From: Agrobacterium tumefaciens
GTDB lineage: Bacteria; Pseudomonadota; Alphaproteobacteria; Rhizobiales; Rhizobiaceae
DNA length: 64,000 bases
Direction: 5' to 3'
NCBI RefSeq assembly: GCF_005221325.1
Contig: NZ_CP039889.1
Location: 434,001 to 498,000, forward strand
This document shows positions 1 through 64,000 of the stretch, one piece after another (positions within the stretch are counted from its first letter, which is position 1; every line of letters begins with the position of its first letter). Below the pieces are notes generated by a model. That model saw nothing but the letters and a program-made list of their open reading frames with translations, was not told the DNA's origin and made no database searches. The position numbers and the translations under genes were made by a program.

Positions 1-1
1 G

Positions 2-262
2 GCAACCATGCATCTCGACGCCGGCGATGCCGAACTCGGCCGCAAGCTGCTGCCGATCCTGGAGCGCAAGGCCGGCCGCGTTCTCGCCAACGGATTCCCG
101 ACCGGCGTGGAAGTGTCCGAAGCCATGGTTCACGGCGGTCCTTACCCGGCCTCCACGAACTTCGGCGCCACCTCTGTTGGCACCATGTCGATCCGCCGCT
201 TCATGCGCCCGGTTTCCTACCAGAACATCCCTTCCGACGTTCTGCCGCAGGATATCCGCTAA
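2..262 (+). CDS. Aldehyde dehydrogenase C-terminal fragment (probable alpha-ketoglutarate semialdehyde dehydrogenase)
   Basis: Only the last 86 codons or so are present; the gene enters from the left edge and ends at TAA 260-262. The protein carries the C-terminal signature of NADP-type aldehyde dehydrogenases of the 2,5-dioxovalerate dehydrogenase group: '[20 protein letters not shown]', then '[13 protein letters not shown]' and a short tail. Family members oxidise 2,5-dioxopentanoate to 2-oxoglutarate at the end of non-phosphorylative pentose, uronate or hydroxyproline catabolism in the cytoplasm. The catalytic cysteine region lies outside the window, so the subfamily call rests on the tail alone. 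It converges on the TRAP transporter genes, so shared function with them is not implied. Confidence 0.8.
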
Positions 263-263
263 T

Positions 264-296
264 AAAAAAAGGGGGAGACGCTCACGCGCCTCCCCC
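264..296 (-). terminator. Rho-independent terminator of the TRAP/monooxygenase operon
   Basis: GGGGGAG at 271-277 pairs with CTCCCCC at 290-296. On the minus strand the hairpin is followed at once by a T-run (complement of the A-run at 264-270). It lies just downstream of the binding-protein stop codon at 320-322. Weak termination of the convergent dehydrogenase transcript is also possible. Confidence 0.8.
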
Positions 297-319
297 GTTC
301 ATCGTTCGGCCCGATAAGC

Positions 320-1318
320 TTAGGCCGACTGGATCGTCTCGATCTTCCCGATACCGCCGACGATACCGGCGAAATCCTGCCAGACGCCCTGCGCGCCCTT
401 GCGCCATTCATCCAGAGCCTCCGGCTGCAGAACCTTCCCGCCCTTCGAAAGAGCAAGTGCGACCGACTTTACCTCGTCCTCGACGATCAGCTGATTGAAA
501 TATTGCGCACCTTCGCTGGAGGCTTCCGAGAGAACTTTCTTCTCTTCGTCGTCCAGCTGGTTCCAGAAGGTCGCACCATAATAGACGACGCCTGACGCCC
601 AGATATGGCCCGTTTCCGTCAGATAGGGAACGACCTCATAAAGCTTGAAGCCGGCATAGGCGGATTTGGTGAGATCCATGGCATCGGCCACGCCTGTCGC
701 CAGCGCATTATAGGTTTCCGTGATCGGAATACCGACCGGCGTCGTACCGAAGGCGCTCCACAGCTTGGTGTGTAATGGGCTCTGGATGACGCGGATCTTC
801 TTGCCTTCCAGCTGCTCCGGGCGGGTTACCGGTTCCTTGGTCAGCAGATGGCGCGCGCCGTAATTGATGAAATCGGCAGCGATGAATTGCTGGGCGGCGA
901 GCTTCGTCTTCAGATCAGTGCCTGTCTCGCCCGTCACCACCTTGCGCACATGATCGGCATCGCGGAACAGGAAGGGCAGATCGAGAATCTGCAGTTCCGG
1001 CACCCAGCCGGAGAGCGAGGAAACGGTGGAAAGGCTCGCCTGAACCGAGCCCAGGCGGATATTTTCCGCCACTTCCTTTTCACCGCCCAGCGCACCGCTC
1101 TTGACGATGTTGAAACGGAAACGGCCGGGCAACTTCGCCTCCACCAGTTCGCTGATCTTCACCCAGATTTTCGTCTCCGGCTTGTCGTCGGCAAACAGCG
1201 AGGCAACGGTGATGCTGCGGGTTCTGGCATTTGCCGTACGGACGAAGGCGGGTGCGGCCAGCGTCGCCGCACCGATGGCGGAGAGTTTCAGGAGATTGCG
1301 GCGATCGATAATAGTCAT
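320..1318 (-). CDS. TRAP transporter solute-binding subunit (DctP family)
   Basis: A periplasmic binding protein of 332 residues that captures a carboxylate-type (or sulfonate) substrate for the DctQM permease encoded just upstream. The N-terminus 'MTIIDRRNLLKLSAIGAATL' has a twin-arginine-like RR before a hydrophobic stretch and an Ala-x-Ala cleavage region, so Tat export is possible. The DctP-family arginine that usually clamps a carboxylate is visible in 'KKIRVIQSPLHT'. I chose the ATG at 1318 because it begins the signal peptide; an in-frame upstream start would add a proline-rich stretch unlike a signal sequence. It is the last gene of the leftward operon 5198-320. The ligand is not known. 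The neighbouring SsuD-like monooxygenase suggests an organosulfur acid, which is inference. Confidence 0.88.
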   Translation of the reverse strand: MTIIDRRNLLKLSAIGAATLAAPAFVRTANARTRSITVASLFADDKPETKIWVKISELVEAKLPGRFRFNIVKSGALGGEKEVAENIRLGSVQASLSTVSSLSGWVPELQILDLPFLFRDADHVRKVVTGETGTDLKTKLAAQQFIAADFINYGARHLLTKEPVTRPEQLEGKKIRVIQSPLHTKLWSAFGTTPVGIPITETYNALATGVADAMDLTKSAYAGFKLYEVVPYLTETGHIWASGVVYYGATFWNQLDDEEKKVLSEASSEGAQYFNQLIVEDEVKSVALALSKGGKVLQPEALDEWRKGAQGVWQDFAGIVGGIGKIETIQSA

Positions 1319-1334
1319 GAATAAAGCCCCGGAT

Positions 1335-3167
1335 TTAGAAGAAAATGGCCCAGGCGCACAGAATGGCCAGGGAAACGAGAAGAGAGACAAGATAAGGAAC
1401 CACGGCGCGGAAAAGTGCGGTGGCCGGAATGCGGGTGACGCCGCTGACCACGAAGATCAGCATGCCGAGCGGTGGCGTCAGGCCATGGATCATTAGATTG
1501 ACCACCAGGATGACGCCGAAATGGATCGGATCGATGCCGGCCGCCACGGCAGCAGGCAGCAGGATCGGCCCGAACAGCAGGATGGCCGCCCCGATATCCA
1601 GCACCAGTCCCACCACGAGCAGGATGAGGTTGGAAAGCAGAAGCACCGCGATCTTGCTGCCGCCGAGCAACGTCACGAAATCCGTGACGAGGCCTGAGAC
1701 ATTATCAACCGCCAAGAGGAAGGCGAAAGGCCCGGCCGTACCGATCAGAAGACCGATGGCCGCTGCCTCTCCAGCGGATTGTCGGAAGGTTGCAAAAATG
1801 CGCCCTGCCCCCAGCCGGTAACCAAAGCCGAGAAGTAGCGTGTAAAGCGCCGCAAGCGCTGCGGCTTCCGTGGTCGTGACAATGCCGATGCGGATGCCGA
1901 CCACGACGATCACGCCAAGACCGAAGGCCGGTATGGCTGCGATGGCCGAGCGCCAGCGCTCGGCGCCCGTCGCGCGCGGCAAGGTATCGACGCTTCGCAC
2001 ACTGAAATGGATCGCCACCGCAAGGCAGATCGCCATCAACCCGCCGGCAAAGAAACCGCCGACCAGCAGCGAGCCGACCGAAAGATTGGTGGCCGTTGCG
2101 AGGATGAGAAACGCGATGGAGGGCGGGATGACATTATCAAGCACCGAGGTGGCGGCGATGATCGCGCCCGCCTGCGCGGGCGGATATCCGTGCTTAACGA
2201 GTTCCGGCTGGAAGGTGGACGCGCCGAAGGCGGCATTGGCGACCGAAGAGCCGGATGCGCCGGAAAACAGCACGCTGGTCAGAAGCGTCGTCTGTGCCAG
2301 CCCTGCCCGCCGGTGGCCGACCATGGAGGCGGCGAAACGGACCAACTGGTTGGCGACGCCCGATTCCGTCAGCAGGCTTCCGGCCAAAAGGAAGAAGGGA
2401 ATGGCCAGCAGCAGGAATTTCGACATGCCCGTCACCGTCGAGGATACGATGGCCGGTTCCGGCAAGGTGCTGCCGAAGGCGATCGCCACATAAGCGGCGG
2501 CAAGGAAGGCATGGGCGAGCGGTGCCGCCAGCACCAGCCCCAGTGCCGCCGTCAGCGCCAGAAACAGGCTTGGCGGCAGGCTCGTATCGATAAACAGTTC
2601 CGGCAGGCCGACATAAGAAACGACCGCGATGGCGACGGAGAGCAGAACGGCAAGCGCCTTGCCTTCACCAACCCGTTGAAGCGCCAGATAGACAAAGATC
2701 AGCGCGCCGCCCGCTCCGAGAAAACCGAAGCGCACCCATTCCGGCAGGCCAAGCGTTGGCGACGTGCCGCCCAGCATGGCCGCGATCTCCACCCCGCCGA
2801 AGGCGAGGATGAGGGCTGCGACGAAGGAAAAGGCATCGGCCAGAACTTCGGTTGCGGCATGAAAGCGTTCCGGCAGGAAGCGCACGAATACATCCAGCCG
2901 CATGGCCAGAGCGCTCTTGAGGCTGAGCGGCGCGCCGACCGCAATCATCGCCACATTGAGCCAGATACCCAGATCTTCCGCGCCGATGAAACCGGTATGG
3001 AACAGGTATCGCAGGGCGACATTGACCAGCACCACCACAAGCAGCGTCGCAAGGATTGCGGCGGCAACCGCACCGAGCGCCTTGTCCAGAACGGCAAGCG
3101 CCCGTTCGGCCACACGTTGTGGACCAAAGCGCCGTTGCGCGATTGTTGTTGCCGGACTTGCCGTCAT
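1335..3167 (-). CDS. TRAP transporter fused DctQM permease
   Basis: A 610-residue inner-membrane protein in which the small DctQ subunit (roughly residues 1-170, four hydrophobic helices) is joined through an extra membrane stretch to the large DctM subunit (roughly 200-610), giving the complete permease in one chain. The DctM part shows typical glycine/alanine-rich segments such as 'SGASGSSVANAAFG' and 'LDNVIPPSIAF'. It uses an ion gradient to import the solute delivered by the binding protein encoded 16 bases downstream. The start at 3167 is preceded by a GGAG/GAAG Shine-Dalgarno; an upstream in-frame extension lacks one and reads as low-complexity sequence. Q-M fusions are known in TRAP systems, so the architecture itself is not novel. 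Confidence 0.88.
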   Translation of the reverse strand: MTASPATTIAQRRFGPQRVAERALAVLDKALGAVAAAILATLLVVVLVNVALRYLFHTGFIGAEDLGIWLNVAMIAVGAPLSLKSALAMRLDVFVRFLPERFHAATEVLADAFSFVAALILAFGGVEIAAMLGGTSPTLGLPEWVRFGFLGAGGALIFVYLALQRVGEGKALAVLLSVAIAVVSYVGLPELFIDTSLPPSLFLALTAALGLVLAAPLAHAFLAAAYVAIAFGSTLPEPAIVSSTVTGMSKFLLLAIPFFLLAGSLLTESGVANQLVRFAASMVGHRRAGLAQTTLLTSVLFSGASGSSVANAAFGASTFQPELVKHGYPPAQAGAIIAATSVLDNVIPPSIAFLILATATNLSVGSLLVGGFFAGGLMAICLAVAIHFSVRSVDTLPRATGAERWRSAIAAIPAFGLGVIVVVGIRIGIVTTTEAAALAALYTLLLGFGYRLGAGRIFATFRQSAGEAAAIGLLIGTAGPFAFLLAVDNVSGLVTDFVTLLGGSKIAVLLLSNLILLVVGLVLDIGAAILLFGPILLPAAVAAGIDPIHFGVILVVNLMIHGLTPPLGMLIFVVSGVTRIPATALFRAVVPYLVSLLVSLAILCAWAIFF

Positions 3168-3195
3168 GTTGTTCTTCTCCACTCCCGCACCATGC

Positions 3196-4323
3196 TCAGG
3201 AGGCCTTGGCCGAGAGGTCGCGGTCGAACAGGGTCGACCAGGTGAATTGTTTCGCCGCTGACACTTCCCGCGATACATCGAGACGTGGCAGAACCTTTTC
3301 GCCGAAGCGGAAGGCTTCCTCCAGCAATGGCATGCCGGATAGGATAAAGGTGTTCACACCCGCCTTCTTATAGGCCTCCAGCGTGCGGATGACAGTATCC
3401 GGCGAACCGACAATCGCGGTTCCCGGGCCCGGACGGACAAGCCCGATGCCGGCCCAGAGATTGGGAGCGATTTCCAGATCGTGCAGGTTTTCCGGCTTCT
3501 GCCCGCCATGCATCGCCGTCATGCGCTGCTGGCCGACGGAATCGGTCTTGCCGACAAAACGCTGGTTGGCGGCAATCGCGCGCTCATCCATGCGCCCGTA
3601 AAGGTCGGCGGCCGCCGCCCATGCTTCTTCATCCGTGTCACGCACGATGACATAGAGCCGAATGCCATATTCCAGTTCGCGGCCAAGCTGCTCCGCCCGC
3701 GCCTTGACGAGGTCGACCTTCGCGCCGATCTGATCGGGCGTTTCACCCCAGGAGAGATAGGTCTCGACATGTTTGGCGGCAACATCGATGGCCTTGTCCG
3801 AAGAACCGCCGAACCACAAGGGCGGCGGCTCTATGCCCTGCCCCACCGGCAGTGCGAGCTTCGCCCCCTCGGTCTGGAAATGCCGCCCCTTGAAATCCAC
3901 CGTCTCGCCGGCGAAAAGCCGGTGCCAGATCTGCAGATATTCATCCGCCATATCGTAACGCTCGTCATGCGGCATGGTCATGCCGTAAGCGCCGAGCATT
4001 TTCGCATCGCCAGAGACGACATTGATCAGCAGACGGCCACGCGAAAACTCCTGAAGCGTCGCCGCCATCTTGGCAAGCAGCGTCGGCGCAATCAGGCCCG
4101 GATGGATGGCGACCAGCAGCTTCAGCCGCTCGGTATAGGAGAGCAACGCACCCGCCAGAACCCAGACATCATGCGCGCCGGTGGCAAACAGCGCGCCGGT
4201 ATAACCCAGCTGATCGTAAGCCATCGCCAGCTGCCTGTAATAACCGAGATCGACCTTGCGGGAGCCTTCCGGGTGCCAGGGATAGGCGCCGTCGGGCGCG
4301 CACATGTACCAGAAAACATTCAT
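3196..4323 (-). CDS. LLM-class FMN-dependent monooxygenase, SsuD family
   Basis: This 375-residue protein is close in length and sequence pattern to alkanesulfonate monooxygenase SsuD: N-terminal 'MNVFWYMCAPDG', the block 'EFSRGRLLINVVSGD', 'GRHFQTEGA' and 'PPLWFGGSSDKAIDVAAKHVE'. SsuD uses FMNH2 and O2 to oxidise the carbon bearing a sulfonate, releasing sulfite and an aldehyde in the cytoplasm. The start overlaps the stop of the preceding SsuA-like gene as ATGA (4320-4323), so the two are probably translationally coupled. No flavin reductase gene is adjacent; reduced flavin would have to come from elsewhere, for example SmoA 26 kb away. Family call secure; substrate unknown. A related but distinct paralogue is SmoC in this window. 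Confidence 0.88.
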   Translation of the reverse strand: MNVFWYMCAPDGAYPWHPEGSRKVDLGYYRQLAMAYDQLGYTGALFATGAHDVWVLAGALLSYTERLKLLVAIHPGLIAPTLLAKMAATLQEFSRGRLLINVVSGDAKMLGAYGMTMPHDERYDMADEYLQIWHRLFAGETVDFKGRHFQTEGAKLALPVGQGIEPPPLWFGGSSDKAIDVAAKHVETYLSWGETPDQIGAKVDLVKARAEQLGRELEYGIRLYVIVRDTDEEAWAAAADLYGRMDERAIAANQRFVGKTDSVGQQRMTAMHGGQKPENLHDLEIAPNLWAGIGLVRPGPGTAIVGSPDTVIRTLEAYKKAGVNTFILSGMPLLEEAFRFGEKVLPRLDVSREVSAAKQFTWSTLFDRDLSAKAS

Positions 4324-5198
4324 CTGTCGCCTCCGACGCTGGCTGATTGCGGGGCCGGGTTTTGCCCGGCCAGAACCGGCAAAGAGACCGGTAAAGAGAA
4401 GTGGCCGTGCCTGTAAAGCGTATCGGCCTCCTCCTGCTGTTCGGCAAGGATATTTTCAGCGGCGGGCACCACGGAAAGATCGCGTGAGCGCAGCACCTTC
4501 GCCCAGGATGCCGCATCACCCTCACTGCCCGGTTCGGCGGCAAGCAGCGCTGCAGCCCTGTCGATATCCGCCATGACGGCGCGGCCGACGCGGTCCAGTT
4601 CGGCCGCAATCGCCTGTCGTGTTTCCTGCGCTATATTGTGACGCGCCAGCGTCCAGAACAGCGATCGGTTGGGAATGGTAGAACCACAACGGACCAGAAG
4701 GCTGATCTCCTCATGGGTCAGAGCCTTTTCCAGCCGTGGCGACATCGTTACCCAGGCATCGACACGGCCTTCCACGAGGTCAAGCAGGCTGTCGCTGTCA
4801 CCGCTTTCAATCCGCGTCACGTCCGAAAGACCAAGACCCGCCCCTTCCAGGCTGCGCGCCAGAAGATAGGTGTGAAACGACCCATCGATCAGCGATATGC
4901 GCTTTCCCGAGAGATCAGCGGCTGAGCGGATCGGGCTGTCGCGCCGCACGAGGATTGCGCCATTGGCGGGCCTTGGCGCGGAAGCGGCGATATAGACCGC
5001 CGCAAGCCCGCGCGCGTCCGCTTCAATGGGCGGCGTCGAGCCGGTGCCACCGAAATGGATGTCGCCCTTTTCCAGCAGAGCCGCCGTATCGCGTCCTTCG
5101 CGATAGGTCACGAATTCCGGATTAAATTGCTCGAAAGCGCCGGGCCAGAGCCGGGCGAGCCGTAAATGCAGATTGTTGGGATGGACCCCGATTTTCAT
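4320..5198 (-). CDS. SsuA/NMT1-like periplasmic-binding-fold protein without a signal peptide
   Basis: The 292-residue product resembles nitrate/sulfonate/taurine binding proteins (SsuA, NMT1/THI5 fold): 'EKGDIHFGGTGSTPPIEADARG', 'NGAILVRRDSPIRSAADLSGKR' and 'VDAWVTMSPRLEKAL'. Unlike true SsuA it starts 'MKIGVHPNNLHLRLARLWPG', directly in the first beta strand of the fold, with no signal peptide or lipobox, so it should be cytoplasmic. No ABC permease or ATPase gene lies next to it. The same fold without export is used by the desulfinase DszB, and a ligand-sensing role is another option; the single cysteine (in 'LLVRCGSTIPN') does not support a DszB-like mechanism. First gene of the leftward operon, sharing ATGA with the monooxygenase. 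Function not assigned. Confidence 0.75.
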   Translation of the reverse strand: MKIGVHPNNLHLRLARLWPGAFEQFNPEFVTYREGRDTAALLEKGDIHFGGTGSTPPIEADARGLAAVYIAASAPRPANGAILVRRDSPIRSAADLSGKRISLIDGSFHTYLLARSLEGAGLGLSDVTRIESGDSDSLLDLVEGRVDAWVTMSPRLEKALTHEEISLLVRCGSTIPNRSLFWTLARHNIAQETRQAIAAELDRVGRAVMADIDRAAALLAAEPGSEGDAASWAKVLRSRDLSVVPAAENILAEQQEEADTLYRHGHFSLPVSLPVLAGQNPAPQSASVGGDR

Positions 5199-5224
5199 GT
5201 CGACACCTCATTTCGCAATCAATC

Positions 5225-5237
5225 TACTTTTTTATAG
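5225..5237 (+). promoter_or_regulatory. Direct repeat copy A in the divergent promoter region
   Basis: TACTTTTTTATAG occurs here and again at 5375-5387, in the 211-base space between the SsuA-like gene and the ArsR-family gene. Each copy sits near one of the two divergent starts. The exact match in an otherwise non-repetitive AT-rich region suggests a regulator site or duplicated promoter element. Binding by the ArsR protein is inferred. Confidence 0.4.
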
Positions 5238-5287
5238 AGTGTTTTCGAGGAACGTTTTGGCGATCCTCTTTCGGAAAGCGAAAGAGA

Positions 5288-5308
5288 AATCTATCAATCC
5301 GGTAGATT
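5288..5308. promoter_or_regulatory. Inverted repeat AATCTA-N9-TAGATT in the divergent promoter region
   Basis: A 6-bp perfect inverted repeat with a 9-base spacer, centred between the two direct-repeat boxes; a further AATCTA lies at 5221-5226. ArsR-family dimers bind AT-rich dyads of this size, so it is a candidate operator. Confidence 0.35.
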
Positions 5309-5374
5309 TTAAAAATTCTGAAACCGCCAGAAAGTTCGCGCCATCAAACCATTGAAATTTATCGTTATACATTT

Positions 5375-5387
5375 TACTTTTTTATAG
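5375..5387 (+). promoter_or_regulatory. Direct repeat copy B in the divergent promoter region
   Basis: Second exact copy of TACTTTTTTATAG, ending 22 bases before the GTG start of the ArsR-family gene. At this distance it could be the promoter -10 region, an autoregulatory operator, or both. Confidence 0.4.
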
Positions 5388-5409
5388 TCTGAAACATGGG
5401 CCTTTAGTT

Positions 5410-5775
5410 GTGACGAAACCGGTTTCCAATCTCATCTGCCGCAGTGTGGTGGAAGCAAGCGAACTTTTGAAGCTTGTCGCCAACGCCAACCGTCTGGCCA
5501 TTGTCTGTTACCTCATGGAAACGGAAGCGTCCGTTTCAGCACTTGAATACGAACTCGGCATTCAACAGCCCACACTTTCCCAGCAGCTAGCCGAACTGCG
5601 CGACGCCGGTGTGATCGAAGGTTCGCGTGAAGGCAAGGCGGTGATCTATCGCGTCACCGACCCGCGCATTATCGAGCTGGTTCTGACCCTGCGTGGTCTT
5701 TACACCGACCTTTCCGATGTGACGGGCAAGAAAGGCAGGCGCGCTTTGCCGCTCGATGAAGCGATGTTCGACTAG
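5410..5775 (+). CDS. ArsR-family transcriptional regulator, BigR/SqrR-like
   Basis: A 121-residue winged-helix protein. The segment 'LLKLVANANRLAIVCYLMET' and the recognition helix 'LGIQQPTLSQQLAELRDAGV' closely follow the BigR/SqrR/YgaV group, which senses reactive sulfur through two conserved cysteines. The first cysteine (in 'AIVCYL') is present. The second, expected near the C-terminal helix, is absent: that helix reads 'LVLTLRGLYTDLS'. The other cysteine here is near the N-terminus ('NLICRS'). The start is GTG at 5410 with no clear Shine-Dalgarno; an ATG 14 bases upstream is closed by TAG after three codons. It is divergent from the organosulfur operon and three bases upstream of the GST gene. 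Control of both sides is likely but inferred. Confidence 0.85.
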   Translation: MTKPVSNLICRSVVEASELLKLVANANRLAIVCYLMETEASVSALEYELGIQQPTLSQQLAELRDAGVIEGSREGKAVIYRVTDPRIIELVLTLRGLYTDLSDVTGKKGRRALPLDEAMFD

Positions 5776-5778
5776 CCT

Positions 5779-6408
5779 ATGATCGACCTCTACACCTGGA
5801 TCACGCCCAACGGCCTCAAAATCTCGATTGCGCTGGAAGAACTCGGCCTGCCCTATCGCAGCCACGCCATCGACATCGAAAAAGGCGAGCAGTTCGCGGC
5901 CGATTATATCCGCATCAATCCCGGCTCGAAAATTCCGGCAATCGTCGACAATGACAACGGCACCGTCCTGACGGAATCAAACGCGATCCTCCTCTATCTC
6001 GCCGAAAAGGCCGGCCGGCTCCTGCCCGCCTCTAGCGCCGAGCGACTGACAGTCACCGAATGGCTGATGTGGCAGGCCGCCAATTTCGGCCCGACACTCG
6101 GTTATGCCCATTATTTCCTGACCTATCATGCCAGAGAGGCCCCCTTTGCCGAGACGCGTTTTACCGCGGATGTGGAGCGCCTCTACCGGACATTGAACGA
6201 CCGTTTAACGGGGCGGGAATATGTGGCTGGAGATTTTTCCATCGCCGATATCGCCATCTGGCCATGGGTCTCGCGTTTCGCGCGCCACAAAATCAATCTC
6301 GATGATTTTCCGGCGGTACAGCGGTGGTATCGCCAGCTTGGACAGCGGGAAAGTTTTAAGCGCGGTTATCGCGTCCCCTTCGCAACGTCGGATGTGCCGG
6401 GACTTTAA
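5779..6408 (+). CDS. Glutathione S-transferase, YfcG-like (Nu class)
   Basis: A 209-residue cytoplasmic GST with an N-terminal thioredoxin-fold domain ('MIDLYTWITPNGLKISIALE', 'GSKIPAIVDNDNGTVLTESNAILLYL') and an alpha-helical C-terminal domain containing 'FSIADIAIWPWVSRF'. Thr9 and Asn11 in 'TPNG' match the residues used by E. coli YfcG instead of a catalytic Tyr or Ser; YfcG-type enzymes reduce glutathione disulfides. The gene begins three bases after the ArsR stop, so they form one transcript. Its last four bases overlap the convergent ABC ATPase gene. Next to the sulfonate-type monooxygenase it may process a glutathione adduct or protect against persulfides; this is inference. Confidence 0.88.
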   Translation: MIDLYTWITPNGLKISIALEELGLPYRSHAIDIEKGEQFAADYIRINPGSKIPAIVDNDNGTVLTESNAILLYLAEKAGRLLPASSAERLTVTEWLMWQAANFGPTLGYAHYFLTYHAREAPFAETRFTADVERLYRTLNDRLTGREYVAGDFSIADIAIWPWVSRFARHKINLDDFPAVQRWYRQLGQRESFKRGYRVPFATSDVPGL

Positions 6409-8240
6409 CAGGCGACGAGATGGCCGGGCGAGACTTCGCGATACTCACGCGGCTTCACGACATAATCGACCGCTCGGATCGGGCTTTTCAGCTCGTCATT
6501 CGCCGCACCGCGCCTTGTGTTGCGGCGGTCCGGGTCCGGCACCGGCACGGCGGCCATCAGCTTGCGGGTATAGTCGTGCTGCGGATTGTCGAAAACGGCA
6601 GCACGCGGGCCGATTTCGACGATCTCACCGAGATACATCACCGCCACCCGGTGGCTGACGCGTTCCACCACAGCCATGTCATGGGATATGAACAGGAAGG
6701 CAAGATCGAGACTTTGCTGCAGATCCAGCATCAGGTTGATGACCTGCGCCTTGATCGAGACATCCAGCGCCGAGACGCTTTCATCGGCGACGATGACCTT
6801 CGGCTGCAGCGCCAGCGCGCGGGCAATGCAGATGCGCTGGCGTTGGCCACCGGAAAACTCGTGCGGGTAACGCGCCGCCATATCCGGCGAGAGACCGACC
6901 TTTTCCAGCATGTCGGCCACTACCTCCTTCGCCTCGCGGGCGCTGCCCATGCGATGCTCCAGAAACGGCTCGGCAAGCGCCGCACCCACTGTCATGCGCG
7001 GGTTGAGCGAGGCGAAAGGGTCCTGAAAGATCATCTGCACCGTCTTGCGCATTTCGCGCATGCCCATCTTGTCGAGGGCGAGAATATTCTCGCCGTTCAC
7101 CACCACCGAACCGGCATCCGGCTCGATCAGCCGCATGATGGCACGACCGGTGGTCGACTTGCCGCAGCCGCTCTCGCCCACCAGCGATAGAGTCTCCCCG
7201 GCCCTCAGATCGAAGGACACATTCTCCACCGCGTGGACGCGGCCGCTGAGCCGTCCCAGCAGGCCGGAGTGAATGTCGAAACGCTTGGTCAGACCCTCCA
7301 CCTTCAGCACCGGCTGGGCGCTGACATCAACGGTATCGGCCGGGCGTGCCGGTTCCTGCGTTTCCCCCGTGGTGGTGTTGACGATGGGAAACCGGAGTGG
7401 CCTTTCCTCGCCCTTCATCGACCCCAGAACCGGAACGGCGGACAGAAGCGCCCGGGTATAGGGATGTTTGCCGCGATGGAAGATATCTGCCGTCGCGCCC
7501 ACTTCCACCTGCTCGCCACGATACATGACGACGGTACGGTCGGCGATCTCAGCCACCACGCCCATATCGTGGGTGATGAACAGGACGGAGGTGCCCTCCT
7601 CTTCCTGAAGCGTCTTGATGAGGTCGAGAATCTGGCCCTGAATGGTCACATCGAGCGCCGTCGTCGGCTCGTCGGCGATCAGGAGCGTCGGCCGGGAAGC
7701 GAGCGCCATGGCAATCATCACGCGCTGACGCATGCCGCCGGAAAAGCGGTGCGGATATTCATCGAAACGCGAGGCGGCGGAGGGGATGCGGACCTTTTCC
7801 AGCAGGCGGATCGTCTCGGCCCGCGCATCCACTTTCGACATCGGCTGATGGCACAGCAGGGCTTCGGAAATCTGGTCGCCGATGGTGAACAGCGGATTGA
7901 GGCTGGTCATCGGCTCCTGAAAGATCATCGCCACCTCATTGCCCCGCACCCGCCGCATGGCGTCCTCGGAAAGCGAGAGCAGGTTGCGACCGCCGAGCAG
8001 GATTTCACCCTGAACCCTGCTGCTTTCCCGATCCAGCAGTCGCATGATGGAAAGCGATGTCACGCTTTTGCCCGACCCGCTTTCACCGACGATCGCAACC
8101 GTCTCGCCCGGCCCGACATCAAAGGAAATATCACGCACCACGGGTTTCCAGCCGCCATCCACGTGAAAGGACGTGGTGAGATTGCGGACGGAAAGCACGG
8201 CATCTTCTACACTAAGCGGTACTGCCTGCGGCATGGTCAT
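6405..8240 (-). CDS. Dipeptide/oligopeptide ABC transporter, fused double ATPase (GsiA-like)
   Basis: A 611-residue protein with two complete ABC domains in tandem. The N-terminal half has Walker A 'GESGSGKS', signature 'FSGGMRQRVMIAMAL' and Walker B 'LLIADEPTTALD'. The C-terminal half has 'GESGCGKS', 'FSGGQRQRICIARAL' and 'VIVADESVSALD'. The Walker B glutamate of the second half is present in 'ADES'. It powers the DppB/DppC-type permeases encoded at 12.4-14.2 kb. The start at 8240 has AAGGGA eight bases upstream; a longer in-frame start would put that site inside the gene. It is the last gene of the leftward catabolic set, separated from the SelA-like gene by a 120-base palindromic element. 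Confidence 0.92.
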   Translation of the reverse strand: MTMPQAVPLSVEDAVLSVRNLTTSFHVDGGWKPVVRDISFDVGPGETVAIVGESGSGKSVTSLSIMRLLDRESSRVQGEILLGGRNLLSLSEDAMRRVRGNEVAMIFQEPMTSLNPLFTIGDQISEALLCHQPMSKVDARAETIRLLEKVRIPSAASRFDEYPHRFSGGMRQRVMIAMALASRPTLLIADEPTTALDVTIQGQILDLIKTLQEEEGTSVLFITHDMGVVAEIADRTVVMYRGEQVEVGATADIFHRGKHPYTRALLSAVPVLGSMKGEERPLRFPIVNTTTGETQEPARPADTVDVSAQPVLKVEGLTKRFDIHSGLLGRLSGRVHAVENVSFDLRAGETLSLVGESGCGKSTTGRAIMRLIEPDAGSVVVNGENILALDKMGMREMRKTVQMIFQDPFASLNPRMTVGAALAEPFLEHRMGSAREAKEVVADMLEKVGLSPDMAARYPHEFSGGQRQRICIARALALQPKVIVADESVSALDVSIKAQVINLMLDLQQSLDLAFLFISHDMAVVERVSHRVAVMYLGEIVEIGPRAAVFDNPQHDYTRKLMAAVPVPDPDRRNTRRGAANDELKSPIRAVDYVVKPREYREVSPGHLVAC

Positions 8241-8294
8241 GATCGTTCCCTTCTTTTCTTCTCGTTTGAACTCAGGCACGGCGTGGCGGCTTGT

Positions 8295-8417
8295 TTCTTC
8301 TCCCCGCCGGGGAGAAGGTGGCCCGAAGGGTCGGATGAGGGGGCAACGTCAGCGATTGACAGCACCCTTGCCCCCTCATCCCGCTGCCGCGACCTTCTCC
8401 CCGGCGGGGAGAAGAAG
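8295..8417. repeat. Rhizobial intergenic palindromic element, about 120 bases
   Basis: Two inverted arms (about 8295-8346 and 8368-8417) share CTTCTCCCCGCCGGGGAGAA, then a variable middle and ATGAGGGGGCAA. Each arm also contains its own small palindrome. It fills the space between the SelA-like gene and the ABC ATPase gene, which read in the same direction, so it would be transcribed and fold into a long stem. The arms belong to a repeat type I recognise as frequent between genes in Rhizobiaceae. Roles in mRNA stability or partial termination are inferred. Confidence 0.75.
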
Positions 8418-8452
8418 CTCGCGGCACCCGCTCGTTCCATATGCAGTCGTTA

Positions 8453-9649
8453 TTAGTCCGGCCAGCGCAGCATGCCGTCGAAGCGGTGGCGGCTGCGGTC
8501 TTCGAACGGTGTAGCGATCACCTCGTTGGAGGCGCGCGCCTTATCCAGTTCTTCCGCCAGGCGGGAAGCCACGATGGTTTCCTGGCCGGGATGCAGGTTG
8601 CAGGGGTCGAGATAGAAATAACGGTGTTCAACCTCGTGATCGCGGGCAATGATCGGCGGATTGCCTCTGGCCAGCGCCGTCGTCAGGTCCCATGCCGTGA
8701 TATGCGCTTCTTCGGCATCGATGATGACGCGCAGCCGGTCGAGCGGATTGTTGGTCGGATCGGGCTCGATCAGCGCCGTCACGCCGGGGCGTCCGTCCAG
8801 CGTCTTTTTCCAGAGGTTGAGATAGCCGGTTTCGCGCTCGCGAATGCCGTCATGGTCACGCTTTTCCCAGGTTTCCAGCGCCGCCATGACGCCGTAAATG
8901 CTTTCCTTGCCGACCTTCATGCCGCGGCCGATGCCCATATTCTGGAGGAAAGCATTGCGCACCAGTTCCTTTTTGCCGGCGACGATGCCGGAAGTGGGAC
9001 CGCCAAGGAACTTGTGGCCGGAATAGAGGACAACATCCGCGCCCGTCGCCAGAAACAGCTCCAGGTCATATTCGGACGCCGCATCGACGATAACAGGCAC
9101 GCCCTTGGCGTGGGCAATCTCGACGAATTCGGAAAGGTGCAGCAGACCGTAATTCACCACATGGTGCGAGACGACATAAACCGCCGCAGCCGTCTTTTCG
9201 GTAATGGCGTTTTCCATGTGGAAACGATGGGTCGATGTCGCCTGGCCGACCAGCACCACCTTGCCGCCGCCGAGGCGGATTGCCTGATCCACCGGCGCGC
9301 CATAGCTCACCACATGCCCCATTTGCACCAGAACTTCGTTCTTCTCAGGCGCGACATCGGGCAGCTTTTCGATGGCCAGCAGATTATTGCCGGTAATGGC
9401 GCCCGCCACCGCAAGGCTGATGCCGGAGGAACAGGACGCCGTGACGAAACCAGCCTCGCCGCCCGTCAGCCTCGCGATGATCGCGCTTGCCTTGCGTTGC
9501 AGATCATTGATCTCGACGAATTGCGGCAGGATGGCCGCCATGGCCTGCACGGCCTCGGGAACGACAATCGACGCGCCGAGCGAGGTCATGGTGCCCGAGA
9601 CGTTGATGACCGGGCGAAGGCCGATCCTGCTTCTGATATCCTCGGTCAT
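8453..9649 (-). CDS. SelA-like PLP-dependent enzyme (COG3964-associated type)
   Basis: A 398-residue fold-type I PLP protein of the SelA-like group: '[18 protein letters not shown]', '[20 protein letters not shown]' and '[12 protein letters not shown]' with the PLP-nitrogen aspartate near residue 189. The PLP lysine is in '[16 protein letters not shown]', near residue 213. Relatives include D-glucosaminate-6-phosphate ammonia-lyase and proteins encoded beside COG3964 amidohydrolases, as here. A beta-elimination or deamination reaction on the product of the amidohydrolase is likely, and the RidA partner fits, since RidA proteins hydrolyse enamine/imine products. Start ATG 9649 has AGGAGA seven bases upstream. 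Divergent from the IclR gene. Substrate unknown. Confidence 0.85.
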
Positions 9650-9688
9650 GTCTTTCTCCTGTCTTTGCGATGCGATAGGCATCGACAT

Positions 9689-9704
9689 ATATGCCATAAT
9701 AATG
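9689..9704 (-). promoter_or_regulatory. Candidate IclR-regulator box 1
   Basis: Read on the minus strand this is CATTATTATGGCATAT. It matches 14 of 16 positions of the sequence upstream of the binding-protein gene (16026-16041). It lies in the divergent region between the SelA-like gene and the IclR gene, overlapping the expected promoters. Operator function is inferred from the shared sequence and context. Confidence 0.45.
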
Positions 9705-9737
9705 TAATAGCTTCTCAAAACCGATGAGGAGCCAAAA

Positions 9738-10574
9738 TTGGACGCCCATAGACTGGACGAAATGCCTTCAACCGCCGTGTCTCCCACGGAGGAAAATCCG
9801 GACGCGAAGACGGCCAAGCGCTCGCGCGTCAGCGGCATCGACCGTGCGCTTCAGGTTATTGATTACCTTTACGAAACCGGATCGCCAGCCGGCGCTTACG
9901 CGATTGCCAAGGCGATTAAGGCGCCGCTTTCCACCGTCTATGTGATCATTGACGATCTCGTCGAAAAGAACATGCTGGCGCGCAACGCCGATGGCAACAT
10001 CTGGCTCGGCGCGCGGCTTTACCATTATGGCCTTGCTTATGCCCGCTCGCTGGATTTCATGGGTGTCGCCACCCACGAAATGCACGATCTGTGCCGCCAT
10101 GCGGGCGAGACCGTGCAGCTTTGCGGCCGCGATGGCGACCATATGCTGGTGCTTGCCATGGCCGATGGTCCGAGCCATTTTCAGGTCGCATCGCGCGTCG
10201 GCACCCGCGTTCCCCTGAACTGGACGGCGTCGGGCCGCCTGCTCGTCGGTCATTTGCCGGAGGCGGAGCGTGTCGAACTGTTCAAGCGCTGCGCCCGCAC
10301 CTCGCCCACCGGCCGCGCGGAAATCAACCCGGAGACCCTGTCGCAATCGGCAGGCGCCGCTTTCCATGACCGGCTGTCGATACAGGTCGCCGAATCCGAT
10401 TACGCCGTCGCCTGCATCGCCTCGCCGATCTGCGATAACAGGGGCGAATGCGTTGCGACGATTTCCATCGTGCTGCCGGAACAGAAGGTGCTGGCGGACG
10501 AAAACCATTACACCGAACAGGTCAGGGTCTCGGCGGAACGGATCGAAAAGCTGATGGGCTGGCGCAACCACTGA
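9738..10574 (+). CDS. IclR-family transcriptional regulator
   Basis: A 278-residue regulator with an N-terminal winged helix ('[20 protein letters not shown]', '[19 protein letters not shown]') and a C-terminal effector domain ('[20 protein letters not shown]', '[20 protein letters not shown]'). IclR effector domains bind small carboxylates or their derivatives. The start is TTG 9738 because GAGGAG at 9725-9730 is correctly spaced for it, whereas the next ATG at 9762 has no such site. It is divergent from the SelA-like gene and convergent with RidA, in the middle of the transport and catabolism genes, so it very probably controls them. Confidence 0.9.
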
Positions 10575-10580
10575 ATAGCC

Positions 10581-11075
10581 TCAACCTTTGAGCGCGACGA
10601 TCGCTTCGATCTCAACGGTGATGTTGCCCGGCAATGAGCCGAAACCCACGGCGGAGCGGGCATGTTGCCCCGCATCGCCGAACACATCGATGAAGAGATC
10701 GGAGCAGCCATTGATAACGCTCGGATGATCGCGGAAATCGCTGACGGCATTGACCATGCCGAGCAGCTTGACGACTTTTTTCACACGCGACAGATCACCC
10801 AGCGCTTCATGCATGACGGCAAGCAGATTGATGCCGGTGAGACGCGCATGATTATAGGCCTCTTCCAGCCCGATTTCCGCGCCCACCTTGCCGGCATAGA
10901 GACGGCCGTTTTCTTCCCGCGGCCCCTGGCCCGAGAGATAAAGCATGTTGCCTTCCACCACATGGGTGACGAAATTGGCAATTGGCGGCGGCGGCGGCGG
11001 CAGGGAGATGCCGAGCGCAGCGAGCCGGTCATAGGGCGAAAGGTGCCCTTCTGCATCAAGCGAAGACTGTTTCAC
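10581..11075 (-). CDS. RidA-family protein (YjgF/YER057c/UK114)
   Basis: A 164-residue cytoplasmic protein with a RidA core: 'NMLYLSGQGPREENGRLYAG', 'DLSRVKKVVKLLGMVNA' and, near the C-terminus, 'ARSAVGFGSLPGNITVEIEA', holding the conserved substrate-carboxylate arginine (ARS) and downstream glutamate. RidA trimers hydrolyse reactive enamines/imines formed by PLP enzymes to keto acids and ammonia. About 25 residues precede the core, including a proline run ('LPPPPPPIA'). The start is GTG 11075 with GAGGA upstream. It follows the amidohydrolase gene in the same direction, which places it next to the SelA-like PLP enzyme in function. Confidence 0.88.
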   Translation of the reverse strand: MKQSSLDAEGHLSPYDRLAALGISLPPPPPPIANFVTHVVEGNMLYLSGQGPREENGRLYAGKVGAEIGLEEAYNHARLTGINLLAVMHEALGDLSRVKKVVKLLGMVNAVSDFRDHPSVINGCSDLFIDVFGDAGQHARSAVGFGSLPGNITVEIEAIVALKG

Positions 11076-11156
11076 GCGAATTCCTCATAATGCCGGGACG
11101 GGTATCCCGTAATGTCTGCGGAAGGCGGAGGGTATGCCCCGCCATTCCATTCGGGT

Positions 11157-12380
11157 TCAGCGCCAGGAATAACCATGGCTGTGGCGCACCAGCTTGCGCG
11201 CCCTTGGAATATAACGGCTGGCGGCAATCGCCTCGGCACCGATGACCGCGTAACGCGGCTCGAACAGACGCGTCAGGCGCGCCACATCGCCATTTGAATC
11301 GGTCGCTTCCAGATCGGAATCCACGAGATCGAAAATGGTGAAGTCGGCGCGCTGGCCAACATCGAGACGGTTTTCCATATCGAGGCGGATGACGGAGGCC
11401 GGATTGCGGGTAACGGCCTCGACGACATTTTCGAAGGGCATATCAACCGACAGGAGCTTCGACATGGTCGTCGCCAGATCCCAGACCGGGAAATTCATCG
11501 AATGGCCATGCAAATCCGTCGAGATCGAGAAGGGCAACAGGCCGCGTGCAATCGCCGCTTCCGCCACCTTGAAGGAGAAGGAGGCGCCGCCATGGCCGAT
11601 ATCCAGCCGGATGCCTTCACCGGCGCAGCGTTCGGCAAGGTTGAACAGGTCCTCGTCTTCCATGATGCTGGAGCCCGACTTGCCGTTGAAGCAATGGGTC
11701 ACGACATCACCGGGGCCGAGGATTTCCAGCACCTCGTCATAGAGTGCCGGCGGTTCGCCCACATGCACCATCATCGGCACTTTCAGGATCTTGGCGATCT
11801 TCTTGCCGAGCTTGACCGGCGTTACACCCCAGGAGCCGGTGATGACATGGCTCGCCCGCACCTTCAGGCCGACAATATGCTCGCTGTTTTCGGCGTAACA
11901 TTCGAGGATACGATCGAGGTCGATATCCTTGATGTCGCGCAGTTCCGGCACCCGGTTGCAGGCGACAAGGCCGATGGAACCGAGATTGAGGAAGGCCTTG
12001 ATGCGCTCTCTCGAAGGTTCGATGATATATTCGCGGAAACCATGGAAATTCGCCTCGCCAGCCGAACCGGCATCCACCAACGTGGTCACGCCACGCTCCG
12101 CGCCGCATTCGGAGGGACGAATGGAGATATCGGTGCCGCCATGCCAGATATGCACATGCAAATCGACCCAGCCGGGCGAAATGAAGGCGCCCTTGGCATC
12201 GATACGCTGCGCATCCGCAGGCGCCTGCAGGGCAGAGCCAACGGCTGCGATCTTGCCGTCGCCGCCGATCAGAATATCGGTCGGGGCATGTGACGCACCC
12301 TTTCCGAAACCGACGGGTTTGACATTGGTGAGAAGAATGGGAGCTTGAAAAGGCGTTTTTGCCTGTTCGCCGGACGACAT
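11157..12380 (-). CDS. COG3964 amidohydrolase (Atu3266-like; not a dihydroorotase)
   Basis: A 407-residue metal-dependent amidohydrolase. The TIM-barrel metal ligands are visible: H75 and H77 in 'DLHVHIWHGG', the carboxylated lysine K173 in 'GLKVRASH', H206 in 'MMVHVGEP', H229 in 'VVTHCFNG' and D289 in 'ISTDLHGHS'. COG3964 proteins were long mislabelled dihydroorotases. From the literature I recall that the Agrobacterium member Atu3266 hydrolyses acetyl-(R)-mandelate and similar alpha-acyloxy acids, with the natural substrate unknown. Start ATG 12380 has AAGGGA upstream and lies two bases after the permease stop. With a peptide-type importer, SelA-like enzyme and RidA, it probably opens an acylated amino or hydroxy acid after uptake. 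Confidence 0.87.
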   Translation of the reverse strand: MSSGEQAKTPFQAPILLTNVKPVGFGKGASHAPTDILIGGDGKIAAVGSALQAPADAQRIDAKGAFISPGWVDLHVHIWHGGTDISIRPSECGAERGVTTLVDAGSAGEANFHGFREYIIEPSRERIKAFLNLGSIGLVACNRVPELRDIKDIDLDRILECYAENSEHIVGLKVRASHVITGSWGVTPVKLGKKIAKILKVPMMVHVGEPPALYDEVLEILGPGDVVTHCFNGKSGSSIMEDEDLFNLAERCAGEGIRLDIGHGGASFSFKVAEAAIARGLLPFSISTDLHGHSMNFPVWDLATTMSKLLSVDMPFENVVEAVTRNPASVIRLDMENRLDVGQRADFTIFDLVDSDLEATDSNGDVARLTRLFEPRYAVIGAEAIAASRYIPRARKLVRHSHGYSWR

Positions 12381-12381
12381 A

Positions 12382-13257
12382 TTACAAATCCCTTCGCAGT
12401 CTTGGATCGAGCATGTCCCGCAGCCCGTCGCCGACCATTTGCAGCGACAGCACGGAAAGAATGATGGCAAAGCCGGGGAAATAGGTCATCCAGTCAGCCT
12501 GGCCGATATATTGGCGGCCTGCCGAGATCATGGTTCCCCAGGTGGGTATTTCGGGGCTGACACCGAGCCCCAGAAACGAAAGCCCCGCCTCGGCCAGCAT
12601 GGCGCTGGCGAAAAGGAAGGTGCATTGCACGAGGATGGGCGAGACCAGATTGCGCAGCACATGCCGCGTCATGATGTGGAAGGTGGAAATGCCAAGCGCC
12701 TTCGCCGCCTCCACATAGGGCAACTCACGGATCACCAGTGTCGAGGCGCGCACGATGCGGGCAAGGCGCGGCGAATAAACGACTGCAAGCGCGATGATGA
12801 CAGTCGTCAGCGACGGGCCGAGTGCCGCGACCAGCGCAATGGCCAGCAGAATATCCGGAAATGCCATCATCGCATCGATCAGGCGCGCAATCGGCGTATC
12901 CAGCTTCTGGAAGAAGCCGGCAAGCAGGCCGAGCGTGATGCCGATGACCGACGAGAGAAAAACAACGGCCGCGCCAACCAGAAGCGACAGTCTTCCGGCA
13001 TAGATGGTGCGGGAAAACACATCGCGGCCAAATTCGTCGGTGCCGAACCAGTACAATTCGCTCGGCGGCTTCAGCCGGTTCACGATCGACAGTTTCGACG
13101 GCGAATAAGGCGCAATCATCGGCGCGAAAACCGCCAGCAGCACGAAGATGAAAAGCACGATGAGACCGGCAGCGACTGTCTTGCGTTTCAGGAGACGCCG
13201 AATGAACAGGATGGTCGGGTTGCGCGCCGGCGGGGTGGTGGAAACAATATTGGCCAT
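12382..13257 (-). CDS. ABC transporter permease, DppC type
   Basis: A 291-residue inner-membrane permease of the dipeptide/oligopeptide family. It has an N-terminal cytoplasmic stretch, a first helix ('VAAGLIVLFIFVLLAVFAPM') and a transport core with the ATPase-contact EAA loop 'VEAAKALGISTFHIMTRHVL'. It ends 'LQMVGDGLRDMLDPRLRRDL', the usual DppC tail. It pairs with the DppB-type permease whose TGA overlaps its ATG by one base (13257). The amidohydrolase begins two bases after its stop, so transporter and enzyme are made from one message. Confidence 0.93.
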   Translation of the reverse strand: MANIVSTTPPARNPTILFIRRLLKRKTVAAGLIVLFIFVLLAVFAPMIAPYSPSKLSIVNRLKPPSELYWFGTDEFGRDVFSRTIYAGRLSLLVGAAVVFLSSVIGITLGLLAGFFQKLDTPIARLIDAMMAFPDILLAIALVAALGPSLTTVIIALAVVYSPRLARIVRASTLVIRELPYVEAAKALGISTFHIMTRHVLRNLVSPILVQCTFLFASAMLAEAGLSFLGLGVSPEIPTWGTMISAGRQYIGQADWMTYFPGFAIILSVLSLQMVGDGLRDMLDPRLRRDL

Positions 13258-14198
13258 CAGTAACGAACCCTCGGATCGACCAGCAAATAGAGCATGTCGA
13301 TTGCAAAATTGATGAGCACGTAAAGCCCGGCGATGACGAGAAGCGCGCCCTGAATGACCGGATAATCACGCCGGAGCACGGCCGACACGACAAGATTGCC
13401 GACACCCGGCAGGCCGAAGACGGTTTCCGTGACGACAGCGCCGGAAATCAGCACTGCGGCGGTGAGGCCAAGCACGGTGAGAATGGGAATGAGCGCATTC
13501 TTCAGCGCATGTTTCATCACCACCCGGTGCTCCCTAACGCCCTTGGCTCTGGCGGTGCGGACATAATCGTCACCGAGAACATCCAGCATCGAGGCGCGGG
13601 TGAAGCGTAGAATGAGCGCTGAGGAAACGAGGCCGAGCGCAATCGCCGGCAACGTCAGGTGATACATGCGCTCAAGGAAGCTTGCGCCCGGACCGCCATA
13701 TCCCGACACCGGAAACAGATCGAGCCGGACGGCGAAGAACTGCATGAGGATGAGGCCGAGCCAGAAGCTCGGAATGCTCGCCGCCAGCATCGCAATGGTG
13801 GTCGCGGCTTGGTCCACGAAGGAACCGCGCCGGTAAGCGGCATAGATGCCGATGGGCAGTGCGATGACGCTGGCAATCAGCAGCGAAAAGATCGTCAGGA
13901 AAAAGGTTGGTTCCGCCCGGTCCAGCAGCGCCGATCCAACCGGCATGTTGAGAAAGATCGACTGGCCGAGATCGCCCTTCAGCAACTGGCCGATATAATA
14001 GACATATTGCACGCCGAGTGATTGATCGAGACCGAGGCGGGTGCGCAGCTCGGCAATATCCTGCGCCGAAGCATCCGGCCCCAGCATCACGGCGGCCGGA
14101 TCACCGGGGGTGACGCGCAGGATGACGAAAACGATGGTGACGACGAGGAACATCACCACGATCATTCCTGCAAGTCTTTGGAAAATATACCGTATCAC
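13257..14198 (-). CDS. ABC transporter permease, DppB type
   Basis: A 313-residue permease with the typical DppB N-terminus 'IRYIFQRLAGMIVVMFLVVT', followed by 'FVILRVTPGDPAAVMLGPDA', several hydrophobic helices and the EAA loop 'YVRTARAKGVREHRVVMKHA'. The C-terminus 'FAIDMLYLLVDPRVRY' is also typical. The start is GTG 14198 with a GGAG ten bases upstream. A palindromic repeat separates it from the upstream binding-protein gene. It forms the heterodimeric channel with the DppC-type protein. Confidence 0.93.
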   Translation of the reverse strand: MIRYIFQRLAGMIVVMFLVVTIVFVILRVTPGDPAAVMLGPDASAQDIAELRTRLGLDQSLGVQYVYYIGQLLKGDLGQSIFLNMPVGSALLDRAEPTFFLTIFSLLIASVIALPIGIYAAYRRGSFVDQAATTIAMLAASIPSFWLGLILMQFFAVRLDLFPVSGYGGPGASFLERMYHLTLPAIALGLVSSALILRFTRASMLDVLGDDYVRTARAKGVREHRVVMKHALKNALIPILTVLGLTAAVLISGAVVTETVFGLPGVGNLVVSAVLRRDYPVIQGALLVIAGLYVLINFAIDMLYLLVDPRVRY

Positions 14199-14277
14199 GT
14201 ATCAAGGCTCCGAAGCGTGTGATAGGCCGCGACCAGGCGACGGTTGAACTGAGTTAAAGATGGGTGCCGGCAATTCC

Positions 14278-14430
14278 GGCGCTCAGGATCGGGAAAAACG
14301 CTTACTTCCGTCATGCCGGACTTGATCCGGCATCCAGCCACCACGCGTCCGCGTGGTGAAAGAGTCCCTTGTGATCAAGGACTTGATCGCGCTGGATCCC
14401 GGCTCAAGGCCGGGATGACGGGTGCGGCTA
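14278..14430. repeat. Compound palindromic repeat between binding-protein and permease genes
   Basis: Outer arms at 14309-14337 and 14392-14420 are inverted copies matching at about 25 of 29 positions, of the 'CGTCATGCCGGACTTGATCC' type found widely between alphaproteobacterial genes. Inside lie two further hairpins: CCACGCG/CGCGTGG near 14341-14356 and CCTTG/CAAGG near 14367-14380. The whole can fold like a cloverleaf. It sits in the 263-base gap inside the leftward operon, just 3' of the binding-protein gene, where such structures often protect the upstream message. No gene is visible in this gap. Confidence 0.75.
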
Positions 14431-14461
14431 TAGCACCCAGCACCCCGAGACCAAGCTGATC

Positions 14462-15988
14462 CTATTTCGTAACCGAAGCGTTCCAGAAATACGGCCACGG
14501 AGCCGGGTCGACACCATCAAGCTTGTTGGACTTGGCCGCTGCGGCATTGAAGTCGCCGATCTTGATGAGCGGCAGCTCGGCATAGATCGTCTTCTGCACG
14601 TTGGCCCAAAGCGCGAGGCGCTTTTCCGGATCGGCTTCCGACGTGAAGGCGTCTACTGCCGCCTTGCGTGCCGGCGTATCCCACCAGCCCGGCGAGCTGG
14701 TGGACAGCGCGCCCATCAGCGCCGGTTCCGGCAGGAAGGGGCTGTGGCTGATATAGATGTCCCAAAGCTTCGGATCGGCGCGGCGCTGCGTCAGCGTCGC
14801 CCAGTCCACCACCTGCATATCCACCTTGAAACCGGCAAGCTTCAGATATTCCGCCGCCACCTGCGCCATCTTGTAATGGAACTCATATTGGCGGCTGGTG
14901 AGGATGCGCAACGGCTCGCCATTATAACCGGCTGCCTTCAGCTTTTCGGCGGCGGCCTCCGGGTTGCCGACATTATAATTGCCCTCGACACCCTCTTCCG
15001 TGTGCCAGGAGAAATTGTCGGGGTAATAGGCACCGTCCAGCGCGTAGAAATCCGTGCTGCCGAAAGCGGCTGCGAGCATGTCTTCCATGTTCAGCGCTTC
15101 GGTTACGGCCTTGCGGACCTCGAGCTTGGAAGCAAGCCCCTCCTTGGTGTTGAACACGAAGACCGGGAAACCGAATGGTTTTAGCATCATCGGCTGCGAG
15201 GCCGACGAGGACTTCACCTTGTCGAAGGATTCCACCGGGATGGAATCGACATAGTCATATTGGCCGGAAACAGCGGCTTCCACGCGGGTATTCGGATCAG
15301 GCACCGGAACGAAGCGGATTTCATCGAGATATTGATGGCGTGCACCACCATAACCATCGCTTTCGCCATCACGGGACTTGTAGCCGTCGAAACGCACGAG
15401 CTGGATATATTGATCCGCCTTGCGTTCCTTCAGCATATAGGGTCCGGTGCCGACAAACTCGGCCATCGGCTCGGCCTGCTTTTCAGCCGGCAGAATGATG
15501 GCGGCGGAGTTGTTGAAAGCCAGAAGCGAGGTCAGCGGCGCATAGGCCTGCTTGAGGGTGATCGTCACCATTCCGGCATCGGGCGCGGAAATATTGTCGA
15601 TGAAACCGGCGGCCTGCTTGCCGCGCGAGGCGATCTTCATCCAGCGGCCGAGCGAGGCGACGACATCTTCCGAGGTCATGTCGCTGCCGTCATGGAACTT
15701 GATACCCTGGCGCAGCTTGATCGTGTAGGTTTTTCCGTCCGCACTGATCTCAGGCAGGCTTTCAGCGAGAAGCGGCGTCACCTTCCAGCCCTTGTCGAAG
15801 GTGTAGAGAGTCTCAAAAATATGCTGCGTGACGATGCCGACCAGATCGGCGGTCGAGGCCATGGGATCGAGTGTCGGCGGCTCGCCGATCGTCGCGACGT
15901 TGATGACGCCACCCTTTTCCGCAGCCATCATCACACCCGGCGCCAGCAACAGTGCGGCGGTGGCGAGAAATGCAAGTTTACGTCTCAT
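14462..15988 (-). CDS. ABC transporter substrate-binding protein, family 5
   Basis: A 508-residue periplasmic protein with a Sec signal peptide ('MRRKLAFLATAALLLAPG', cleavage after Met-Ala-Ala). The body is that of the dipeptide/oligopeptide/nickel binding family: 'NVATIGEPPTLDPMASTADL', 'LAESLPEISADGKTYTIKLR', 'GIKFHDGSDMTSEDVVASL' and 'FVGTGPYMLKE'. I start it at ATG 15988, which has GGGAG seven bases upstream; a TTG six bases earlier would be too close to that site. It delivers substrate to the DppB/DppC-type permeases. The promoter region contains a box shared with the IclR/SelA-like divergent region. Confidence 0.92.
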   Translation of the reverse strand: MRRKLAFLATAALLLAPGVMMAAEKGGVINVATIGEPPTLDPMASTADLVGIVTQHIFETLYTFDKGWKVTPLLAESLPEISADGKTYTIKLRQGIKFHDGSDMTSEDVVASLGRWMKIASRGKQAAGFIDNISAPDAGMVTITLKQAYAPLTSLLAFNNSAAIILPAEKQAEPMAEFVGTGPYMLKERKADQYIQLVRFDGYKSRDGESDGYGGARHQYLDEIRFVPVPDPNTRVEAAVSGQYDYVDSIPVESFDKVKSSSASQPMMLKPFGFPVFVFNTKEGLASKLEVRKAVTEALNMEDMLAAAFGSTDFYALDGAYYPDNFSWHTEEGVEGNYNVGNPEAAAEKLKAAGYNGEPLRILTSRQYEFHYKMAQVAAEYLKLAGFKVDMQVVDWATLTQRRADPKLWDIYISHSPFLPEPALMGALSTSSPGWWDTPARKAAVDAFTSEADPEKRLALWANVQKTIYAELPLIKIGDFNAAAAKSNKLDGVDPAPWPYFWNASVTK

Positions 15989-16426
15989 GGTCAAGCTCCC
16001 AGCTCTTCGTTCTAACTCGATGTTCCATTATTATGTTATATGCATCTTTATAACAGAATATCTCGATAAGACGCCTTGTCAATGACCATGCGGCGCAATG
16101 ACGGATTTCCGGTATCGGCGAACTGGAAACAGGATTTTTCAGGGAAACGAAAAGAAGCGAAACGGCACCGCTGACATTGCTGGGCGCGTTCGAAGGGAAA
16201 CGGCAGCGGAGAATTACGCAGGTTGGATGTTTCGCACTTGCGAACAAAGTGCTATTAAAGATTGGACTGGGACAGACACAACTGCCCATTCTTATTTATC
16301 GTTACCTTATTCACCTTCCCGCAGCCGTGTTTTTAAGGGCTGCAGACAGACCTGATATTCAATACCGCCGAGCTTATTCAAAAGCAGACAATACTTTTTT
16401 ATTACGTTGAAATTATTGAGGAAATT
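15989..16426. other. Intergenic region between binding-protein and glycosyltransferase genes
   Basis: These 438 bases hold the divergent starts of the leftward ABC operon and the rightward polysaccharide genes. The left part is AT-rich and contains the candidate IclR box at 16026-16041. I see no convincing gene: short open frames on the plus strand (about 16098-16410) have no Shine-Dalgarno and no recognisable domain. Confidence 0.6.
16026..16041 (+). promoter_or_regulatory. Candidate IclR-regulator box 2
   Basis: CATTATTATGTTATAT, 14 of 16 positions identical to the minus-strand sequence at 9689-9704 upstream of the SelA-like gene. It lies 38 bases before the binding-protein start. Two such matches in the two promoter regions of one functional set suggest a common operator. 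Confidence 0.45.
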
Positions 16427-17551
16427 ATGAAGACGGCAATTGTGCATGACTGGCTCACCGACAGAGGTGGGGCCGAAAAAGTGCTTCACAACCTTCTCGA
16501 GATTTATCCTCACGCGGACCTTTATTGCCTCGTCGATTTCATGAGCGAGCGCGACCGGGGCTTTCTCGGCGGGCGTCCGGTCAACACCTCCTTCATCCAG
16601 AAGCTGCCCTTCGCCAGGAAAAAATATCGCTCCTATTTGCCGCTGATGCCGCTCGCCATCGAGCAGTTCGATCTCAGCGGCTATGATCTCGTCATCTCAT
16701 CCAGCTATGCGGTCGCCAAGGGCGTCATCACCGGTCCGGGCCAGTTTCACGTCTCCTATATCCACAGCCCCATTCGTTATGCCTGGGATCTCCAGCATCA
16801 ATATCTCAAGGAAACCCGGCTCAATCGCGGCTTCGCCTCGTGGATCGCGCGCGCCATTCTCCACTACATCCGCATGTGGGATATCCGCACCACCCATGGC
16901 GTCGATCTGATGACGGTGAATTCCAAATTCATCCGCAGCCGCGTGCGCAAATGTTATGGGCGCGATTCTACGGTGATCTATCCGCCTGTCGATACCGCGC
17001 ATCTTTCCCCTTCCGACTGGAAAGGCGATTATTTCGTCACCGCTTCACGGCTGGTGCCTTACAAGAAGGTGCACCTGATCGTGGAGGCCTTTGCGAAGAT
17101 GCCCGACAAGCGGCTTGTCGTCATCGGCGACGGTCCGGACATGAAACGCATCCGCGAAATCGCTGCGCCGAATGTCGAAATCCTCGGCTTTGTCGGCAAT
17201 GAGGAGCTTCACAAATACATGGCGGAAGCCAAGGCTTTCGTTTTTGCCGCGGAAGACGATTTCGGCATCGTGCCGGTCGAATCCCAGGCGCTCGGCACGC
17301 CGGTCATCGCCTATGGCAAGGGCGGCGTGCTGGAAACCGTCGTTCCGCTCGGCGCCTCAAACCAGCCGACCGGCCTTTATTTCGGCGAGCAGACACCGGA
17401 GGCAATCTGTGCAGCGGTTCAGGAATTCGTCGAGAATTCCGACAGTTTCGACAAGAGCGCCTGCATCGACAATGCCGCCCGCTTCTCGCGCGAGCGCTTC
17501 CTCAGGGAATTCGCAGATACCGTGAATTTCGCACTGGCTGAGCGGGCGTGA
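16427..17551 (+). CDS. Glycosyltransferase family 4 protein
   Basis: A 374-residue GT-B enzyme. The N-terminal acceptor domain starts 'MKTAIVHDWLTDRGGAEKVL'; the C-terminal nucleotide-sugar domain has 'YFVTASRLVPYKKVHLIVEA', 'KRLVVIGDGPDMKRI' and the E-x7-E-type motif 'EDDFGIVPVESQALGTPVIA'. GT4 enzymes transfer mannose, glucose or related sugars from NDP donors with retained configuration, usually at the cytoplasmic face of the membrane. The start has GAGGAAATT directly before ATG. The following acyltransferase and Wza-like lipoprotein genes point to assembly of an exported polysaccharide. The sugar and linkage cannot be told from sequence. Confidence 0.9.
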   Translation: MKTAIVHDWLTDRGGAEKVLHNLLEIYPHADLYCLVDFMSERDRGFLGGRPVNTSFIQKLPFARKKYRSYLPLMPLAIEQFDLSGYDLVISSSYAVAKGVITGPGQFHVSYIHSPIRYAWDLQHQYLKETRLNRGFASWIARAILHYIRMWDIRTTHGVDLMTVNSKFIRSRVRKCYGRDSTVIYPPVDTAHLSPSDWKGDYFVTASRLVPYKKVHLIVEAFAKMPDKRLVVIGDGPDMKRIREIAAPNVEILGFVGNEELHKYMAEAKAFVFAAEDDFGIVPVESQALGTPVIAYGKGGVLETVVPLGASNQPTGLYFGEQTPEAICAAVQEFVENSDSFDKSACIDNAARFSRERFLREFADTVNFALAERA

Positions 17552-17609
17552 TGACGCAGCGCCCTCAGTCTGCATCTGTCCTCAATAACAACTCCTGTTG
17601 AGGGCTCAC

Positions 17610-18677
17610 ATGGGACCTAGAACACCGCGCGACAACAGTTATGATATTGCCAAAGGCCTGTGTATTGTCCTTGTTGTTTTCGGCCACGCGGAAAGAGGCC
17701 TAAATGGTTCTGGCGCGCCCCCGCACTTCAGCCTCATCGGCTTTGCCGACTATGCAATTTACACCTTCCATATGCCGTTTTTTTTCTTCGTGTCGGGATT
17801 ATTCTTCGCCGGACAAAATACCGCACCTAAGGATTTCTTCGCCAAGCTCGGAAAAAATATCGCGTATCCCTATCTATTTTGGTCGGTCCTGCATGGTAGC
17901 CTAATGGTGATAATGGGGCATTTGGGTCTCACAAACACGACTATTGATTTCACTAGAGTGCTGGAAATTCTATGGAGTCCGATTAGCCCCTTCTGGTTTC
18001 TCTACGCACTCTTTTTCTGCCAACTCGCATCCTATCTGTTCGCAAGGGTACCCGCCCTTGTCCGCATGGTAGTCGCGCTTGTCCTCTTCATCTTCATTTA
18101 TCTGCACAGCCAGCCGGTCCAGTGGGACATCGCCTACGGCTTCATCTATTTCACGCTTGGCATTGTTGCCAAGCAATATGGCTTTCAGCAGTGGCGATAC
18201 ACGACGCGCTCGTTTCTGGCGCTTTTGACCGCCTTTGCGATTTCCACCTGTTTCTCGTGGCAAATTGAAATCCCCGAACGGCTTCCTTTTTTATCCGCGA
18301 TCCTTGGCATATTCTTGGTTATCGCAATTTCACAAGGATTGGTTATTCGCGAGAACGCGATTTCGCTAATGCTCAAGACACTGGGCCAGCTGTCCGTCGG
18401 CGTTTATGTAATGCATATCATCGCAATCGGCTTTGGCCGGGCTATCGCGGTAAAGTTGCTCCACGTAACAGACATGGCTAGCCTGTTGGCGATCACGACG
18501 ATCATTGGCATTGCCCTGCCCACCATTGTTCAAATGGCCGCTATACGTTTCGGGATATATGAATGGGTGGCCCTGCCTGCCTCGGCGCATCGCCGACGCG
18601 ATGTTGCTTCAGAGCAGCCGGAGAAACCGATTAACGCAGACGCAACATTCGCCATTCCGGAACTAAAAAATGACTAA
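17610..18677 (+). CDS. Membrane acyltransferase, family 3 (OafA/YrhL type)
   Basis: A 355-residue protein with about ten hydrophobic segments. It starts 'RDNSYDIAKGLCIVLVVFGH', where the D-x-x-K-G and catalytic-type histidine are the acyltransferase-3 signature, followed by 'FHMPFFFFVSGLFF'. Such proteins move acetyl or other acyl groups onto sugars of surface polysaccharides across the inner membrane. ATG 17610 follows GAGGG at good spacing; a TTG twelve bases earlier lacks one. The gene is visibly less GC-rich and uses more A/T-ending codons than the glycosyltransferase before it, a hint of separate acquisition. Acceptor and acyl group unknown. Confidence 0.87.
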   Translation: MGPRTPRDNSYDIAKGLCIVLVVFGHAERGLNGSGAPPHFSLIGFADYAIYTFHMPFFFFVSGLFFAGQNTAPKDFFAKLGKNIAYPYLFWSVLHGSLMVIMGHLGLTNTTIDFTRVLEILWSPISPFWFLYALFFCQLASYLFARVPALVRMVVALVLFIFIYLHSQPVQWDIAYGFIYFTLGIVAKQYGFQQWRYTTRSFLALLTAFAISTCFSWQIEIPERLPFLSAILGIFLVIAISQGLVIRENAISLMLKTLGQLSVGVYVMHIIAIGFGRAIAVKLLHVTDMASLLAITTIIGIALPTIVQMAAIRFGIYEWVALPASAHRRRDVASEQPEKPINADATFAIPELKND

Positions 18678-19133
18678 ACGTCATCCTGAAGCTCCTTGTT
18701 TCAGAAGCACCTATTCCTGACACCGTAAAAAAAATATATAGAACAATTGATTAGGCACCACTGAAGTCAGCTGAAAAAGAAACCGTGCAAGCGTGACAAA
18801 ACTGCACTAGCGCAATGCAGCAATCAAAGAGATTATGACGAAAATTGAATATTGAAGAGCGACAATACTGACACCATCAGGGAATTCAAATATCGCACCT
18901 GTTCCGGATTTTTCTGGTGCGATTGAGAGATGAAGAACTTGAAGCATCGCTTTAAATTAGGCATAGGCTTGATTGGGAGATGTAAACATCTCGGAATGCG
19001 ATTCCGCTGAAGGGATGTAATACCGGTTTGGATTTCCTTTACCGGCATCATGTAAGAAGTGCTTGTTTTTAAAAAATTATACGGTGTCCGGATTATTTCC
19101 ACTTTTTCGGACGGAATTCATTTTGAGGACCAA
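18678..19133. other. Intergenic region upstream of the Wza-like lipoprotein gene
   Basis: A 456-base AT-rich stretch without a convincing gene. A frame of about 89 codons on the minus strand (19102-18833) has no Shine-Dalgarno and no recognisable sequence. The region presumably carries the promoter and a long 5' leader of the export lipoprotein gene. I see no clear terminator or riboswitch. Confidence 0.5.
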
Positions 19134-20330
19134 ATGCGTTTATTGAATGTTTCGATTCTGCTTGCCTCTGCAGCACTTTCGGGTTGCACGGTCACTGCGG
19201 CCTCCGGCCCTGATGCGGCGACGATCGAATCCAACGCTTCCGTAAAATTTGCGTCCAAGGACAAACACAAGACCGCAGGCGTCGATTACGCCCTGATCGA
19301 TGTCAACAGCGCCGTTCTCAACTACGTCGGAGACACCACCAACACCACCCTGCTCGGCAGCTTCGGCGGCGGCAAGGGTGGCGTGCCGGCGCTGCCGATG
19401 GGTGTCGGCGACGTGGTGCAGGTTGCGATCTTCGAAAGCCAGGCGGGTGGCCTGTTCATTCCAAATGACGCCGGCAGCCGTCCCGGCAATTTCATCAGCC
19501 TGCCGAACCAGACGGTGGACCGTGAGGGGAATATCAGCGTTCCCTATGCCGGCAAGATCCGCGCCACCGGCCGCAATGTCGAGGATGTGCAGAGTGAAAT
19601 CGAGGAACGGCTCGCCAACCGCGCCATCGAACCGCAGGTTCTCATCACCAAGATTTCCAGCCGCTCCGCACAGGCCTCCGTGCTGGGCGACGTCAAGGAG
19701 CCGACAAAGGTTCAGCTTTCGGAAGCGGGCGATCGTGTTCTCGACGTCATCTCCTATGCAAAGGGCCTGAGTGCGCCGAATATCGAATCCTACGTCACGC
19801 TGATCCGCCGCGGCAAGACCGCCCGCATCAACTACAACCACCTCGTCAGCACGCCATCGGAAAACATCTATGTGGTTCCGGGTGACACAATCATGGTGGA
19901 GCGTGAGCGCCGCACCTATCTCGCCTTCGGCGCTTCCGGCCTGAACGGACGTTTCGAGTTCGAGGACGCCAGTCTGAAGCTTTCGGATGCGCTCGGCAAA
20001 GCCGGCGGCCTGCTCGATTCCCGTGCGGACCCCGCGCAGGTCTATATTTATCGTACCGTGAGGCGCGATCTTCTCGTGAAGCTCGGCATCGATACGTCGA
20101 AATTCCCCGGGCAGGAGATTCCGGTCATCTTCCGCGCCAACCTGCGCGATCCGTCGACCTTCTTTGCCACCACGAAGTTCCCGATGCAGGATCGCGACAT
20201 CATCTACGTCACCAATTCGCAGGCGACAGAACTTTACAAGTTCCTGGATCTCGTCGGCTCCGTTCCGGCAACCACGGGCAATGTTGCAGAGGATGTGCTT
20301 ACGACACGCAACGCCATCCGGGCCTTCTGA
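19134..20330 (+). CDS. Polysaccharide export lipoprotein, Wza/ExoF-like
   Basis: A 398-residue outer-membrane secretin-like polysaccharide exporter (OPX family). The N-terminus 'MRLLNVSILLASAALSGCTV' ends in a lipobox, so the mature protein begins with a lipidated cysteine. The export domain is visible as 'VGDVVQVAIFE', 'GNISVPYAGKIRATGRNVED' and 'IEERLANRAIEPQVLITKIS', followed by SLBB-type repeats ('VQLSEAGDRVLDVISYAKGL', 'LKLSDALGKAGGLLDSRADP'). ATG 19134 has GAGG six bases upstream. No Wzc-type tyrosine autokinase or polymerase gene lies alongside, so those parts must come from elsewhere. A terminator follows the gene. Confidence 0.92.
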   Translation: MRLLNVSILLASAALSGCTVTAASGPDAATIESNASVKFASKDKHKTAGVDYALIDVNSAVLNYVGDTTNTTLLGSFGGGKGGVPALPMGVGDVVQVAIFESQAGGLFIPNDAGSRPGNFISLPNQTVDREGNISVPYAGKIRATGRNVEDVQSEIEERLANRAIEPQVLITKISSRSAQASVLGDVKEPTKVQLSEAGDRVLDVISYAKGLSAPNIESYVTLIRRGKTARINYNHLVSTPSENIYVVPGDTIMVERERRTYLAFGASGLNGRFEFEDASLKLSDALGKAGGLLDSRADPAQVYIYRTVRRDLLVKLGIDTSKFPGQEIPVIFRANLRDPSTFFATTKFPMQDRDIIYVTNSQATELYKFLDLVGSVPATTGNVAEDVLTTRNAIRAF

Positions 20331-20354
20331 CGCTCGTCATCCCGCCGCCCCATC

Positions 20355-20384
20355 AAAGCCGCCCGGAAACGAGGCGGCTTTTTT
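20355..20384 (+). terminator. Rho-independent terminator of the export lipoprotein gene
   Basis: AAAGCCGCC (20355-20363) and GGCGGCTTT (20373-20381) form a 9-bp stem with a 9-base loop, followed by more T residues. It lies 25 bases after the stop codon. Confidence 0.88.
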
Positions 20385-20583
20385 CGTTGGCCGGCCCCGG
20401 CGGCGAACATGGCGATGACCGGGCATGGGGCTTCGGACCGGGTGACTTGCCCGAAAGTGCTCCAGCCCCTGCGTGGCAAGGCGATGCAGCTGTGGGCATT
20501 GTCGCCGCCATTACAAAAGTTTAAGGTGATTTCACAGCGCATTGGGTGTCTTGTGGGGGAAAGCTGCTCCCAAGGCTTGCCGC

Positions 20584-20602
20584 ACATGTTCGGGAAACAT
20601 GT
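20584..20602. promoter_or_regulatory. Inverted repeat, candidate operator for the RND efflux genes
   Basis: ACATGTT and AACATGT form a perfect 7-bp inverted repeat with a 5-base spacer, 24 bases before the adaptor gene's ATG. Its size and position suit a dimeric repressor of the TetR or MarR kind. No regulator gene is adjacent, so the binding protein would be encoded elsewhere. Confidence 0.4.
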
Positions 20603-20626
20603 ACTCTCATTACGCGGAATCGTCAG

Positions 20627-21904
20627 ATGAAACGTTTCTGGACCGCCCTTAGCGTTCTTGCCATTGCAGCCGCCGCTACCTGGTATTTTAGGGATCGCCT
20701 GCCGCTCGATCAAATCCCTTATCTCAAACAATTTTCCAGTGCGTCTCCGCAGCCCGGCGCCGAAACTGCAACGCAGTCCTCCCAGAACGGCCAGCCCGCC
20801 CGGCAGTCGGGACAAAGACAAGGTGGCGGAAGGCGCAATGGCGGGCCACCCACGGTCAGCACCATCGCCGTCGCCAAGGCGACGCTGCCGATGGATGCAA
20901 CGGCGACGGGGTGGGCGGTTGCGGCCGATATCACCAATATCGCGCCGCTTCAGGCCGGCCTCGTCACGGAAATCAGCGCGAAGGACGGCCAGCATATCAA
21001 GGCGGGCGATCTGATCCTCAAGTTGGATGATCGTATTGCCCTTGCCGCCGTCGACAAGGACAAGGCCAATATCGCCGCCGACCAGGCGACGCTGGAGCAG
21101 ACGGAAGCAGCCTTCCAGCGCGCCGCCAATCTGGTCAAGCAAAGTGCAGAATCCCAGCAGGTGCTGGATCAGGCACGGGCAGCGCGCGACAGCGCCAGCG
21201 CCAAGATCGACGCCGACAAGGCAACGCTCGCCTCAGATCAGGTGACGCTCGAACATATGGAAATCCGGGCCCCGTTCGACGGGCGGCTCGGCGATATCAC
21301 TGTCAGCCCCGGCGCTTATCTCAGCGCAGGCATCAATATCGTGACGATCACCAAATATGACCCGATCTCGGTCAGTTTCCGGCTTTCCCAGCGCTACCTG
21401 CCGCAACTGCGTGAAGGCGTGACAAAAGATACCGCTGTCGATGTCGATCCGGCGGCGACGGGTGGCGAACCCATGCGTGGCGTCCTGCGTTTTTATGACA
21501 ATACGGTGGACCAGACCTCGGGCACCGTCTTGGCAAAAGCGGAGTTCAAGAATGATCGTGGTCTTCTGTGGCCCGGCCAGTCTGTGAACGTCACGGCCCA
21601 TTTCGTCTCGGACGATGAAATGATCGTGGTGCCGACGGTCGCCGTGCGGCCCGGGCCGAAGGGCAATTTCGTGTATACCGTCGATAGCGATCACCATGCC
21701 CATATGACACCGGTGGAAGTTGCCCGCTCGAATGGCGATCTCACCGCCATTGCCAGCGGCCTCAATGGTGGCGAACATATCATCGTCGAGGGTCAGTCCG
21801 AACTTGCCGATGGCCAGTTCGTGGTCGAGCAATTTTCCGACAAGGGCGGTGCGGCTGCCAATGTGGCCGCCAACATTCCGCAGGAACAGGTTGGCGGCCA
21901 ATGA
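20627..21904 (+). CDS. RND efflux periplasmic adaptor subunit (MdtA/AcrA-like)
   Basis: A 425-residue membrane-fusion protein. An N-terminal membrane anchor ('FWTALSVLAIAAAATWYF') is followed by a Q/G/R-rich linker, a lipoyl half-motif ('ITNIAPLQAGLVTEISAKDG'), a long alpha-hairpin (about residues 135-210, rich in 'DKATLASDQVTLEHM'-type heptads), the second lipoyl half ('IRAPFDGRLGDITVSPGAYL') and beta-barrel and membrane-proximal domains. It links the inner-membrane pump to an outer-membrane channel, which is not encoded here. The pump gene starts within its stop codon (ATGA at 21901-21904). The start at 20627 has only a weak Shine-Dalgarno. Confidence 0.92.
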   Translation: MKRFWTALSVLAIAAAATWYFRDRLPLDQIPYLKQFSSASPQPGAETATQSSQNGQPARQSGQRQGGGRRNGGPPTVSTIAVAKATLPMDATATGWAVAADITNIAPLQAGLVTEISAKDGQHIKAGDLILKLDDRIALAAVDKDKANIAADQATLEQTEAAFQRAANLVKQSAESQQVLDQARAARDSASAKIDADKATLASDQVTLEHMEIRAPFDGRLGDITVSPGAYLSAGINIVTITKYDPISVSFRLSQRYLPQLREGVTKDTAVDVDPAATGGEPMRGVLRFYDNTVDQTSGTVLAKAEFKNDRGLLWPGQSVNVTAHFVSDDEMIVVPTVAVRPGPKGNFVYTVDSDHHAHMTPVEVARSNGDLTAIASGLNGGEHIIVEGQSELADGQFVVEQFSDKGGAAANVAANIPQEQVGGQ

Positions 21905-24900
21905 TCCCTAATTTCTGCATCAACCGACCCGTCGCCACCACACTTCTCGCCATCGGCCTCGTGCTGGCCGGGCTTGCCGGCTTCCGCCTGCTGCCGGTCG
22001 CCGCCCTGCCAAAGGTGGATTTTCCGACGATCAACGTGTCCTCGTCGCTATCAGGCGCCTCGCCGCAAACCATGGCCACATCGGTCACCACACCGCTGGT
22101 CAAACAGTTCGAGACCATTCCCGGCGTCAGCGAAATCAGCGCCACCAACACGCTCGGCAACAGCTCGATCGTGCTGCAGTTCGATCTCAACCGCGATATC
22201 GACGCTGCGGCGGCCGATGTTCAGGCCGCCATTTCGCGCGCGCAACGGCAGTTGCCGAGCAACATGACGACGACGCCGAGCTATCGCAAGACCAATCCGG
22301 CCGATGCGCCGGTGCTGTTGCTCGCCGTCAACAGCAAGGAAATGCCGACCAGCAAGGTGGATGAGATCGCCGAGAACATCATCTCGCCGCTTCTCTCCAC
22401 CATCTCGGGCGTCGCGCAGGTGAGCATCTATGGTGCGCAAACCTATGCCGTGCGCATCGGCCTCGATCCGACGCAGCTTCAGGCAAGAGGGCTCGGTGTC
22501 GATACCGTCACAACGGCCATCGCCCAGGCGAATAATCAGGTGCCCGTGGGCGCCCTGCAGACCGACAATCAGCGCCTGACCATCGAGGCCAATACCCAGC
22601 GCACCAATGCAGCCGCCTTCCGTTCGCTGGTCGTCTCGACGAATAATGGTGCGCCGATCCATCTCGGCGATATCGCCAATGTCACCGACAGCATCGACAA
22701 TACCAATGCCGGCAGCTGGTTCGATGGCGAACAGGCCATCATTCTCGCCGTGCAGCGGCAGCCGGATGCCAATACCGTCGAAGTGGTCGATGCCATCAAG
22801 GCCAAGCTGCCGGCGCTTCATCAGCAATTGCCACCATCCGTCAATATTCACGTCATGAATGACGCTTCGACCGCCATCAAGGATGCAATTTCGGACGTCC
22901 AGTTCACCCTGTTCCTCACCATCGGGCTGGTGGTTGCGGTCATCTATCTCTTCACCGGGCACCTGACGGCGACCATCATTCCGGGCCTTGCCGTGCCTTT
23001 GTCGCTCATCACCGCTTTCGGCATGATGTATGTTCTAGGCTACAGCATCGACAATATCTCGCTGCTGGGGTTGACGCTATCGGTAGGCCTGGTGGTGGAT
23101 GACGCCATCGTCATGCTGGAAAATATCCTGCGCCTGCATGAAAAAGGCCTGCCGATGCGGGAGGCGGCCCTGCAAGGCGCGGCAGAGGTCAGCGGCACCA
23201 TCCTGTCCATGTCCGTCTCGCTGGTGGCCGTCTTCATTCCCATTCTGCTGATGGGCGGCGTGATCGGCAGGCTCTTCAACGAGTTCGGCATGGTCGTCAC
23301 GCTGGCAATCATGGCCTCGGCGCTGGTTTCACTGACGGTGACGCCCATGCTCGCCTCTCGCCTGTCGGGCCATTCCTCCCGGCCGCCGGCCATCATCCGC
23401 TGGTTCGATGCTGGCTTCGAGCGCACGCTTCGCCTTTACGGCAAGGCCGTCGGCTGGTGCCTTTCCCACCGCCGCATCGTGCTTGCCTCGTTTCTCGCCT
23501 CGGTCGCTGCCTCGCTCTACCTGTTCGAAACGCTGCCCTCGAGCTTCTTCCCGCAGGAAGATATCGGCCGTCTCTCGGTCTCGACACAGGCGCGTGAGGA
23601 TATTTCCTACACGGCGATGCGCGATCTTCAGGCGCAGGTTGCCGATCAGATTCGCAAGAACCCGGCCGTCGTGCATGTCACCTCCATCGTCGGCGGCAAT
23701 TCACGCAATCCGCTGAACAACGGTTCGATGTTTGTTGAACTGAAACCCAAGGAAGAACGCGCGCCGCTCAGTCAGGTGCTGACCGAACTGGGGCAGGCCA
23801 CGTCGAAGGTGGCGGGCATCCGCACCTATATCAACCCACAGCAGAGCCTGCGTTTCGGCGGACGCAGTTCTGCCAGCCAGTACCAGCTCGTCGTTCAGGG
23901 CCTGAACGCCGATACGACCAATGAATGGTCGAACAAGCTGATGGAGGCGATGCGCCGCGACCATACATTTACGTCAGTCACCTCCGACGCCCAGAATGGT
24001 GCGATTGCCGCCACGATCTCTGTCGATTCAGAAAAAGCGGCGGCCTTCGGCATCACCAATGACCAGCTGCGCAAGACACTGGAAATGTCCTTCGGCGGTT
24101 ATACGGCGGCGCAAATCCAGTCGACCGGCGACAGTTACGACGTCATCGTGGAATTCGACAGCTCAAAGCCCTGGAATGATGATTTCCTCAGCGATATCAA
24201 CATTCTTTCCGCGAAATCCGGGGTTCTGGTTCCGCTGTCCAACTTCGCCTCGCTGACCCGTACACAGGCACCGGTTACCATTAACCAGACAGGCCAGCTC
24301 GTCTCCACCACGATTTCCTTCAACCTGCCGGATGGCGTGGCACTTTCCGATGCCACAAGCCGGATCGACCAGATCAAGACCACGATCGGCCTGCCGCAGG
24401 ATGTATTCACCAGCTATGGCGGCACGGCGGCGATCTTCCAGCAGAGCCAGGGCAACACCGGCATCCTCATTCTGGCGGCGGTGCTGACCATCTATGTGGT
24501 GCTGGGCGTGCTCTATGAAAGCTTCATCCACCCGCTGACCATCCTCTCCGGCCTGCCGGCCGCCGCCTTCGGGGCGCTGGTGGCGCTGAAGGTGATGGGC
24601 ATGGATTTCTCGATCATCGCACTCATCGGCCTGCTGATGCTGATCGGTATCGTGAAGAAAAACGCGATCATGATGATCGACGTGGCGGTGGAACTGATGC
24701 GCGAAAAAGCGGAACCGCCCGCAACCGCCATTCACGAAGCCTGCGTGCGCCGATTCCGGCCGATCATGATGACCACCTTCTGCGCATTGCTGGGCGCGCT
24801 GCCCATCGCGCTCGGCTCCGGCGCAAGTTCGGAACTGCGCCAGCCGCTCGGCATCGCCGTGGTCGGTGGTCTCATCGTTTCGCAATTGCTGACGCTGTTC

Positions 24901-25041
24901 ATCACACCTGTGATCTTCGTGGAGATGGACCGCTTCGGCCGTTTCCTCACCGGGTTATTTTCCCGCAGGAAAAACGTTGAGCCCCATGCCGAACAGGAAA
25001 AACCGCAAGGCAAGACCGAACCGGATTCGGTCGCAGCCTAA
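21901..25041 (+). CDS. RND multidrug efflux pump, inner-membrane permease (MdtB/MdtC-like)
   Basis: A full-length 1046-residue RND transporter with twelve membrane helices in two halves and two large periplasmic loops. N-terminal 'MIPNFCINRPVATTLLAIGL' and the helix-4 motif 'LTLSVGLVVDDAIVMLENIL', carrying the two adjacent aspartates of the proton relay, are clear; the second half has 'LIGLLMLIGIVKKNAIMMID' with the relay lysine. It exports hydrophobic or amphiphilic compounds in exchange for protons, together with the adaptor encoded directly upstream. The sequence resembles the MdtB/MdtC subgroup more than AcrB, but substrate range cannot be predicted. The stop overlaps the convergent IalB-family gene by four bases. 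Confidence 0.93.
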   Translation: MIPNFCINRPVATTLLAIGLVLAGLAGFRLLPVAALPKVDFPTINVSSSLSGASPQTMATSVTTPLVKQFETIPGVSEISATNTLGNSSIVLQFDLNRDIDAAAADVQAAISRAQRQLPSNMTTTPSYRKTNPADAPVLLLAVNSKEMPTSKVDEIAENIISPLLSTISGVAQVSIYGAQTYAVRIGLDPTQLQARGLGVDTVTTAIAQANNQVPVGALQTDNQRLTIEANTQRTNAAAFRSLVVSTNNGAPIHLGDIANVTDSIDNTNAGSWFDGEQAIILAVQRQPDANTVEVVDAIKAKLPALHQQLPPSVNIHVMNDASTAIKDAISDVQFTLFLTIGLVVAVIYLFTGHLTATIIPGLAVPLSLITAFGMMYVLGYSIDNISLLGLTLSVGLVVDDAIVMLENILRLHEKGLPMREAALQGAAEVSGTILSMSVSLVAVFIPILLMGGVIGRLFNEFGMVVTLAIMASALVSLTVTPMLASRLSGHSSRPPAIIRWFDAGFERTLRLYGKAVGWCLSHRRIVLASFLASVAASLYLFETLPSSFFPQEDIGRLSVSTQAREDISYTAMRDLQAQVADQIRKNPAVVHVTSIVGGNSRNPLNNGSMFVELKPKEERAPLSQVLTELGQATSKVAGIRTYINPQQSLRFGGRSSASQYQLVVQGLNADTTNEWSNKLMEAMRRDHTFTSVTSDAQNGAIAATISVDSEKAAAFGITNDQLRKTLEMSFGGYTAAQIQSTGDSYDVIVEFDSSKPWNDDFLSDINILSAKSGVLVPLSNFASLTRTQAPVTINQTGQLVSTTISFNLPDGVALSDATSRIDQIKTTIGLPQDVFTSYGGTAAIFQQSQGNTGILILAAVLTIYVVLGVLYESFIHPLTILSGLPAAAFGALVALKVMGMDFSIIALIGLLMLIGIVKKNAIMMIDVAVELMREKAEPPATAIHEACVRRFRPIMMTTFCALLGALPIALGSGASSELRQPLGIAVVGGLIVSQLLTLFITPVIFVEMDRFGRFLTGLFSRRKNVEPHAEQEKPQGKTEPDSVAA

Positions 25042-25613
25042 CGCACCTCCCCGAGGCGTTTCAGCGCCTCGGGGAAACCTTTGCCCTGCAGCTGGAACGA
25101 CACGGTGCGGCCCTGCAGATCAGGCGCCTCGATAGTGAGCGTCTGCTCCGCCTTCAGCGCCGAGATCAGTTCGATGAAGGGCGTGAAGGACACGATGCAG
25201 CCCACCGGCAGGCAGGTGCTGACCTGCACTTCCTGCAAGCGCATATTTCCCGATTTCACCGAAAACAGCTTGGTGACGGCCAGACCGAACGGCAGCACCA
25301 TGGTGCCGGTAAGTCTCTCGGGCGTCGTGGCATCGTCCAGCCGGAACTCCACGGAAACGACCAGCTTGCGGGTTTTTTCCTCAAGCTGAACCTGGGCGAT
25401 GGCGCAAGCCGGCTTCGTCTCTCCCCCTGTGGAGGGTGCGATATCGGCACCGTCTTTTTTTGCAGCAGCCGCACAGGCAAGCTGCCAGCTTCCGTGAACC
25501 TCGTGCAATGGCGTTTTCGCCGCCTCCTGCGCAGCCGCATCACCCACCGCGGCACCGGCGCAAAGAAAAACCGCAAGCCCCGCTTTCGCGATGCAGCTTT
25601 GATTGTGTCCCAT
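25038..25613 (-). CDS. Invasion-associated locus B (IalB) family protein
   Basis: A 191-residue exported protein: Sec signal peptide ('AGLAVFLCAGAAVGDAAAQE'), then the IalB domain with 'GSWQLACAAAAKK', 'KPACAIAQVQ', 'LTGTMVLPFGLAVTKLFSVK' and the paired cysteines 'STCLPVGCIVSFTPFIE', which probably form disulfides. IalB is named from Bartonella, where it affects entry into red cells; the family is common in Alphaproteobacteria and its chemistry is unknown. Its ATG shares a base with the TGA of the autotransporter (25613), so its translation is likely coupled to it. A Shine-Dalgarno (GGAG) lies inside the end of the autotransporter gene. Confidence 0.85.
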   Translation of the reverse strand: MGHNQSCIAKAGLAVFLCAGAAVGDAAAQEAAKTPLHEVHGSWQLACAAAAKKDGADIAPSTGGETKPACAIAQVQLEEKTRKLVVSVEFRLDDATTPERLTGTMVLPFGLAVTKLFSVKSGNMRLQEVQVSTCLPVGCIVSFTPFIELISALKAEQTLTIEAPDLQGRTVSFQLQGKGFPEALKRLGEVR

Positions 25614-28600
25614 CAGAAACGAACTCCAAGTTCGGCGGCAGCGGATTGATCCAGAACGCCAGCCCCGAAAACCGCACCATAACGGAATGTCAAAGTGGCC
25701 GATGGCGTCAGATCGTAGCTCAGCCCCAGATTTAATATCGCCTCATCGCGCGGACTCGCGGTACTCGCGACCGAGAACGCACCACCACCCTCGTAGAACA
25801 GGCTGCTGCCCACGGCCGCATCGCCATAATTGTGACGCCACGCCAGATCGAACATCGCGCGGCCAAGCATGCCTTCAAGCGCGATATCACGGGTGATCCG
25901 CGCACCGAGTGTCGTATAAAGCTGATTGTAACGTGCGGAGCCGGCGGAAACCGCCGCAATGCCGCCCTTTTCCTGGAAGGCATCCGTTCGAGTGTTCACA
26001 TAGGCAATATTCGCATAAGGCTCGATATGGGTGAGGTCAAAATCGAACCGCCAGGCGGCTTCGGCAAAGACCTGCGATGTGGAACCGCCATAGCTCGCGG
26101 AAAGGCTCTCCTCCAGCGTGGAGAAGGAAATCGACCGGCGGGTTTCGGCATCCTGAAAAGCGTGGATTGCACCAAGTCGCAAAGAGGCGGGGCCGATCGT
26201 CGTACCCGCATAGGTGGCCAGATAGTAGCTGTCCACATCGGCCGAAGCGACAAGCGCGGTCTGGTTGATATCGTCATGGCCATAACCGGCCGCCACCCCG
26301 GCACGCCAGCCATCACTCAGTTCTCCATCGAGGCCAAAGAGAACGCCACCGCCTCTCATATCGGCAGATGAACCATTGCCGTCGCTATCGATACGTCCGC
26401 GAGAACCGAAACCACTTGACCAGAAGGTAAGCGCCCCTTCGTCAAAGGCTAGGGGGTTCTGACCGCCTTCCGCATAAGCGACCGGCAGGATCGGCCGCGC
26501 ATCGACCCCCTCGAAGGCGCTGCGCAGCCGGTTGAGAATGACATCGCGGGTTTGCCCGCTGCGATTGATCAGGGCCATGGCGAGCGACGGGTGAATCTCC
26601 CCCGCAAGCTGTGAAAAGGCTGATTGCGTTTCGCCCTGCTGAAGAAAGACGGCCGCCTCGTACAAAGGCGCGCTTTCTGCGAGCGCCTCTACGGCATTGG
26701 CGGCGGCGCGCGCATTGGCTGTCGAGGTTGAAGCAGTAAGGAAACCGGCACCCATGGATGCCGGGCTGAAGGACAGATAGGTGACACCGCCATCGGCACT
26801 CTTGGTGAGGCCGGCGGTCAAATAGGCGAAATTCTCATCGATGTTGGAGAATGTGCCGGCAATCCCGCCCGTCGCGCTCAAGATCGAATATCGCGTCTTC
26901 AGACTGAAGGCCGAATGGTTCGTCAAGGGAGTGACGACAAGGTTGACATCGTTATCGATGGTGATGGTGCCGGTCACGGCTAATCTGTCGGAATTGCCAT
27001 TGGCGTCTATTTCAACGGCATAGGTCGAGCCACTCGCGAATGTCGCATTACCCGTAGAGGTCAGCGTGCCGATCGAATTGCCCGGTGCAAGCGTGCCGCG
27101 CGAGCCGACCATCAGGCCACCAATCGTGCCTGAGCCGCCGAGCGTCGCACCGCCCGCCACCGAAACGACGCTTGCGAGCGAACCATTGACGCTGAGTTTT
27201 CCAGCCGAAACCGCAGTCGGGCCCGAATAGGTGTTGTCCGCCGTCAGAACCAGATTACCTTCACCGGTCTTTTCAAAACTGCCGCTGCCGCTCATCACGT
27301 TCGAAAACGTACCGGCCCCATCCACGACGAGCCGTGCATTATTGACGATATCGCCGGCGCCGAAACTTCGCGCCGTCCCCTGCAAGGTGCCGCCCGAAAT
27401 CGTGGTGCCGCCGGAATAGCTGTTATTGCCGGAAAGCCGGGTGATGCCGTTTTGCGCAACGACGCTGCCCGCCCCAGAAATATCGGCGGCGAGCAAATAA
27501 GCCGTCTCGGAATGATTAAACACCATCCTGCCATTACCAGCGCCGAAGCTGATTGTCCGAGCATCCACCGCGCCAGCCGAACGAGCGGTCTGCCCGGCAG
27601 CGGCGCCAATGTTCAAAACCCCGGTCGAACCCGCCGCCGAGGCGATCACGATGGTGGGTGCTGCAAACGCCGCCCCGCCCGTCACCTCGACGGAGCCGCT
27701 TCCGGCAGCGCCGATCACCAGCATGTCACTGACCGAAGCGCGCGAACCTGCGCCACTGACGAACACGGTTCCATCCGACCCCGCCGAAGAACCGACATAA
27801 AGCTGATAGGCATCAAGCGATGCATCATTCGTGACCGTCAGATCGCCGGAACCGGATTGCCCGACAGTGAGGCGACCGGAAGTGCCGAGGCCTCTATCGA
27901 CATAGGCAGTAACATTCGAGCCTGCGCCGGTGATGGTCATCGTCCCGGAAGAGCCGGCCAGATCGCCAAGCATCACTTGCCCCGCCCGAATGTCTCCACC
28001 GGCACTGACCGTGACATCGGCCGAGGATGTATTCTGATAACCGGCTATCAGGGTGCCGGTCACCTTCCAGCTGGAACCGTCACCGGTAATGGTGACAGAC
28101 GAAGAGGAACCACTGAGCGCAGCGACGACACTGTTATTGCTCTCGACAGTGCCTCCAGTTTCGACCACCAACGCGCCATTGCCGCCGCGCCCCACGGTGA
28201 GGCCGCCACCACTGCGCAGCGTGCTGTCTGCGCCGGAAATCCGGGCCGAGCCGCTACTGCCGGCATTGGTGGCGAGCACGATGTTTCGAGCGTCGACGAG
28301 GCCGCCGCCGGTGACAGCCAACGATCCCGCGCCCTTGGCGCCGATGTCGAGAGCACCGCTACCGATGGTCCATGCCGACCCCCGACCGTCGACAACGGCA
28401 GCGCCTGTTGCCCCGGCAACCGCGCCAAGCTGCGCAGCTGTGGTTTGCACCGTGCCACCCGCCGCAATATTCAGCCTCCCGTTGCCCGCCGTCCCGCTAG
28501 GGTCGGATGTATCGCCGCCGATCTGCAGATCGCCGGTCTTCCAGTTCGAACCGTTACCTGTCACCGTCGCCGAACTTACCGAATGGCGGCCGATAACCGC

Positions 28601-29593
28601 GTTGCCGCTGTCGACGGAGCCTGCCGCCTCGACCAGAAGCGTCGCGGCTCCACCATTGCCGATCATCAGCGTGTCACGGCTTTGCAGCGACGAGCCCAGA
28701 CGGCTGACCGTGACGGCGCTGCCGTCCGCCGACTCCAGATTGGCGATCACCGTCGTCGTCTGGCTGATGACGGTTCCGCCGCCGGTAATAGTGAGTGTGC
28801 CGACACCGGCGTCGCCGACCACCATCTCGCCCGAGGTTGTCCAGCGGCTGCCTTGGCCTGAAACGATTGCAGTTCCTGTTGTGTCTTCATCCTCGGCGAC
28901 AACGCCACGGACACTATCCAGCTTGCTGCCTGCAAGCACATTCAGACTGCCGGCTCCACCGCTGCCGGACGACGACCCGCTGCCGAAACCCACGAAAACA
29001 GTATCGGAACTTGTGAGGCTGGATGAATTATCAAGCGTGAGGGAGCCGTTTCCCGTCCCGATTCCACCGATTTTGACCGTTCCAGACGATGCCGTCGTAC
29101 CGTGCGAAAGCACAAGGACACCCGTACCGCTACCGCCGACAGAAACGATCTTGTCATCGTCGTTTTTCCAGGTCGCACCGGAAAAAGTCGCGGCGCCAGA
29201 AGACCCGTCGGCGACACCAAGGTAGAATGATTTCGTCTCCAAAGCGCCCAGCACCACCAGCGTGCCGTTCCCGCCGATACTGACGCCAATGGAGACTTCA
29301 TTCGCTTCGGCGCTTGTGCCGATCGTGATCGCCGGCCCGAATCTATCTATGAAAACATTATCACCAGCGTCAGGCACACGTCGCGAGAGCGCCCAGTTCG
29401 CGGCCGTAGACCAGTCCTCGCCGCCGGAACCTGTCCAAAGTAATGTTTCGGCTGCAGCATTGGGCGCAGCAAAAACCGAAAGGGTAAAAAAAACCGCTCC
29501 ACCGCCGGTAACAAACCTGCGCACCGTCGCTCCGCGCATTTCCGCTGTCGGACGGCTTTGACCTTCCGAGCCATGGCAGAAACAAGCGGACAT
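25613..29593 (-). CDS. Large autotransporter (type Va secretion) with T5SS/PEP-CTERM-associated repeats
   Basis: A 1326-residue protein. The long signal region (about 1-48) ends 'FFTLSVFAAPNAAAETLLWT'. The passenger (about 50-740) is built of short repeats typified by 'GSRWTTSG', 'GSNWKTGD', 'GSAWTIGS' and 'GSSWKVTG' between 'G-G/S-V-x-A' strands, the T5SS/PEP-CTERM repeat that folds as a beta-helix. Two autotransporter-associated strand repeats follow ('LSGNNSYSGGTTISGGTLQG' and 'LTADNTYSGPTAVSAGKLSV'). The C-terminal ~290 residues form the outer-membrane beta-barrel, ending in 'LGVRF'. Start 29593 has GGGAG six bases upstream. Cell-surface adhesion is the likely role; no protease triad is evident. 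Confidence 0.92.
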   Translation of the reverse strand: MSACFCHGSEGQSRPTAEMRGATVRRFVTGGGAVFFTLSVFAAPNAAAETLLWTGSGGEDWSTAANWALSRRVPDAGDNVFIDRFGPAITIGTSAEANEVSIGVSIGGNGTLVVLGALETKSFYLGVADGSSGAATFSGATWKNDDDKIVSVGGSGTGVLVLSHGTTASSGTVKIGGIGTGNGSLTLDNSSSLTSSDTVFVGFGSGSSSGSGGAGSLNVLAGSKLDSVRGVVAEDEDTTGTAIVSGQGSRWTTSGEMVVGDAGVGTLTITGGGTVISQTTTVIANLESADGSAVTVSRLGSSLQSRDTLMIGNGGAATLLVEAAGSVDSGNAVIGRHSVSSATVTGNGSNWKTGDLQIGGDTSDPSGTAGNGRLNIAAGGTVQTTAAQLGAVAGATGAAVVDGRGSAWTIGSGALDIGAKGAGSLAVTGGGLVDARNIVLATNAGSSGSARISGADSTLRSGGGLTVGRGGNGALVVETGGTVESNNSVVAALSGSSSSVTITGDGSSWKVTGTLIAGYQNTSSADVTVSAGGDIRAGQVMLGDLAGSSGTMTITGAGSNVTAYVDRGLGTSGRLTVGQSGSGDLTVTNDASLDAYQLYVGSSAGSDGTVFVSGAGSRASVSDMLVIGAAGSGSVEVTGGAAFAAPTIVIASAAGSTGVLNIGAAAGQTARSAGAVDARTISFGAGNGRMVFNHSETAYLLAADISGAGSVVAQNGITRLSGNNSYSGGTTISGGTLQGTARSFGAGDIVNNARLVVDGAGTFSNVMSGSGSFEKTGEGNLVLTADNTYSGPTAVSAGKLSVNGSLASVVSVAGGATLGGSGTIGGLMVGSRGTLAPGNSIGTLTSTGNATFASGSTYAVEIDANGNSDRLAVTGTITIDNDVNLVVTPLTNHSAFSLKTRYSILSATGGIAGTFSNIDENFAYLTAGLTKSADGGVTYLSFSPASMGAGFLTASTSTANARAAANAVEALAESAPLYEAAVFLQQGETQSAFSQLAGEIHPSLAMALINRSGQTRDVILNRLRSAFEGVDARPILPVAYAEGGQNPLAFDEGALTFWSSGFGSRGRIDSDGNGSSADMRGGGVLFGLDGELSDGWRAGVAAGYGHDDINQTALVASADVDSYYLATYAGTTIGPASLRLGAIHAFQDAETRRSISFSTLEESLSASYGGSTSQVFAEAAWRFDFDLTHIEPYANIAYVNTRTDAFQEKGGIAAVSAGSARYNQLYTTLGARITRDIALEGMLGRAMFDLAWRHNYGDAAVGSSLFYEGGGAFSVASTASPRDEAILNLGLSYDLTPSATLTFRYGAVFGAGVLDQSAAAELGVRF

Positions 29594-29735
29594 TCAATCT
29601 CCCTTATCCACGCAGAAAGCGGACTTTCTTCGATTCGGCGAATCGATCGCCTCGAATAAAGTCAACTAAGCCAGTTTGGAAGATGATTTCCAGTAAGAAC
29701 AGCGTAAAATCTATTTTTTACTGCCTGGAGAAAGA

Positions 29736-29767
29736 CAAAACGGAGCACGACCGGCGTGCTCCGTAAA
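29736..29767 (-). terminator. Terminator of the smoCBA operon
   Basis: CGGAGCAC (29741-29748) and GTGCTCCG (29756-29763) form a perfect 8-bp stem. On the minus strand the hairpin is followed by TTTTGTCTTT. It lies about 75 bases downstream of the smoA stop. Confidence 0.75.
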
Positions 29768-29838
29768 ATAAGCCAGAAGATCGGTTGAGTAACGATACTC
29801 CACCGGAACCTGGAAGTGACGGTCCCGGCGAAGCTCTG

Positions 29839-30363
29839 TTATTGCCGGGAAAAACGACCGAAGGCCCCGCCAGAAAAGCACAGCGGATCACCATCACGAT
29901 GGGCGGCGCGCAGCACCTCACCGATGATGATCGTATGGTCACCGCCATCATGAGCCGCAGCACGCCGGCATTCGAAACGGGCGAGCGTTCCGGGAATGAC
30001 CGGCACGCCTTCGTCGTTGATTTCCCATTCCAGATCATCGAAAGCACGGCCATTGCGGGTAAAGCGGGCGCTCAGCACATCCTGATCGGCACTCAGCACA
30101 TGAATGGCGAAATGGGTCGCCTCACTGAAAGCCGGATGGCGTGACGAGCTTTTCGCCGGGGACCACAATACCAGCGGCGGATCGAGAGAAACCGACGCAA
30201 AGCTGTTGACCGTCATGCCGATCGGACCTTCCGGCGTCGTGGCCGTCACCACAGTCACGCCTGTCGTGAAAGCGCCGAGCGCATTGCGAAAGCTGCGGCT
30301 GTTGTCGCCGCCAGGAACGAATACGTGCTCATTGGGCATTTTCATCGCCTCTGCCACTGTCAT
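29839..30363 (-). CDS. smoA: SmoA, flavin reductase of sulfoquinovose catabolism
   Basis: A 174-residue flavin reductase-domain protein: 'RNALGAFTTGVTVVTATTPE', 'GMTVNSFASVSLDPPLVLWS' and 'DGGDHTIIIGEVLRAAHRDG'. It supplies FMNH2, made with a nicotinamide nucleotide, to the SmoC monooxygenase as the reductase half of a two-component system. I start it at ATG 30363, whose A is shared with the TGA of smoB; a GTG codon just before is the alternative. It is the last gene of the leftward smoC-smoB-smoA set. The assignment rests on family plus exact match to the published Agrobacterium smo gene order. Confidence 0.93.
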   Translation of the reverse strand: MTVAEAMKMPNEHVFVPGGDNSRSFRNALGAFTTGVTVVTATTPEGPIGMTVNSFASVSLDPPLVLWSPAKSSSRHPAFSEATHFAIHVLSADQDVLSARFTRNGRAFDDLEWEINDEGVPVIPGTLARFECRRAAAHDGGDHTIIIGEVLRAAHRDGDPLCFSGGAFGRFSRQ

Positions 30364-31256
30364 CACGGCACCTCTTTTCCAATCGCAAGGGTGTAGAGTT
30401 CGAACCAGGTCTGGCGGTCCATCGTCACGCTGAGCGCATCGGCAGCGGTTCTGATCCGCTCGATATTATTAGTGCCGAGCACCGGCACGATCTTTGCCGG
30501 ATGGCGCAGCAGCCAGGCGATCGCGACAGCCGTCGCGTCGATGCCCTGTTCCTTGCCGATGCGCTGCAGGGCAGCCATTGTCCCACCATGCGCGCCTGAA
30601 AACAGCGAACCGCCACCGAGCGGCGACCAGGCCATGGGCGAAACGCGCTTTTCCTGCAGGTATGCGAGATCGCCATTGGTGAAGGTATCGGTGGCAAGAA
30701 GGCTCATTTCGATCTGGTTGGTCACGAGCCTGTTGCTCATGGCCGATTGCAGCAGCGAAAAGTCCCACGGGCGGAAGTTGGAAACGCCCACCGCCTTGAC
30801 CTTGCCGGAGGCGACCAGCGCATCGAGCGCCTTGCCGGTTTCTTCCGCATCGATCAGCGGGTCCGGACGGTGAATGAGCAACAGGTCGACATGATCCGTT
30901 CCCATGTCGCGCAGCGATGCTTCGACCGAGGCATTGATGTGGCCAGCCGTCGTATCGTAATGTTTGACGCGGGCGGCGGAGTGACGTCCGGCCGGCGCGA
31001 CGATGCCGCATTTGGTAACGATTTCGATTTTGTCGCGCAGTCCGGGCGCAGCCTTCAGGCCGCCGCCGAGAATGGCTTCCGCCGTGTATCCGCCGTAGAT
31101 ATCCGCCTGATCCATGGTGGTGATGCCCTGAGCCAGGCAAGCCTCGATCTTCGCCTGCACATGCGCCGGCGATGTATCGGCGTCGTCACCGATACGCCAC
31201 ATGCCGTAGACGATGCGGCTGAGTTCGAGTGTTTCAGAAAGAGCGATACGTTCCAT
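30363..31256 (-). CDS. smoB: SmoB, aldo-keto reductase (6-oxo-glucose reductase)
   Basis: A 297-residue (beta/alpha)8 aldo-keto reductase. The catalytic tetrad is readable: D49 and Y54 in 'MDQADIYGGY', K82 in 'IVTKCGI' and H129 in 'LLLIHRPDP'. The C-terminal nucleotide-binding region has 'VPVLGTNNIERIR'. In the known pathway SmoB uses NADPH to reduce the 6-oxo sugar left after desulfonation of sulfoquinovose to D-glucose, which feeds central metabolism. Its start overlaps the SmoC stop and its stop overlaps the SmoA start, so the three enzymes are tightly coupled. Confidence 0.94.
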   Translation of the reverse strand: MERIALSETLELSRIVYGMWRIGDDADTSPAHVQAKIEACLAQGITTMDQADIYGGYTAEAILGGGLKAAPGLRDKIEIVTKCGIVAPAGRHSAARVKHYDTTAGHINASVEASLRDMGTDHVDLLLIHRPDPLIDAEETGKALDALVASGKVKAVGVSNFRPWDFSLLQSAMSNRLVTNQIEMSLLATDTFTNGDLAYLQEKRVSPMAWSPLGGGSLFSGAHGGTMAALQRIGKEQGIDATAVAIAWLLRHPAKIVPVLGTNNIERIRTAADALSVTMDRQTWFELYTLAIGKEVP

Positions 31257-32413
31257 CAGTGGCGTTCCCCGTTGCCGAGCGGCGTGGCAGGCGTTTCAGA
31301 AGGCACCCGGCCGTAAGCATGCGGCAGGGAGCAGGTTTTCATCTGCGGCAGCACCTTGGTGCCGAAATGTTCCGCCTCGTCAAGATGCGGATAACCGGAG
31401 AGGATGAAGGCGCGGATACCCATCTTCTGGTATTCCTCCAATGCCGAAAGAACCTGATCCGTCGAACCGACCAGCGCCGCACCGCAGCCGGAGCGCGCCC
31501 GGCCGATACCGGTCCATAGATTGGGTTCGACATAACCGAACTTGTCGGCCAGTTCACGGGCGCGCGCCTGATGCGAGACGCCGAGCGAGCCGCTGTCATG
31601 GGCGCGGTTGCGGATCAGCTGGCCATATTCGTCATCGAGCTTCGAGACCAGATGTTCGGCATATTCGCGGGCTTCCTGTTCGGTATCGCGCACCACCATG
31701 TGAACGCGCAGGCCGTAATCCAGCGTGCGGCCATGGGCGGCGGCGCGCTCATGGGCGGCGCGCATGCGGTCTGCCAGCTGGTCCTTCGTTTCCGGCCACA
31801 TCAGATAAACGTCACACTGTGCGCCGCAGAGTTCCAGTGCATCCGGCGAATAACCGCCGAAATAGAGAAGCGGGCCGCCATTCTGCTGGTAGGGCCTTGC
31901 CGGTTCAGTCGACACACCCTTGAACTGGTAGATTTCACCGTCATGGTCGATGGTGTCGCGCGTCCAGGCCTGACGCAAAATCTCGACGACCTCGTGGCTG
32001 CGCTTGTAACGGAAAGCGCTGTCGGCGACTTCGCCGGGGAAATCCGAGCTGATGACGTTGAGCGTCAGGCGACCTTTCAGCATGTGGTCGAGCGTTGCCA
32101 CGGTCCGCGCCAGCATGATCGGCTGCATTTCGCCGCAGCGGATAGCCGCCAGGAAATTGATGCGGTCGCTGATCGGCGCGCAGCCGGCAACGAAGCTCAA
32201 CGTGTCCTGCCCGACCTGATAGGACGAAGGGCAGAGAATGTTGCGAAAACCGAGTTCCTCGGCTTTTTTGACGATATCGGAGCAATGTTCGAAGCTGGAG
32301 CGCAGGCTACCATCCGGCACGCCCAGATAGGCGTAATCATCGGAACACAAAGCGGAAAACCAGGAGACCTCAGCAGCATCGAGATCAGCGGATGTAACGG
32401 GTACGACGGTCAT
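31256..32413 (-). CDS. smoC: SmoC, sulfoquinovose monooxygenase
   Basis: A 385-residue LLM-class flavin monooxygenase of the SsuD family: 'WFSALCSDDYAYLGV', 'DRINFLAAIRCGEMQPIMLA', 'HMLKGRLTLNVISSDFPGEV' and 'PLLYFGGYSPDALELCGAQC'. It uses FMNH2 and O2 to cleave the C-S bond of sulfoquinovose, giving sulfite and 6-oxo-glucose. It differs clearly from the SsuD-like paralogue at 3.2-4.3 kb, for example at the N-terminus and in the segment after 'LTLNVISSD'. The start has a strong GAGGAG. Divergent from smoD, with a shared promoter region holding a 21-bp box also found upstream of smoE. Confidence 0.95.
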   Translation of the reverse strand: MTVVPVTSADLDAAEVSWFSALCSDDYAYLGVPDGSLRSSFEHCSDIVKKAEELGFRNILCPSSYQVGQDTLSFVAGCAPISDRINFLAAIRCGEMQPIMLARTVATLDHMLKGRLTLNVISSDFPGEVADSAFRYKRSHEVVEILRQAWTRDTIDHDGEIYQFKGVSTEPARPYQQNGGPLLYFGGYSPDALELCGAQCDVYLMWPETKDQLADRMRAAHERAAAHGRTLDYGLRVHMVVRDTEQEAREYAEHLVSKLDDEYGQLIRNRAHDSGSLGVSHQARARELADKFGYVEPNLWTGIGRARSGCGAALVGSTDQVLSALEEYQKMGIRAFILSGYPHLDEAEHFGTKVLPQMKTCSLPHAYGRVPSETPATPLGNGERH

Positions 32414-32468
32414 GCAATTCCTCCTCAGGGCCGCTCTCGTTTTTCTTGCATAACATCAAGAAATATGT

Positions 32469-32489
32469 AAATCAATGATGTATCAATTT
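32469..32489 (+). promoter_or_regulatory. Candidate SmoD operator 1
   Basis: AAATCAAT, two variable bases, then TGTATCAATTT. The reverse complement of 33360-33380 is identical at 19 of 21 positions. It lies between the divergent smoC and smoD genes, 25 bases before the smoD start, and is an imperfect dyad (AAATYRATA type) as expected for a GntR dimer. Confidence 0.6.
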
Positions 32490-32513
32490 TTGTTTCGGGG
32501 GAGGAACTGCATC

Positions 32514-33218
32514 ATGAAACACACTGGCGGCAGCCTGCCCATGTATATGCAGATCGCCGAAATGCTGGTGCGCGAGGTGGCTGCCGGCCGGCTGATCGAC
32601 GGCGAAAAGCTGGCGCCGGAGCGCGATATGGCGGCCGATCTCGGCATTGCCGTCGGCACGCTACGCAAGGCGCTCGCCGAATTGCAGGAGCGCGGCCTTC
32701 TCGAGCGCGTGCAAGGGTCAGGCAATTACATCCGTGCCGTCAGTGACCCGCAAAGCGTCTACGCCTTCTTCCGGCTTGAACTGATCGAGGGCGGCGGCCT
32801 GCCGACTGCGGAGGTTCTGGATGTGGCCCGCCTTGCCAAGCCCGCCGACCTGCCCGCCTTCGGCACCTCGGCGGAAGGGCACAGGATACGCCGTCTGCGA
32901 CGCATCGCCGGCAAACCTGCAGCCATCGAGGAGATCTGGCTTGATGGCTCCTATGTCGACACAATCGCCATCGAGAACATGTCGGAATCCCTCTACCTCT
33001 ATTACCGCACCCGCCTCAATCTCTGGATATCGAAGGCGGAGGATCGCATCGATCTCGGTGACGTGCCCGAATGGACGCCCGAGGTCTTTGGCCAGAAAGC
33101 TGGCACCTCTGTGCCGCGGGTGCTGCGCCTCAGCCAGGCGCAGGATGGCGCGGTGGCCGAGGTTTCCTGGACCTGGTTTGACCATACCGTCGCCCGCTAC
33201 GTTTCTCGCATACGTTGA
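32514..33218 (+). CDS. smoD: SmoD, GntR-family (HutC/UTRA) transcriptional regulator
   Basis: A 234-residue regulator with an N-terminal winged helix ('PMYMQIAEMLVREVAAGRLI', 'LAPERDMAADLGIAVGTLRK', 'LLERVQGSGNYI') and a C-terminal UTRA ligand-binding domain ('EEIWLDGSYVDTIAIENMSE', 'FDHTVARYVSRIR'). UTRA proteins typically respond to a sugar or sugar phosphate; here sulfoquinovose or a glycoside of it is the likely inducer. ATG 32514 has GGAGGA upstream; earlier in-frame starts run through the candidate operator. It lies between the two halves of the locus and probably represses both. Confidence 0.92.
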   Translation: MKHTGGSLPMYMQIAEMLVREVAAGRLIDGEKLAPERDMAADLGIAVGTLRKALAELQERGLLERVQGSGNYIRAVSDPQSVYAFFRLELIEGGGLPTAEVLDVARLAKPADLPAFGTSAEGHRIRRLRRIAGKPAAIEEIWLDGSYVDTIAIENMSESLYLYYRTRLNLWISKAEDRIDLGDVPEWTPEVFGQKAGTSVPRVLRLSQAQDGAVAEVSWTWFDHTVARYVSRIR

Positions 33219-33553
33219 GATTGCGCAAATTTCGCGTGATCCACATGGATGAAGGAATTTGACGGGAGGCAAGCAAGTTGCGGCCTGCCCGGCGGATGAT
33301 TTTGTAGTTATATTTCTTATAATCAACAAGTTAGTAGTTTTTGATTTCTGTCAGAAATAAAATTGATACACTATTGATTTCCTTTTTATGAAAGGTAATA
33401 TCACGACCTCAGGGAGACAGGCGTTTCGCCATCCCACGATATCGCCAGACAATCGGGATCGATTTTCGGAGACGCGATACGGGGAACTTGAAGGTTGATA
33501 CCGGCTATTGCGTCCATTCAAATTCCGGGCGCGCCGGTCGTGAGGAGGAAAAT
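33219..33553. other. Intergenic promoter region upstream of smoE
   Basis: A 335-base gene-free, AT-rich region between smoD and smoE. It contains the candidate SmoD operator at 33360-33380 and, closer to smoE, a leader of about 150 bases. I see no terminator after smoD and no small gene. Confidence 0.6.
33360..33380 (-). promoter_or_regulatory. Candidate SmoD operator 2
   Basis: On the minus strand it reads AAATCAAT, AG, TGTATCAATTT, differing from operator 1 only at two central positions (19 of 21 identical). It lies 174 bases upstream of the smoE start, where the promoter of the smoEFGHI operon is expected. Confidence 0.6.
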
Positions 33554-34630
33554 ATGGCTTCGGTCAGCCTGCGCAAGCTGGACAAGAGTTACGGTGCGCT
33601 TCGCATCGTCAAGGGCATAGACCTTGAAATCAACGATGGCGAATTCGTCGTGTTCGTCGGCCCTTCCGGCTGCGGCAAATCCACGACGCTGCGCATGGTC
33701 GCGGGGCTGGAAAGCATCAGCGGCGGCGAGGTCATGATCGGCGACCGTGTCGTCAACCGGCTGCCGCCGCGCGAGCGTGACATCGCCATGGTGTTTCAGG
33801 ACTATGCGCTTTATCCGCACAAGACGGTGCGCGAAAACATGGGTTTCAGCCTGAAGGTGCGCGGTGTCAGCGCGTCGCAGGCCAATGCCAGCATCGACGA
33901 GGCGGCAAAGATGCTGGGCATCGAGCATCTCCTCGACCGCCGGCCCGGTCAGCTTTCAGGAGGGCAGCGCCAGCGTGTGGCCATGGGACGCGCCATCGTG
34001 CGCCGCCCGCAGGTCTTCCTGTTCGATGAGCCGCTTTCCAACCTCGACGCCAAGCTGCGCGGACAGGTGCGTACCGAAATCAAGCGCCTGCATCAGCAGC
34101 TCGGCACGACGATCATCTACGTCACCCACGACCAGGTGGAAGCCATGACGCTCGCCGACCGCATCGTCATCCTGCGCGGCGGCGATATCGAACAGGTTGG
34201 CACGCCCGACGAGGTCTATAACCGGCCGGAAAGCGTCTTCGTCGGTGGTTTTGTCGGTGCACCCGCCATGAATTTCGCCCGCGCCAAGGTAAATGGCGAC
34301 CGGCTGACATTTTTCGACGGCAATTCCCTGCCGATGGCGGCCATCCGACCATCGCGTGAAACGGGACTCGAAGGCCGCGAAGTCATCGTTGGCATTCGCC
34401 CGGAACATTTCGGCCCCGCCGAGGGCTTCGACAGCCAGCTTGCCGTCAGGGTGCAGGTGGTGGAGCCGCTAGGCTCGGACACGCTCGTCCATTTCAGCCT
34501 TGGCGATGCGGCGCTGACCGCGCGCATGCCGCCGCAGCTTCGGCCAACGCCGAACGAGGAACTGCGGATCGGTGTCGATCCGTCCAAGGTCCATCTTTTC
34601 GACGCGGCGACGGAACGCTCGATTCACTGA
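33554..34630 (+). CDS. smoE: SmoE, ABC transporter ATPase for sulfoquinovosyl glycerol uptake
   Basis: A 358-residue sugar-type ABC ATPase (MalK/UgpC family). Walker A 'GPSGCGKST', Q-loop 'VFQDYALYPHKTVRENMGFS', signature 'LSGGQRQRVAMGRAI', Walker B 'VFLFDEPLSNLDAKL' and the H-loop 'IYVTHDQVEAM' are intact, followed by a C-terminal OB-type regulatory domain ('VGIRPEHFGPAEGFDSQL'). It energises import through SmoG and SmoH. ATG 33554 has GAGGAGGAA seven bases upstream; an earlier in-frame start would run through leader sequence with no such site. Confidence 0.93.
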   Translation: MASVSLRKLDKSYGALRIVKGIDLEINDGEFVVFVGPSGCGKSTTLRMVAGLESISGGEVMIGDRVVNRLPPRERDIAMVFQDYALYPHKTVRENMGFSLKVRGVSASQANASIDEAAKMLGIEHLLDRRPGQLSGGQRQRVAMGRAIVRRPQVFLFDEPLSNLDAKLRGQVRTEIKRLHQQLGTTIIYVTHDQVEAMTLADRIVILRGGDIEQVGTPDEVYNRPESVFVGGFVGAPAMNFARAKVNGDRLTFFDGNSLPMAAIRPSRETGLEGREVIVGIRPEHFGPAEGFDSQLAVRVQVVEPLGSDTLVHFSLGDAALTARMPPQLRPTPNEELRIGVDPSKVHLFDAATERSIH

Positions 34631-34668
34631 TTGCCGGGCGAAAAACGCTGCGGCCAAGAGTTTAATAA

Positions 34669-35931
<1,263 letters not shown>

Positions 35932-35939
35932 ACTTCAAG

Positions 35940-35975
35940 GCCGGAAAGCGGCATGACTGCCATGCCCTTTCCGGC
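35940..35975 (+). promoter_or_regulatory. Intra-operon stem-loop between smoF and smoG
   Basis: GCCGGAAAG and GGCATG pair with CATGCC and CTTTCCGGC across a 5-base loop, giving a 15-bp stem with a single bulged base. There is no T-run, so full termination is unlikely. Position after the binding-protein gene suits 3'-end protection of its message. Confidence 0.7.
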
Positions 35976-36058
35976 TGCTTCGACAGACAGGAATAAACGC
36001 GCCCGAGCGGCGCGATAAACGGGCCGGATATCAACCGGTCCGATCGGGAGACGATGAC

Positions 36059-37018
36059 GTGAATCCAGTTGCGGGAGTGGCAGGTGTGACAATGCCGGAA
36101 AGAACCATGGTCCGGGTGGACGAAAAGCAGCTGCCGCGCTGGACGCGGTGGCTCGATCTCGGCGACCGGTCGCTTGCCGTGCTTCTGCTGGCGCCTGCTG
36201 CCATTCTCCTGTCGCTGATCATCATCTATCCGGTGGCGCGGCTCGTTTATACCTCGTTTTTCAGCCTGTCGCTGACCTCAGGCGTGCCGGCCGAATTCAT
36301 CGGCTTTGAAAACTACACCGCCATGTTCGACGATCCGATCTTCTGGGAAACGACCTGGAATACGGTTCTCATCACGCTGATCACGGTGCCCGGCGCGCTC
36401 TTCATGGGCCTTGGCCTCGCGCTACTCGCCAACCTGCCTTTCTCGATGCAATGGCCGATGCGGCTTTCGCTTCTCATTCCCTGGGCGCTGCCACTCTCCT
36501 TTGCCGGCCTTATCTTCGCGTGGTTCTTCCATTACGAATATGGCGTGGTCAATGATGTGCTGAACCGACTAGGCATTGAAGGCATCATCTGGTTCAACTC
36601 GCCAAACTGGGCCTTTGCGGCCATCTGCCTGACGATCATCTGGAAGACCTCCTCCTTCATGGCGCTAATGATCCTCGCCGGGCTGCAGACCATTCCGCGC
36701 TCGCTTTACGAGGCAGCGGATGTGGATGGCGCCGGCAAGATCCGGCAGTTCTTCGAAATTACTCTGCCGCTGCTAAAACCCTCTATCGTCGTCGCGCTCA
36801 TCTTCCGCACGATCACGGCGCTTCAGACCTTCGATATTCCTTACATGATGACCGGAGGCGGCCCGGGCACATCCACCACGACCCTTGCCATGTATATTCA
36901 CCAGAACACCGTCTCCTTCCTCGATCTCGGTTACGGCTCGGCGCTGGCGGTCATGATGTTTGCGCTCTCCATGTGCGTCACCGCCGTTTACCTCCGCATT
37001 ATCAGGACGAAGGACTAA
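36059..37018 (+). CDS. smoG: SmoG, ABC transporter permease
   Basis: A permease of 319 residues if read from GTG 36059, with six membrane helices of the MalF-like sugar family. The EAA loop is 'YEAADVDGAGKIRQFFEITL' and the protein has 'MMTGGGPGTSTTTLAMYIHQ', typical of this family. GTG 36059 is spaced eight bases from GGGAG; an ATG at 36092 would give a protein eleven residues shorter and has a poorer site, so the start is not certain. It forms the transmembrane channel with SmoH, whose ATG lies three bases after its stop. Confidence 0.92.
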   Translation: MNPVAGVAGVTMPERTMVRVDEKQLPRWTRWLDLGDRSLAVLLLAPAAILLSLIIIYPVARLVYTSFFSLSLTSGVPAEFIGFENYTAMFDDPIFWETTWNTVLITLITVPGALFMGLGLALLANLPFSMQWPMRLSLLIPWALPLSFAGLIFAWFFHYEYGVVNDVLNRLGIEGIIWFNSPNWAFAAICLTIIWKTSSFMALMILAGLQTIPRSLYEAADVDGAGKIRQFFEITLPLLKPSIVVALIFRTITALQTFDIPYMMTGGGPGTSTTTLAMYIHQNTVSFLDLGYGSALAVMMFALSMCVTAVYLRIIRTKD

Positions 37019-37021
37019 CCC

Positions 37022-37879
37022 ATGAGCACCGCTGCCGCCTCCTCCGGTCTGTCCTCCTTCTTCTCGGGCAAGCCGCTGCGCTTCATCGCCGCCTCCATTC
37101 TTCTGGTGAATGGCCTCTTCCCTGCGATCTGGATTCTCTTCACCTCGCTGAAGACCGAAGCGGAACTGACCGTGAAACCCATCACCTGGTTTCCGCACGC
37201 GCCGACGCTTGCCAATTATATGCAGGCCTTTTCCGATCAGCCGCTGCATCTCTTCCTGTTCAACAGCTTCATGGTGGCGCTGCTCTCCACCGCACTCACC
37301 ATCCTGATTTCGGTGCTGGCGGCCTATGCACTTGCGCGACTGAACCTCAAATACCGGGCGCTGATCCTCTCGCTCATCATCGCCGTTTCCACCTTCCCGC
37401 TTGTCACACTTCTGGTGCCGCTGTTCGAAATCATGCGCGCGCTCAACCTGCTCAACAGCTGGACGGCGCTGATCCTGCCCTACACGGTGCTTTCGCTGCC
37501 GGTCTGCACGCTGATGCTTGTCTCCTTCTTCGAAAGCATTCCGCGCGATCTCGAAAACGCCGCCATGATAGATGGCTGCACCCGTATCGGCGCGCTGTTC
37601 AAGGTGGTGGTGCCGCTCTGCGCGCCCGGCGTCTTTACCGCCGGCATTCTTGCCTTCGTGAATGCCTGGGACGAGTTCCTGCTGGCGCTCTCCTTCAATT
37701 CCAACCCGGCGCTCCGCACCCTGCCCGTCGGCATCCAGCTTTACCAGGGTGAATTCGCCTTCCCCTGGCCGGTCATTTCGGCAGCGCTGGTGGTCGGCAT
37801 CGTACCGGTCGCCATTCTGATCGTCATCTTCCAGGAACGGGTTGTCTCGGGCCTCACCGCCGGTGGTCTCAAGGGCTAA
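37022..37879 (+). CDS. smoH: SmoH, ABC transporter permease
   Basis: A 285-residue MalG-like permease with six predicted helices. It begins with a short cytoplasmic part and 'LRFIAASILLVNGLFPAIWI'; the EAA-type loop is 'LENAAMIDGCTRIGALFKVV', and 'VNAWDEFLLALSFNSNPALR' and the C-terminal 'FQERVVSGLTAGGLKG' are standard for the family. It partners SmoG for import of the sulfolipid head group. smoI begins 12 bases after its stop. Confidence 0.94.
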   Translation: MSTAAASSGLSSFFSGKPLRFIAASILLVNGLFPAIWILFTSLKTEAELTVKPITWFPHAPTLANYMQAFSDQPLHLFLFNSFMVALLSTALTILISVLAAYALARLNLKYRALILSLIIAVSTFPLVTLLVPLFEIMRALNLLNSWTALILPYTVLSLPVCTLMLVSFFESIPRDLENAAMIDGCTRIGALFKVVVPLCAPGVFTAGILAFVNAWDEFLLALSFNSNPALRTLPVGIQLYQGEFAFPWPVISAALVVGIVPVAILIVIFQERVVSGLTAGGLKG

Positions 37880-37891
37880 AAAGGTTAAGTC

Positions 37892-39886
37892 ATGCATTTC
37901 GAAACGACCAAAGACGGCTTCACGCTCGCGATCGGCAACCGCACCATCCTTTCCCATTCACCCGATAATCCGGCCTTCTTCGCCGGTTTCGGCAAGGAGC
38001 GGATGGATATGTATCGCGGCAATTTCGATATCGAAGACTATGTCATCGAGAGAACCGCCCTGCGCCATGCCGAGGTCAGCGGCGACAGAGTCACGCTCTC
38101 ATCCTCGCCAGGACAAGCGCCGCGCCTTCGCCTGACGCTCGACGGCAACGCTATCAGGCTGACGGCGCTGGATGAGACGGTCAACCGCCTCTGGCTACGC
38201 GTCGTCGCGGAAACGGACGAGCATGTCTGGGGCGGCGGCGAGCAGATGTCCTATTTCGACATGCGCGGCCGGCGCTTCCCTCTCTGGACCTCTGAGCCCG
38301 GGGTAGGCCGAGACAAGACCACCGAAATCACCTTCAAGTCTGATGTCAGCGGCAAGGCGGGTGGTGATTATTACAACACCAACTATCCGCAGCCGACCTG
38401 GCTCTCGTCGCGCAAATACGCGCTGCATGTGGGAACGACCGCCTATTCGGTCTTCGACTTCCGCAATGGCGATTTCCATGAGATCGAAATCTGGGCGATC
38501 CCCGAAAAGATCGAATTCTTCGCGGGTGACAGTTTCACCGATATCGTCTCCGCCCTGTCACTGCGGTTCGGACGCCAGCCGGAATTGCCTGATTGGGTTT
38601 ATAACGGCGCGATCATCGGGTTGAAGGATGGCGTCAACTCCTTTGCCCGGCTGGAGAAAATCCGTGCTGCCGGAACGAAGGTCTCCGGCCTGTGGTGCGA
38701 GGACTGGGTTGGGCTTCGCCAGACGTCCTTCGGCGCGCGCCTCTTCTGGGACTGGCAGGCGAATGAGACCCGCTACCCGCATCTGCGCCAGAAGATCGCC
38801 GAGCTGGCCGATCAGGGCATTCGTTTCCTGGGCTATGTGAACCCCTATCTCTGCGTGGACGGCCCGCTGTTTCCCGTCGCTCAAGCGGCGGGTTATTTCG
38901 CCACCGATGCGGATGGAAAGACGGCGTTGGTGGACTTCGGCGAATTCGATTGCGGCGTGGTCGATTTCACCAATCCGGCCGCCGCCAACTGGTTCGCCGA
39001 AGAAATTATCGGCAAAAACATGCTGGATTTCGGCCTTTCCGGGTGGATGGCAGATTTCGGCGAATATCTGCCGATCGACATCAAACTGTCGAACGGCGTC
39101 GACGCCAAGCTGATGCACAATGCCTGGCCCACGCTCTGGGCCGAGGTCAATGCGAAGGGCGTCGAAAGTCGCGGCAAGACCGGCGAGGCACTGTTCTTCA
39201 TGCGCGCAGGCTTCACCGGCGTGCAGGCCCATTGCCCGCTGATCTGGGGCGGCGACCAGTCTGTCGACTTCTCCCGTCACGACGGACTTGTCACCGTCAT
39301 CTGCGGCGCGCTTTCCTCCGGCCTCATGGGCAATGCCTATCATCACTCAGACATCGGCGGTTATACCAGCCTGTTCGGCAATGTCCGGACGGCCGAACTC
39401 ATCATGCGCTGGACGGAGATGGCCGCCTTCACCCCTGTCATGCGCACCCATGAGGGCAACCGGCCGCGGGACAATCTGCAGATCGATCAGGATGAAACGG
39501 TTCTCGCCCATTTCGCCCGCATGACGGCGACCTATGTCGCGCTCGCTCCCTATCTGAAATCGCTTTCCGCCGAGGCGGCGAAGACGGGCCTGCCGGTACA
39601 GCGTCCGCTTTTCCTGCATTACGAGAATGAGCCGCAGACCTACGCCATTCAGGACTGCTATCTCTACGGATCGGACATGCTTGTCGCACCCGTCTGGAAA
39701 GAGGGCGAAACGCAGCGCTCACTCTACCTTCCGGGCGACGGCGAATGGGTGCATCTATGGAGCGGCAAGCGTCATTCCGGCGGGCGAGACATCACCGTCG
39801 AAGCACCACTCGGCGAGCCGGCGGTGTTCTATCGTTCCGATAGCAGCCATCACCGGCTGTTCGAACAGCTTCGCGCCATCGGCTGA
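37892..39886 (+). CDS. smoI: SmoI, sulfoquinovosidase (GH31)
   Basis: A 664-residue GH31 glycosidase without a signal peptide, so cytoplasmic. It hydrolyses sulfoquinovosides such as sulfoquinovosyl glycerol. Counting from the ATG, the nucleophile is D388 in 'SGWMADFGEY' and the acid/base D455 in 'IWGGDQS'. The sulfonate-binding pair is R283 and W286 in 'GARLFWDW'. These are the positions I recall for the structurally characterised Agrobacterium enzyme and distinguish it from alpha-glucosidases of the same family. It is the last gene of smoEFGHI and converges on the TadG-like genes. Confidence 0.96.
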   Translation: MHFETTKDGFTLAIGNRTILSHSPDNPAFFAGFGKERMDMYRGNFDIEDYVIERTALRHAEVSGDRVTLSSSPGQAPRLRLTLDGNAIRLTALDETVNRLWLRVVAETDEHVWGGGEQMSYFDMRGRRFPLWTSEPGVGRDKTTEITFKSDVSGKAGGDYYNTNYPQPTWLSSRKYALHVGTTAYSVFDFRNGDFHEIEIWAIPEKIEFFAGDSFTDIVSALSLRFGRQPELPDWVYNGAIIGLKDGVNSFARLEKIRAAGTKVSGLWCEDWVGLRQTSFGARLFWDWQANETRYPHLRQKIAELADQGIRFLGYVNPYLCVDGPLFPVAQAAGYFATDADGKTALVDFGEFDCGVVDFTNPAAANWFAEEIIGKNMLDFGLSGWMADFGEYLPIDIKLSNGVDAKLMHNAWPTLWAEVNAKGVESRGKTGEALFFMRAGFTGVQAHCPLIWGGDQSVDFSRHDGLVTVICGALSSGLMGNAYHHSDIGGYTSLFGNVRTAELIMRWTEMAAFTPVMRTHEGNRPRDNLQIDQDETVLAHFARMTATYVALAPYLKSLSAEAAKTGLPVQRPLFLHYENEPQTYAIQDCYLYGSDMLVAPVWKEGETQRSLYLPGDGEWVHLWSGKRHSGGRDITVEAPLGEPAVFYRSDSSHHRLFEQLRAIG

Positions 39887-39910
39887 AGGCCTAAAAGTTT
39901 TGTCCTTGTC

Positions 39911-39933
39911 ATCACCCCGTCAGGCGGGGTGAT
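39911..39933. terminator. Hairpin between convergent smoI and TadG-like genes
   Basis: ATCACCCCG and CGGGGTGAT form a perfect 9-bp stem with a TCAGG loop. It includes the stop codon of the TadG-like gene and lies 25 bases after the smoI stop. T-runs are short on both strands, so bidirectional termination is plausible but not certain. Confidence 0.5.
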
Positions 39934-41201
39934 GTGATGGCCTTCTTGAAAAGGGCGGTCATCGCGTCGCTGATGCCCTGCGACGGGCTGACTTCGAAAA
40001 ACAGCCCCGGCGAAGCGCAGGACTGCATGCGTGCGCCGATTTCCGGCTGAAACGGTTTGATCCAGCTATTATACCAGTCGTTGGTCGGCAGCGGCAGGTA
40101 GGTGGTGTAGAGCACCGCGATGCGAAAACCCTTTTCCTTGAGCTTCGTGCAATATTTGAGGTCGATCGGCTCCTGACAGCGACCGCCAGTCGTTTTTTTG
40201 GTGCAGCTGGACGGCTTGTAGCTATCGCCAACGCCATCGGTCACGAAGAAAACGATCTTCTCCGGGCTCGCCGAACTCGCACCCGTGCCCGAAGAGCCGA
40301 TCTTGTCGCCAATCTGGGTCAGTGCCCGGTCGAAATCCGTCTGCTGGTCGTTGTTGAACCCTTGCTTGGGGATCGACATCAGGTCGACTTCAGCGGCTTT
40401 CTTCTTCGCTATCGCCAGATCCGATGTCAGCGGCACGACTTCAAGCAGCTTTGTATCTTCGGCTTTCTCTCCGAAGGAATAAACTGCCATTCGATATTGA
40501 TTGCTGCTTTTGCGCATGGACTTTGCCGTATCCATAAGGCTCGCTGTCGCCTTTGCGACCACGTTGATGCGCGTGGTCACCCCAAGGCTTTTGGCCTTGT
40601 AATAATAGCTGTTCGTATCCACCACCCCGTCCTTCACGACATGACAGGCGAAAGCGCATTTGTCGCTCGTATTCGCAACCATGGTGGCAACATCGGTCGG
40701 CGTGGCGCCGACACCCATCGAAGGGGTGTTGTCAAGCAGGACGTAGAAGTCGCTGAAGGTCTCCGTCTCGTATTTGGCCGTCGCGCTGCCCGAAACAGTG
40801 ATGAGATCTTTTCCAAGTATCTGCGAAAGCGTCGTTCCGACGGATGCCTTGAAGTCGACGGAGGATTCGATGGCGTTTCCGTGCTTGATCACCGACACAT
40901 TGAGAGACAGGAGCTTGTAGTCGGTATTGGCCCGCTTGTTCGCGTCGAAGAAGGCCGAGGCTTCATCGCCGCCCAGCGTGATGACGCCATCGCCCGACAT
41001 TTCCTTCGCCTTGTGAACACTCGCGGACGTATCGGCAACCACCGCAAGCGCTGCCGCATCCGCCGCCATCTGCAGGTCCGATTTGACGGTCATGCCGTGC
41101 GTCACATCAAGGGCCACCCCGGCAACCCCGATCAACGGCACCATCAGCAAGGCGCTGAGAATACCGAAATTCCCTGTTTTATCCTGCCAGATATTTTTCA
41201 A
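39912..41201 (-). CDS. TadG-like protein with von Willebrand A domain, copy 1
   Basis: A 429-residue protein with an N-terminal TadE/TadG-type segment ('DKTGNFGILSALLMVPLIGV', then 'DLQMAADAAALAVVADTS'), giving one membrane anchor, and a VWA domain facing the periplasm. The MIDAS motif is 'LLDNTPSMG' (D-x-T-x-S), with 'VFFVTDGVGDSY' further on. Paired cysteines ('CAFACHV', 'GGRCQEP', 'LKYCTK', 'QSCASPG') suggest disulfides. TadG proteins are linked to tight-adherence pili, but no other tad gene is here. I start at TTG 41201 because the paralogue's only start is the same TTG-AAA codon pair with the same upstream GGNGNCGAA; a TTG at 41264 is possible. Confidence 0.83.
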   Translation of the reverse strand: MKNIWQDKTGNFGILSALLMVPLIGVAGVALDVTHGMTVKSDLQMAADAAALAVVADTSASVHKAKEMSGDGVITLGGDEASAFFDANKRANTDYKLLSLNVSVIKHGNAIESSVDFKASVGTTLSQILGKDLITVSGSATAKYETETFSDFYVLLDNTPSMGVGATPTDVATMVANTSDKCAFACHVVKDGVVDTNSYYYKAKSLGVTTRINVVAKATASLMDTAKSMRKSSNQYRMAVYSFGEKAEDTKLLEVVPLTSDLAIAKKKAAEVDLMSIPKQGFNNDQQTDFDRALTQIGDKIGSSGTGASSASPEKIVFFVTDGVGDSYKPSSCTKKTTGGRCQEPIDLKYCTKLKEKGFRIAVLYTTYLPLPTNDWYNSWIKPFQPEIGARMQSCASPGLFFEVSPSQGISDAMTALFKKAITSPRLTG

Positions 41202-41267
41202 ATTCGCCCCCGAAACCCTTGTGGAGGCGAGACTTAAACAAATACTATTGAAATGCAGTTTCAAAGG

Positions 41268-41287
41268 ATAACTAATTTTCGATAAAT
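41268..41287 (+). promoter_or_regulatory. Duplicated upstream box, TadG-like copy 1
   Basis: Contains ATAACTAATT and CGATAAAT. The sequence at 42779-42798, upstream of the second paralogue, matches it at 19 of 20 positions. It lies 67 bases before the chosen start. It may be a regulator site or promoter element kept in both copies. Confidence 0.45.
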
Positions 41288-41382
41288 CTAATTTCCTAAA
41301 TAACTAACATTGCAATCGAAAATGTTTCCGTCATGGCAATGGGAAGCACAGGCAGAGGGCAAAACGCTGCCGGGCGCAAGGC

Positions 41383-42708
41383 TCAACTCGTCAGGCGCGG
41401 CGTGCTGATCGCCTTTTTGAAAAGCGCCGACATCGCCTCGCTGATGCCCTGGGAAGGGCTGACTTCGAAAAACAGCCCCGGAGAAGCGCAGTCCTGCATG
41501 CGCGTGCTGATTTCCGTCTCGAACGGCTGTATCCAGAGCCTGTACCAGCCATTACCCGGCAATGGCAGGTAGGTGGTGTAAAGCACGGCGATCCGGAAGC
41601 CCTTTTTCTTGAGCTCGGTGCAAAGCCTTGTGTCGATCGGCTCCTGGCACCGGCCTCCCTGCGTCGTTTGTTTTGTGCACTTATCTGGCTTGTAGCTGTC
41701 ACCCACGCCATCTGAAACGAAGAATACGACTTTCTCCGGGGTGGCGGAACTGGCACCGCTGCCGGAGGTTCCCATCTTGTCTTCTATCTTGGTAAGGGCC
41801 CGATCGAAATTGGTGTGCTGGTCACGGTTATGTCCGTGACTGGGAACCGACATGAGCTCGATTTCGGCGACCTTTTTCTTGGCCGCTTTCAAATCCGACG
41901 TGCGCGACACAACTTCGAGCAGGTCCCTGCCCGGTAAGGCATCATCTGCGGTCTTCCCTAACGTATAGACGGCAATGCGATATTGGTCATTGCTCTTGCG
42001 CGTGCTCGCTGCTGTATCCATCAAGCTCGCGGTTGCCTTGGCAACCACATCGATGCGCGTGGTGGCGTTGATGCGATCCTTGGAGTCGGGGTCTTTGTTC
42101 TTGATCCTGAAATAGGTGCTGTTCGGATCTGACGTGCCGTCTTTTGTGGTTAGATGACAGGCGAAAGCGCATCCGATCGTCTTTTGCATCACCGCGACAT
42201 CGGCGGGCGTGGCGCCCACACCCATGGAAGGCGAATTGTCGAGGACGAGATAAAAATCGGTAAAAGTCTCCGTTTCGTATTTGGCCGTCGCACCGCCCGC
42301 AACCGTGACCAAATCCTTGCCCAGCACCTGGGAAAGCGTCGTATTCACCGCAGCCCTGAAGCTCACTGACGACTCGATAATGGTCCCGCGCTTGATCACC
42401 GATACATCGAGAGACAGAAGCCTGTAGTCCGGGTTCCCCCGCTGATTTTCGTGAAAGAAGGCTGCGGCCTCTTTCTCGCCGACAGCAATGACGCCGTCGC
42501 CTACCATCCTCTTTGCGGCCTGAGCGCTTGCCGAACTATCGGCAACCGCCGCCAGAGCTGCGGAATCCGCGGCCATCTGCAGATCATATTTGACGCCCAG
42601 GCCGCGCGTTATGTCGAGCGCAACGCCGGCGGATCCGATGAGCGGTATTATCAGCAAGGCGCTGAGGATGGCAAAATTTCCAGACTTGTCCCGCCAGATG
42701 CTTTTCAA
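41383..42708 (-). CDS. TadG-like protein with von Willebrand A domain, copy 2
   Basis: A 441-residue paralogue of the previous gene, alignable from end to end: 'DKSGNFAILSALLIIPLIGS' at the membrane anchor, MIDAS 'VLDNSPSMG', 'VFFVSDGVGDSY' and the closing 'GLFFEVSPSQGISEAMSALF'. It carries short insertions relative to copy 1, for example near 'RIKNKDPDSKDR'. The start is TTG with GGAGACG upstream. The two genes lie head to tail with a 180-base gap and have matching promoter boxes, so they arose by tandem duplication. Role unknown; a surface or pilus-related VWA protein is the best guess. Confidence 0.83.
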   Translation of the reverse strand: MKSIWRDKSGNFAILSALLIIPLIGSAGVALDITRGLGVKYDLQMAADSAALAAVADSSASAQAAKRMVGDGVIAVGEKEAAAFFHENQRGNPDYRLLSLDVSVIKRGTIIESSVSFRAAVNTTLSQVLGKDLVTVAGGATAKYETETFTDFYLVLDNSPSMGVGATPADVAVMQKTIGCAFACHLTTKDGTSDPNSTYFRIKNKDPDSKDRINATTRIDVVAKATASLMDTAASTRKSNDQYRIAVYTLGKTADDALPGRDLLEVVSRTSDLKAAKKKVAEIELMSVPSHGHNRDQHTNFDRALTKIEDKMGTSGSGASSATPEKVVFFVSDGVGDSYKPDKCTKQTTQGGRCQEPIDTRLCTELKKKGFRIAVLYTTYLPLPGNGWYRLWIQPFETEISTRMQDCASPGLFFEVSPSQGISEAMSALFKKAISTPRLTS

Positions 42709-42778
42709 GTTCGTCTCCGCGCTTCTATGAATGCGGGGCCATAGCTAGCCGAACGTCATTGCGATATAGTTTAATGAC

Positions 42779-42798
42779 ATAACTAATTGTCGATAAAT
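42779..42798 (+). promoter_or_regulatory. Duplicated upstream box, TadG-like copy 2
   Basis: Second copy of the ATAACTAATT/CGATAAAT box (19 of 20 positions identical to 41268-41287), about 70 bases before the start of copy 2. A further ATAACTAAT lies just after it. Confidence 0.45.
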
Positions 42799-42908
42799 TC
42801 GATATAACTAATAACTATATTTCTCGCCGCACCATAACAGTCGGCCACCGATAGCCGGCCAGCCATGGACCGTTGACATTTTTAAAACTTGACCTACAAA
42901 ACAAGCTC

Positions 42909-42994
42909 TTCCGAGGGGAGCACCTGACGGTGCTGAGATGGCGATGAGCCGGACCCTTGAACCTGATCCGGGTCATGCCGGCGTAGGAACGGAA
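42909..42994 (+). promoter_or_regulatory. TPP riboswitch (THI element)
   Basis: The thi-box landmarks are complete: GAGGGGAGC near 42913, CTGAGA at 42933-42938, GACCCTTGAACCTGATCCGG from about 42952, then GTCATGCCGGCGTAGGAA. TTCCG (42909-42913) pairs with CGGAA (42990-42994) as P1. It lies about 140 bases upstream of thiX. Binding of thiamine pyrophosphate should switch the operon off; the small hairpin and pyrimidine-rich stretch that follow are the likely expression platform. Confidence 0.95.
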
Positions 42995-42999
42995 CTGTC

Positions 43000-43030
43000 G
43001 CGCCTTGAAGGCGCTGCCCTTTCTCTTCTC
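43000..43030 (+). terminator. Hairpin in the riboswitch expression platform
   Basis: GCGCC (43000-43004) and GGCGC (43010-43014) form a 5-bp stem followed by a T/C-rich stretch to about 43030. It could be a weak conditional terminator. The alternative is control of ribosome access to the short leader frame or thiX. Confidence 0.45.
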
Positions 43031-43073
43031 CGCTATGCCTGATCTTCGAGATTGTCACATCTGGAGACGACCG

Positions 43074-43121
43074 ATGATGCTGAAACCTTCCGTCCTTCGC
43101 ACATGGTGCGTTTGCGTTTGA
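43074..43121 (+). CDS. Candidate 15-residue leader peptide upstream of thiX
   Basis: A short frame, MMLKPSVLRTWCVCV, with GGAG eight bases before its ATG. Its TGA (43119-43121) overlaps the GAGG that serves as the thiX ribosome site, so ribosomes finishing it could reinitiate at thiX (43132). It lies between the TPP riboswitch and the first full gene. No homologue is known to me; it may be chance, but spacing and overlap are those of a coupled leader. Confidence 0.4.
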   Translation: MMLKPSVLRTWCVCV

Positions 43122-43131
43122 GGCCCGGCTC

Positions 43132-43917
43132 ATGCGTGCCACCCATGCGCTGAGCGGTGTCGGTCTTCTGCTCCTTCTCTGGCAGGCGGGGACATGGCTG
43201 TTTGCGCCGCCGCGCTATATCCTGCCATCGCCCGCCGATGTCGCCGCCGCCTTCCTGCGTCAGCCGGGCTTCCTGTTGGGACAGGCCTTGGTGACGTTTG
43301 GTGAAATGGCGCTCGGGCTCGCGGCAGGTATTACCGCCGGTGTTCTCGTCGCCTTCACCATTGCCGCCATCCCGCGCTTCGGCCGCCTCGTCTGGCCCAT
43401 GGTTCTGGTGTTGCAGGCCTTTCCGGTCTTCGTGCTCGCCCCCATCCTCGTCCTCTGGTTCGGCTTCGGCGTGGCCTCGAAAGTCGTCATGACCGCAGTC
43501 ATCATCTTCTTTCCCGTCGCCTCCGCCTTCACCGATGGCCTCAACCGCACCGATCGCGCCATCCTCGACGCCGCCTCGCTGACCGAAGCGAGCCATTGGC
43601 AGATCCTCACCCGGCTGCGCGTGCCGCTGGCGCTTCCCTCGCTGATTTCGGGCTTGAGGGTGGCGGCGCCACTTGCCCCGCTCGGCGCCGTCATCGGCGA
43701 GTGGGTGGGCGCATCGGCCGGGCTCGGTTTCGTGATGATCCAGTCCAATGCCCGTATGCAGACCGATACCATGTTCGCCGCCATGGCCATTCTGGCCGTC
43801 ATGGCCGTGCTGCTCAGACTGATCGTCGACTTGGCGACAGCCAATCTCGCCCCCTGGGCCAAAGAAACAGAACACACCATTCCTTTCAGATATTTACGGA
43901 GACTTTCGGCACCATGA
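43132..43917 (+). CDS. thiX: ThiX-like ABC permease for thiamine precursor uptake
   Basis: A 261-residue inner-membrane permease of the SsuC/TauC/ThiX type with six helices: 'GVGLLLLLWQAGTWLF', 'PPRYILPSPADVAAAFLRQP' and the EAA loop 'LDAASLTEASHWQILTRLRV'. Placement directly after a TPP riboswitch and before a THI5/NMT1-type binding protein marks it as ThiX, which imports a pyrimidine precursor such as formylaminopyrimidine. Its ATG has GAGG eight bases upstream, overlapping the stop of a short leader frame. Its stop overlaps thiY as ATGA. The matching ATPase ThiZ is not encoded in the operon. Confidence 0.88.
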   Translation: MRATHALSGVGLLLLLWQAGTWLFAPPRYILPSPADVAAAFLRQPGFLLGQALVTFGEMALGLAAGITAGVLVAFTIAAIPRFGRLVWPMVLVLQAFPVFVLAPILVLWFGFGVASKVVMTAVIIFFPVASAFTDGLNRTDRAILDAASLTEASHWQILTRLRVPLALPSLISGLRVAAPLAPLGAVIGEWVGASAGLGFVMIQSNARMQTDTMFAAMAILAVMAVLLRLIVDLATANLAPWAKETEHTIPFRYLRRLSAP

Positions 43918-44864
43918 AACGAACTCTTCTTTCCCTCGCCATCGCAGCGGCAAGCGTGCTTGCGCCCATGCAATCTGAGGCCGCCGACAAGCTAACCGTG
44001 TTGCTCGAATGGTTCGTGAACCCCGATCATGCACCGATGGTGATCGCCAAGGAGCGCGGCCTGTTTGCCGATGCGGGACTGGAAGTGGAGCTGGTTCCTC
44101 CGGCTGACCCTTCCGCCGTGCCGCGCCTCGTCTCGGCAAAACAGGCCGATATCGGCGTGCATTACCAGCCGAACCTCTATCTCGACCACGAAGCCGGCCT
44201 GCCGCTCGTGCGTTTCGGCACACTGGTCGAAACCCCGCTCAACACCGTCACGGTTCTCGCCGACGGGCCGATCAAGAGCCTGAAGGATCTGAAGGGCAAG
44301 AAGGTCGGTTTTTCCGTTTCCGGTTTCGAGGATGCGATGCTGAAGCGCATGCTGGAGAAGGACGGGCTGACGAAGGACGACGTCGAACTGGTCAACGTCA
44401 ATTTCTCGCTCTCGCCTTCCCTCATCGCCGGCAAGGTGGATGCCACGCTCGGCGGTTTTCGCAATTTCGAACTGACTCAGATGAAGCTCGAAGGGCATGA
44501 GGGCCGCTCCTTCTTCCCCGAAGAACATGGCGTGCCGGCCTATGACGAGCTGATCTTTGTCACCCACCGCGATCTCGTAAAGGACAGCCGCCTGCCGCGT
44601 TTCCTCTCCGCTGTGGAACAGGCCGCGATCTTCATCACCAACCATCCGCAGGACGCCTGGCAGCTTTTCATCAAGGCCTATCCGAACCTTGACGATGCCC
44701 TGAACAAACAGGCCTTTTTCGACACGCTGCCACGTTTCGCCAAGCGCCCCGCAGCACTCGACCGTGCCCGCTACGCCCGTTTCGGCGCCTTCATGCAGGA
44801 GATGCAGCTGATCAAGCAGGTCCCCCCAGCGGACGATATCGCCGTGGAGCTGCAACAGCCATGA
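43914..44864 (+). CDS. thiY: ThiY-like binding protein for thiamine pyrimidine precursor
   Basis: A 316-residue periplasmic protein with a Sec signal peptide (cleavage in 'MQSEAADK') and the NMT1/THI5 fold: 'TVLLEWFVNPDHAPMVIAKE', 'LVSAKQADIGVHYQPNLYLD' and 'LKDLKGKKVGFSVSGFEDAM'. ThiY proteins bind N-formyl-4-amino-5-aminomethyl-2-methylpyrimidine, a breakdown product of thiamine. It starts within the thiX stop (ATGA, 43914-43917) and ends within the thiM start, so the genes are read together under riboswitch control. Confidence 0.88.
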   Translation: MKRTLLSLAIAAASVLAPMQSEAADKLTVLLEWFVNPDHAPMVIAKERGLFADAGLEVELVPPADPSAVPRLVSAKQADIGVHYQPNLYLDHEAGLPLVRFGTLVETPLNTVTVLADGPIKSLKDLKGKKVGFSVSGFEDAMLKRMLEKDGLTKDDVELVNVNFSLSPSLIAGKVDATLGGFRNFELTQMKLEGHEGRSFFPEEHGVPAYDELIFVTHRDLVKDSRLPRFLSAVEQAAIFITNHPQDAWQLFIKAYPNLDDALNKQAFFDTLPRFAKRPAALDRARYARFGAFMQEMQLIKQVPPADDIAVELQQP

Positions 44865-45601
44865 CCGGCAATTTTCCGACAGCGGCAAAGGCCGCCGAAA
44901 TTCTGGAGCGCGTGCGGCAGACGCGCCCGCGCGTGCATTGCCTGATGAACACCGTGGTACAGAAATTCACCGCCGACGGCATCACCGTCATCGGCGGCAT
45001 TCCCTCGATGACGACCTCGCTGGAAGAAATCGAGAGCTTCGTCACCAAGGCAGATGCGTTGACCGTCAATCTCGGCACGCTGGACGCCGAACGACGCAAG
45101 GTCATCCGGCTGGCGATCGAGATCGCCAACAAATCCGGCAAGCCGTGGATCGTCGACCCCGTTCATGTCGATTATTCACCCTCGCGGCTGGAGTTTGCGC
45201 GTGAACTCATTGCCCTTTCCCCCACGATCGTCCGTGGCAACCGCGCAGAAATGAGCCTGATCGGCGATGCACCTGATGTGGTGCGGATCGAAACCGGACC
45301 GGTGGATCATCTCGGCGATACGACGCGTGATGTCAGGATCGTCAATGGTCACCCCTGGATGGCGAAGGTGACAGGCACGGGTTGCCTTTCCGGCGGCGTC
45401 ATCGCCGCCTTCATGGCAGTGGAAAAAGACGCGCTGACGGCGGCGGCTTCCGCCCTTGCCGTGACAGGCGTTTCCGCCGAACTGGCCGCAAAACACGCCA
45501 AAGGCCCCGGCACATTCGAACCGGCGTTTCTGGATGCGCTTTCCGAAATCTCCGGTGAAGACATCATAAATCATGCGAGGATTGAGCATGAACAAGGTTG
45601 A
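44861..45601 (+). CDS. thiM: Hydroxyethylthiazole kinase ThiM
   Basis: A 246-residue ribokinase-fold enzyme that phosphorylates 4-methyl-5-(2-hydroxyethyl)thiazole for thiamine salvage. Motifs: 'VHCLMNTVVQKFTADGITVI', 'DALTVNLGTLDAERR', 'PWIVDPVHVDYSPSR' and the phosphate-binding 'VTGTGCLSGGVIAAF' with the conserved Cys near residue 175. It is slightly shorter than typical ThiM (about 260-270). ATG 44861 overlaps the thiY stop. The product joins the pyrimidine phosphate in the ThiE reaction encoded next. Confidence 0.93.
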   Translation: MTGNFPTAAKAAEILERVRQTRPRVHCLMNTVVQKFTADGITVIGGIPSMTTSLEEIESFVTKADALTVNLGTLDAERRKVIRLAIEIANKSGKPWIVDPVHVDYSPSRLEFARELIALSPTIVRGNRAEMSLIGDAPDVVRIETGPVDHLGDTTRDVRIVNGHPWMAKVTGTGCLSGGVIAAFMAVEKDALTAAASALAVTGVSAELAAKHAKGPGTFEPAFLDALSEISGEDIINHARIEHEQG

Positions 45602-46250
45602 TTACCGCCTCAACGCGCTGGTTGATGCCAGTCTTGCCGATGTCGCGCCGCTGCCGGAGCTGGCTCTGGCGGCTGCGCTCAATGGGGCAACCATCCTGCA
45701 ATATCGCGACAAGCACGGCTCGACGCGGGAGATGATCGACAATGCCCGTGCCATCCGCGAGGCCATCGCCGGCACCGGCGTACCGCTTGTTATCAACGAC
45801 CGGGTGGACGTGGCGCTCGCTTCGGGGGCCGATGGCGTGCATCTCGGCGCCGACGACATGGACGCAGAGACCGCACGGCGCATTCTCGGCGAAAAGGCGA
45901 TCATCGGCCTCACCGTCAAGAACCGCGCCGATGCCGAAAGGGCGGCCTCCATGCCCATCGACTATGCCTGTATCGGCGGCGTGTTCGAGACCGTTTCAAA
46001 GGTCAACCCGGACAAGCCGGTCGGCATCGAAGGCTTTACGACGCTGCGCGCCCTGCTGAAGGAGTGGCAGCCGGATATGCCGGTGGGCGCGATTGCCGGC
46101 ATCGATCTTGCCAGTGTGCCCACCGTCGTGGCCGCCGGCGCGGATGGGGTCGCCGTCATTTCCGCCATCTTCCGTGCAGCCGATATCGCCAGCGCAGCCA
46201 AGGACTTCCGCTCCGTAATTGACGCGGCGCTGAAAGCGAGAGAACCATGA
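45588..46250 (+). CDS. thiE: Thiamine-phosphate synthase ThiE
   Basis: A 220-residue TIM-barrel enzyme that joins hydroxymethylpyrimidine diphosphate and thiazole phosphate to thiamine phosphate. Visible motifs: 'ATILQYRDKHGSTREMIDNA' for pyrophosphate binding, 'VPLVINDRVDVALASGADGV' with 'HLGADDMD', and 'GGVFETVSKVNPDKPVG'. I start at ATG 45588, which has GAGG seven bases upstream and overlaps the thiM stop; an ATG 15 bases earlier lacks such a site. Its stop overlaps the thiD ATG. Confidence 0.92.
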   Translation: MNKVDYRLNALVDASLADVAPLPELALAAALNGATILQYRDKHGSTREMIDNARAIREAIAGTGVPLVINDRVDVALASGADGVHLGADDMDAETARRILGEKAIIGLTVKNRADAERAASMPIDYACIGGVFETVSKVNPDKPVGIEGFTTLRALLKEWQPDMPVGAIAGIDLASVPTVVAAGADGVAVISAIFRAADIASAAKDFRSVIDAALKAREP

Positions 46251-47044
46251 CTTCAATTGCATTGACCATTGCCGGCTCCGACAGCGGCGGCGGCGCCGGT
46301 ATTCAGGCCGATATCAAGACCTTCTCCGCACTTGGCGCCTATGCCGCGAGCGTCATTACCGCCATCACCGCCCAGAACACCAGGGGCGTGACGGCCGTGG
46401 AGGATATTTCGGTCGCCACCATCGTCGCGCAGATGGATGCGGTTTTTTCCGATCTTGCCGTCAATGCGGTAAAGATCGGCATGGTCTCGCGGATAGAAAC
46501 CATCGCCGCCATCGCGGAACGGCTTCGGCAGCAATCGCAGCCGGTGGTGCTCGACCCCGTCATGGTCGCGACCTCCGGCGACCGGCTGCTGCATGAAGAT
46601 GCCATCGAGACGTTGCGGCGCGAGCTTCTGCCGCTCGCCGCCATCGTCACGCCGAACCTGCCCGAAGCAGCGTTGCTGACCGGGACCCATATTGCGGAGA
46701 CGGAGCAGGAGATTACCCGCCAGGCGGAGCTGATCCTGAAGGCCGGCGCGAAGGCCGTACTCATCAAGGGCGGCCACGGCGATGGGCCTGAAAGCACGGA
46801 TTATCTGTTTGCGGATGGTACCATGCAGGCGCTTTCTGCGCCGAGGGTGGAGACGAAAAACGACCACGGCACCGGTTGTACATTGGCCGCTGCGATTACG
46901 GCCCATCTTGCGATGGGATGTGAATTGCGGGAGGCGGTTGGGCTTGCGAAGGATTATCTTAACGGGGCGCTCGATGCCGGGCGGGGGCTTGCCGTTGGGT
47001 CCGGGCGGGGGCCGGTGCATCATTTTTATCGGTGGTGGGGGTGA
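46247..47044 (+). CDS. thiD: Hydroxymethylpyrimidine/phosphomethylpyrimidine kinase ThiD
   Basis: A 265-residue ribokinase-fold kinase that phosphorylates hydroxymethylpyrimidine twice. Motifs: 'TIAGSDSGGGAGIQADIKTF' at the N-terminus, 'VVLDPVMVATSGDRLL', 'AVLIKGGHGDGPESTDYLFA' and the anion hole 'NDHGTGCTLAAAITAHL'. Last gene of the riboswitch-controlled operon, starting inside the thiE stop. With ThiM, ThiE and the ThiXY importer it forms a salvage route; no de novo genes (thiC, thiG, thiO, thiS) are present here. Confidence 0.94.
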   Translation: MTSIALTIAGSDSGGGAGIQADIKTFSALGAYAASVITAITAQNTRGVTAVEDISVATIVAQMDAVFSDLAVNAVKIGMVSRIETIAAIAERLRQQSQPVVLDPVMVATSGDRLLHEDAIETLRRELLPLAAIVTPNLPEAALLTGTHIAETEQEITRQAELILKAGAKAVLIKGGHGDGPESTDYLFADGTMQALSAPRVETKNDHGTGCTLAAAITAHLAMGCELREAVGLAKDYLNGALDAGRGLAVGSGRGPVHHFYRWWG

Positions 47045-47069
47045 TATCGATGGGTGGGGCGCGGGACTT

Positions 47070-47245
47070 ACCCCCCTCTGTCCTGCCGGACATCTCCCCC
47101 TCAAGGGGGGAGATCGACAAGCGGCTTGCTCCCCGCATTCAGTGAGCCCCGGTATCCTGTAGTGAAATCGCCGCTTGGGACCGAGCGACCGCCCCATCTG
47201 ATCTCCCCCCTTGAGGGGGAGATGTCCGGCAGGACAGAGGGGGGT
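47070..47245. repeat. Long inverted repeat element with perfect 45-base arms
   Basis: Arms at about 47070-47114 and 47201-47245 are perfect inverted copies containing CCTCTGTCCTGCCGGACATC and CCCCTCAAGGGGGGAG. The inner 85 bases contain further partial complementarity (AAGCGGC and GCCGCTT). It lies between the convergent thiD and Lrp genes. Arms of this type occur widely between genes in Rhizobium and Agrobacterium as far as I recall. The stem would terminate or stabilise both messages. No transposase is present. Confidence 0.85.
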
Positions 47246-47264
47246 GGCCGCACACTCCGCCCCC

Positions 47265-47723
47265 TCACCGCGCCTTCGGCGTCGCCAGCACATTCCGGAT
47301 CGCAAAGCTCGAATGAATGCGCGAAACCCCCGGCAGTTTCGACAGGATCTCCTTGTGAATCCGCTCGAAATCCCCCGCACTTTCCGCCTCACAGCGCAGA
47401 AAGTAATCCGAGCCGCCGGTCATAAGATAACATTCGCGGATTTCCGGATACCGCCGCACCGCATTCTCGAAACGGTTGAGAAAATCCTCCGTCTGCCGGT
47501 CGAGCGTGATCTGGACGATGACCGAAATCACCTCGCCACCGGCAAGGCCGCTGGTCAGGGCGGTATAACCGCGAATAATGCCTTCCCGCTCGAGAATATC
47601 GACACGGCGCAAGCACGCGGACGGCGAAAGCCCGACCTCTGCGGCAAGCTTTGCGTTGCTGATGCGGGCATTCAGCCGAAGCATGCGGATGATGTGGCGG
47701 TCAGTCGCATCAAGTGACGACAT
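47265..47723 (-). CDS. Lrp/AsnC-family regulator, probable activator of alr-dadA
   Basis: A 152-residue protein with an N-terminal helix-turn-helix ('DATDRHIIRMLRLNARISNA', 'VGLSPSACLRRVDILEREGI') and a C-terminal RAM effector domain ('RRYPEIRECYLMTGGSDYFL'). It is divergent from the alanine racemase and D-amino-acid dehydrogenase genes. In many proteobacteria an Lrp-type protein next to dad genes activates them in response to alanine, so the same is likely here. ATG 47723 has GGAA upstream; a TTG 12 bases earlier is possible. Confidence 0.9.
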   Translation of the reverse strand: MSSLDATDRHIIRMLRLNARISNAKLAAEVGLSPSACLRRVDILEREGIIRGYTALTSGLAGGEVISVIVQITLDRQTEDFLNRFENAVRRYPEIRECYLMTGGSDYFLRCEAESAGDFERIHKEILSKLPGVSRIHSSFAIRNVLATPKAR

Positions 47724-47850
47724 AGAAAATTCCAATTGGTCGACGAAAATTGCGTGATTTCACATTCTATCGCATTTCCTTCGAATAATCGCCAAGAAAT
47801 TCGGTAATCGTTGCAATACCCTCAGAGGATAAAAATGAGGGTGAACGACC

Positions 47851-49017
47851 ATGGATATGCAGATCAGCCGCCAGCAGGCAGCCGGTGGTGCAAGCGGCCA
47901 TCTGAGCATCGATCTCGGCGCATTGCGCGACAACTATCTAACCCTTGCGGCGATGGCGCCAGCATCGCAAACGGCGGCAGTCGTCAAGGCCGATGCCTAT
48001 GGTCTCGGCGCCGATATCGTCTCGCAGACCCTGTTCGAGGCAGGCTGCCGCAATTTCTTTGTTGCTCATATCGATGAGGCGCTGGCGCTCAGGCTCCGGC
48101 TTTCGGCAGAAGCGCAGATTTTTGTCCTCAACGGCCTTCAGCCCGGCAACGAGACCTCCTGCGCCACCATGGCCATCACCCCGGTTCTGAATTCGCTGGA
48201 ACAGATCGCCCAATGGTCGAGTCATGCCAAAAAGCTCGGCAAGACGCTCACTGCCGCCGTGCAGATCGATACCGGCATGTGCCGCCTTGGGCTCTCCCCC
48301 GAAGAGCTTGAAATCCTCTCCGCCCAGCCGCAGTTGCTCAATGGAATTGAAATCGCCTTCGTCATGAGCCATCTCGCCTGCGCCGACGAGCCGGATCATG
48401 CCTCCAATGCCGCGCAGCTCGCCGTGATGCGCAAGTCCGCCACCGCCTTTCCCGAGACGCCGGTCTGTTTTTCCAATTCGGGCGGCATTTTTCTCGGCAG
48501 TGATTATCATAACGCTCTGCTGCGCCCCGGCATCGCGCTTTATGGCGGTGCGCCTTCCGCTGCCGGCCCCAACCCGATGAAGCCGGTCGTCCGTCTTGAT
48601 CTCGCCGTCATCCAGACCCGCACCGTCCCCGCCGGCTCGCTGGTCGGTTACGGCGGCTCTTTTACGGCGAACGGTCCGACGCGGCTTGCGACAATCGCTG
48701 CCGGCTATGCCGATGGCCTGCCGCGTTCGCTCAGCAATCGCGGCGCGGCATGGTATAATGGCGTTCGTCTGCCGATTGCCGGGCGCGTTTCGATGGACAG
48801 CATCATTCTCGACATATCCGCCCTGCCCGAGGGAGATTTGACCCAGGGCAGCCTCGTGCAGATGATCGGGCCAGACCAGACGCTGGAAGACATTGCCGAG
48901 GACGCGGGTACGATCGCCTATGAGATCCTGACCGGCCTCGGTCGCCGTTACCGCCGCAACTACATTCAGCCGGGCATGAGCCCGGCAACCGCTTCAACAT
49001 CAGTCAATCACAAGTGA
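47851..49017 (+). CDS. alr: Alanine racemase, catabolic type
   Basis: A 388-residue fold-type III PLP enzyme. K46 in '[14 protein letters not shown]' holds PLP; the tyrosine acting from the other face is in '[20 protein letters not shown]', and '[10 protein letters not shown]' and '[12 protein letters not shown]' are standard. It interconverts L- and D-alanine in the cytoplasm. Position seven bases before dadA and opposite an Lrp-type gene indicates the catabolic role (DadX/DadB-like): making D-alanine for oxidation to pyruvate. Supply of D-alanine to the cell wall is a possible second role. Confidence 0.93.
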
Positions 49018-49024
49018 GACGATC

Positions 49025-50281
49025 ATGAACGTCACTATCCTCGGAGCCGGCGTCGTCGGCGTGACATCTGCCTGGTATCTGGCCAAAGCCGGACACAAGG
49101 TGACGGTGATTGACCGCCAGCCGGCCGCAGCACTTGAAACCAGCTTTGCCAATGCCGGCGAGGTTTCCCCCGGTTATTCTTCGCCCTGGGCTGCCCCCGG
49201 CATTCCGATGAAGGCGATGAAATGGCTGTTCATGAAACATGCACCGCTGATCATCCGTCCGACAGCCGATCCGGCCGCCTGGCGCTGGATGAGCCAGATG
49301 CTGCGCAATTGCACCTCGGCACGTTATGCCATCAACAAGAGCCGTATGGTGCGCGTTGCCGAATATAGCCGCGATTGCCTGATGGCGCTGCGCGAAGACA
49401 CCGGCATCGAATACGACCAGCGTATGCAGGGCACACTGGAGGTGTTTCGCACCCAGAAGCAGTTCGACGCCATTGGCAAGGATGTGGACGTGCTGACGGC
49501 GGGCGGCGTGCCTTTCGAGATTCTCGACCGCGATGGCTGCGCCGCCATCGAACCGGGCCTTGCACCCGCAAAGGAAAAGATCGTCGGCGGCCTGCGACTG
49601 CCCGGCGACGAAACAGGCGACTGCTTCATGTTCACCACGGAGCTTGCCCGCATGGCCGAAGAGGCGGGCGTCACCTTCCTTTACGATACCGGCATCATGC
49701 GCCCCATCGTTGAAGGCGGCCGCATCAAGGCCGTGGAAACCACGCGCGGGCTGATGGAGGCGGATATTTTCGTGGCGGCGCTTGGCAGCTATTCGCCGCA
49801 ATTCGTGCGGCAACTCGGGCTGACCCTGCCGGTTTATCCGGTGAAGGGGTATTCCATCACGGTTCCGGTTGTGAAGGAGGAGCGCGCGCCCGTCTCCACG
49901 GTCATGGACGAGACGTTCAAGGTGGCGATCACCCGTCTCGGCTCACGCATCCGCGCCGGCGGCATGGCGGAAATCGCCGGTTTCAGCAAGGATTTGCCGG
50001 CCGCACGCCAGGAAACGCTCGCCCATTCGGTGGAAGACCTGTTCGGCGGCGCGGGTGATCAGAGCCAGGCGAAATTCTGGTGCGGTCTGCGCCCGATGAC
50101 GCCTGATGGCACGCCCGTCATCGGCGCCACCCGCTACAGCAATCTTTATCTCAACACCGGTCACGGCACACTCGGCTGGACCATGTCCTGCGGCTCGGCC
50201 CGGGTGCTTGCCGATTTGATCAGCGGGAACAAGCCGGAGATCGACACGCACGATCTGGCCATCAGCCGTTACGCCGCCTGA
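49025..50281 (+). CDS. dadA: D-amino acid dehydrogenase DadA
   Basis: A 418-residue FAD enzyme that oxidises D-alanine and other D-amino acids to keto acids and ammonia, passing electrons to the respiratory chain at the inner face of the membrane. It starts with the dinucleotide-binding motif '[20 protein letters not shown]', followed by '[20 protein letters not shown]'; the C-terminus has '[20 protein letters not shown]' and '[20 protein letters not shown]'. It follows alr by seven bases. A GC-rich hairpin without a T-run lies 15 bases after the stop. Confidence 0.94.
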
Positions 50282-50295
50282 GGCGAAGTAGAAGA

Positions 50296-50325
50296 GCCCC
50301 GTCCCGCCGGCCAGGCGGGATGGGC
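50296..50325. terminator. Hairpin between convergent dadA and GntR genes
   Basis: TCCCGCC and GGCGGGA, extended by GCCC and GGGC across small bulges, form a strong GC stem with a GGCCA loop. No T-run on either strand, so termination strength is uncertain. Confidence 0.5.
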
Positions 50326-50330
50326 AGTAA

Positions 50331-51041
50331 TCAAAGCGCCAGCGCGTCCTTGAGCGCCAGCCCTTCCTTCATGCGAAGGTCGAGATCGGCTTCGATATGG
50401 TCGAGATGCCGCAGCATCAGCGCACGGGCTTTTGCCGCATCCTTCGCCTCCAGCGCATCCAGAAGGTCGGCATGGTCATTATGACCGCAGCTCGAGACAC
50501 CCGAGCGACCATAGAGCGCGATGACCAGCGATGACCGCGCCACCAGCTCATCCATGAATTTTTCGAGAATGGCATTGCCGGCAAGCGAGGCGAGCATCAG
50601 GTGAAAATCGCCCGACGCCTTGATCTCCGCACGTCTGGCGGTTGGGCCGCGCTCAAGCTGATGGCGGCTTTCCTCAACCAGATGTTCCCTCAGCCGCTTC
50701 GCCGCCGTGGGCGTGATTTTTTCAATTGCCGCATCCACGACACCCGGTTCGATCAGCCGGCGTGAGGCGAAAACCTGCCGCGCCTCATCCGGCGTGGGGT
50801 TGGAAACAAAGGCGCCGCGATTACGCTCGGCCTTGACCAGACCCTCGTAGGCCAGCATCTGAAGGGCTGCGCGCACCACCGTGCGGCTGACCTCGAACAG
50901 GGTTCCCACTTCCGCTTCCGACAGCTTCGTTCCCGGTGCGAGCCGCCGGTCGACAATGGCATCACGCAGCGTATCGCGAATGGCCTGTGCACGGTCTTCA
51001 TGCGAGGAATCGGGATTGACGGTTATATGGGAAAGGCTCAT
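50331..51041 (-). CDS. GntR-family regulator, FadR/FCD subgroup
   Basis: A 236-residue regulator with an N-terminal winged helix ('RLAPGTKLSEAEVGTLFEVS', 'TVVRAALQMLAYEGLVKAER', 'NRGAFVSNP') and an all-helical FCD domain with the usual metal-binding pattern of an aspartate and histidines ('SGDFHLMLASLAG', 'HNDHADLLDALEAKD', 'MLRHLDHIEADL'). FCD regulators usually respond to organic acids. ATG 51041 has AGGA upstream; an extended in-frame start is unlikely. No gene in the same direction follows, so the target is unknown; divergent control of the BA14K-like gene is possible. Confidence 0.88.
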   Translation of the reverse strand: MSLSHITVNPDSSHEDRAQAIRDTLRDAIVDRRLAPGTKLSEAEVGTLFEVSRTVVRAALQMLAYEGLVKAERNRGAFVSNPTPDEARQVFASRRLIEPGVVDAAIEKITPTAAKRLREHLVEESRHQLERGPTARRAEIKASGDFHLMLASLAGNAILEKFMDELVARSSLVIALYGRSGVSSCGHNDHADLLDALEAKDAAKARALMLRHLDHIEADLDLRMKEGLALKDALAL

Positions 51042-51220
51042 CGGGGCGTCCTGTTTACTCTCAAGTTCTAGCGCGAAGTACGGCGCGCGCAAACAGGAAT
51101 TGCGAGCCGCCGCCGGTCCGCCACAATTCATTCAGCGCCCGTTCAGCAGCCGGGCGGTATTTCCTTAACCATCGAATTTGCAACTGGCAGCGCCCTGCCA
51201 CTTGGATGGAAGAAAACACC

Positions 51221-51724
51221 ATGTCGTCCTTTGCAGCTAAAACAGTTCTGACGATCGCTGTCGCCGCCGCCACGATCGTTCCCTTCAGCAGCGCATCCGC
51301 CGGCGACTGGGACCGCCGCAACCGTCGGGACGCCGCCATTCTGGGCGGTGTGCTCGGTCTTGCTGCCGGTGTCGCCGTCGGCTCCGCAATGTCCCGCCCG
51401 GCACCGGTGGATGATGAACGCGTCTATATCGACCCGCCCCGCCGTTATGAGCCGAGCTATGTCTATGAAGAGCCCGACTACCGCTACGATCAGCCGCAGC
51501 AGGTTTATCGGCCCGCTCCGGTCTATCGTCCGGCACCGGTTTACCGCCCGCAGCCTGTTTATGACAGCCGCCCGGTTTATGGCCAGCGCGCCACCTATCG
51601 CACCATCGAACCCTGGACCAACGCCTGGTACGACTATTGCTCGCAGCGTTACCGCAGCTTCAACTCCCGCACCGGCACGTATACGGATTATGACGGCCAG
51701 CGCCATTTCTGCGTAGCGGGTTGA
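51221..51724 (+). CDS. BA14K-like exported protein
   Basis: A 167-residue protein with a Sec signal peptide ('AAATIVPFSSASAGD'), a glycine/alanine-rich hydrophobic stretch ('AILGGVLGLAAGVAVGSAM') and a Tyr/Pro-rich middle of short repeats ('VYRPAP', 'VYRPAP', 'VYRPQP', 'VYDSRP', 'VYGQR'). The C-terminal BA14K domain 'WYDYCSQRYRSFNSRTGTYT' includes a cysteine that probably pairs with the one in 'RHFC'. The family is named from a Brucella immunoreactive protein with lectin-like properties. ATG 51221 has GGAAG eight bases upstream; an ATG 15 bases earlier is less well placed. Cell-envelope role inferred. Confidence 0.83.
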   Translation: MSSFAAKTVLTIAVAAATIVPFSSASAGDWDRRNRRDAAILGGVLGLAAGVAVGSAMSRPAPVDDERVYIDPPRRYEPSYVYEEPDYRYDQPQQVYRPAPVYRPAPVYRPQPVYDSRPVYGQRATYRTIEPWTNAWYDYCSQRYRSFNSRTGTYTDYDGQRHFCVAG

Positions 51725-51764
51725 TCGGGAAGACCTTCAACACGGATATAGCCGTTATTGTCAG

Positions 51765-51792
51765 GCCGCGGACTGAAACGTTCGCGGCTTTT
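51765..51792 (+). terminator. Probable terminator of the BA14K-like gene
   Basis: GCCGCG (51765-51770) and CGCGGC (51783-51788) pair with a 12-base loop, followed by TTTT. It lies about 40 bases after the stop and faces the convergent dctD gene. Confidence 0.5.
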
Positions 51793-51812
51793 CCGTCTGC
51801 ATCCGCGCCATT

Positions 51813-53177
51813 TCACGCCGTGCCGTTCTTCACATAATCCGTCCGGTTGATACCGTGACGTTGCAGCTTGTCGTAAAAGGTCTTGCGGGCAATGCCGAGC
51901 GTTGCGATGGTTTCCGCCACGTCTCCGTTGGACTGCTCCAGTGTTTCGCGGATGATACGCGCCTCGATCTCATCCATGCGCTCCGGCAGGGTGCCGGAAG
52001 CGGGAATTGCGGCTTGCGAGGCGGGCGCAGCCACCGGTTCTGCCTCCAGCCCCAGCACCACCCTTTCGGCGAAATGCCCGAGTTCTCGGACATTGCCCGG
52101 CCAGTCGTGGTCCTGAAGGCGGCGGGACGTGCCGGCGCTGATCTGCGGCACCGGCATGTTGAAACGGTTGGCGGCTTTGGTGACGAAATGGGAAAACAAC
52201 AGCGGAATATCCGCCTTGCGTTCGCGCAGCGGCGGAATGGACAGCGTCACCACGTTCAGCCGGTAATAGAGATCCTCGCGGAAGCTGCCGCGCTCGGCCG
52301 GATCACCGAGATCGACCTTGGCCGCCGCCACCACGCGGATATCGACAGGCCTCTCCTCGTTTGAACCGAGCGGCGAAACTTCACGCATTTCCAGCACGCG
52401 CAGCATCTTCACCTGAACCGCAAGCGGCATGCTTTCGATCTCGTCCAGAAACAGCGTGCCGCCGCTGGAATGTTCGATGCGGCCGACACGCTTTTTCTGC
52501 GCACCGGTGAAAGCCCCCGGCTCGTGGCCGAAAAGCTCGCTTTCGATCACGGTTTCCGGCAGCGCGCCGCAATTCAGCGCCACGAAATTGCCTTTCGCGC
52601 GTTTCTTGCTCCAGCGGTGTAGCGCCGTTGCCACCACTTCCTTGCCGCTGCCCGTTTCCCCCGCGACCAGCACATCCACATCCGTATCGGCAATGTGACG
52701 CAGCGTGGTGCGCAGGCGTTCCATGGCGGGCGTCTGGCCGATCAACGGCAGATCGTCCTCCGCCTGTCCCGCAGCCCGGCGAAGCGCGCGGTTTTCCAGT
52801 ACGAGACGGCGCTTTTCCAGCGCGCGACGTGCGCTTTCCACCATGCGTTCGGCGGGAAAGGGTTTCGCGATGAAATCATAGGCGCCGTTGTGAAGCGCAT
52901 CGACGGCCATCGGCACATCGCCATGGCCGGTGATGAGGATGACTGGCAGATCGGCATCGATCTTGCGGACATGGTCGAAGAATTCGAGCCCGGTCATGCC
53001 CGGCATGCGCACATCGGTGATGACGATGCCGTCAAAATCCTCATTCAGGGCCGCAAGCGCCTGCTCGGCGCGGGAAAAGGAGGTGACCGGCAATCCGTCG
53101 AGTTCCAGCGTCTGCACCATCGCCTTGCGCAGCTGCGAGTCGTCATCCACAAGGAATATGGTTCCATTCGCCGTCAT
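51813..53177 (-). CDS. dctD: DctD, sigma-54-dependent response regulator
   Basis: A 454-residue regulator. The receiver domain has the phospho-acceptor D55 in '[12 protein letters not shown]'; the AAA+ domain has Walker A 'GETGSGKE' near 173-180 and the sigma-54-contact loop GAFTGA at 221-226; a C-terminal Fis-type helix-turn-helix follows ('[20 protein letters not shown]'). Phosphorylated by DctB, it binds upstream of dctA and activates sigma-54 polymerase in response to C4-dicarboxylates. Its ATG lies one base after the dctB stop. The expected target sites and promoter are present upstream of dctA. Confidence 0.94.
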
Positions 53178-53178
53178 G

Positions 53179-55020
53179 TCACGCTCGCTTCAGATATACG
53201 GAAAAAGACGTGCCCGCCCCGCTGCTCATCACCTCGATACGACCGCCATAATCGGAAGCGATATCGTTGGAGATGACGAGGCCAAGGCCGAGGCCGCTTT
53301 CCTTTGATGTATTGAAAGGTGAAAAAAGCTGGGCACGGATGGCTTCCGGAATGCCGGTGCCATTATCGCTGACCGAAATCACGACCATGTCGCCCTCCTC
53401 CCGCACGCGCACCTCGACATGCGCGGTGTCAATCGTTTCCGTGGCTTCCAGCGCGTTTTGCAGGAGATTGATGAGGATTTGCTCGAGCCGGATACGGCTG
53501 CCTAGCACCTTCAGATCCTGATCCGGCAAGGCGATATCCAGCGCATCCATCTGCCCGGAAAAACGGCTGCGCAACAGCACGACCGCGCCTTCGATAACCA
53601 GCCTGGCGCTCACGGGTTCGGCAGCGGTGCGGCCCTTGCGCGCCAGTATCTTAAGGTCGGTGGTAATGGTGCCGATACGCTCGGTGAGAGCGGCGATGTC
53701 TTGCAGATTTTCGGTGGCTTCGGCCAGACGATCGCGTTTCAGCAACGTGCGGGCGTTGTCGGCAAAAGCGCGGATGGTCGCCACCGGCTGGTTGATTTCA
53801 TGCGCCACGCCTGCCGCCACCTGGCCCAGAATGGAAAGGCGGTTGGCCTGCACCAGTTCGTGCTGCACATTGCGCAACTCGCCGGTGGTCTTTTCATGCA
53901 GGGTGATTTCGGCCTGCAGATGATCGCGCGTTTTCGTCAGGTCACGGGTTCGTTCCTGCACCTTCATTTCCAGTTCAGTGCGGGCGCGCTGTTCCTCTTC
54001 TTTTTCCCTGAGCGCCTTGTGCCTGCGCCACAGCCAGAGTGCGGAAAGCGCCATCAGCGGCATCAATGTCGCCAGCGCCACCACCCTGCCCTCGCGGATT
54101 GTGGCATTCAGCGCCGGTGCGACGGGCTGCAGATAATGCAGGGTCCATGAAGTCGTCGGCACCGGCATTTCCAGCTGCAGATAATCGCCGCGCTCGCGCC
54201 CCGGTCCATCGACATGGACGAGTGGAACGCCATCGCCCGACGACCGGGCCGCCCTAAATGGCAGGGTCGCAAGCGTCTCATTGCCGAATTGCAGGCTTTC
54301 GGCGATGATCTTCCGCTGCGCCTCGTCGATGGGCGCAACGGTCTTGAAACGCCACTCCGGCACGCTCGTCATCAGCACGACGCCGTTCCTATCGACCACA
54401 TAGACCGGTTTGCCGCCGATGTTCCAGTCTGCCTCCAAGCGGTTGAATTCCACCTTGGCAATGACGACGCCGAGCGGCCGCCCGTCGCCGGCATCGATGC
54501 GGCGGGAAATATAAAGACCCGGCCGGCGGCTGACATTGCCCAGCGCATAATGTTCGGACATGCCCGTCTTCATCGCCGCCTGGAAATATTCGCGGAAGGC
54601 ATAATTAGAACCAACGAAGCTGTCGTCCTGCCGCCAGTTGCTGGAGGCAATGGTCAACCCGGTCGGCCCGGTGACATAGATCACCGACGACTGCGTGCCT
54701 TCGATCAGGCCTTCCAGCTTGCGGTTCAGCCGGTCGAGGGCGGGCGGACCACCGCCATCAAGCGCGGCGGCGAGATCGGGATCACCCGACAGGACCAGCG
54801 GAATGGCGCGCGGCCGCTCCAGCGCGACGTTCAAAAGCGCGATCTTCAGTTCGGCATCCGTGGAGGCCTCGGAGGCGGCGGTACGTATCGCCTGGCGACG
54901 GGCGAATTCATCGGCCACCAGCAGAGCACCCAGGCTGACCAGCAGCCACAGGCCGGCCAGCGCCAGCCATTGCGCCCGCCGTTTCGCCTGGGAATGAGGT
55001 GCCTGATCCTGATAGGTCAT
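53179..55020 (-). CDS. dctB: DctB, C4-dicarboxylate sensor histidine kinase
   Basis: A 613-residue membrane kinase. Two membrane segments (about residues 20-40 and 310-330) enclose a periplasmic double-PAS sensor ('[20 protein letters not shown]', '[20 protein letters not shown]'). A coiled-coil linker is followed by the H-box '[20 protein letters not shown]' and a catalytic domain with '[15 protein letters not shown]' and '[18 protein letters not shown]'. It senses succinate, fumarate or malate outside and phosphorylates DctD. I start at ATG 55020; the site lacks a good Shine-Dalgarno, but the longer frame runs back through the dctA promoter region. Confidence 0.93.
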
Positions 55021-55026
55021 GGGATG

Positions 55027-55055
55027 ATTGTGCGGATTTACACACGGACCGCAAG
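55027..55055 (+). promoter_or_regulatory. Weaker candidate DctD upstream site
   Basis: TTGTGCGG at 55028-55035 and ACCGCAAG at 55048-55055, with ACACAC between, resemble half-sites of the strong palindrome at 55060-55081. Paired DctD sites upstream of dctA are known in rhizobia. Confidence 0.4.
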
Positions 55056-55059
55056 AGAT

Positions 55060-55081
55060 TTTGTCCGGAATTCCGCACAAA
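55060..55081. promoter_or_regulatory. DctD upstream activating site
   Basis: A 22-bp palindrome running from TTTGTCCGGAA to TTCCGCACAAA, symmetric except for one mismatched pair. It lies about 75-90 bases upstream of the sigma-54 promoter of dctA, the spacing typical of enhancer sites, and matches my recollection of rhizobial DctD sites (TGTGCGGAAATCCGCACA type). Confidence 0.75.
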
Positions 55082-55152
55082 CGGCCGCGAGCCGGCGAAG
55101 CTTCAATAAAAACTACTTTTGAAATCAGCCGGTTACGGCAAATAAGCAAGTC

Positions 55153-55168
55153 TGGCATGCGCATTGCA
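55153..55168 (+). promoter_or_regulatory. Sigma-54 promoter of dctA
   Basis: TGGCATGCGCATTGCA, fitting TGGCACG-N4-TTGCW with GG and GC of the -24 and -12 elements correctly spaced. Transcription should start near 55180, leaving a leader of about 78 bases before dctA. Confidence 0.9.
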
Positions 55169-55256
55169 CATGACTCCGCAATCGGCACGAAGCCGTCAAC
55201 GACACGGCGATCCCGGGAGGCCAATAAAGGCAGGGTGAGGCCGAGGAGGAAAAAAC

Positions 55257-56603
55257 ATGATCGATACGACAGCCGTGGCCGCAGGCCACGCCAAGCAGCC
55301 ATTTTACAAGCACCTGTATTTTCAGGTTCTCGTGGCCATCATCGCCGGTATCGCGCTCGGCCATTTCTATCCGGCCTTCGGCGAACAGCTGAAGCCGCTC
55401 GGCGACGGCTTCATCCGCCTCGTCAAGATGATCATCGCTCCCGTCATCTTCCTCACCGTCGCAACCGGCATTGCCGGCATGAATGACATGAAGAAGGTTG
55501 GCCGCGTGGCCGGCAAGGCCATGATCTACTTCCTGGTCTTCTCCACCCTCGCGCTGGTTGTCGGCCTCATCGTCGCCAATACCGTGCAGCCGGGTGCCGG
55601 CATGAACATCGATCCGTCCACGCTGGATGCCAAGGCCGTCGCGACCTACGCCGACAAGGCCCATGAGCAGACCATCACCGGCTTCCTGATGAACATCATC
55701 CCGACCACCATCGTCGGCGCATTTGCCAGCGGTGACATTCTGCAGGTGCTGTTCTTCTCGGTTCTGTTCGGCATCGCGCTCGGCATCGTCGGTGAAAAGG
55801 GCAAGCCCGTCACCGATTTCATGCATGCCATGATGTACCCGATCTTCAAGCTGGTCGCGATCCTGATGAAAGCCGCCCCCATCGGTGCTTTCGGCGCCAT
55901 GGCGTTTACCATCGGCAAATACGGCATCTCCTCCGTCACCAACCTCGCCATGCTGATCGGCACCTTCTACATCACGTCCGCATTGTTCGTGTTCGTGGTT
56001 CTGGGCGCAGTCTGCCGTTATAACGGCTTCTCCATCGTCGCGCTGATCCGCTACATCAAGGAAGAGCTGCTGCTGGTTCTCGGCACATCGTCTTCCGAAG
56101 CCGCCCTGCCCGGCCTGATGAGCAAGATGGAAAAGGCGGGCTGCAAGCGCTCCGTCGTCGGCCTCGTCATTCCCACCGGTTATTCCTTCAACCTTGACGG
56201 CACCAACATCTACATGACGCTGGCCGCCCTCTTCATCGCCCAGGCAACCGGTATCCACCTGTCCTTCGGCGAACAGATCCTGCTGCTGCTCGTGGCCATG
56301 CTCTCTTCCAAGGGTGCTGCCGGCATCACCGGCGCTGGTTTCATCACGCTTGCGGCCACACTGTCAGTCGTGCCTTCGGTTCCGGTCGCCGGCATGGCGC
56401 TGATCCTCGGCATCGACCGCTTCATGTCGGAATGCCGCGCGCTCACCAACTTCGTCGGTAATGCGGTTGCCACCATCGTCGTTGCCCGCTGGGAAGGCGA
56501 ACTCGATCAGGACCAGCTCTCGCGCGTCCTGAGCGGCAAGGAAGAATTCACGAGCATCGCGGATGTGGACCAGCTTCCGGCTTCGGTTCAGCCCGCCGAA
56601 TAA
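55257..56603 (+). CDS. dctA: DctA, C4-dicarboxylate:cation symporter
   Basis: A 448-residue inner-membrane symporter of the glutamate/dicarboxylate (DAACS) family. Clear segments: '[20 protein letters not shown]', '[20 protein letters not shown]', the serine-rich hairpin '[20 protein letters not shown]', '[20 protein letters not shown]' with the cation-site motif, and '[20 protein letters not shown]'. It imports succinate, fumarate and malate with protons. The promoter is sigma-54-type with DctD sites, and the gene is divergent from dctBD, the classic rhizobial arrangement. Confidence 0.96.
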
Positions 56604-56656
56604 TACGACCTCCCAAGGTCCTGCCTGCTCCGGTCCGTCCGGACAGGCCTCGCATG

Positions 56657-56691
56657 AAGGCCGGTGTATCCTGTGGATGCACCGGCCTTTC
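56657..56691 (+). terminator. Terminator of dctA
   Basis: AAGGCCGGTG (56657-56666) and CACCGGCCTT (56680-56689) form a perfect 10-bp stem with a 13-base loop, followed by a short T-run. It lies 54 bases after the dctA stop. Confidence 0.75.
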
Positions 56692-56780
56692 ATCGTTCCG
56701 GCCCTGAACGAAAACAGTTTTATCGACCTGACGATGCTATAGAGCCAGACAGGGCGCAATACGATAAACGGAGTGGCCGC

Positions 56781-57218
56781 ATGAAGAACGTGTTTCTGGC
56801 CTGGCAATTCTGGGCGCTGCTATCTGCGGCTTTCGCGGCACTGACCGCCATCTTCGCCAAGATCGGCATCGAAAACGTCAATTCCGATTTCGCCACCTTC
56901 ATCCGCACCATCGTTATTCTCGCCGCCGCGGGCCTGATGGTTTATATCACCGGCAACTGGCAGCAACCCTCCAGCATTTCCGGGCGGACCTGGTTGTTCC
57001 TCGTGCTTTCGGGTCTGGCGACCGGCGCATCGTGGATATGTTATTTCCGGGCGCTGAAGATTGGCGATGCCGCCCGCGTCGCGCCCATCGACAAGCTGAG
57101 CGTCGTCTTCGTCGCCGTCTTTGCGGTACTGTTTCTGGGAGAAAGACTGTCGCTGCCCAATTGGCTCGGCGTCGTGCTGATTGCCTGCGGTGCGGTGCTT
57201 GTGGCCTACAGGGGATAG
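56781..57218 (+). CDS. Half-size EamA/DMT-type membrane protein
   Basis: A 145-residue protein with five hydrophobic segments: a single EamA unit ('WALLSAAFAALTAIFAKIGI', 'ATGASWICYFRALKIGDAAR', 'VAPIDKLSVVFVAVFAVLFL', 'GERLSLPNWLGVVLIACGAV'). Most DMT exporters carry two such units, so this should act as a dimer; single-unit members are known (COG2510 type). ATG 56781 has GGAG eight bases upstream. Substrate unknown. A perfect hairpin separates it from the convergent aminotransferase gene. Confidence 0.87.
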   Translation: MKNVFLAWQFWALLSAAFAALTAIFAKIGIENVNSDFATFIRTIVILAAAGLMVYITGNWQQPSSISGRTWLFLVLSGLATGASWICYFRALKIGDAARVAPIDKLSVVFVAVFAVLFLGERLSLPNWLGVVLIACGAVLVAYRG

Positions 57219-57221
57219 AAA

Positions 57222-57246
57222 GCATCGGCCGGATACCGGCCGATGC
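57222..57246. terminator. Hairpin between convergent EamA and aminotransferase genes
   Basis: GCATCGGCCGG and CCGGCCGATGC form a perfect 11-bp stem with a 3-base loop. No long T-run on either side; its position between two convergent stops suggests bidirectional termination. Confidence 0.55.
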
Positions 57247-57259
57247 GATTCCCAAGTCC

Positions 57260-58612
57260 TCAGCCCCTTGCCGCCAGTGCGTTATCGAGACCGCGCTTGA
57301 CGCCGGCAAACAGCTCATCCAGTTGCTCGGCCGTGATGATCAGCGGCGGGCAGAAGCAGATGGATTCACCGATCGGCCGGGTGATGACACCTTCGCTCTC
57401 GATCGCCGCGGCCAGCGCCAGCGTCGTATCGCCCGGTTTCGTGTCCTCCCATGGCTTCACCTCCAGCGCACCGAGAAGGCCGATGCCGCGCGAGGAATGA
57501 ATAAGCGGGTGATCGGCAAGCGCCTTCAGATGATCGAGGAATTTGCCCTCCAGCCGGGCGACATTTCCGACGAGATCGCGCTCCTGAATGATCTTCAGGT
57601 TTTCGAGGCCCACCGCCGTCGCGACCGGATGGCCAGAGGCGGTGTAACCATGACCAAAGGAGCCGATACGGTCTGATTCATCGGCGATCGGCTGGTAGAA
57701 ACTGTCGTTCATGATGATCGCCGAAAGCGGCATATAGGACGACGAAATCTGCTTGGAGACGACAAGCACGTCGGGCTTGATGTCATAGGTCTCGCAGGCA
57801 AACATCTTGCCGGTGCGGCCAAAACCGCAAATGACTTCATCCACGACAAGCAGGATGTCGTATTTCTTCAGGATCGCCTGCACGCCTTCCCAATACCCTT
57901 CCGGCGGCAGGAGAACACCGCCGGCACCCATCACCGGCTCACCCCAGAAGGCGGCAACGGTTTCGGGACCTTCGCGGAGAATCAGGTCTTCCAGCTCCTT
58001 CAGGATACGCGCGGTGAAATCCGCCTCGCTTTCCCCTTCCTTTCCGAAATGCACATAAGACGGGCAGGCCGTATGCAGCATACGATCGAGCGGCAGGTCG
58101 AAGCTCTCATGGTTGCGCGGCAGGCCGGTGATCGAGGCGGATGCGATCGTCACGCCATGATAGCCCTTGATGCGGCCGATGATCTTTTTCTTGTGCTTCT
58201 TGTCCAGCGCATTCGAGCGATACCAGACCATCTTGGCAACGAGATCGTTGGCCTCGGAGCCGGAGGAGGTGAAATGCACCTTGGACATCGGCACCGGTGA
58301 AAGCTCGATCAGCAGTTCGGCCAGATCGACGGACGGGCCATGGGTCTTATAGGAAAAGGTGTGGTAATAGGGCAGCTTCTGCATCTGCTTCGTTGCCGCT
58401 TCCACCAGCCGCTGTTCACCGAAACCGAGCGCCACCGACCAAAGCCCCGCCATCGCCTCGATATAGCGCTTGCCGCTGCTATCGGTGACATAGATGCCCT
58501 CGCCGCTTTCGATCACCAGACCGCCGGTCTTTTCGAATTTGCGCAGGTTGACGTTCGGGTGCATCTGATAGGCGATATCGCGTGCCTCGACGGAATTGGG
58601 CAGGATGGTCAT
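57260..58612 (-). CDS. Class III omega-aminotransferase (amine/beta-alanine:pyruvate type)
   Basis: A 450-residue fold-type I PLP enzyme. Motifs: 'GLWSVALGFGEQRLVEAATK', 'VHFTSSGSEANDLVAKMVWY', 'IGRIKGYHGVTIASASITGL', 'DILLVVDEVICGFGRTGKMF' with the PLP-binding aspartate, and the PLP lysine in 'VVSKQISSSYMPLSAII'. It resembles putrescine/GABA/beta-alanine:pyruvate aminotransferases and (S)-selective omega-transaminases, moving an amino group from a primary amine or omega-amino acid to pyruvate. It is followed in the same direction by an SDR gene upstream at 59382, which may act on the aldehyde or alcohol. Exact substrate unknown. Confidence 0.9.
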   Translation of the reverse strand: MTILPNSVEARDIAYQMHPNVNLRKFEKTGGLVIESGEGIYVTDSSGKRYIEAMAGLWSVALGFGEQRLVEAATKQMQKLPYYHTFSYKTHGPSVDLAELLIELSPVPMSKVHFTSSGSEANDLVAKMVWYRSNALDKKHKKKIIGRIKGYHGVTIASASITGLPRNHESFDLPLDRMLHTACPSYVHFGKEGESEADFTARILKELEDLILREGPETVAAFWGEPVMGAGGVLLPPEGYWEGVQAILKKYDILLVVDEVICGFGRTGKMFACETYDIKPDVLVVSKQISSSYMPLSAIIMNDSFYQPIADESDRIGSFGHGYTASGHPVATAVGLENLKIIQERDLVGNVARLEGKFLDHLKALADHPLIHSSRGIGLLGALEVKPWEDTKPGDTTLALAAAIESEGVITRPIGESICFCPPLIITAEQLDELFAGVKRGLDNALAARG

Positions 58613-58647
58613 CGATAAGGGCTCCGTTTCGGTTGATGGCTGTGGCG

Positions 58648-59382
58648 TCAGACGTGCTGGCCGCCATTAATGTGAATTTCCGCGCCGTTGATGTAGCTCG
58701 ACTGTTCCGAGCACAGGAAATAGATGGTCTGCGCCACCTCTGTTGTGGTGCCGAGCCGGCCGAGCGGCACCTGCGCATCCACGAGTTCTGCCGTTCCGGG
58801 AGACAGAATGGCGGTATTGATTTCGCCCGGCGCAATGGCGTTGGCGCGCACGCCACGCGGGCCGAATTCATGCGCAAGCTCGCGGGTCAACGCCGCAAGG
58901 GCTGCCTTCGATGTAGCATAGGCCACGCCGGCGAACGGATGTACACGCGAGCCGACAATCGAGGTGACATTGACGATAGAGCCTCTCGCGGCCTCCAGTT
59001 CCGGCAGAAGCGCGCGGGCGAGCAGCGCCGTGGAAACGAGATTGACGTTGAGCACGCGTGTCCAGATGTCGGCCGTGGTGTCCACCACGCCGAGACGGCT
59101 GCCGCCTTCGCCCTTGGGTGAAATGCCGGCATTGTTGACGAGGGCGGCAAGTTTGCCTTCCGGAAGGCGCGAGCGCACCTCGTCTGCCAGGTCATCGATC
59201 CCCGACAAATTCTCGAGATCGGCCTGGATATGGCTCTCTCGCGCCGATGGCCACCGGCATTCCTCGGAAAAGGGCTGCCGAGAAACGGTGAGAATCCTCC
59301 AGCCCTTTTCCTGAAAAAGCTTGACGGTGGCATGCCCTATTCCGCGGCTTGCGCCGGTCAGAAGCATGAAAGGAACAGCCAT
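58648..59382 (-). CDS. Short-chain dehydrogenase/reductase (SDR)
   Basis: A 244-residue Rossmann-fold oxidoreductase. Cofactor motif 'LLTGASRGIGHATVKLFQEK', 'AALVNNAGIS' (NNAG), catalytic serine in 'SIVNVTSIVGSRVHPFAG' and the Y-x-x-x-K in 'VAYATSKAALAAL'; it ends 'YINGAEIHINGGQHV', typical of FabG-like enzymes. It oxidises or reduces a hydroxyl/carbonyl with NAD(P)(H). ATG 59382 has GGGAG eight bases upstream. The aminotransferase gene follows 35 bases after its stop, so they are probably co-transcribed. Substrate not predictable. Confidence 0.9.
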   Translation of the reverse strand: MAVPFMLLTGASRGIGHATVKLFQEKGWRILTVSRQPFSEECRWPSARESHIQADLENLSGIDDLADEVRSRLPEGKLAALVNNAGISPKGEGGSRLGVVDTTADIWTRVLNVNLVSTALLARALLPELEAARGSIVNVTSIVGSRVHPFAGVAYATSKAALAALTRELAHEFGPRGVRANAIAPGEINTAILSPGTAELVDAQVPLGRLGTTTEVAQTIYFLCSEQSSYINGAEIHINGGQHV

Positions 59383-59618
59383 ATGAGAACTCCCGTGCCA
59401 TGCGGCCCGTTGATCCGGACATGCATTCAGCGCCGCATGTTAGAGTGCTGCAACCGGCTGACAAGGTCTTTTTTGTCGCGGCGCGGCCAATCGGTTAAGG
59501 GCAATGGGTTAATCCCATTTGATGCCGGGCTTTCACCCGAAGGGAATATTTGAAGCCAGCCGTTTACCCATAAAATGAAGCCTCCCGAATGTGTGATCAG
59601 TATTGGGAGGGGGCAACA

Positions 59619-61265
59619 ATGCGCATCGATATCATCGACACCGACGCCGGCTTCGAGGCGATCAGGCAAAACTGGGACGCGGTGTTCATGGCCGATCCCC
59701 ACGCCCGGCATTTCCTGTCCTGGGGCTGGCTGAGGGATTATATGCCGCGCCGCAGGCGCTGGTTCATCCTGGCACTGCGCGAGCGCCCGGAAGGCTCGCC
59801 CTATGTGGCGTTTTTCCCGCTCCGCATCGTTACCGAACCGGACAAGAAGACCGGCCGCTTTCACGACAGCATCGTCATGGCCGGCAATGCGGCGGCGGAT
59901 TACACCGGCTTCATCTCCCTGCCGGACTACGAAAACCACGCCGTTGCCGGTTTCTGCTCCTTTATACGCCAGCAGAACTGGACCGAGCTAAAGCTCGACT
60001 ACCTCTCCGGCCCGCCGGAAAGGCGCGATGCGATGATCCGCGCCCTTCAGGGACCGCTCGTCATGTTCCGCGATAACATGCCGACTAACTCCTACAACAT
60101 CAACAATTGCATCTGCCCGGTGGTGAGCCTGCCCGAGACGTTCGACGGCTATCTCGAAAGCCATATGAGCAGCCAGACCCGGCAGAAGCTCAGACGCTTC
60201 CTGCGAAAGGTGGAGGGCGGTGACGAATACCGTTTCACCTTCGCGACAAAGGATACCATCAAACGGGACATGGACATCCTGTTCGATTTCTGGCGCATTC
60301 GCTGGGCGCCACACAAGGGCAAGGAACGTACTGAACTCCTGATCGGCGCGACGCGGCAGATGCTGATGGATGTCTGGTTGCGCGGCGATCTGGAAGTGCC
60401 GGTGCTCTGGTTCGGCGATCAGCCGCTCGGCGCACTCGCCAACATCATCGACCGGCAGAAAAAATCGGTCCTGTTCTACATCACAGGCCGCGACGAGAAC
60501 TGGAAAACACCTTCCCCCGGTCTCGTGCTGCATGGTCACTGCATCCGCAGAGCGATCGAGCAGGGCTTCAAGACCTATGATTTCCTGCGCGGCAACGAGC
60601 CCTATAAATACTTCTTCGGCCCGGAAGAGCATAAGCTAAGCTGCACACTTTTCCGCACCCGCTCGGGCGACAATCTCGGCGGCACGCTCCACCCGCGCAG
60701 CGTCCGCTTCGTCTACGAACAGGCCCTGAAACTCTACAAGAGCGGTAAGAAAAGCGAGGCCAACATTGCCTTCGGTCAGGTTCTTTCCGCAGCGCCGGAC
60801 CATCTCGGCGCGCAGTTCGGGCTTGCCAATCTCGCCTTCGACCGCGGTGAATTCCGGGAAGCCGAAATTGCCTTTCTCAGCCTTCTGGCAGCAGGCCAGG
60901 AACCACTCGTCCTGTGGCTGCGCATCGGCGAGACGCGGCTGGCGCAGCAGCACTATCACGAGGCATCCGAGGCCTTCCGCCAAGTGACCAACCGCGCGCC
61001 CTTCCACCGCGAAGCACTTTACAAATGCGCGGTGGCACTGATTGCCGCCGAACGACAGATGGAGGCGGCAGAAATCCTGGAAAGACTGCAGCATTATCAT
61101 TCCGACGATGCGGCGCATCTGGAATACGCCGAAAAAGCCCGTGCCGCCCTTGCGCGGCTGGAACAGGCAAAGACCACGGCCCCGCTTCCGCCCGATGTCG
61201 TCACGCTCGCTGCCAAACCGAAAACGACGGCCAAGCGCTGGCACCCGCCAAAAGTTTTGCATTAA
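59619..61265 (+). CDS. celD: CelD-like GNAT acyltransferase with C-terminal TPRs (cellulose locus)
   Basis: A 548-residue protein. The first ~370 residues are a BioF2/COG5653 (CelD) GNAT-type acyltransferase: 'HFLSWGWLRDYMPRRRRWFI', 'FLRKVEGGDEYRF', 'QPLGALANIIDRQKKSVLFY' and 'YDFLRGNEPYKYFFGPEEHK'. The rest is a TPR array ('ALKLYKSGKKSEANIAFGQV', 'ALYKCAVALIAAERQMEAAE'). COG5653 takes its name from Agrobacterium CelD, needed for cellulose synthesis in a two-gene celDE unit. The start has GGGAGGGGG upstream. Its reaction is unproven; transfer of an acyl group in cellulose assembly is a possibility. The symbol rests on family, the following M20 gene and my memory of the locus position. Confidence 0.75.
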   Translation: MRIDIIDTDAGFEAIRQNWDAVFMADPHARHFLSWGWLRDYMPRRRRWFILALRERPEGSPYVAFFPLRIVTEPDKKTGRFHDSIVMAGNAAADYTGFISLPDYENHAVAGFCSFIRQQNWTELKLDYLSGPPERRDAMIRALQGPLVMFRDNMPTNSYNINNCICPVVSLPETFDGYLESHMSSQTRQKLRRFLRKVEGGDEYRFTFATKDTIKRDMDILFDFWRIRWAPHKGKERTELLIGATRQMLMDVWLRGDLEVPVLWFGDQPLGALANIIDRQKKSVLFYITGRDENWKTPSPGLVLHGHCIRRAIEQGFKTYDFLRGNEPYKYFFGPEEHKLSCTLFRTRSGDNLGGTLHPRSVRFVYEQALKLYKSGKKSEANIAFGQVLSAAPDHLGAQFGLANLAFDRGEFREAEIAFLSLLAAGQEPLVLWLRIGETRLAQQHYHEASEAFRQVTNRAPFHREALYKCAVALIAAERQMEAAEILERLQHYHSDDAAHLEYAEKARAALARLEQAKTTAPLPPDVVTLAAKPKTTAKRWHPPKVLH

Positions 61266-61325
61266 AGGCATCGCCCTGTAAGTTGCGGCAGGAGAAACCC
61301 GTCCGCCGACTTGCAAGGAATTCAG

Positions 61326-62480
61326 ATGTTTCTGACCAACAAGGACATGCTCGATCTCGTCGAGCTTCGCCATGATCTGCACCGCCATCCGGAAATTTCC
61401 GGGGAGGAGAAGGAAACCGCGCGGCGTATCCGCACTTTCCTCGCGCAGACAAAACCCGACCGGCTTCTTGCCGATCTCGGCGGCCATGGCGTGGCGGCAG
61501 TCTATGACAGCGGTAAAAGCGGTCCGGCGATCTTGATTCGCTCGGAACTCGATGCCTTGCCGATTCATGAAAAGAGCGAGGCCGATTATCGCTCCGGCAC
61601 CGACGGCAAGGGCCATCTTTGCGGCCATGATGGTCACTCCACCATCCTGACGGCACTGGCGCTCGGCCTCTCCAGACAAAGGCCGCAAACCGGTCGCGTC
61701 ATCCTTCTCTACCAGCCCGCAGAAGAAACCGGCGCAGGTGCCGCCGCCGTCCTCGCCGACCCGCGTTTTCACGAAATAAAACCGGACTATTCCTTCTCAC
61801 TGCATAACCTGCCCGGCCTGCCACTCGGCCATGTCAGTGTGCTGAAAGGGCCGGTCAATTGCGCATCGCGCGGCATCAAGATCCGCCTTTCGGGCAAGAC
61901 GGCGCATGCTTCGTCACCGGAACACGGCGTTTCACCGATGCGAGCGATATCCCTGATGATGCCGGCTCTGGCCGAACTGGGTTCCGGCTTCCCGCCCGAA
62001 CCCGATTTTTCAATGGTGACAATCACTCATGCCGTGATGGGCGAAGCCGCCTTCGGTATTTCTCCTGCCGATGCGGAAATCTGGGCGACGCTCAGAACGT
62101 TGACCGACGACCGGATGGAAAAGCTCTGCGCAGCTGCGGAATCACTGGCGAAAAAGGTGGCAGGCGAGCACCAGCTGACACTCGACATCACCTATGACGA
62201 TATTTTCCTGCATTGCGAAAATACGCCCGAGGCGGTCGGGCATATAAGGCAGGCACTCGACGAGGAGAAAATCCCGCATGACTCGGAAGGTCTTCCCATG
62301 CGAGCCTCCGAGGATTTCGGCCGTTTCCACTCCGTCTCGTCATCAGCCATGTTCTTTCTCGGGGCAGGCAGGGATTATCCCAACCTGCACAATCCCGACT
62401 ATGACTTTCCTGACGCGTTGATCGGCATCGGCGCGCGCATCTTCATGCGCATCATCCGCAATCTGACAAACGTGGAATAG
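61326..62480 (+). CDS. celE: M20 family amidohydrolase, CelE-like
   Basis: A 384-residue metal-dependent hydrolase of the M20D/hippurate hydrolase group: 'LRHDLHRHPEISGEEKETAR', 'ILIRSELDALPIHEKS', 'GHLCGHDGHSTILTALALGL' with the metal-binding C-G-H-D, 'YQPAEETGAGAAAVLAD' and 'SGKTAHASSPEHGVSPMRA'. Relatives cleave N-acyl amino acids. It follows the CelD-like gene by 60 bases in the same direction, matching the celDE pair of Agrobacterium. ATG 61326 has AAGGA seven bases upstream. Family call is firm; the link to cellulose is from context and memory. Confidence 0.75.
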   Translation: MFLTNKDMLDLVELRHDLHRHPEISGEEKETARRIRTFLAQTKPDRLLADLGGHGVAAVYDSGKSGPAILIRSELDALPIHEKSEADYRSGTDGKGHLCGHDGHSTILTALALGLSRQRPQTGRVILLYQPAEETGAGAAAVLADPRFHEIKPDYSFSLHNLPGLPLGHVSVLKGPVNCASRGIKIRLSGKTAHASSPEHGVSPMRAISLMMPALAELGSGFPPEPDFSMVTITHAVMGEAAFGISPADAEIWATLRTLTDDRMEKLCAAAESLAKKVAGEHQLTLDITYDDIFLHCENTPEAVGHIRQALDEEKIPHDSEGLPMRASEDFGRFHSVSSSAMFFLGAGRDYPNLHNPDYDFPDALIGIGARIFMRIIRNLTNVE

Positions 62481-62503
62481 CAACGGCCAGCCTTGCGTCG
62501 CCG

Positions 62504-64000
62504 TCAGCCGCCCTGCGGGCCGTTGCTCGGCCGGGCCGCGCGCACGGCCGCCAGCCCCTTGATGCCATCCTGATTTCCGATGGCTGTCAGGCTTTCGAAA
62601 ATCTGCGCCGCATCGCCATACCGGCGCATGGCAAGGTAGGAATAGCCACGCAGCACCATCAGGTCCGCGCGCTCGTCTGCCAACCGCGCCCGCTGGTCGA
62701 GCAGCAGAAGCGTTTCTGCATAACGTTTGGTCTGGAAAGCGGAAACTGCCCTGTCGGCAAGGATCGAGACCTGCAATTCGGTCGCCCGCGGGCGATCCAT
62801 GCGCGATTTCGTCGCCGAGACGGCTGCATGGTCCGTCAGCCCCATGCGCAGGTAGGCAAGGCTCTGGCCATAGGCCGCATCGCTTTTCACCGTCGATTGG
62901 CCGCCTTCAATCGCGGATTCGAAGGCTTTCAGCGCCTCTGCCGGGCGGTTCGTTTCCATCAAACACCAGCCGAGGTCGAGCGCCTGCTGCGGCGACAGAC
63001 GCTGCGGATCGGGATAGGCGGCGCAGGACCGTGGGCGGGACGCGGCGCTGGTTTCCCTTTGCGCCTGCGTCTGCGTCGGCCGGCGCGCCTGCTTGCGCGA
63101 TGGCTCAAGCTGCTGCTGGACGACAGGCTGGTCATAGACCACCGCCGTCCCGACCTGAGGCGCATAGGTCGGCAAGGGTGCCGTAACCTGCTGGGCAACA
63201 GGCGGTGTGCTAACGGGGGCAACTACCTGCCCGGACTGGTCCACCATCCGCGCCGTCCCCACATCGGCGATACGTTGAGAGCGGCTCGCCCATTGCTGCT
63301 GGACGCCACGCAGACCGGCAAGATTGCGCAGATCGTGATAGCTGACGGCCATGCCATAGGCTGAAGGCTCATCGTCGGGTTTCCAGCCAAGGGCCGTGCT
63401 GAACCATTGCAAAGCAAGCGGCGTCTGCCGGAAAGCAAGCGAATACCAGCCGAACTGCTGCGCGGTAGCCGCATCCTTGCGCGCCACCGTTTCGCCGGCA
63501 ATGCGCTGCAGCACATCCGGTGGCAGAACGACCGGCGGCTCCAGCGCCAGAAGGTTGGCTGTCGCCGCAAGATAGGTCGCAAGCGCATCATCGGAGGCCG
63601 TGCGCCATTTATACATCACGTCTTCGGCCTCACGCGGCTCGTTACGATCGATCAGCGCCAGCGCCAAACCCTGTGAGGCCGACGCGCTGTTTTCTTCCTC
63701 ACGCGCCCTACGGAACCACTTTTCTGCCTCCGCCATGTTCTTCTGGCGGATATTGTACCAACCGAGCAGCAGGGCGTCGCTTGCGAGCTTGTCGGTCTCG
63801 GCAAGCCTTTCAAGCCGCATCAGATAGGCGGAGGGAACGGTTACGGTTACGCTCTCTTTTTCGCCCTCTTTTTGTTTTTCCCCCGCCTTGGCCACGAACT
63901 GGCGGGCGAGATCGTTCTTGACCGGCTCGAATTCCAGCTGACCGTCCGCACCCGGTTTTTCCTTGGCGAGCAACTCGGCCATCATCTCGGCCGGCAAAAG
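62504..64000 (-). CDS. TPR-repeat protein, 5' end outside the window (BcsK-like candidate)
   Basis: The C-terminal ~498 residues are present; the gene continues past the right edge. Helical TPR-like pairs fill the first half ('ASDALLLGWYNIRQKNMAEA', 'EEENSASASQGLALALIDRN', 'QFGWYSLAFRQTPLALQWFS'). A Pro/Gln/Val-rich linker ('VSTPPVAQQVTAPLPTYAPQ') and a basic Gln-rich stretch follow, then further TPRs near the end ('LSPQQALDLGWCLMETNRPA'). It converges on the CelE-like gene with a 23-base gap. Rhizobial cellulose operons end with a TPR gene called bcsK, and this position fits, but the synthase genes are not visible here. Confidence 0.7.
   Translation of the reverse strand, partial: LLPAEMMAELLAKEKPGADGQLEFEPVKNDLARQFVAKAGEKQKEGEKESVTVTVPSAYLMRLERLAETDKLASDALLLGWYNIRQKNMAEAEKWFRRAREEENSASASQGLALALIDRNEPREAEDVMYKWRTASDDALATYLAATANLLALEPPVVLPPDVLQRIAGETVARKDAATAQQFGWYSLAFRQTPLALQWFSTALGWKPDDEPSAYGMAVSYHDLRNLAGLRGVQQQWASRSQRIADVGTARMVDQSGQVVAPVSTPPVAQQVTAPLPTYAPQVGTAVVYDQPVVQQQLEPSRKQARRPTQTQAQRETSAASRPRSCAAYPDPQRLSPQQALDLGWCLMETNRPAEALKAFESAIEGGQSTVKSDAAYGQSLAYLRMGLTDHAAVSATKSRMDRPRATELQVSILADRAVSAFQTKRYAETLLLLDQRARLADERADLMVLRGYSYLAMRRYGDAAQIFESLTAIGNQDGIKGLAAVRAARPSNGPQGG

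What the first reader, a model, noticed from the sequence alone, without database searches (positions are those of the whole stretch)
320..6408. Possible undescribed organosulfur-use island
Seen: a leftward set of an SsuA-like protein without signal peptide, an SsuD-family monooxygenase, fused DctQM and DctP, divergent from a BigR/SqrR-like ArsR regulator and a YfcG-like GST. Known: SsuD enzymes release sulfite from sulfonates, and BigR/SqrR regulators sense reactive sulfur. Inference: TRAP import of a sulfonated or sulfur-containing acid, oxidative C-S cleavage, and control by a sulfur-species sensor. A TRAP system replacing the usual SsuBC ABC importer next to an SsuD-like enzyme is not an arrangement I know as characterised.
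Basis: partly seen in the sequence, partly recalled or inferred. Interest (0 to 1): 0.72.

Follow-up and report, generated by a model that had tools for sequence, protein, structure and literature searches.

The report
Internalised SsuA–oxygenase organosulfur cassette
A small gene cassette in soil and plant-associated bacteria pairs an unusual flavin monooxygenase with a sulfonate-binding protein that has lost its export signal, and brings in its substrate through either of two unrelated transporters, so it probably feeds on a sulfur compound that nobody has yet assigned to it.

Summary
The six genes are there as described. The set GST–ArsR ⇄ SsuA′–monooxygenase–DctQM–DctP is kept in 35 of 40 orthologous loci, with differing flanks outside Agrobacterium; in others an Ssu-type ABC importer with its own exported SsuA replaces the TRAP system. 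So the core is SsuA′–monooxygenase: same 10 of 247 family genomes, adjacent in all ten, and also in Rhodobacterales and Streptomyces. The enzyme is SsuD-derived but not ordinary SsuD: it keeps Trp and both sulfonate-clamping Arg, but the sulfonate loop RGG[AS] is RPGP in 40 of 40, with His and Tyr replaced. SsuA′ has no signal peptide and an altered pocket. The regulator has two invariant Cys, but not the α2/α5 pair that defines BigR/SqrR sensors; its operator occurs only at this locus. Best reading: import of an organosulfur anion, FMNH2-dependent C–S cleavage, sulfite release, with SsuA′ as a cytosolic partner of unproven role. Substrate unknown. New variant of a known kind; TRAP import of sulfonates itself is known.

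The parts
320..1318 (-). DctP, TRAP solute-binding protein (twin-arginine-type N-terminus, by eye)
   Evidence: PF03480 205 bits. Arg156 and Arg176 invariant in 35 of 35; the residue aligned with Asn of the ENP motif of 4p47 is Leu216 in 35 of 35
1335..3167 (-). DctQM, fused TRAP permease
   Evidence: PF04290 + PF06808 in one ORF
3196..4323 (-). LLM monooxygenase of the RPGPGT clade (core), SsuD-derived
   Evidence: 429/413 bits to SsuD models, below cut-offs; RPGPGT invariant in 40 of 40; site table and tree
4320..5198 (-). SsuA′: SsuA-like protein without signal peptide (core); 4-bp overlap with the oxygenase gene
5220..5237 (-). operator-like site CTATAAAAAAGTAGATTG (reads on - strand), next to SsuA′
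   Evidence: one of the only 2 genome matches at up to 2 mismatches; two copies in 34 of 35 TRAP-type loci
5370..5387 (-). second operator-like site CTATAAAAAAGTAAAATG, next to arsR
   Evidence: 150 bp from the first
5410..5775 (+). ArsR-family regulator with Cys10/Cys33
   Evidence: best solved relative BigR 3pqj; both Cys in 39 of 39, no Cys after residue 80 in 39 of 39
5779..6408 (+). YfcG-like glutathione transferase, co-directional with arsR; accessory
   Evidence: PRK13972 171 bits, cut-off 332; tblastn hit in 35 of 35 TRAP-type loci, none in ABC-type or plasmid loci

Best explanation
This is a self-contained, ArsR-controlled cassette for using one particular organosulfur anion (most likely a sulfonate or near relative). 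Steps: (1) the anion enters by a TRAP system or, in related loci, by an Ssu-type ABC importer; (2) inside the cell the SsuD-derived oxygenase, with FMNH2 from a reductase encoded elsewhere, oxygenates the carbon next to sulfur, so that sulfite leaves; (3) SsuA′, an SsuA that stayed in the cytosol and whose pocket changed, works with the oxygenase, either handing over or chemically preparing the substrate or product; (4) the ArsR protein represses both promoters through two operators and lets go when a cytosolic signal acts on its Cys10/Cys33 pair. Shown by sequence: gene set, its conservation, the transporter swap, loss of the signal peptide, changed pocket residues, paired operator-like sites. 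Inferred: the substrate class, C-S cleavage, the role and location of SsuA′, repression and the inducer.
For: Cassette kept in 35 of 40 orthologous loci, flanks differing outside Agrobacterium. TRAP exchanged for ABC: the L044 binding protein passes the SsuA_fam cut-off (185 against 163.5 bits), its permease and ATPase have SsuC/SsuB as best models, below cut-off; relatives of this ABC are in L045-L047, L088-L090, R. lusitanum and Streptomyces. Two unrelated importers for one core point to a sulfonate-like anion. SsuA′ and oxygenase co-occur in the same 10 of 247 genomes; gene spacing -4 to +15 bp in 39 of 40. FMN-phosphate residues, the O2-site Asn, and W192/R222/R297, the sulfonate clamp of MsuD, are kept in 18 of 18. 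A separate SBP exists in ABC-type loci, so SsuA′ is not the importer's binding protein. One reductase serving several such enzymes is known (passages of PMC13352529), so its absence from the cassette is no obstacle.
Against: No substrate, reductase partner or sulfite fate is shown. The fourth sulfonate contact of MsuD, a backbone NH at residue 299, cannot form where the clade has Pro300; the MsuD His227 and Tyr330 positions are Tyr and Met in 17 of 18, and Arg77, near the flavin, is His in 18 of 18: this could mean another anion. DctP lacks the usual Asn. The L048 binding protein falls below the SsuA_fam cut-off (156.5). LLM oxygenases include enzymes with other reactions.
Confidence: 0.6

Rival explanations
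1. Ordinary alkanesulfonate desulfonation: a second SsuD with a TRAP importer, and SsuA′ merely a mis-sorted leftover.
For: 46-51% identity to the nearest SsuD-type loci L051-L060; Trp and both Arg kept; the L044 importer passes SsuA_fam.
Against: The genome already holds a canonical SsuD (L002: RSGAGT, His, Tyr). The changed loop is invariant in 40 of 40. SsuA′ has about 80 invariant columns over 19 sequences down to 49% identity, so it is no relic.
Confidence: 0.17
2. A sulfur-free route: the TRAP/ABC system imports a carboxylate or other anion, and the oxygenase oxidises it, as other LLM enzymes (RutA, NtaA type) do.
For: Loss of the backbone-NH sulfonate contact; the best DctP relatives in PDB are named as dicarboxylate-type, a generic name; DctP keeps the two Arg that hold carboxylates in other TRAP proteins too.
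Against: Closest relatives of oxygenase, SsuA′ and ABC-type importer are Ssu-family; regulator nearest to sulfur-responsive BigR.
Confidence: 0.15
3. Detoxification rather than nutrition: the cassette clears a thiol-reactive or glutathione-conjugated compound, the ArsR protein sensing it.
For: GST hit in all 35 TRAP-type loci; a gamma-glutamyltransferase follows DctP in Thioclava; two-Cys regulator with a dedicated operator.
Against: Dedicated importers are unusual for a poison; no GST hit in ABC-type loci or in the three plasmid TRAP loci; the glutathione genes differ between lineages.
Confidence: 0.08

Closest known systems
ssuEADCB alkanesulfonate system (SsuA, SsuD, SsuBC)
   Same: Oxygenase and SsuA′ are nearest to SsuD and SsuA; order A-D kept; ABC-type loci have SsuCB-like genes plus an exported SsuA-like protein
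   Different: SsuA′ without signal peptide and with changed pocket; oxygenase loop RPGPGT, no RSC segment, Tyr/Met for His/Tyr; TRAP in most loci; no SsuE in the cassette
MsuD (methanesulfonate monooxygenase, PMC8234197)
   Same: FMN-phosphate and O2-site residues and three of four sulfonate contacts (W195, R225, R296)
   Different: S/A299 backbone NH precluded by Pro; H10, H227, Y330 and R77 replaced
TRAP import of a sulfonate: isethionate-binding IseP (PMC11668362)
   Same: DctP with the two Arg that clamp a sulfonate or carboxylate
   Different: Asn217 of IseP corresponds, by inference, to Leu216; desulfonation here would be by oxygenation
Sulfo-SMO sulfoquinovose pathway (name recalled; a like cluster lies in this window)
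   Same: SsuD-family oxygenase, Agrobacterium
   Different: Sugar ABC importer, GH31, aldo-keto reductase; its oxygenase is about 35% identical to this one
DszB sulfinate desulfinase and other cytosolic binding-protein-fold enzymes (Thi5, MqnD)
   Different: The DszB nucleophile Cys27 (recalled) has no conserved counterpart; the only invariant Cys of the 40 Rhizobiales proteins (C171) is absent in Streptomyces and Terrarubrum, which have no Cys at all
BigR/SqrR persulfide-sensing ArsR regulators (PMC10509353)
   Same: ArsR family, alpha2 Cys, BigR is the best solved match
   Different: No alpha5 Cys; extra N-terminal Cys10; operator found at this locus only

Membership tests
SsuD alkanesulfonate monooxygenase | Reaches NCBIfam SsuD cut-offs (510 / 518.2 bits) | tested here: not met
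   429 and 413 bits; Streptomyces member 342 and 337
SsuD/MsuD alkanesulfonate monooxygenase | Sulfonate-binding motif: W195, R225, R296 and S/A299 in an RGG[AS] loop | tested here: not met
   W, R, R kept; loop RPGP in 40 of 40; RPGPG[TS] in 18 of 18 clade rows, 0 of 11 comparison rows
Two-component flavin monooxygenase, group C (LLM) | FMN-phosphate residues (H, R, Y, SS) and O2-site Asn104 | tested here: met
   Kept in 18 of 18 clade rows. Arg77, near the flavin O2, is His in 18 of 18; the lid DSVG is DGTG in Streptomyces
SsuA sulfonate-binding protein | Exported (signal peptide) | tested here: not met
SsuA sulfonate-binding protein | Sulfonate contacts Gln36, Gly68, Gly86, Ser141 (X. citri numbering) | tested here: not met
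   Align with His6, Gly35, Gly53, Phe108: both Gly kept, Gln and Ser changed (mapped by hand from the printed alignment)
SsuA sulfonate-binding protein | Fold | tested here: met
DszB desulfinase | Catalytic Cys27 / His60 / Arg70 (recalled) | tested here: inconclusive
   A Cys in the first 40 residues in only 1 of 40 (L016, position 33); the profile match (96.6%) covers 170 columns that leave out the N-terminal catalytic part, and MAFFT did not align that part reliably
BigR/SqrR persulfide sensor | Cys pair in alpha2 and alpha5 | tested here: not met
   alpha2 Cys33 in 39 of 39; no Cys after residue 80 in 39 of 39; definition from passages of PMC10509353
BigR | NCBIfam equivalog cut-off 155 bits | tested here: not met
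   84.4 bits
TRAP transporter | DctP plus DctQ and DctM | tested here: met
IseP-like sulfonate-binding TRAP protein | Two Arg and one Asn on the sulfonate | tested here: not met
   Arg156, Arg176 in 35 of 35; the Asn position is Leu216 in 35 of 35 (position taken from the 4p47 alignment, IseP itself was not aligned)
Sulfite-releasing monooxygenase | Turns an organosulfur compound over to sulfite | not testable with these tools
   needs an enzyme assay

The most novel reading that the evidence does not exclude
SsuA′ is a new family of cytosolic enzymes: an exported sulfonate-binding protein that was kept inside, exchanged its sulfonate-holding Gln for His and its Ser for an aromatic residue, and now acts together with RPGPGT oxygenases on a sulfur compound that neither SsuD nor MsuD handles. 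The pair, from Actinomycetes to Alphaproteobacteria, would be a new two-protein C-S cleaving unit that plugs into whichever importer is at hand, in many Alphaproteobacteria under a two-Cys ArsR sensor of a new type.
Probability: 0.33. Interest if true: 0.78.

Novelty: new variant of a known kind. Interest (0 to 1): 0.6.

Why it matters
Organosulfur compounds are a main sulfur source in soil, and the substrates of many SsuD-like enzymes are unassigned (general knowledge). Here a clade with its own loop signature, a constant partner protein and two exchangeable importers gives a handle: DctP and the ABC-type binding protein should hold the same ligand, which makes the substrate findable. It would also be a case of a transport protein turned into an intracellular partner or enzyme, and the database names given to these genes (SsuD, SsuA, BigR) would mislead.

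Tried and rejected
SsuA′ as a desulfinase of DszB type: the fold fits, but only 1 of 40 proteins has a Cys in the first 40 residues, and the Streptomyces and Terrarubrum proteins have no Cys at all. The MAFFT alignment misplaced the DszB N-terminus, so I cannot say which SsuA′ residue stands where Cys27 is; another catalytic residue is not excluded.

SsuA′ as the binding protein of the importer: rejected, because ABC-type loci and Streptomyces have a separate one. The Ti plasmid locus has only a permease, no ATPase or second binding protein of this type.

A wider regulon of the ArsR protein: the operator pattern has only the two local matches in the genome. In the four ABC-type loci scanned the pattern was absent (0 of 4); a different palindrome is visible there by eye and was not tested.

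GST, gamma-glutamyltransferase, NIPSNAP and DszB-like neighbours as clues to the substrate: each is confined to one lineage or one importer type, so I drew no substrate from them.

The genome samples gave a narrow view: 1 of 385 (class, the window's own genome) and 3 of 398 (phylum, all in the window's family) at E 1e-40, although the plasmid and protein searches found Rhodobacterales, other Hyphomicrobiales and Streptomyces members. The samples thus understate the range, and the Streptomyces gene context rests on a single plasmid. The Microbispora relative L055 has an intermediate loop (RGGPGL) and no SsuA hit beside it. In the tree the 18 clade oxygenases are split from the 11 comparison sequences with local support 0.992; within them the Streptomyces one is on a long branch.

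Left unused: one structure job, one protein search, two Foldseek and three VIA jobs. Literature: the searches showed no description of this gene set; I judged by the listed titles and abstract beginnings (in one search 15 of 262 papers were listed), and the library holds open-licence papers only.
Full report
OBSERVATION. The window lies in a 6.1 Mb genome; the nearest named loci are Agrobacterium/Rhizobium (98-99% identity of the oxygenase). The SsuA-like and oxygenase genes overlap by 4 bp. The SsuA-like protein starts directly at its first β-strand, with a TGA in frame just upstream.

CONSERVATION. A scan of named genomes with the oxygenase gave 54 loci; 40 are orthologues at 77-99% identity (L011-L050), then identity drops to about 51% and below. 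In 35 of the 40 the order GST–ArsR ⇄ SsuA′–oxygenase–DctQM–DctP is kept (the GST match is split in L031 and partial in L050). The nine Agrobacterium-type loci L011-L018 and L049 share their flanks; outside them I clustered the ORFs of all loci (90 aa or more, 40% identity): the families found in more than six such loci are those of the cassette, of the ABC variant (with other ABC ATPases drawn in), and ORFs antisense to them; others, in 4-6 loci, are bound to one lineage, such as the R. leguminosarum group. In the window's family, SsuA′ (E up to 1e-40) is in 10 of 247 genomes and the oxygenase (E up to 1e-130) in 10 of 247, the same ten, side by side in each.

THE TRANSPORTER IS EXCHANGEABLE. 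In L044-L047 (Ochrobactrum and kin) ArsR, SsuA′ and oxygenase are followed by an SsuC-like permease, an SsuB-like ATPase and a second SsuA-like protein with a signal sequence. The L044 binding protein scores 185 bits against the SsuA_fam cut-off of 163.5; its permease and ATPase have SsuC and SsuB as best models but below cut-off. L048 (Methylobacterium) has SsuA′, oxygenase and an SBP (156.5 bits, below cut-off), without ArsR, permease or ATPase hits. Among plasmids, seven records hold SsuA′ at 39-52% identity; I opened six (H12 was not opened): in 6 of 6 the oxygenase follows SsuA′. Thioclava and Marinibacterium have TRAP genes; Terrarubrum has TRAP genes and, further upstream, an Ssu-type ABC; R. 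lusitanum and Streptomyces have the ABC genes, and in Streptomyces they match those of L044 at 37-60%; a Ti plasmid has only the permease. Regulators vary there: ArsR divergent in Thioclava, R. lusitanum and the Ti plasmid, same strand in Marinibacterium, no ArsR hit in Terrarubrum or Streptomyces (Streptomyces has IclR and TetR genes). GST hits are in all TRAP loci of Rhizobiales chromosomes examined (35, 3), and in none of the ABC-type loci nor the three plasmid TRAP loci. So the core is SsuA′ plus oxygenase.

OXYGENASE. The MsuD paper (outline, passages and sections 6, 7 and 10 seen) defines the sulfonate site: W195, R225, R296, and the backbone NH of residue 299 in an RGG[AS] loop, with H10 and H227 in the second shell and Y330 near the C-terminal Glu that reaches in. 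In this clade W192, R222 and R297 are kept; the loop is RPGPGT in 40 of 40 loci. In a table of 29 sequences the 18 clade members have RPGPG[TS]; of 11 comparison sequences none does, though L055 has Pro at the 299 position (RGGPGL) and L059/L060 have RPGAGT. A Pro has no backbone NH, so that contact cannot form. The H227 position is Tyr in 17 of 18 (His in Streptomyces), the Y330 position Met in 17 of 18 (Asn in Streptomyces), MsuD Arg77 is His in 18 of 18, and two residues of the RSC segment are deleted. FMN-phosphate residues and the O2-site Asn are intact in 18 of 18. The tree splits the 18 from the 11 with local support 0.992. The genome's own canonical SsuD (L002) has RSGAGT, His and Tyr. 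Hence: same reaction machinery, changed substrate pocket.

DctP. It keeps the two Arg that in IseP hold a sulfonate (passages of PMC11668362); where 4p47 has Asn in its ENP motif it has Leu216, and Lys218 follows, in 35 of 35. Its ligand cannot be named from this.

REGULATION. ArsR has Cys10 and Cys33 in 39 of 39 and no Cys after residue 80. Persulfide sensors of this family are defined by Cys in α2 and α5 (passages of PMC10509353); only the α2 Cys is met. Two copies of an imperfect palindrome, best form CAATCTATAAAAAAGTAGATTG, stand next to the two start codons, about 150 bp apart, in 34 of 35 TRAP-type loci (L043 has one; up to 3 mismatches). In the genome the pattern occurs only there, the reversed control nowhere. 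So it looks like a dedicated switch; binding was not shown.

KNOWN OR NEW. TRAP import of a sulfonate is known (IseP). SsuD/MsuD chemistry is known. In the searches named under Tried and rejected I saw no description of a signal-less SsuA next to an RPGPGT oxygenase, nor of the TRAP/ABC exchange; most subscription papers were not searchable. I rate it a new variant of a known kind. The claim of organosulfur use rests on family descent, three kept sulfonate contacts and the Ssu-type swap; it is an inference.

Noticed in passing
window 30363-39886: Sulfo-SMO-like sulfoquinovose cluster (pathway and SmoC names recalled): the LLM enzyme at 31256-32413 (-) scores 885 and 788 bits to PDB 7olf and 7oh2, beside an aldo/keto reductase, a regulator-like ORF, a sugar-type ABC importer and a GH31-type glycosidase. 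A second sulfonate-type locus about 24 kb from the finding.
   Followed up: partly
L100 5190-10979 (Streptomyces sp. SAT1 plasmid): Gene row with a DszB-like binding-protein-fold gene carrying an RCPVP motif (30% to DszB), an SBP with lipobox by eye, permease, ATPase, SsuA′ and the oxygenase (4-bp overlap). Possible sulfinate step in the same pathway.
   Followed up: partly
L102 12947-14539 (Thioclava): Gamma-glutamyltransferase gene directly after DctP (340 bits, below the cut-off of 358); with the GST of the Rhizobiales loci a second glutathione-linked neighbour.
   Followed up: no
L101 392-12999 (Terrarubrum flagellatum plasmid): A small NIPSNAP protein lies between oxygenase and DctQM; three more LLM oxygenases and an Ssu-type ABC importer are next door.
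   Followed up: no
L104 7474-10781 (Ti plasmid of strain Q15/94): ArsR, SsuA′, oxygenase and an ABC permease sit near an octopine/nopaline-dehydrogenase-family gene on a Ti plasmid.
   Followed up: no
window 6405-15994: Neighbouring block kept in the Agrobacterium-type loci L011-L018 and L049: dipeptide-type ABC importer genes, a SelA-like PLP enzyme, an IclR regulator and an amidohydrolase (names by eye); looks like a separate unit.
   Followed up: no
L055 10001-11062 (Microbispora): Intermediate oxygenase with loop RGGPGL, Asn/Leu at the Tyr/His positions and no SsuA hit beside it.
   Followed up: partly
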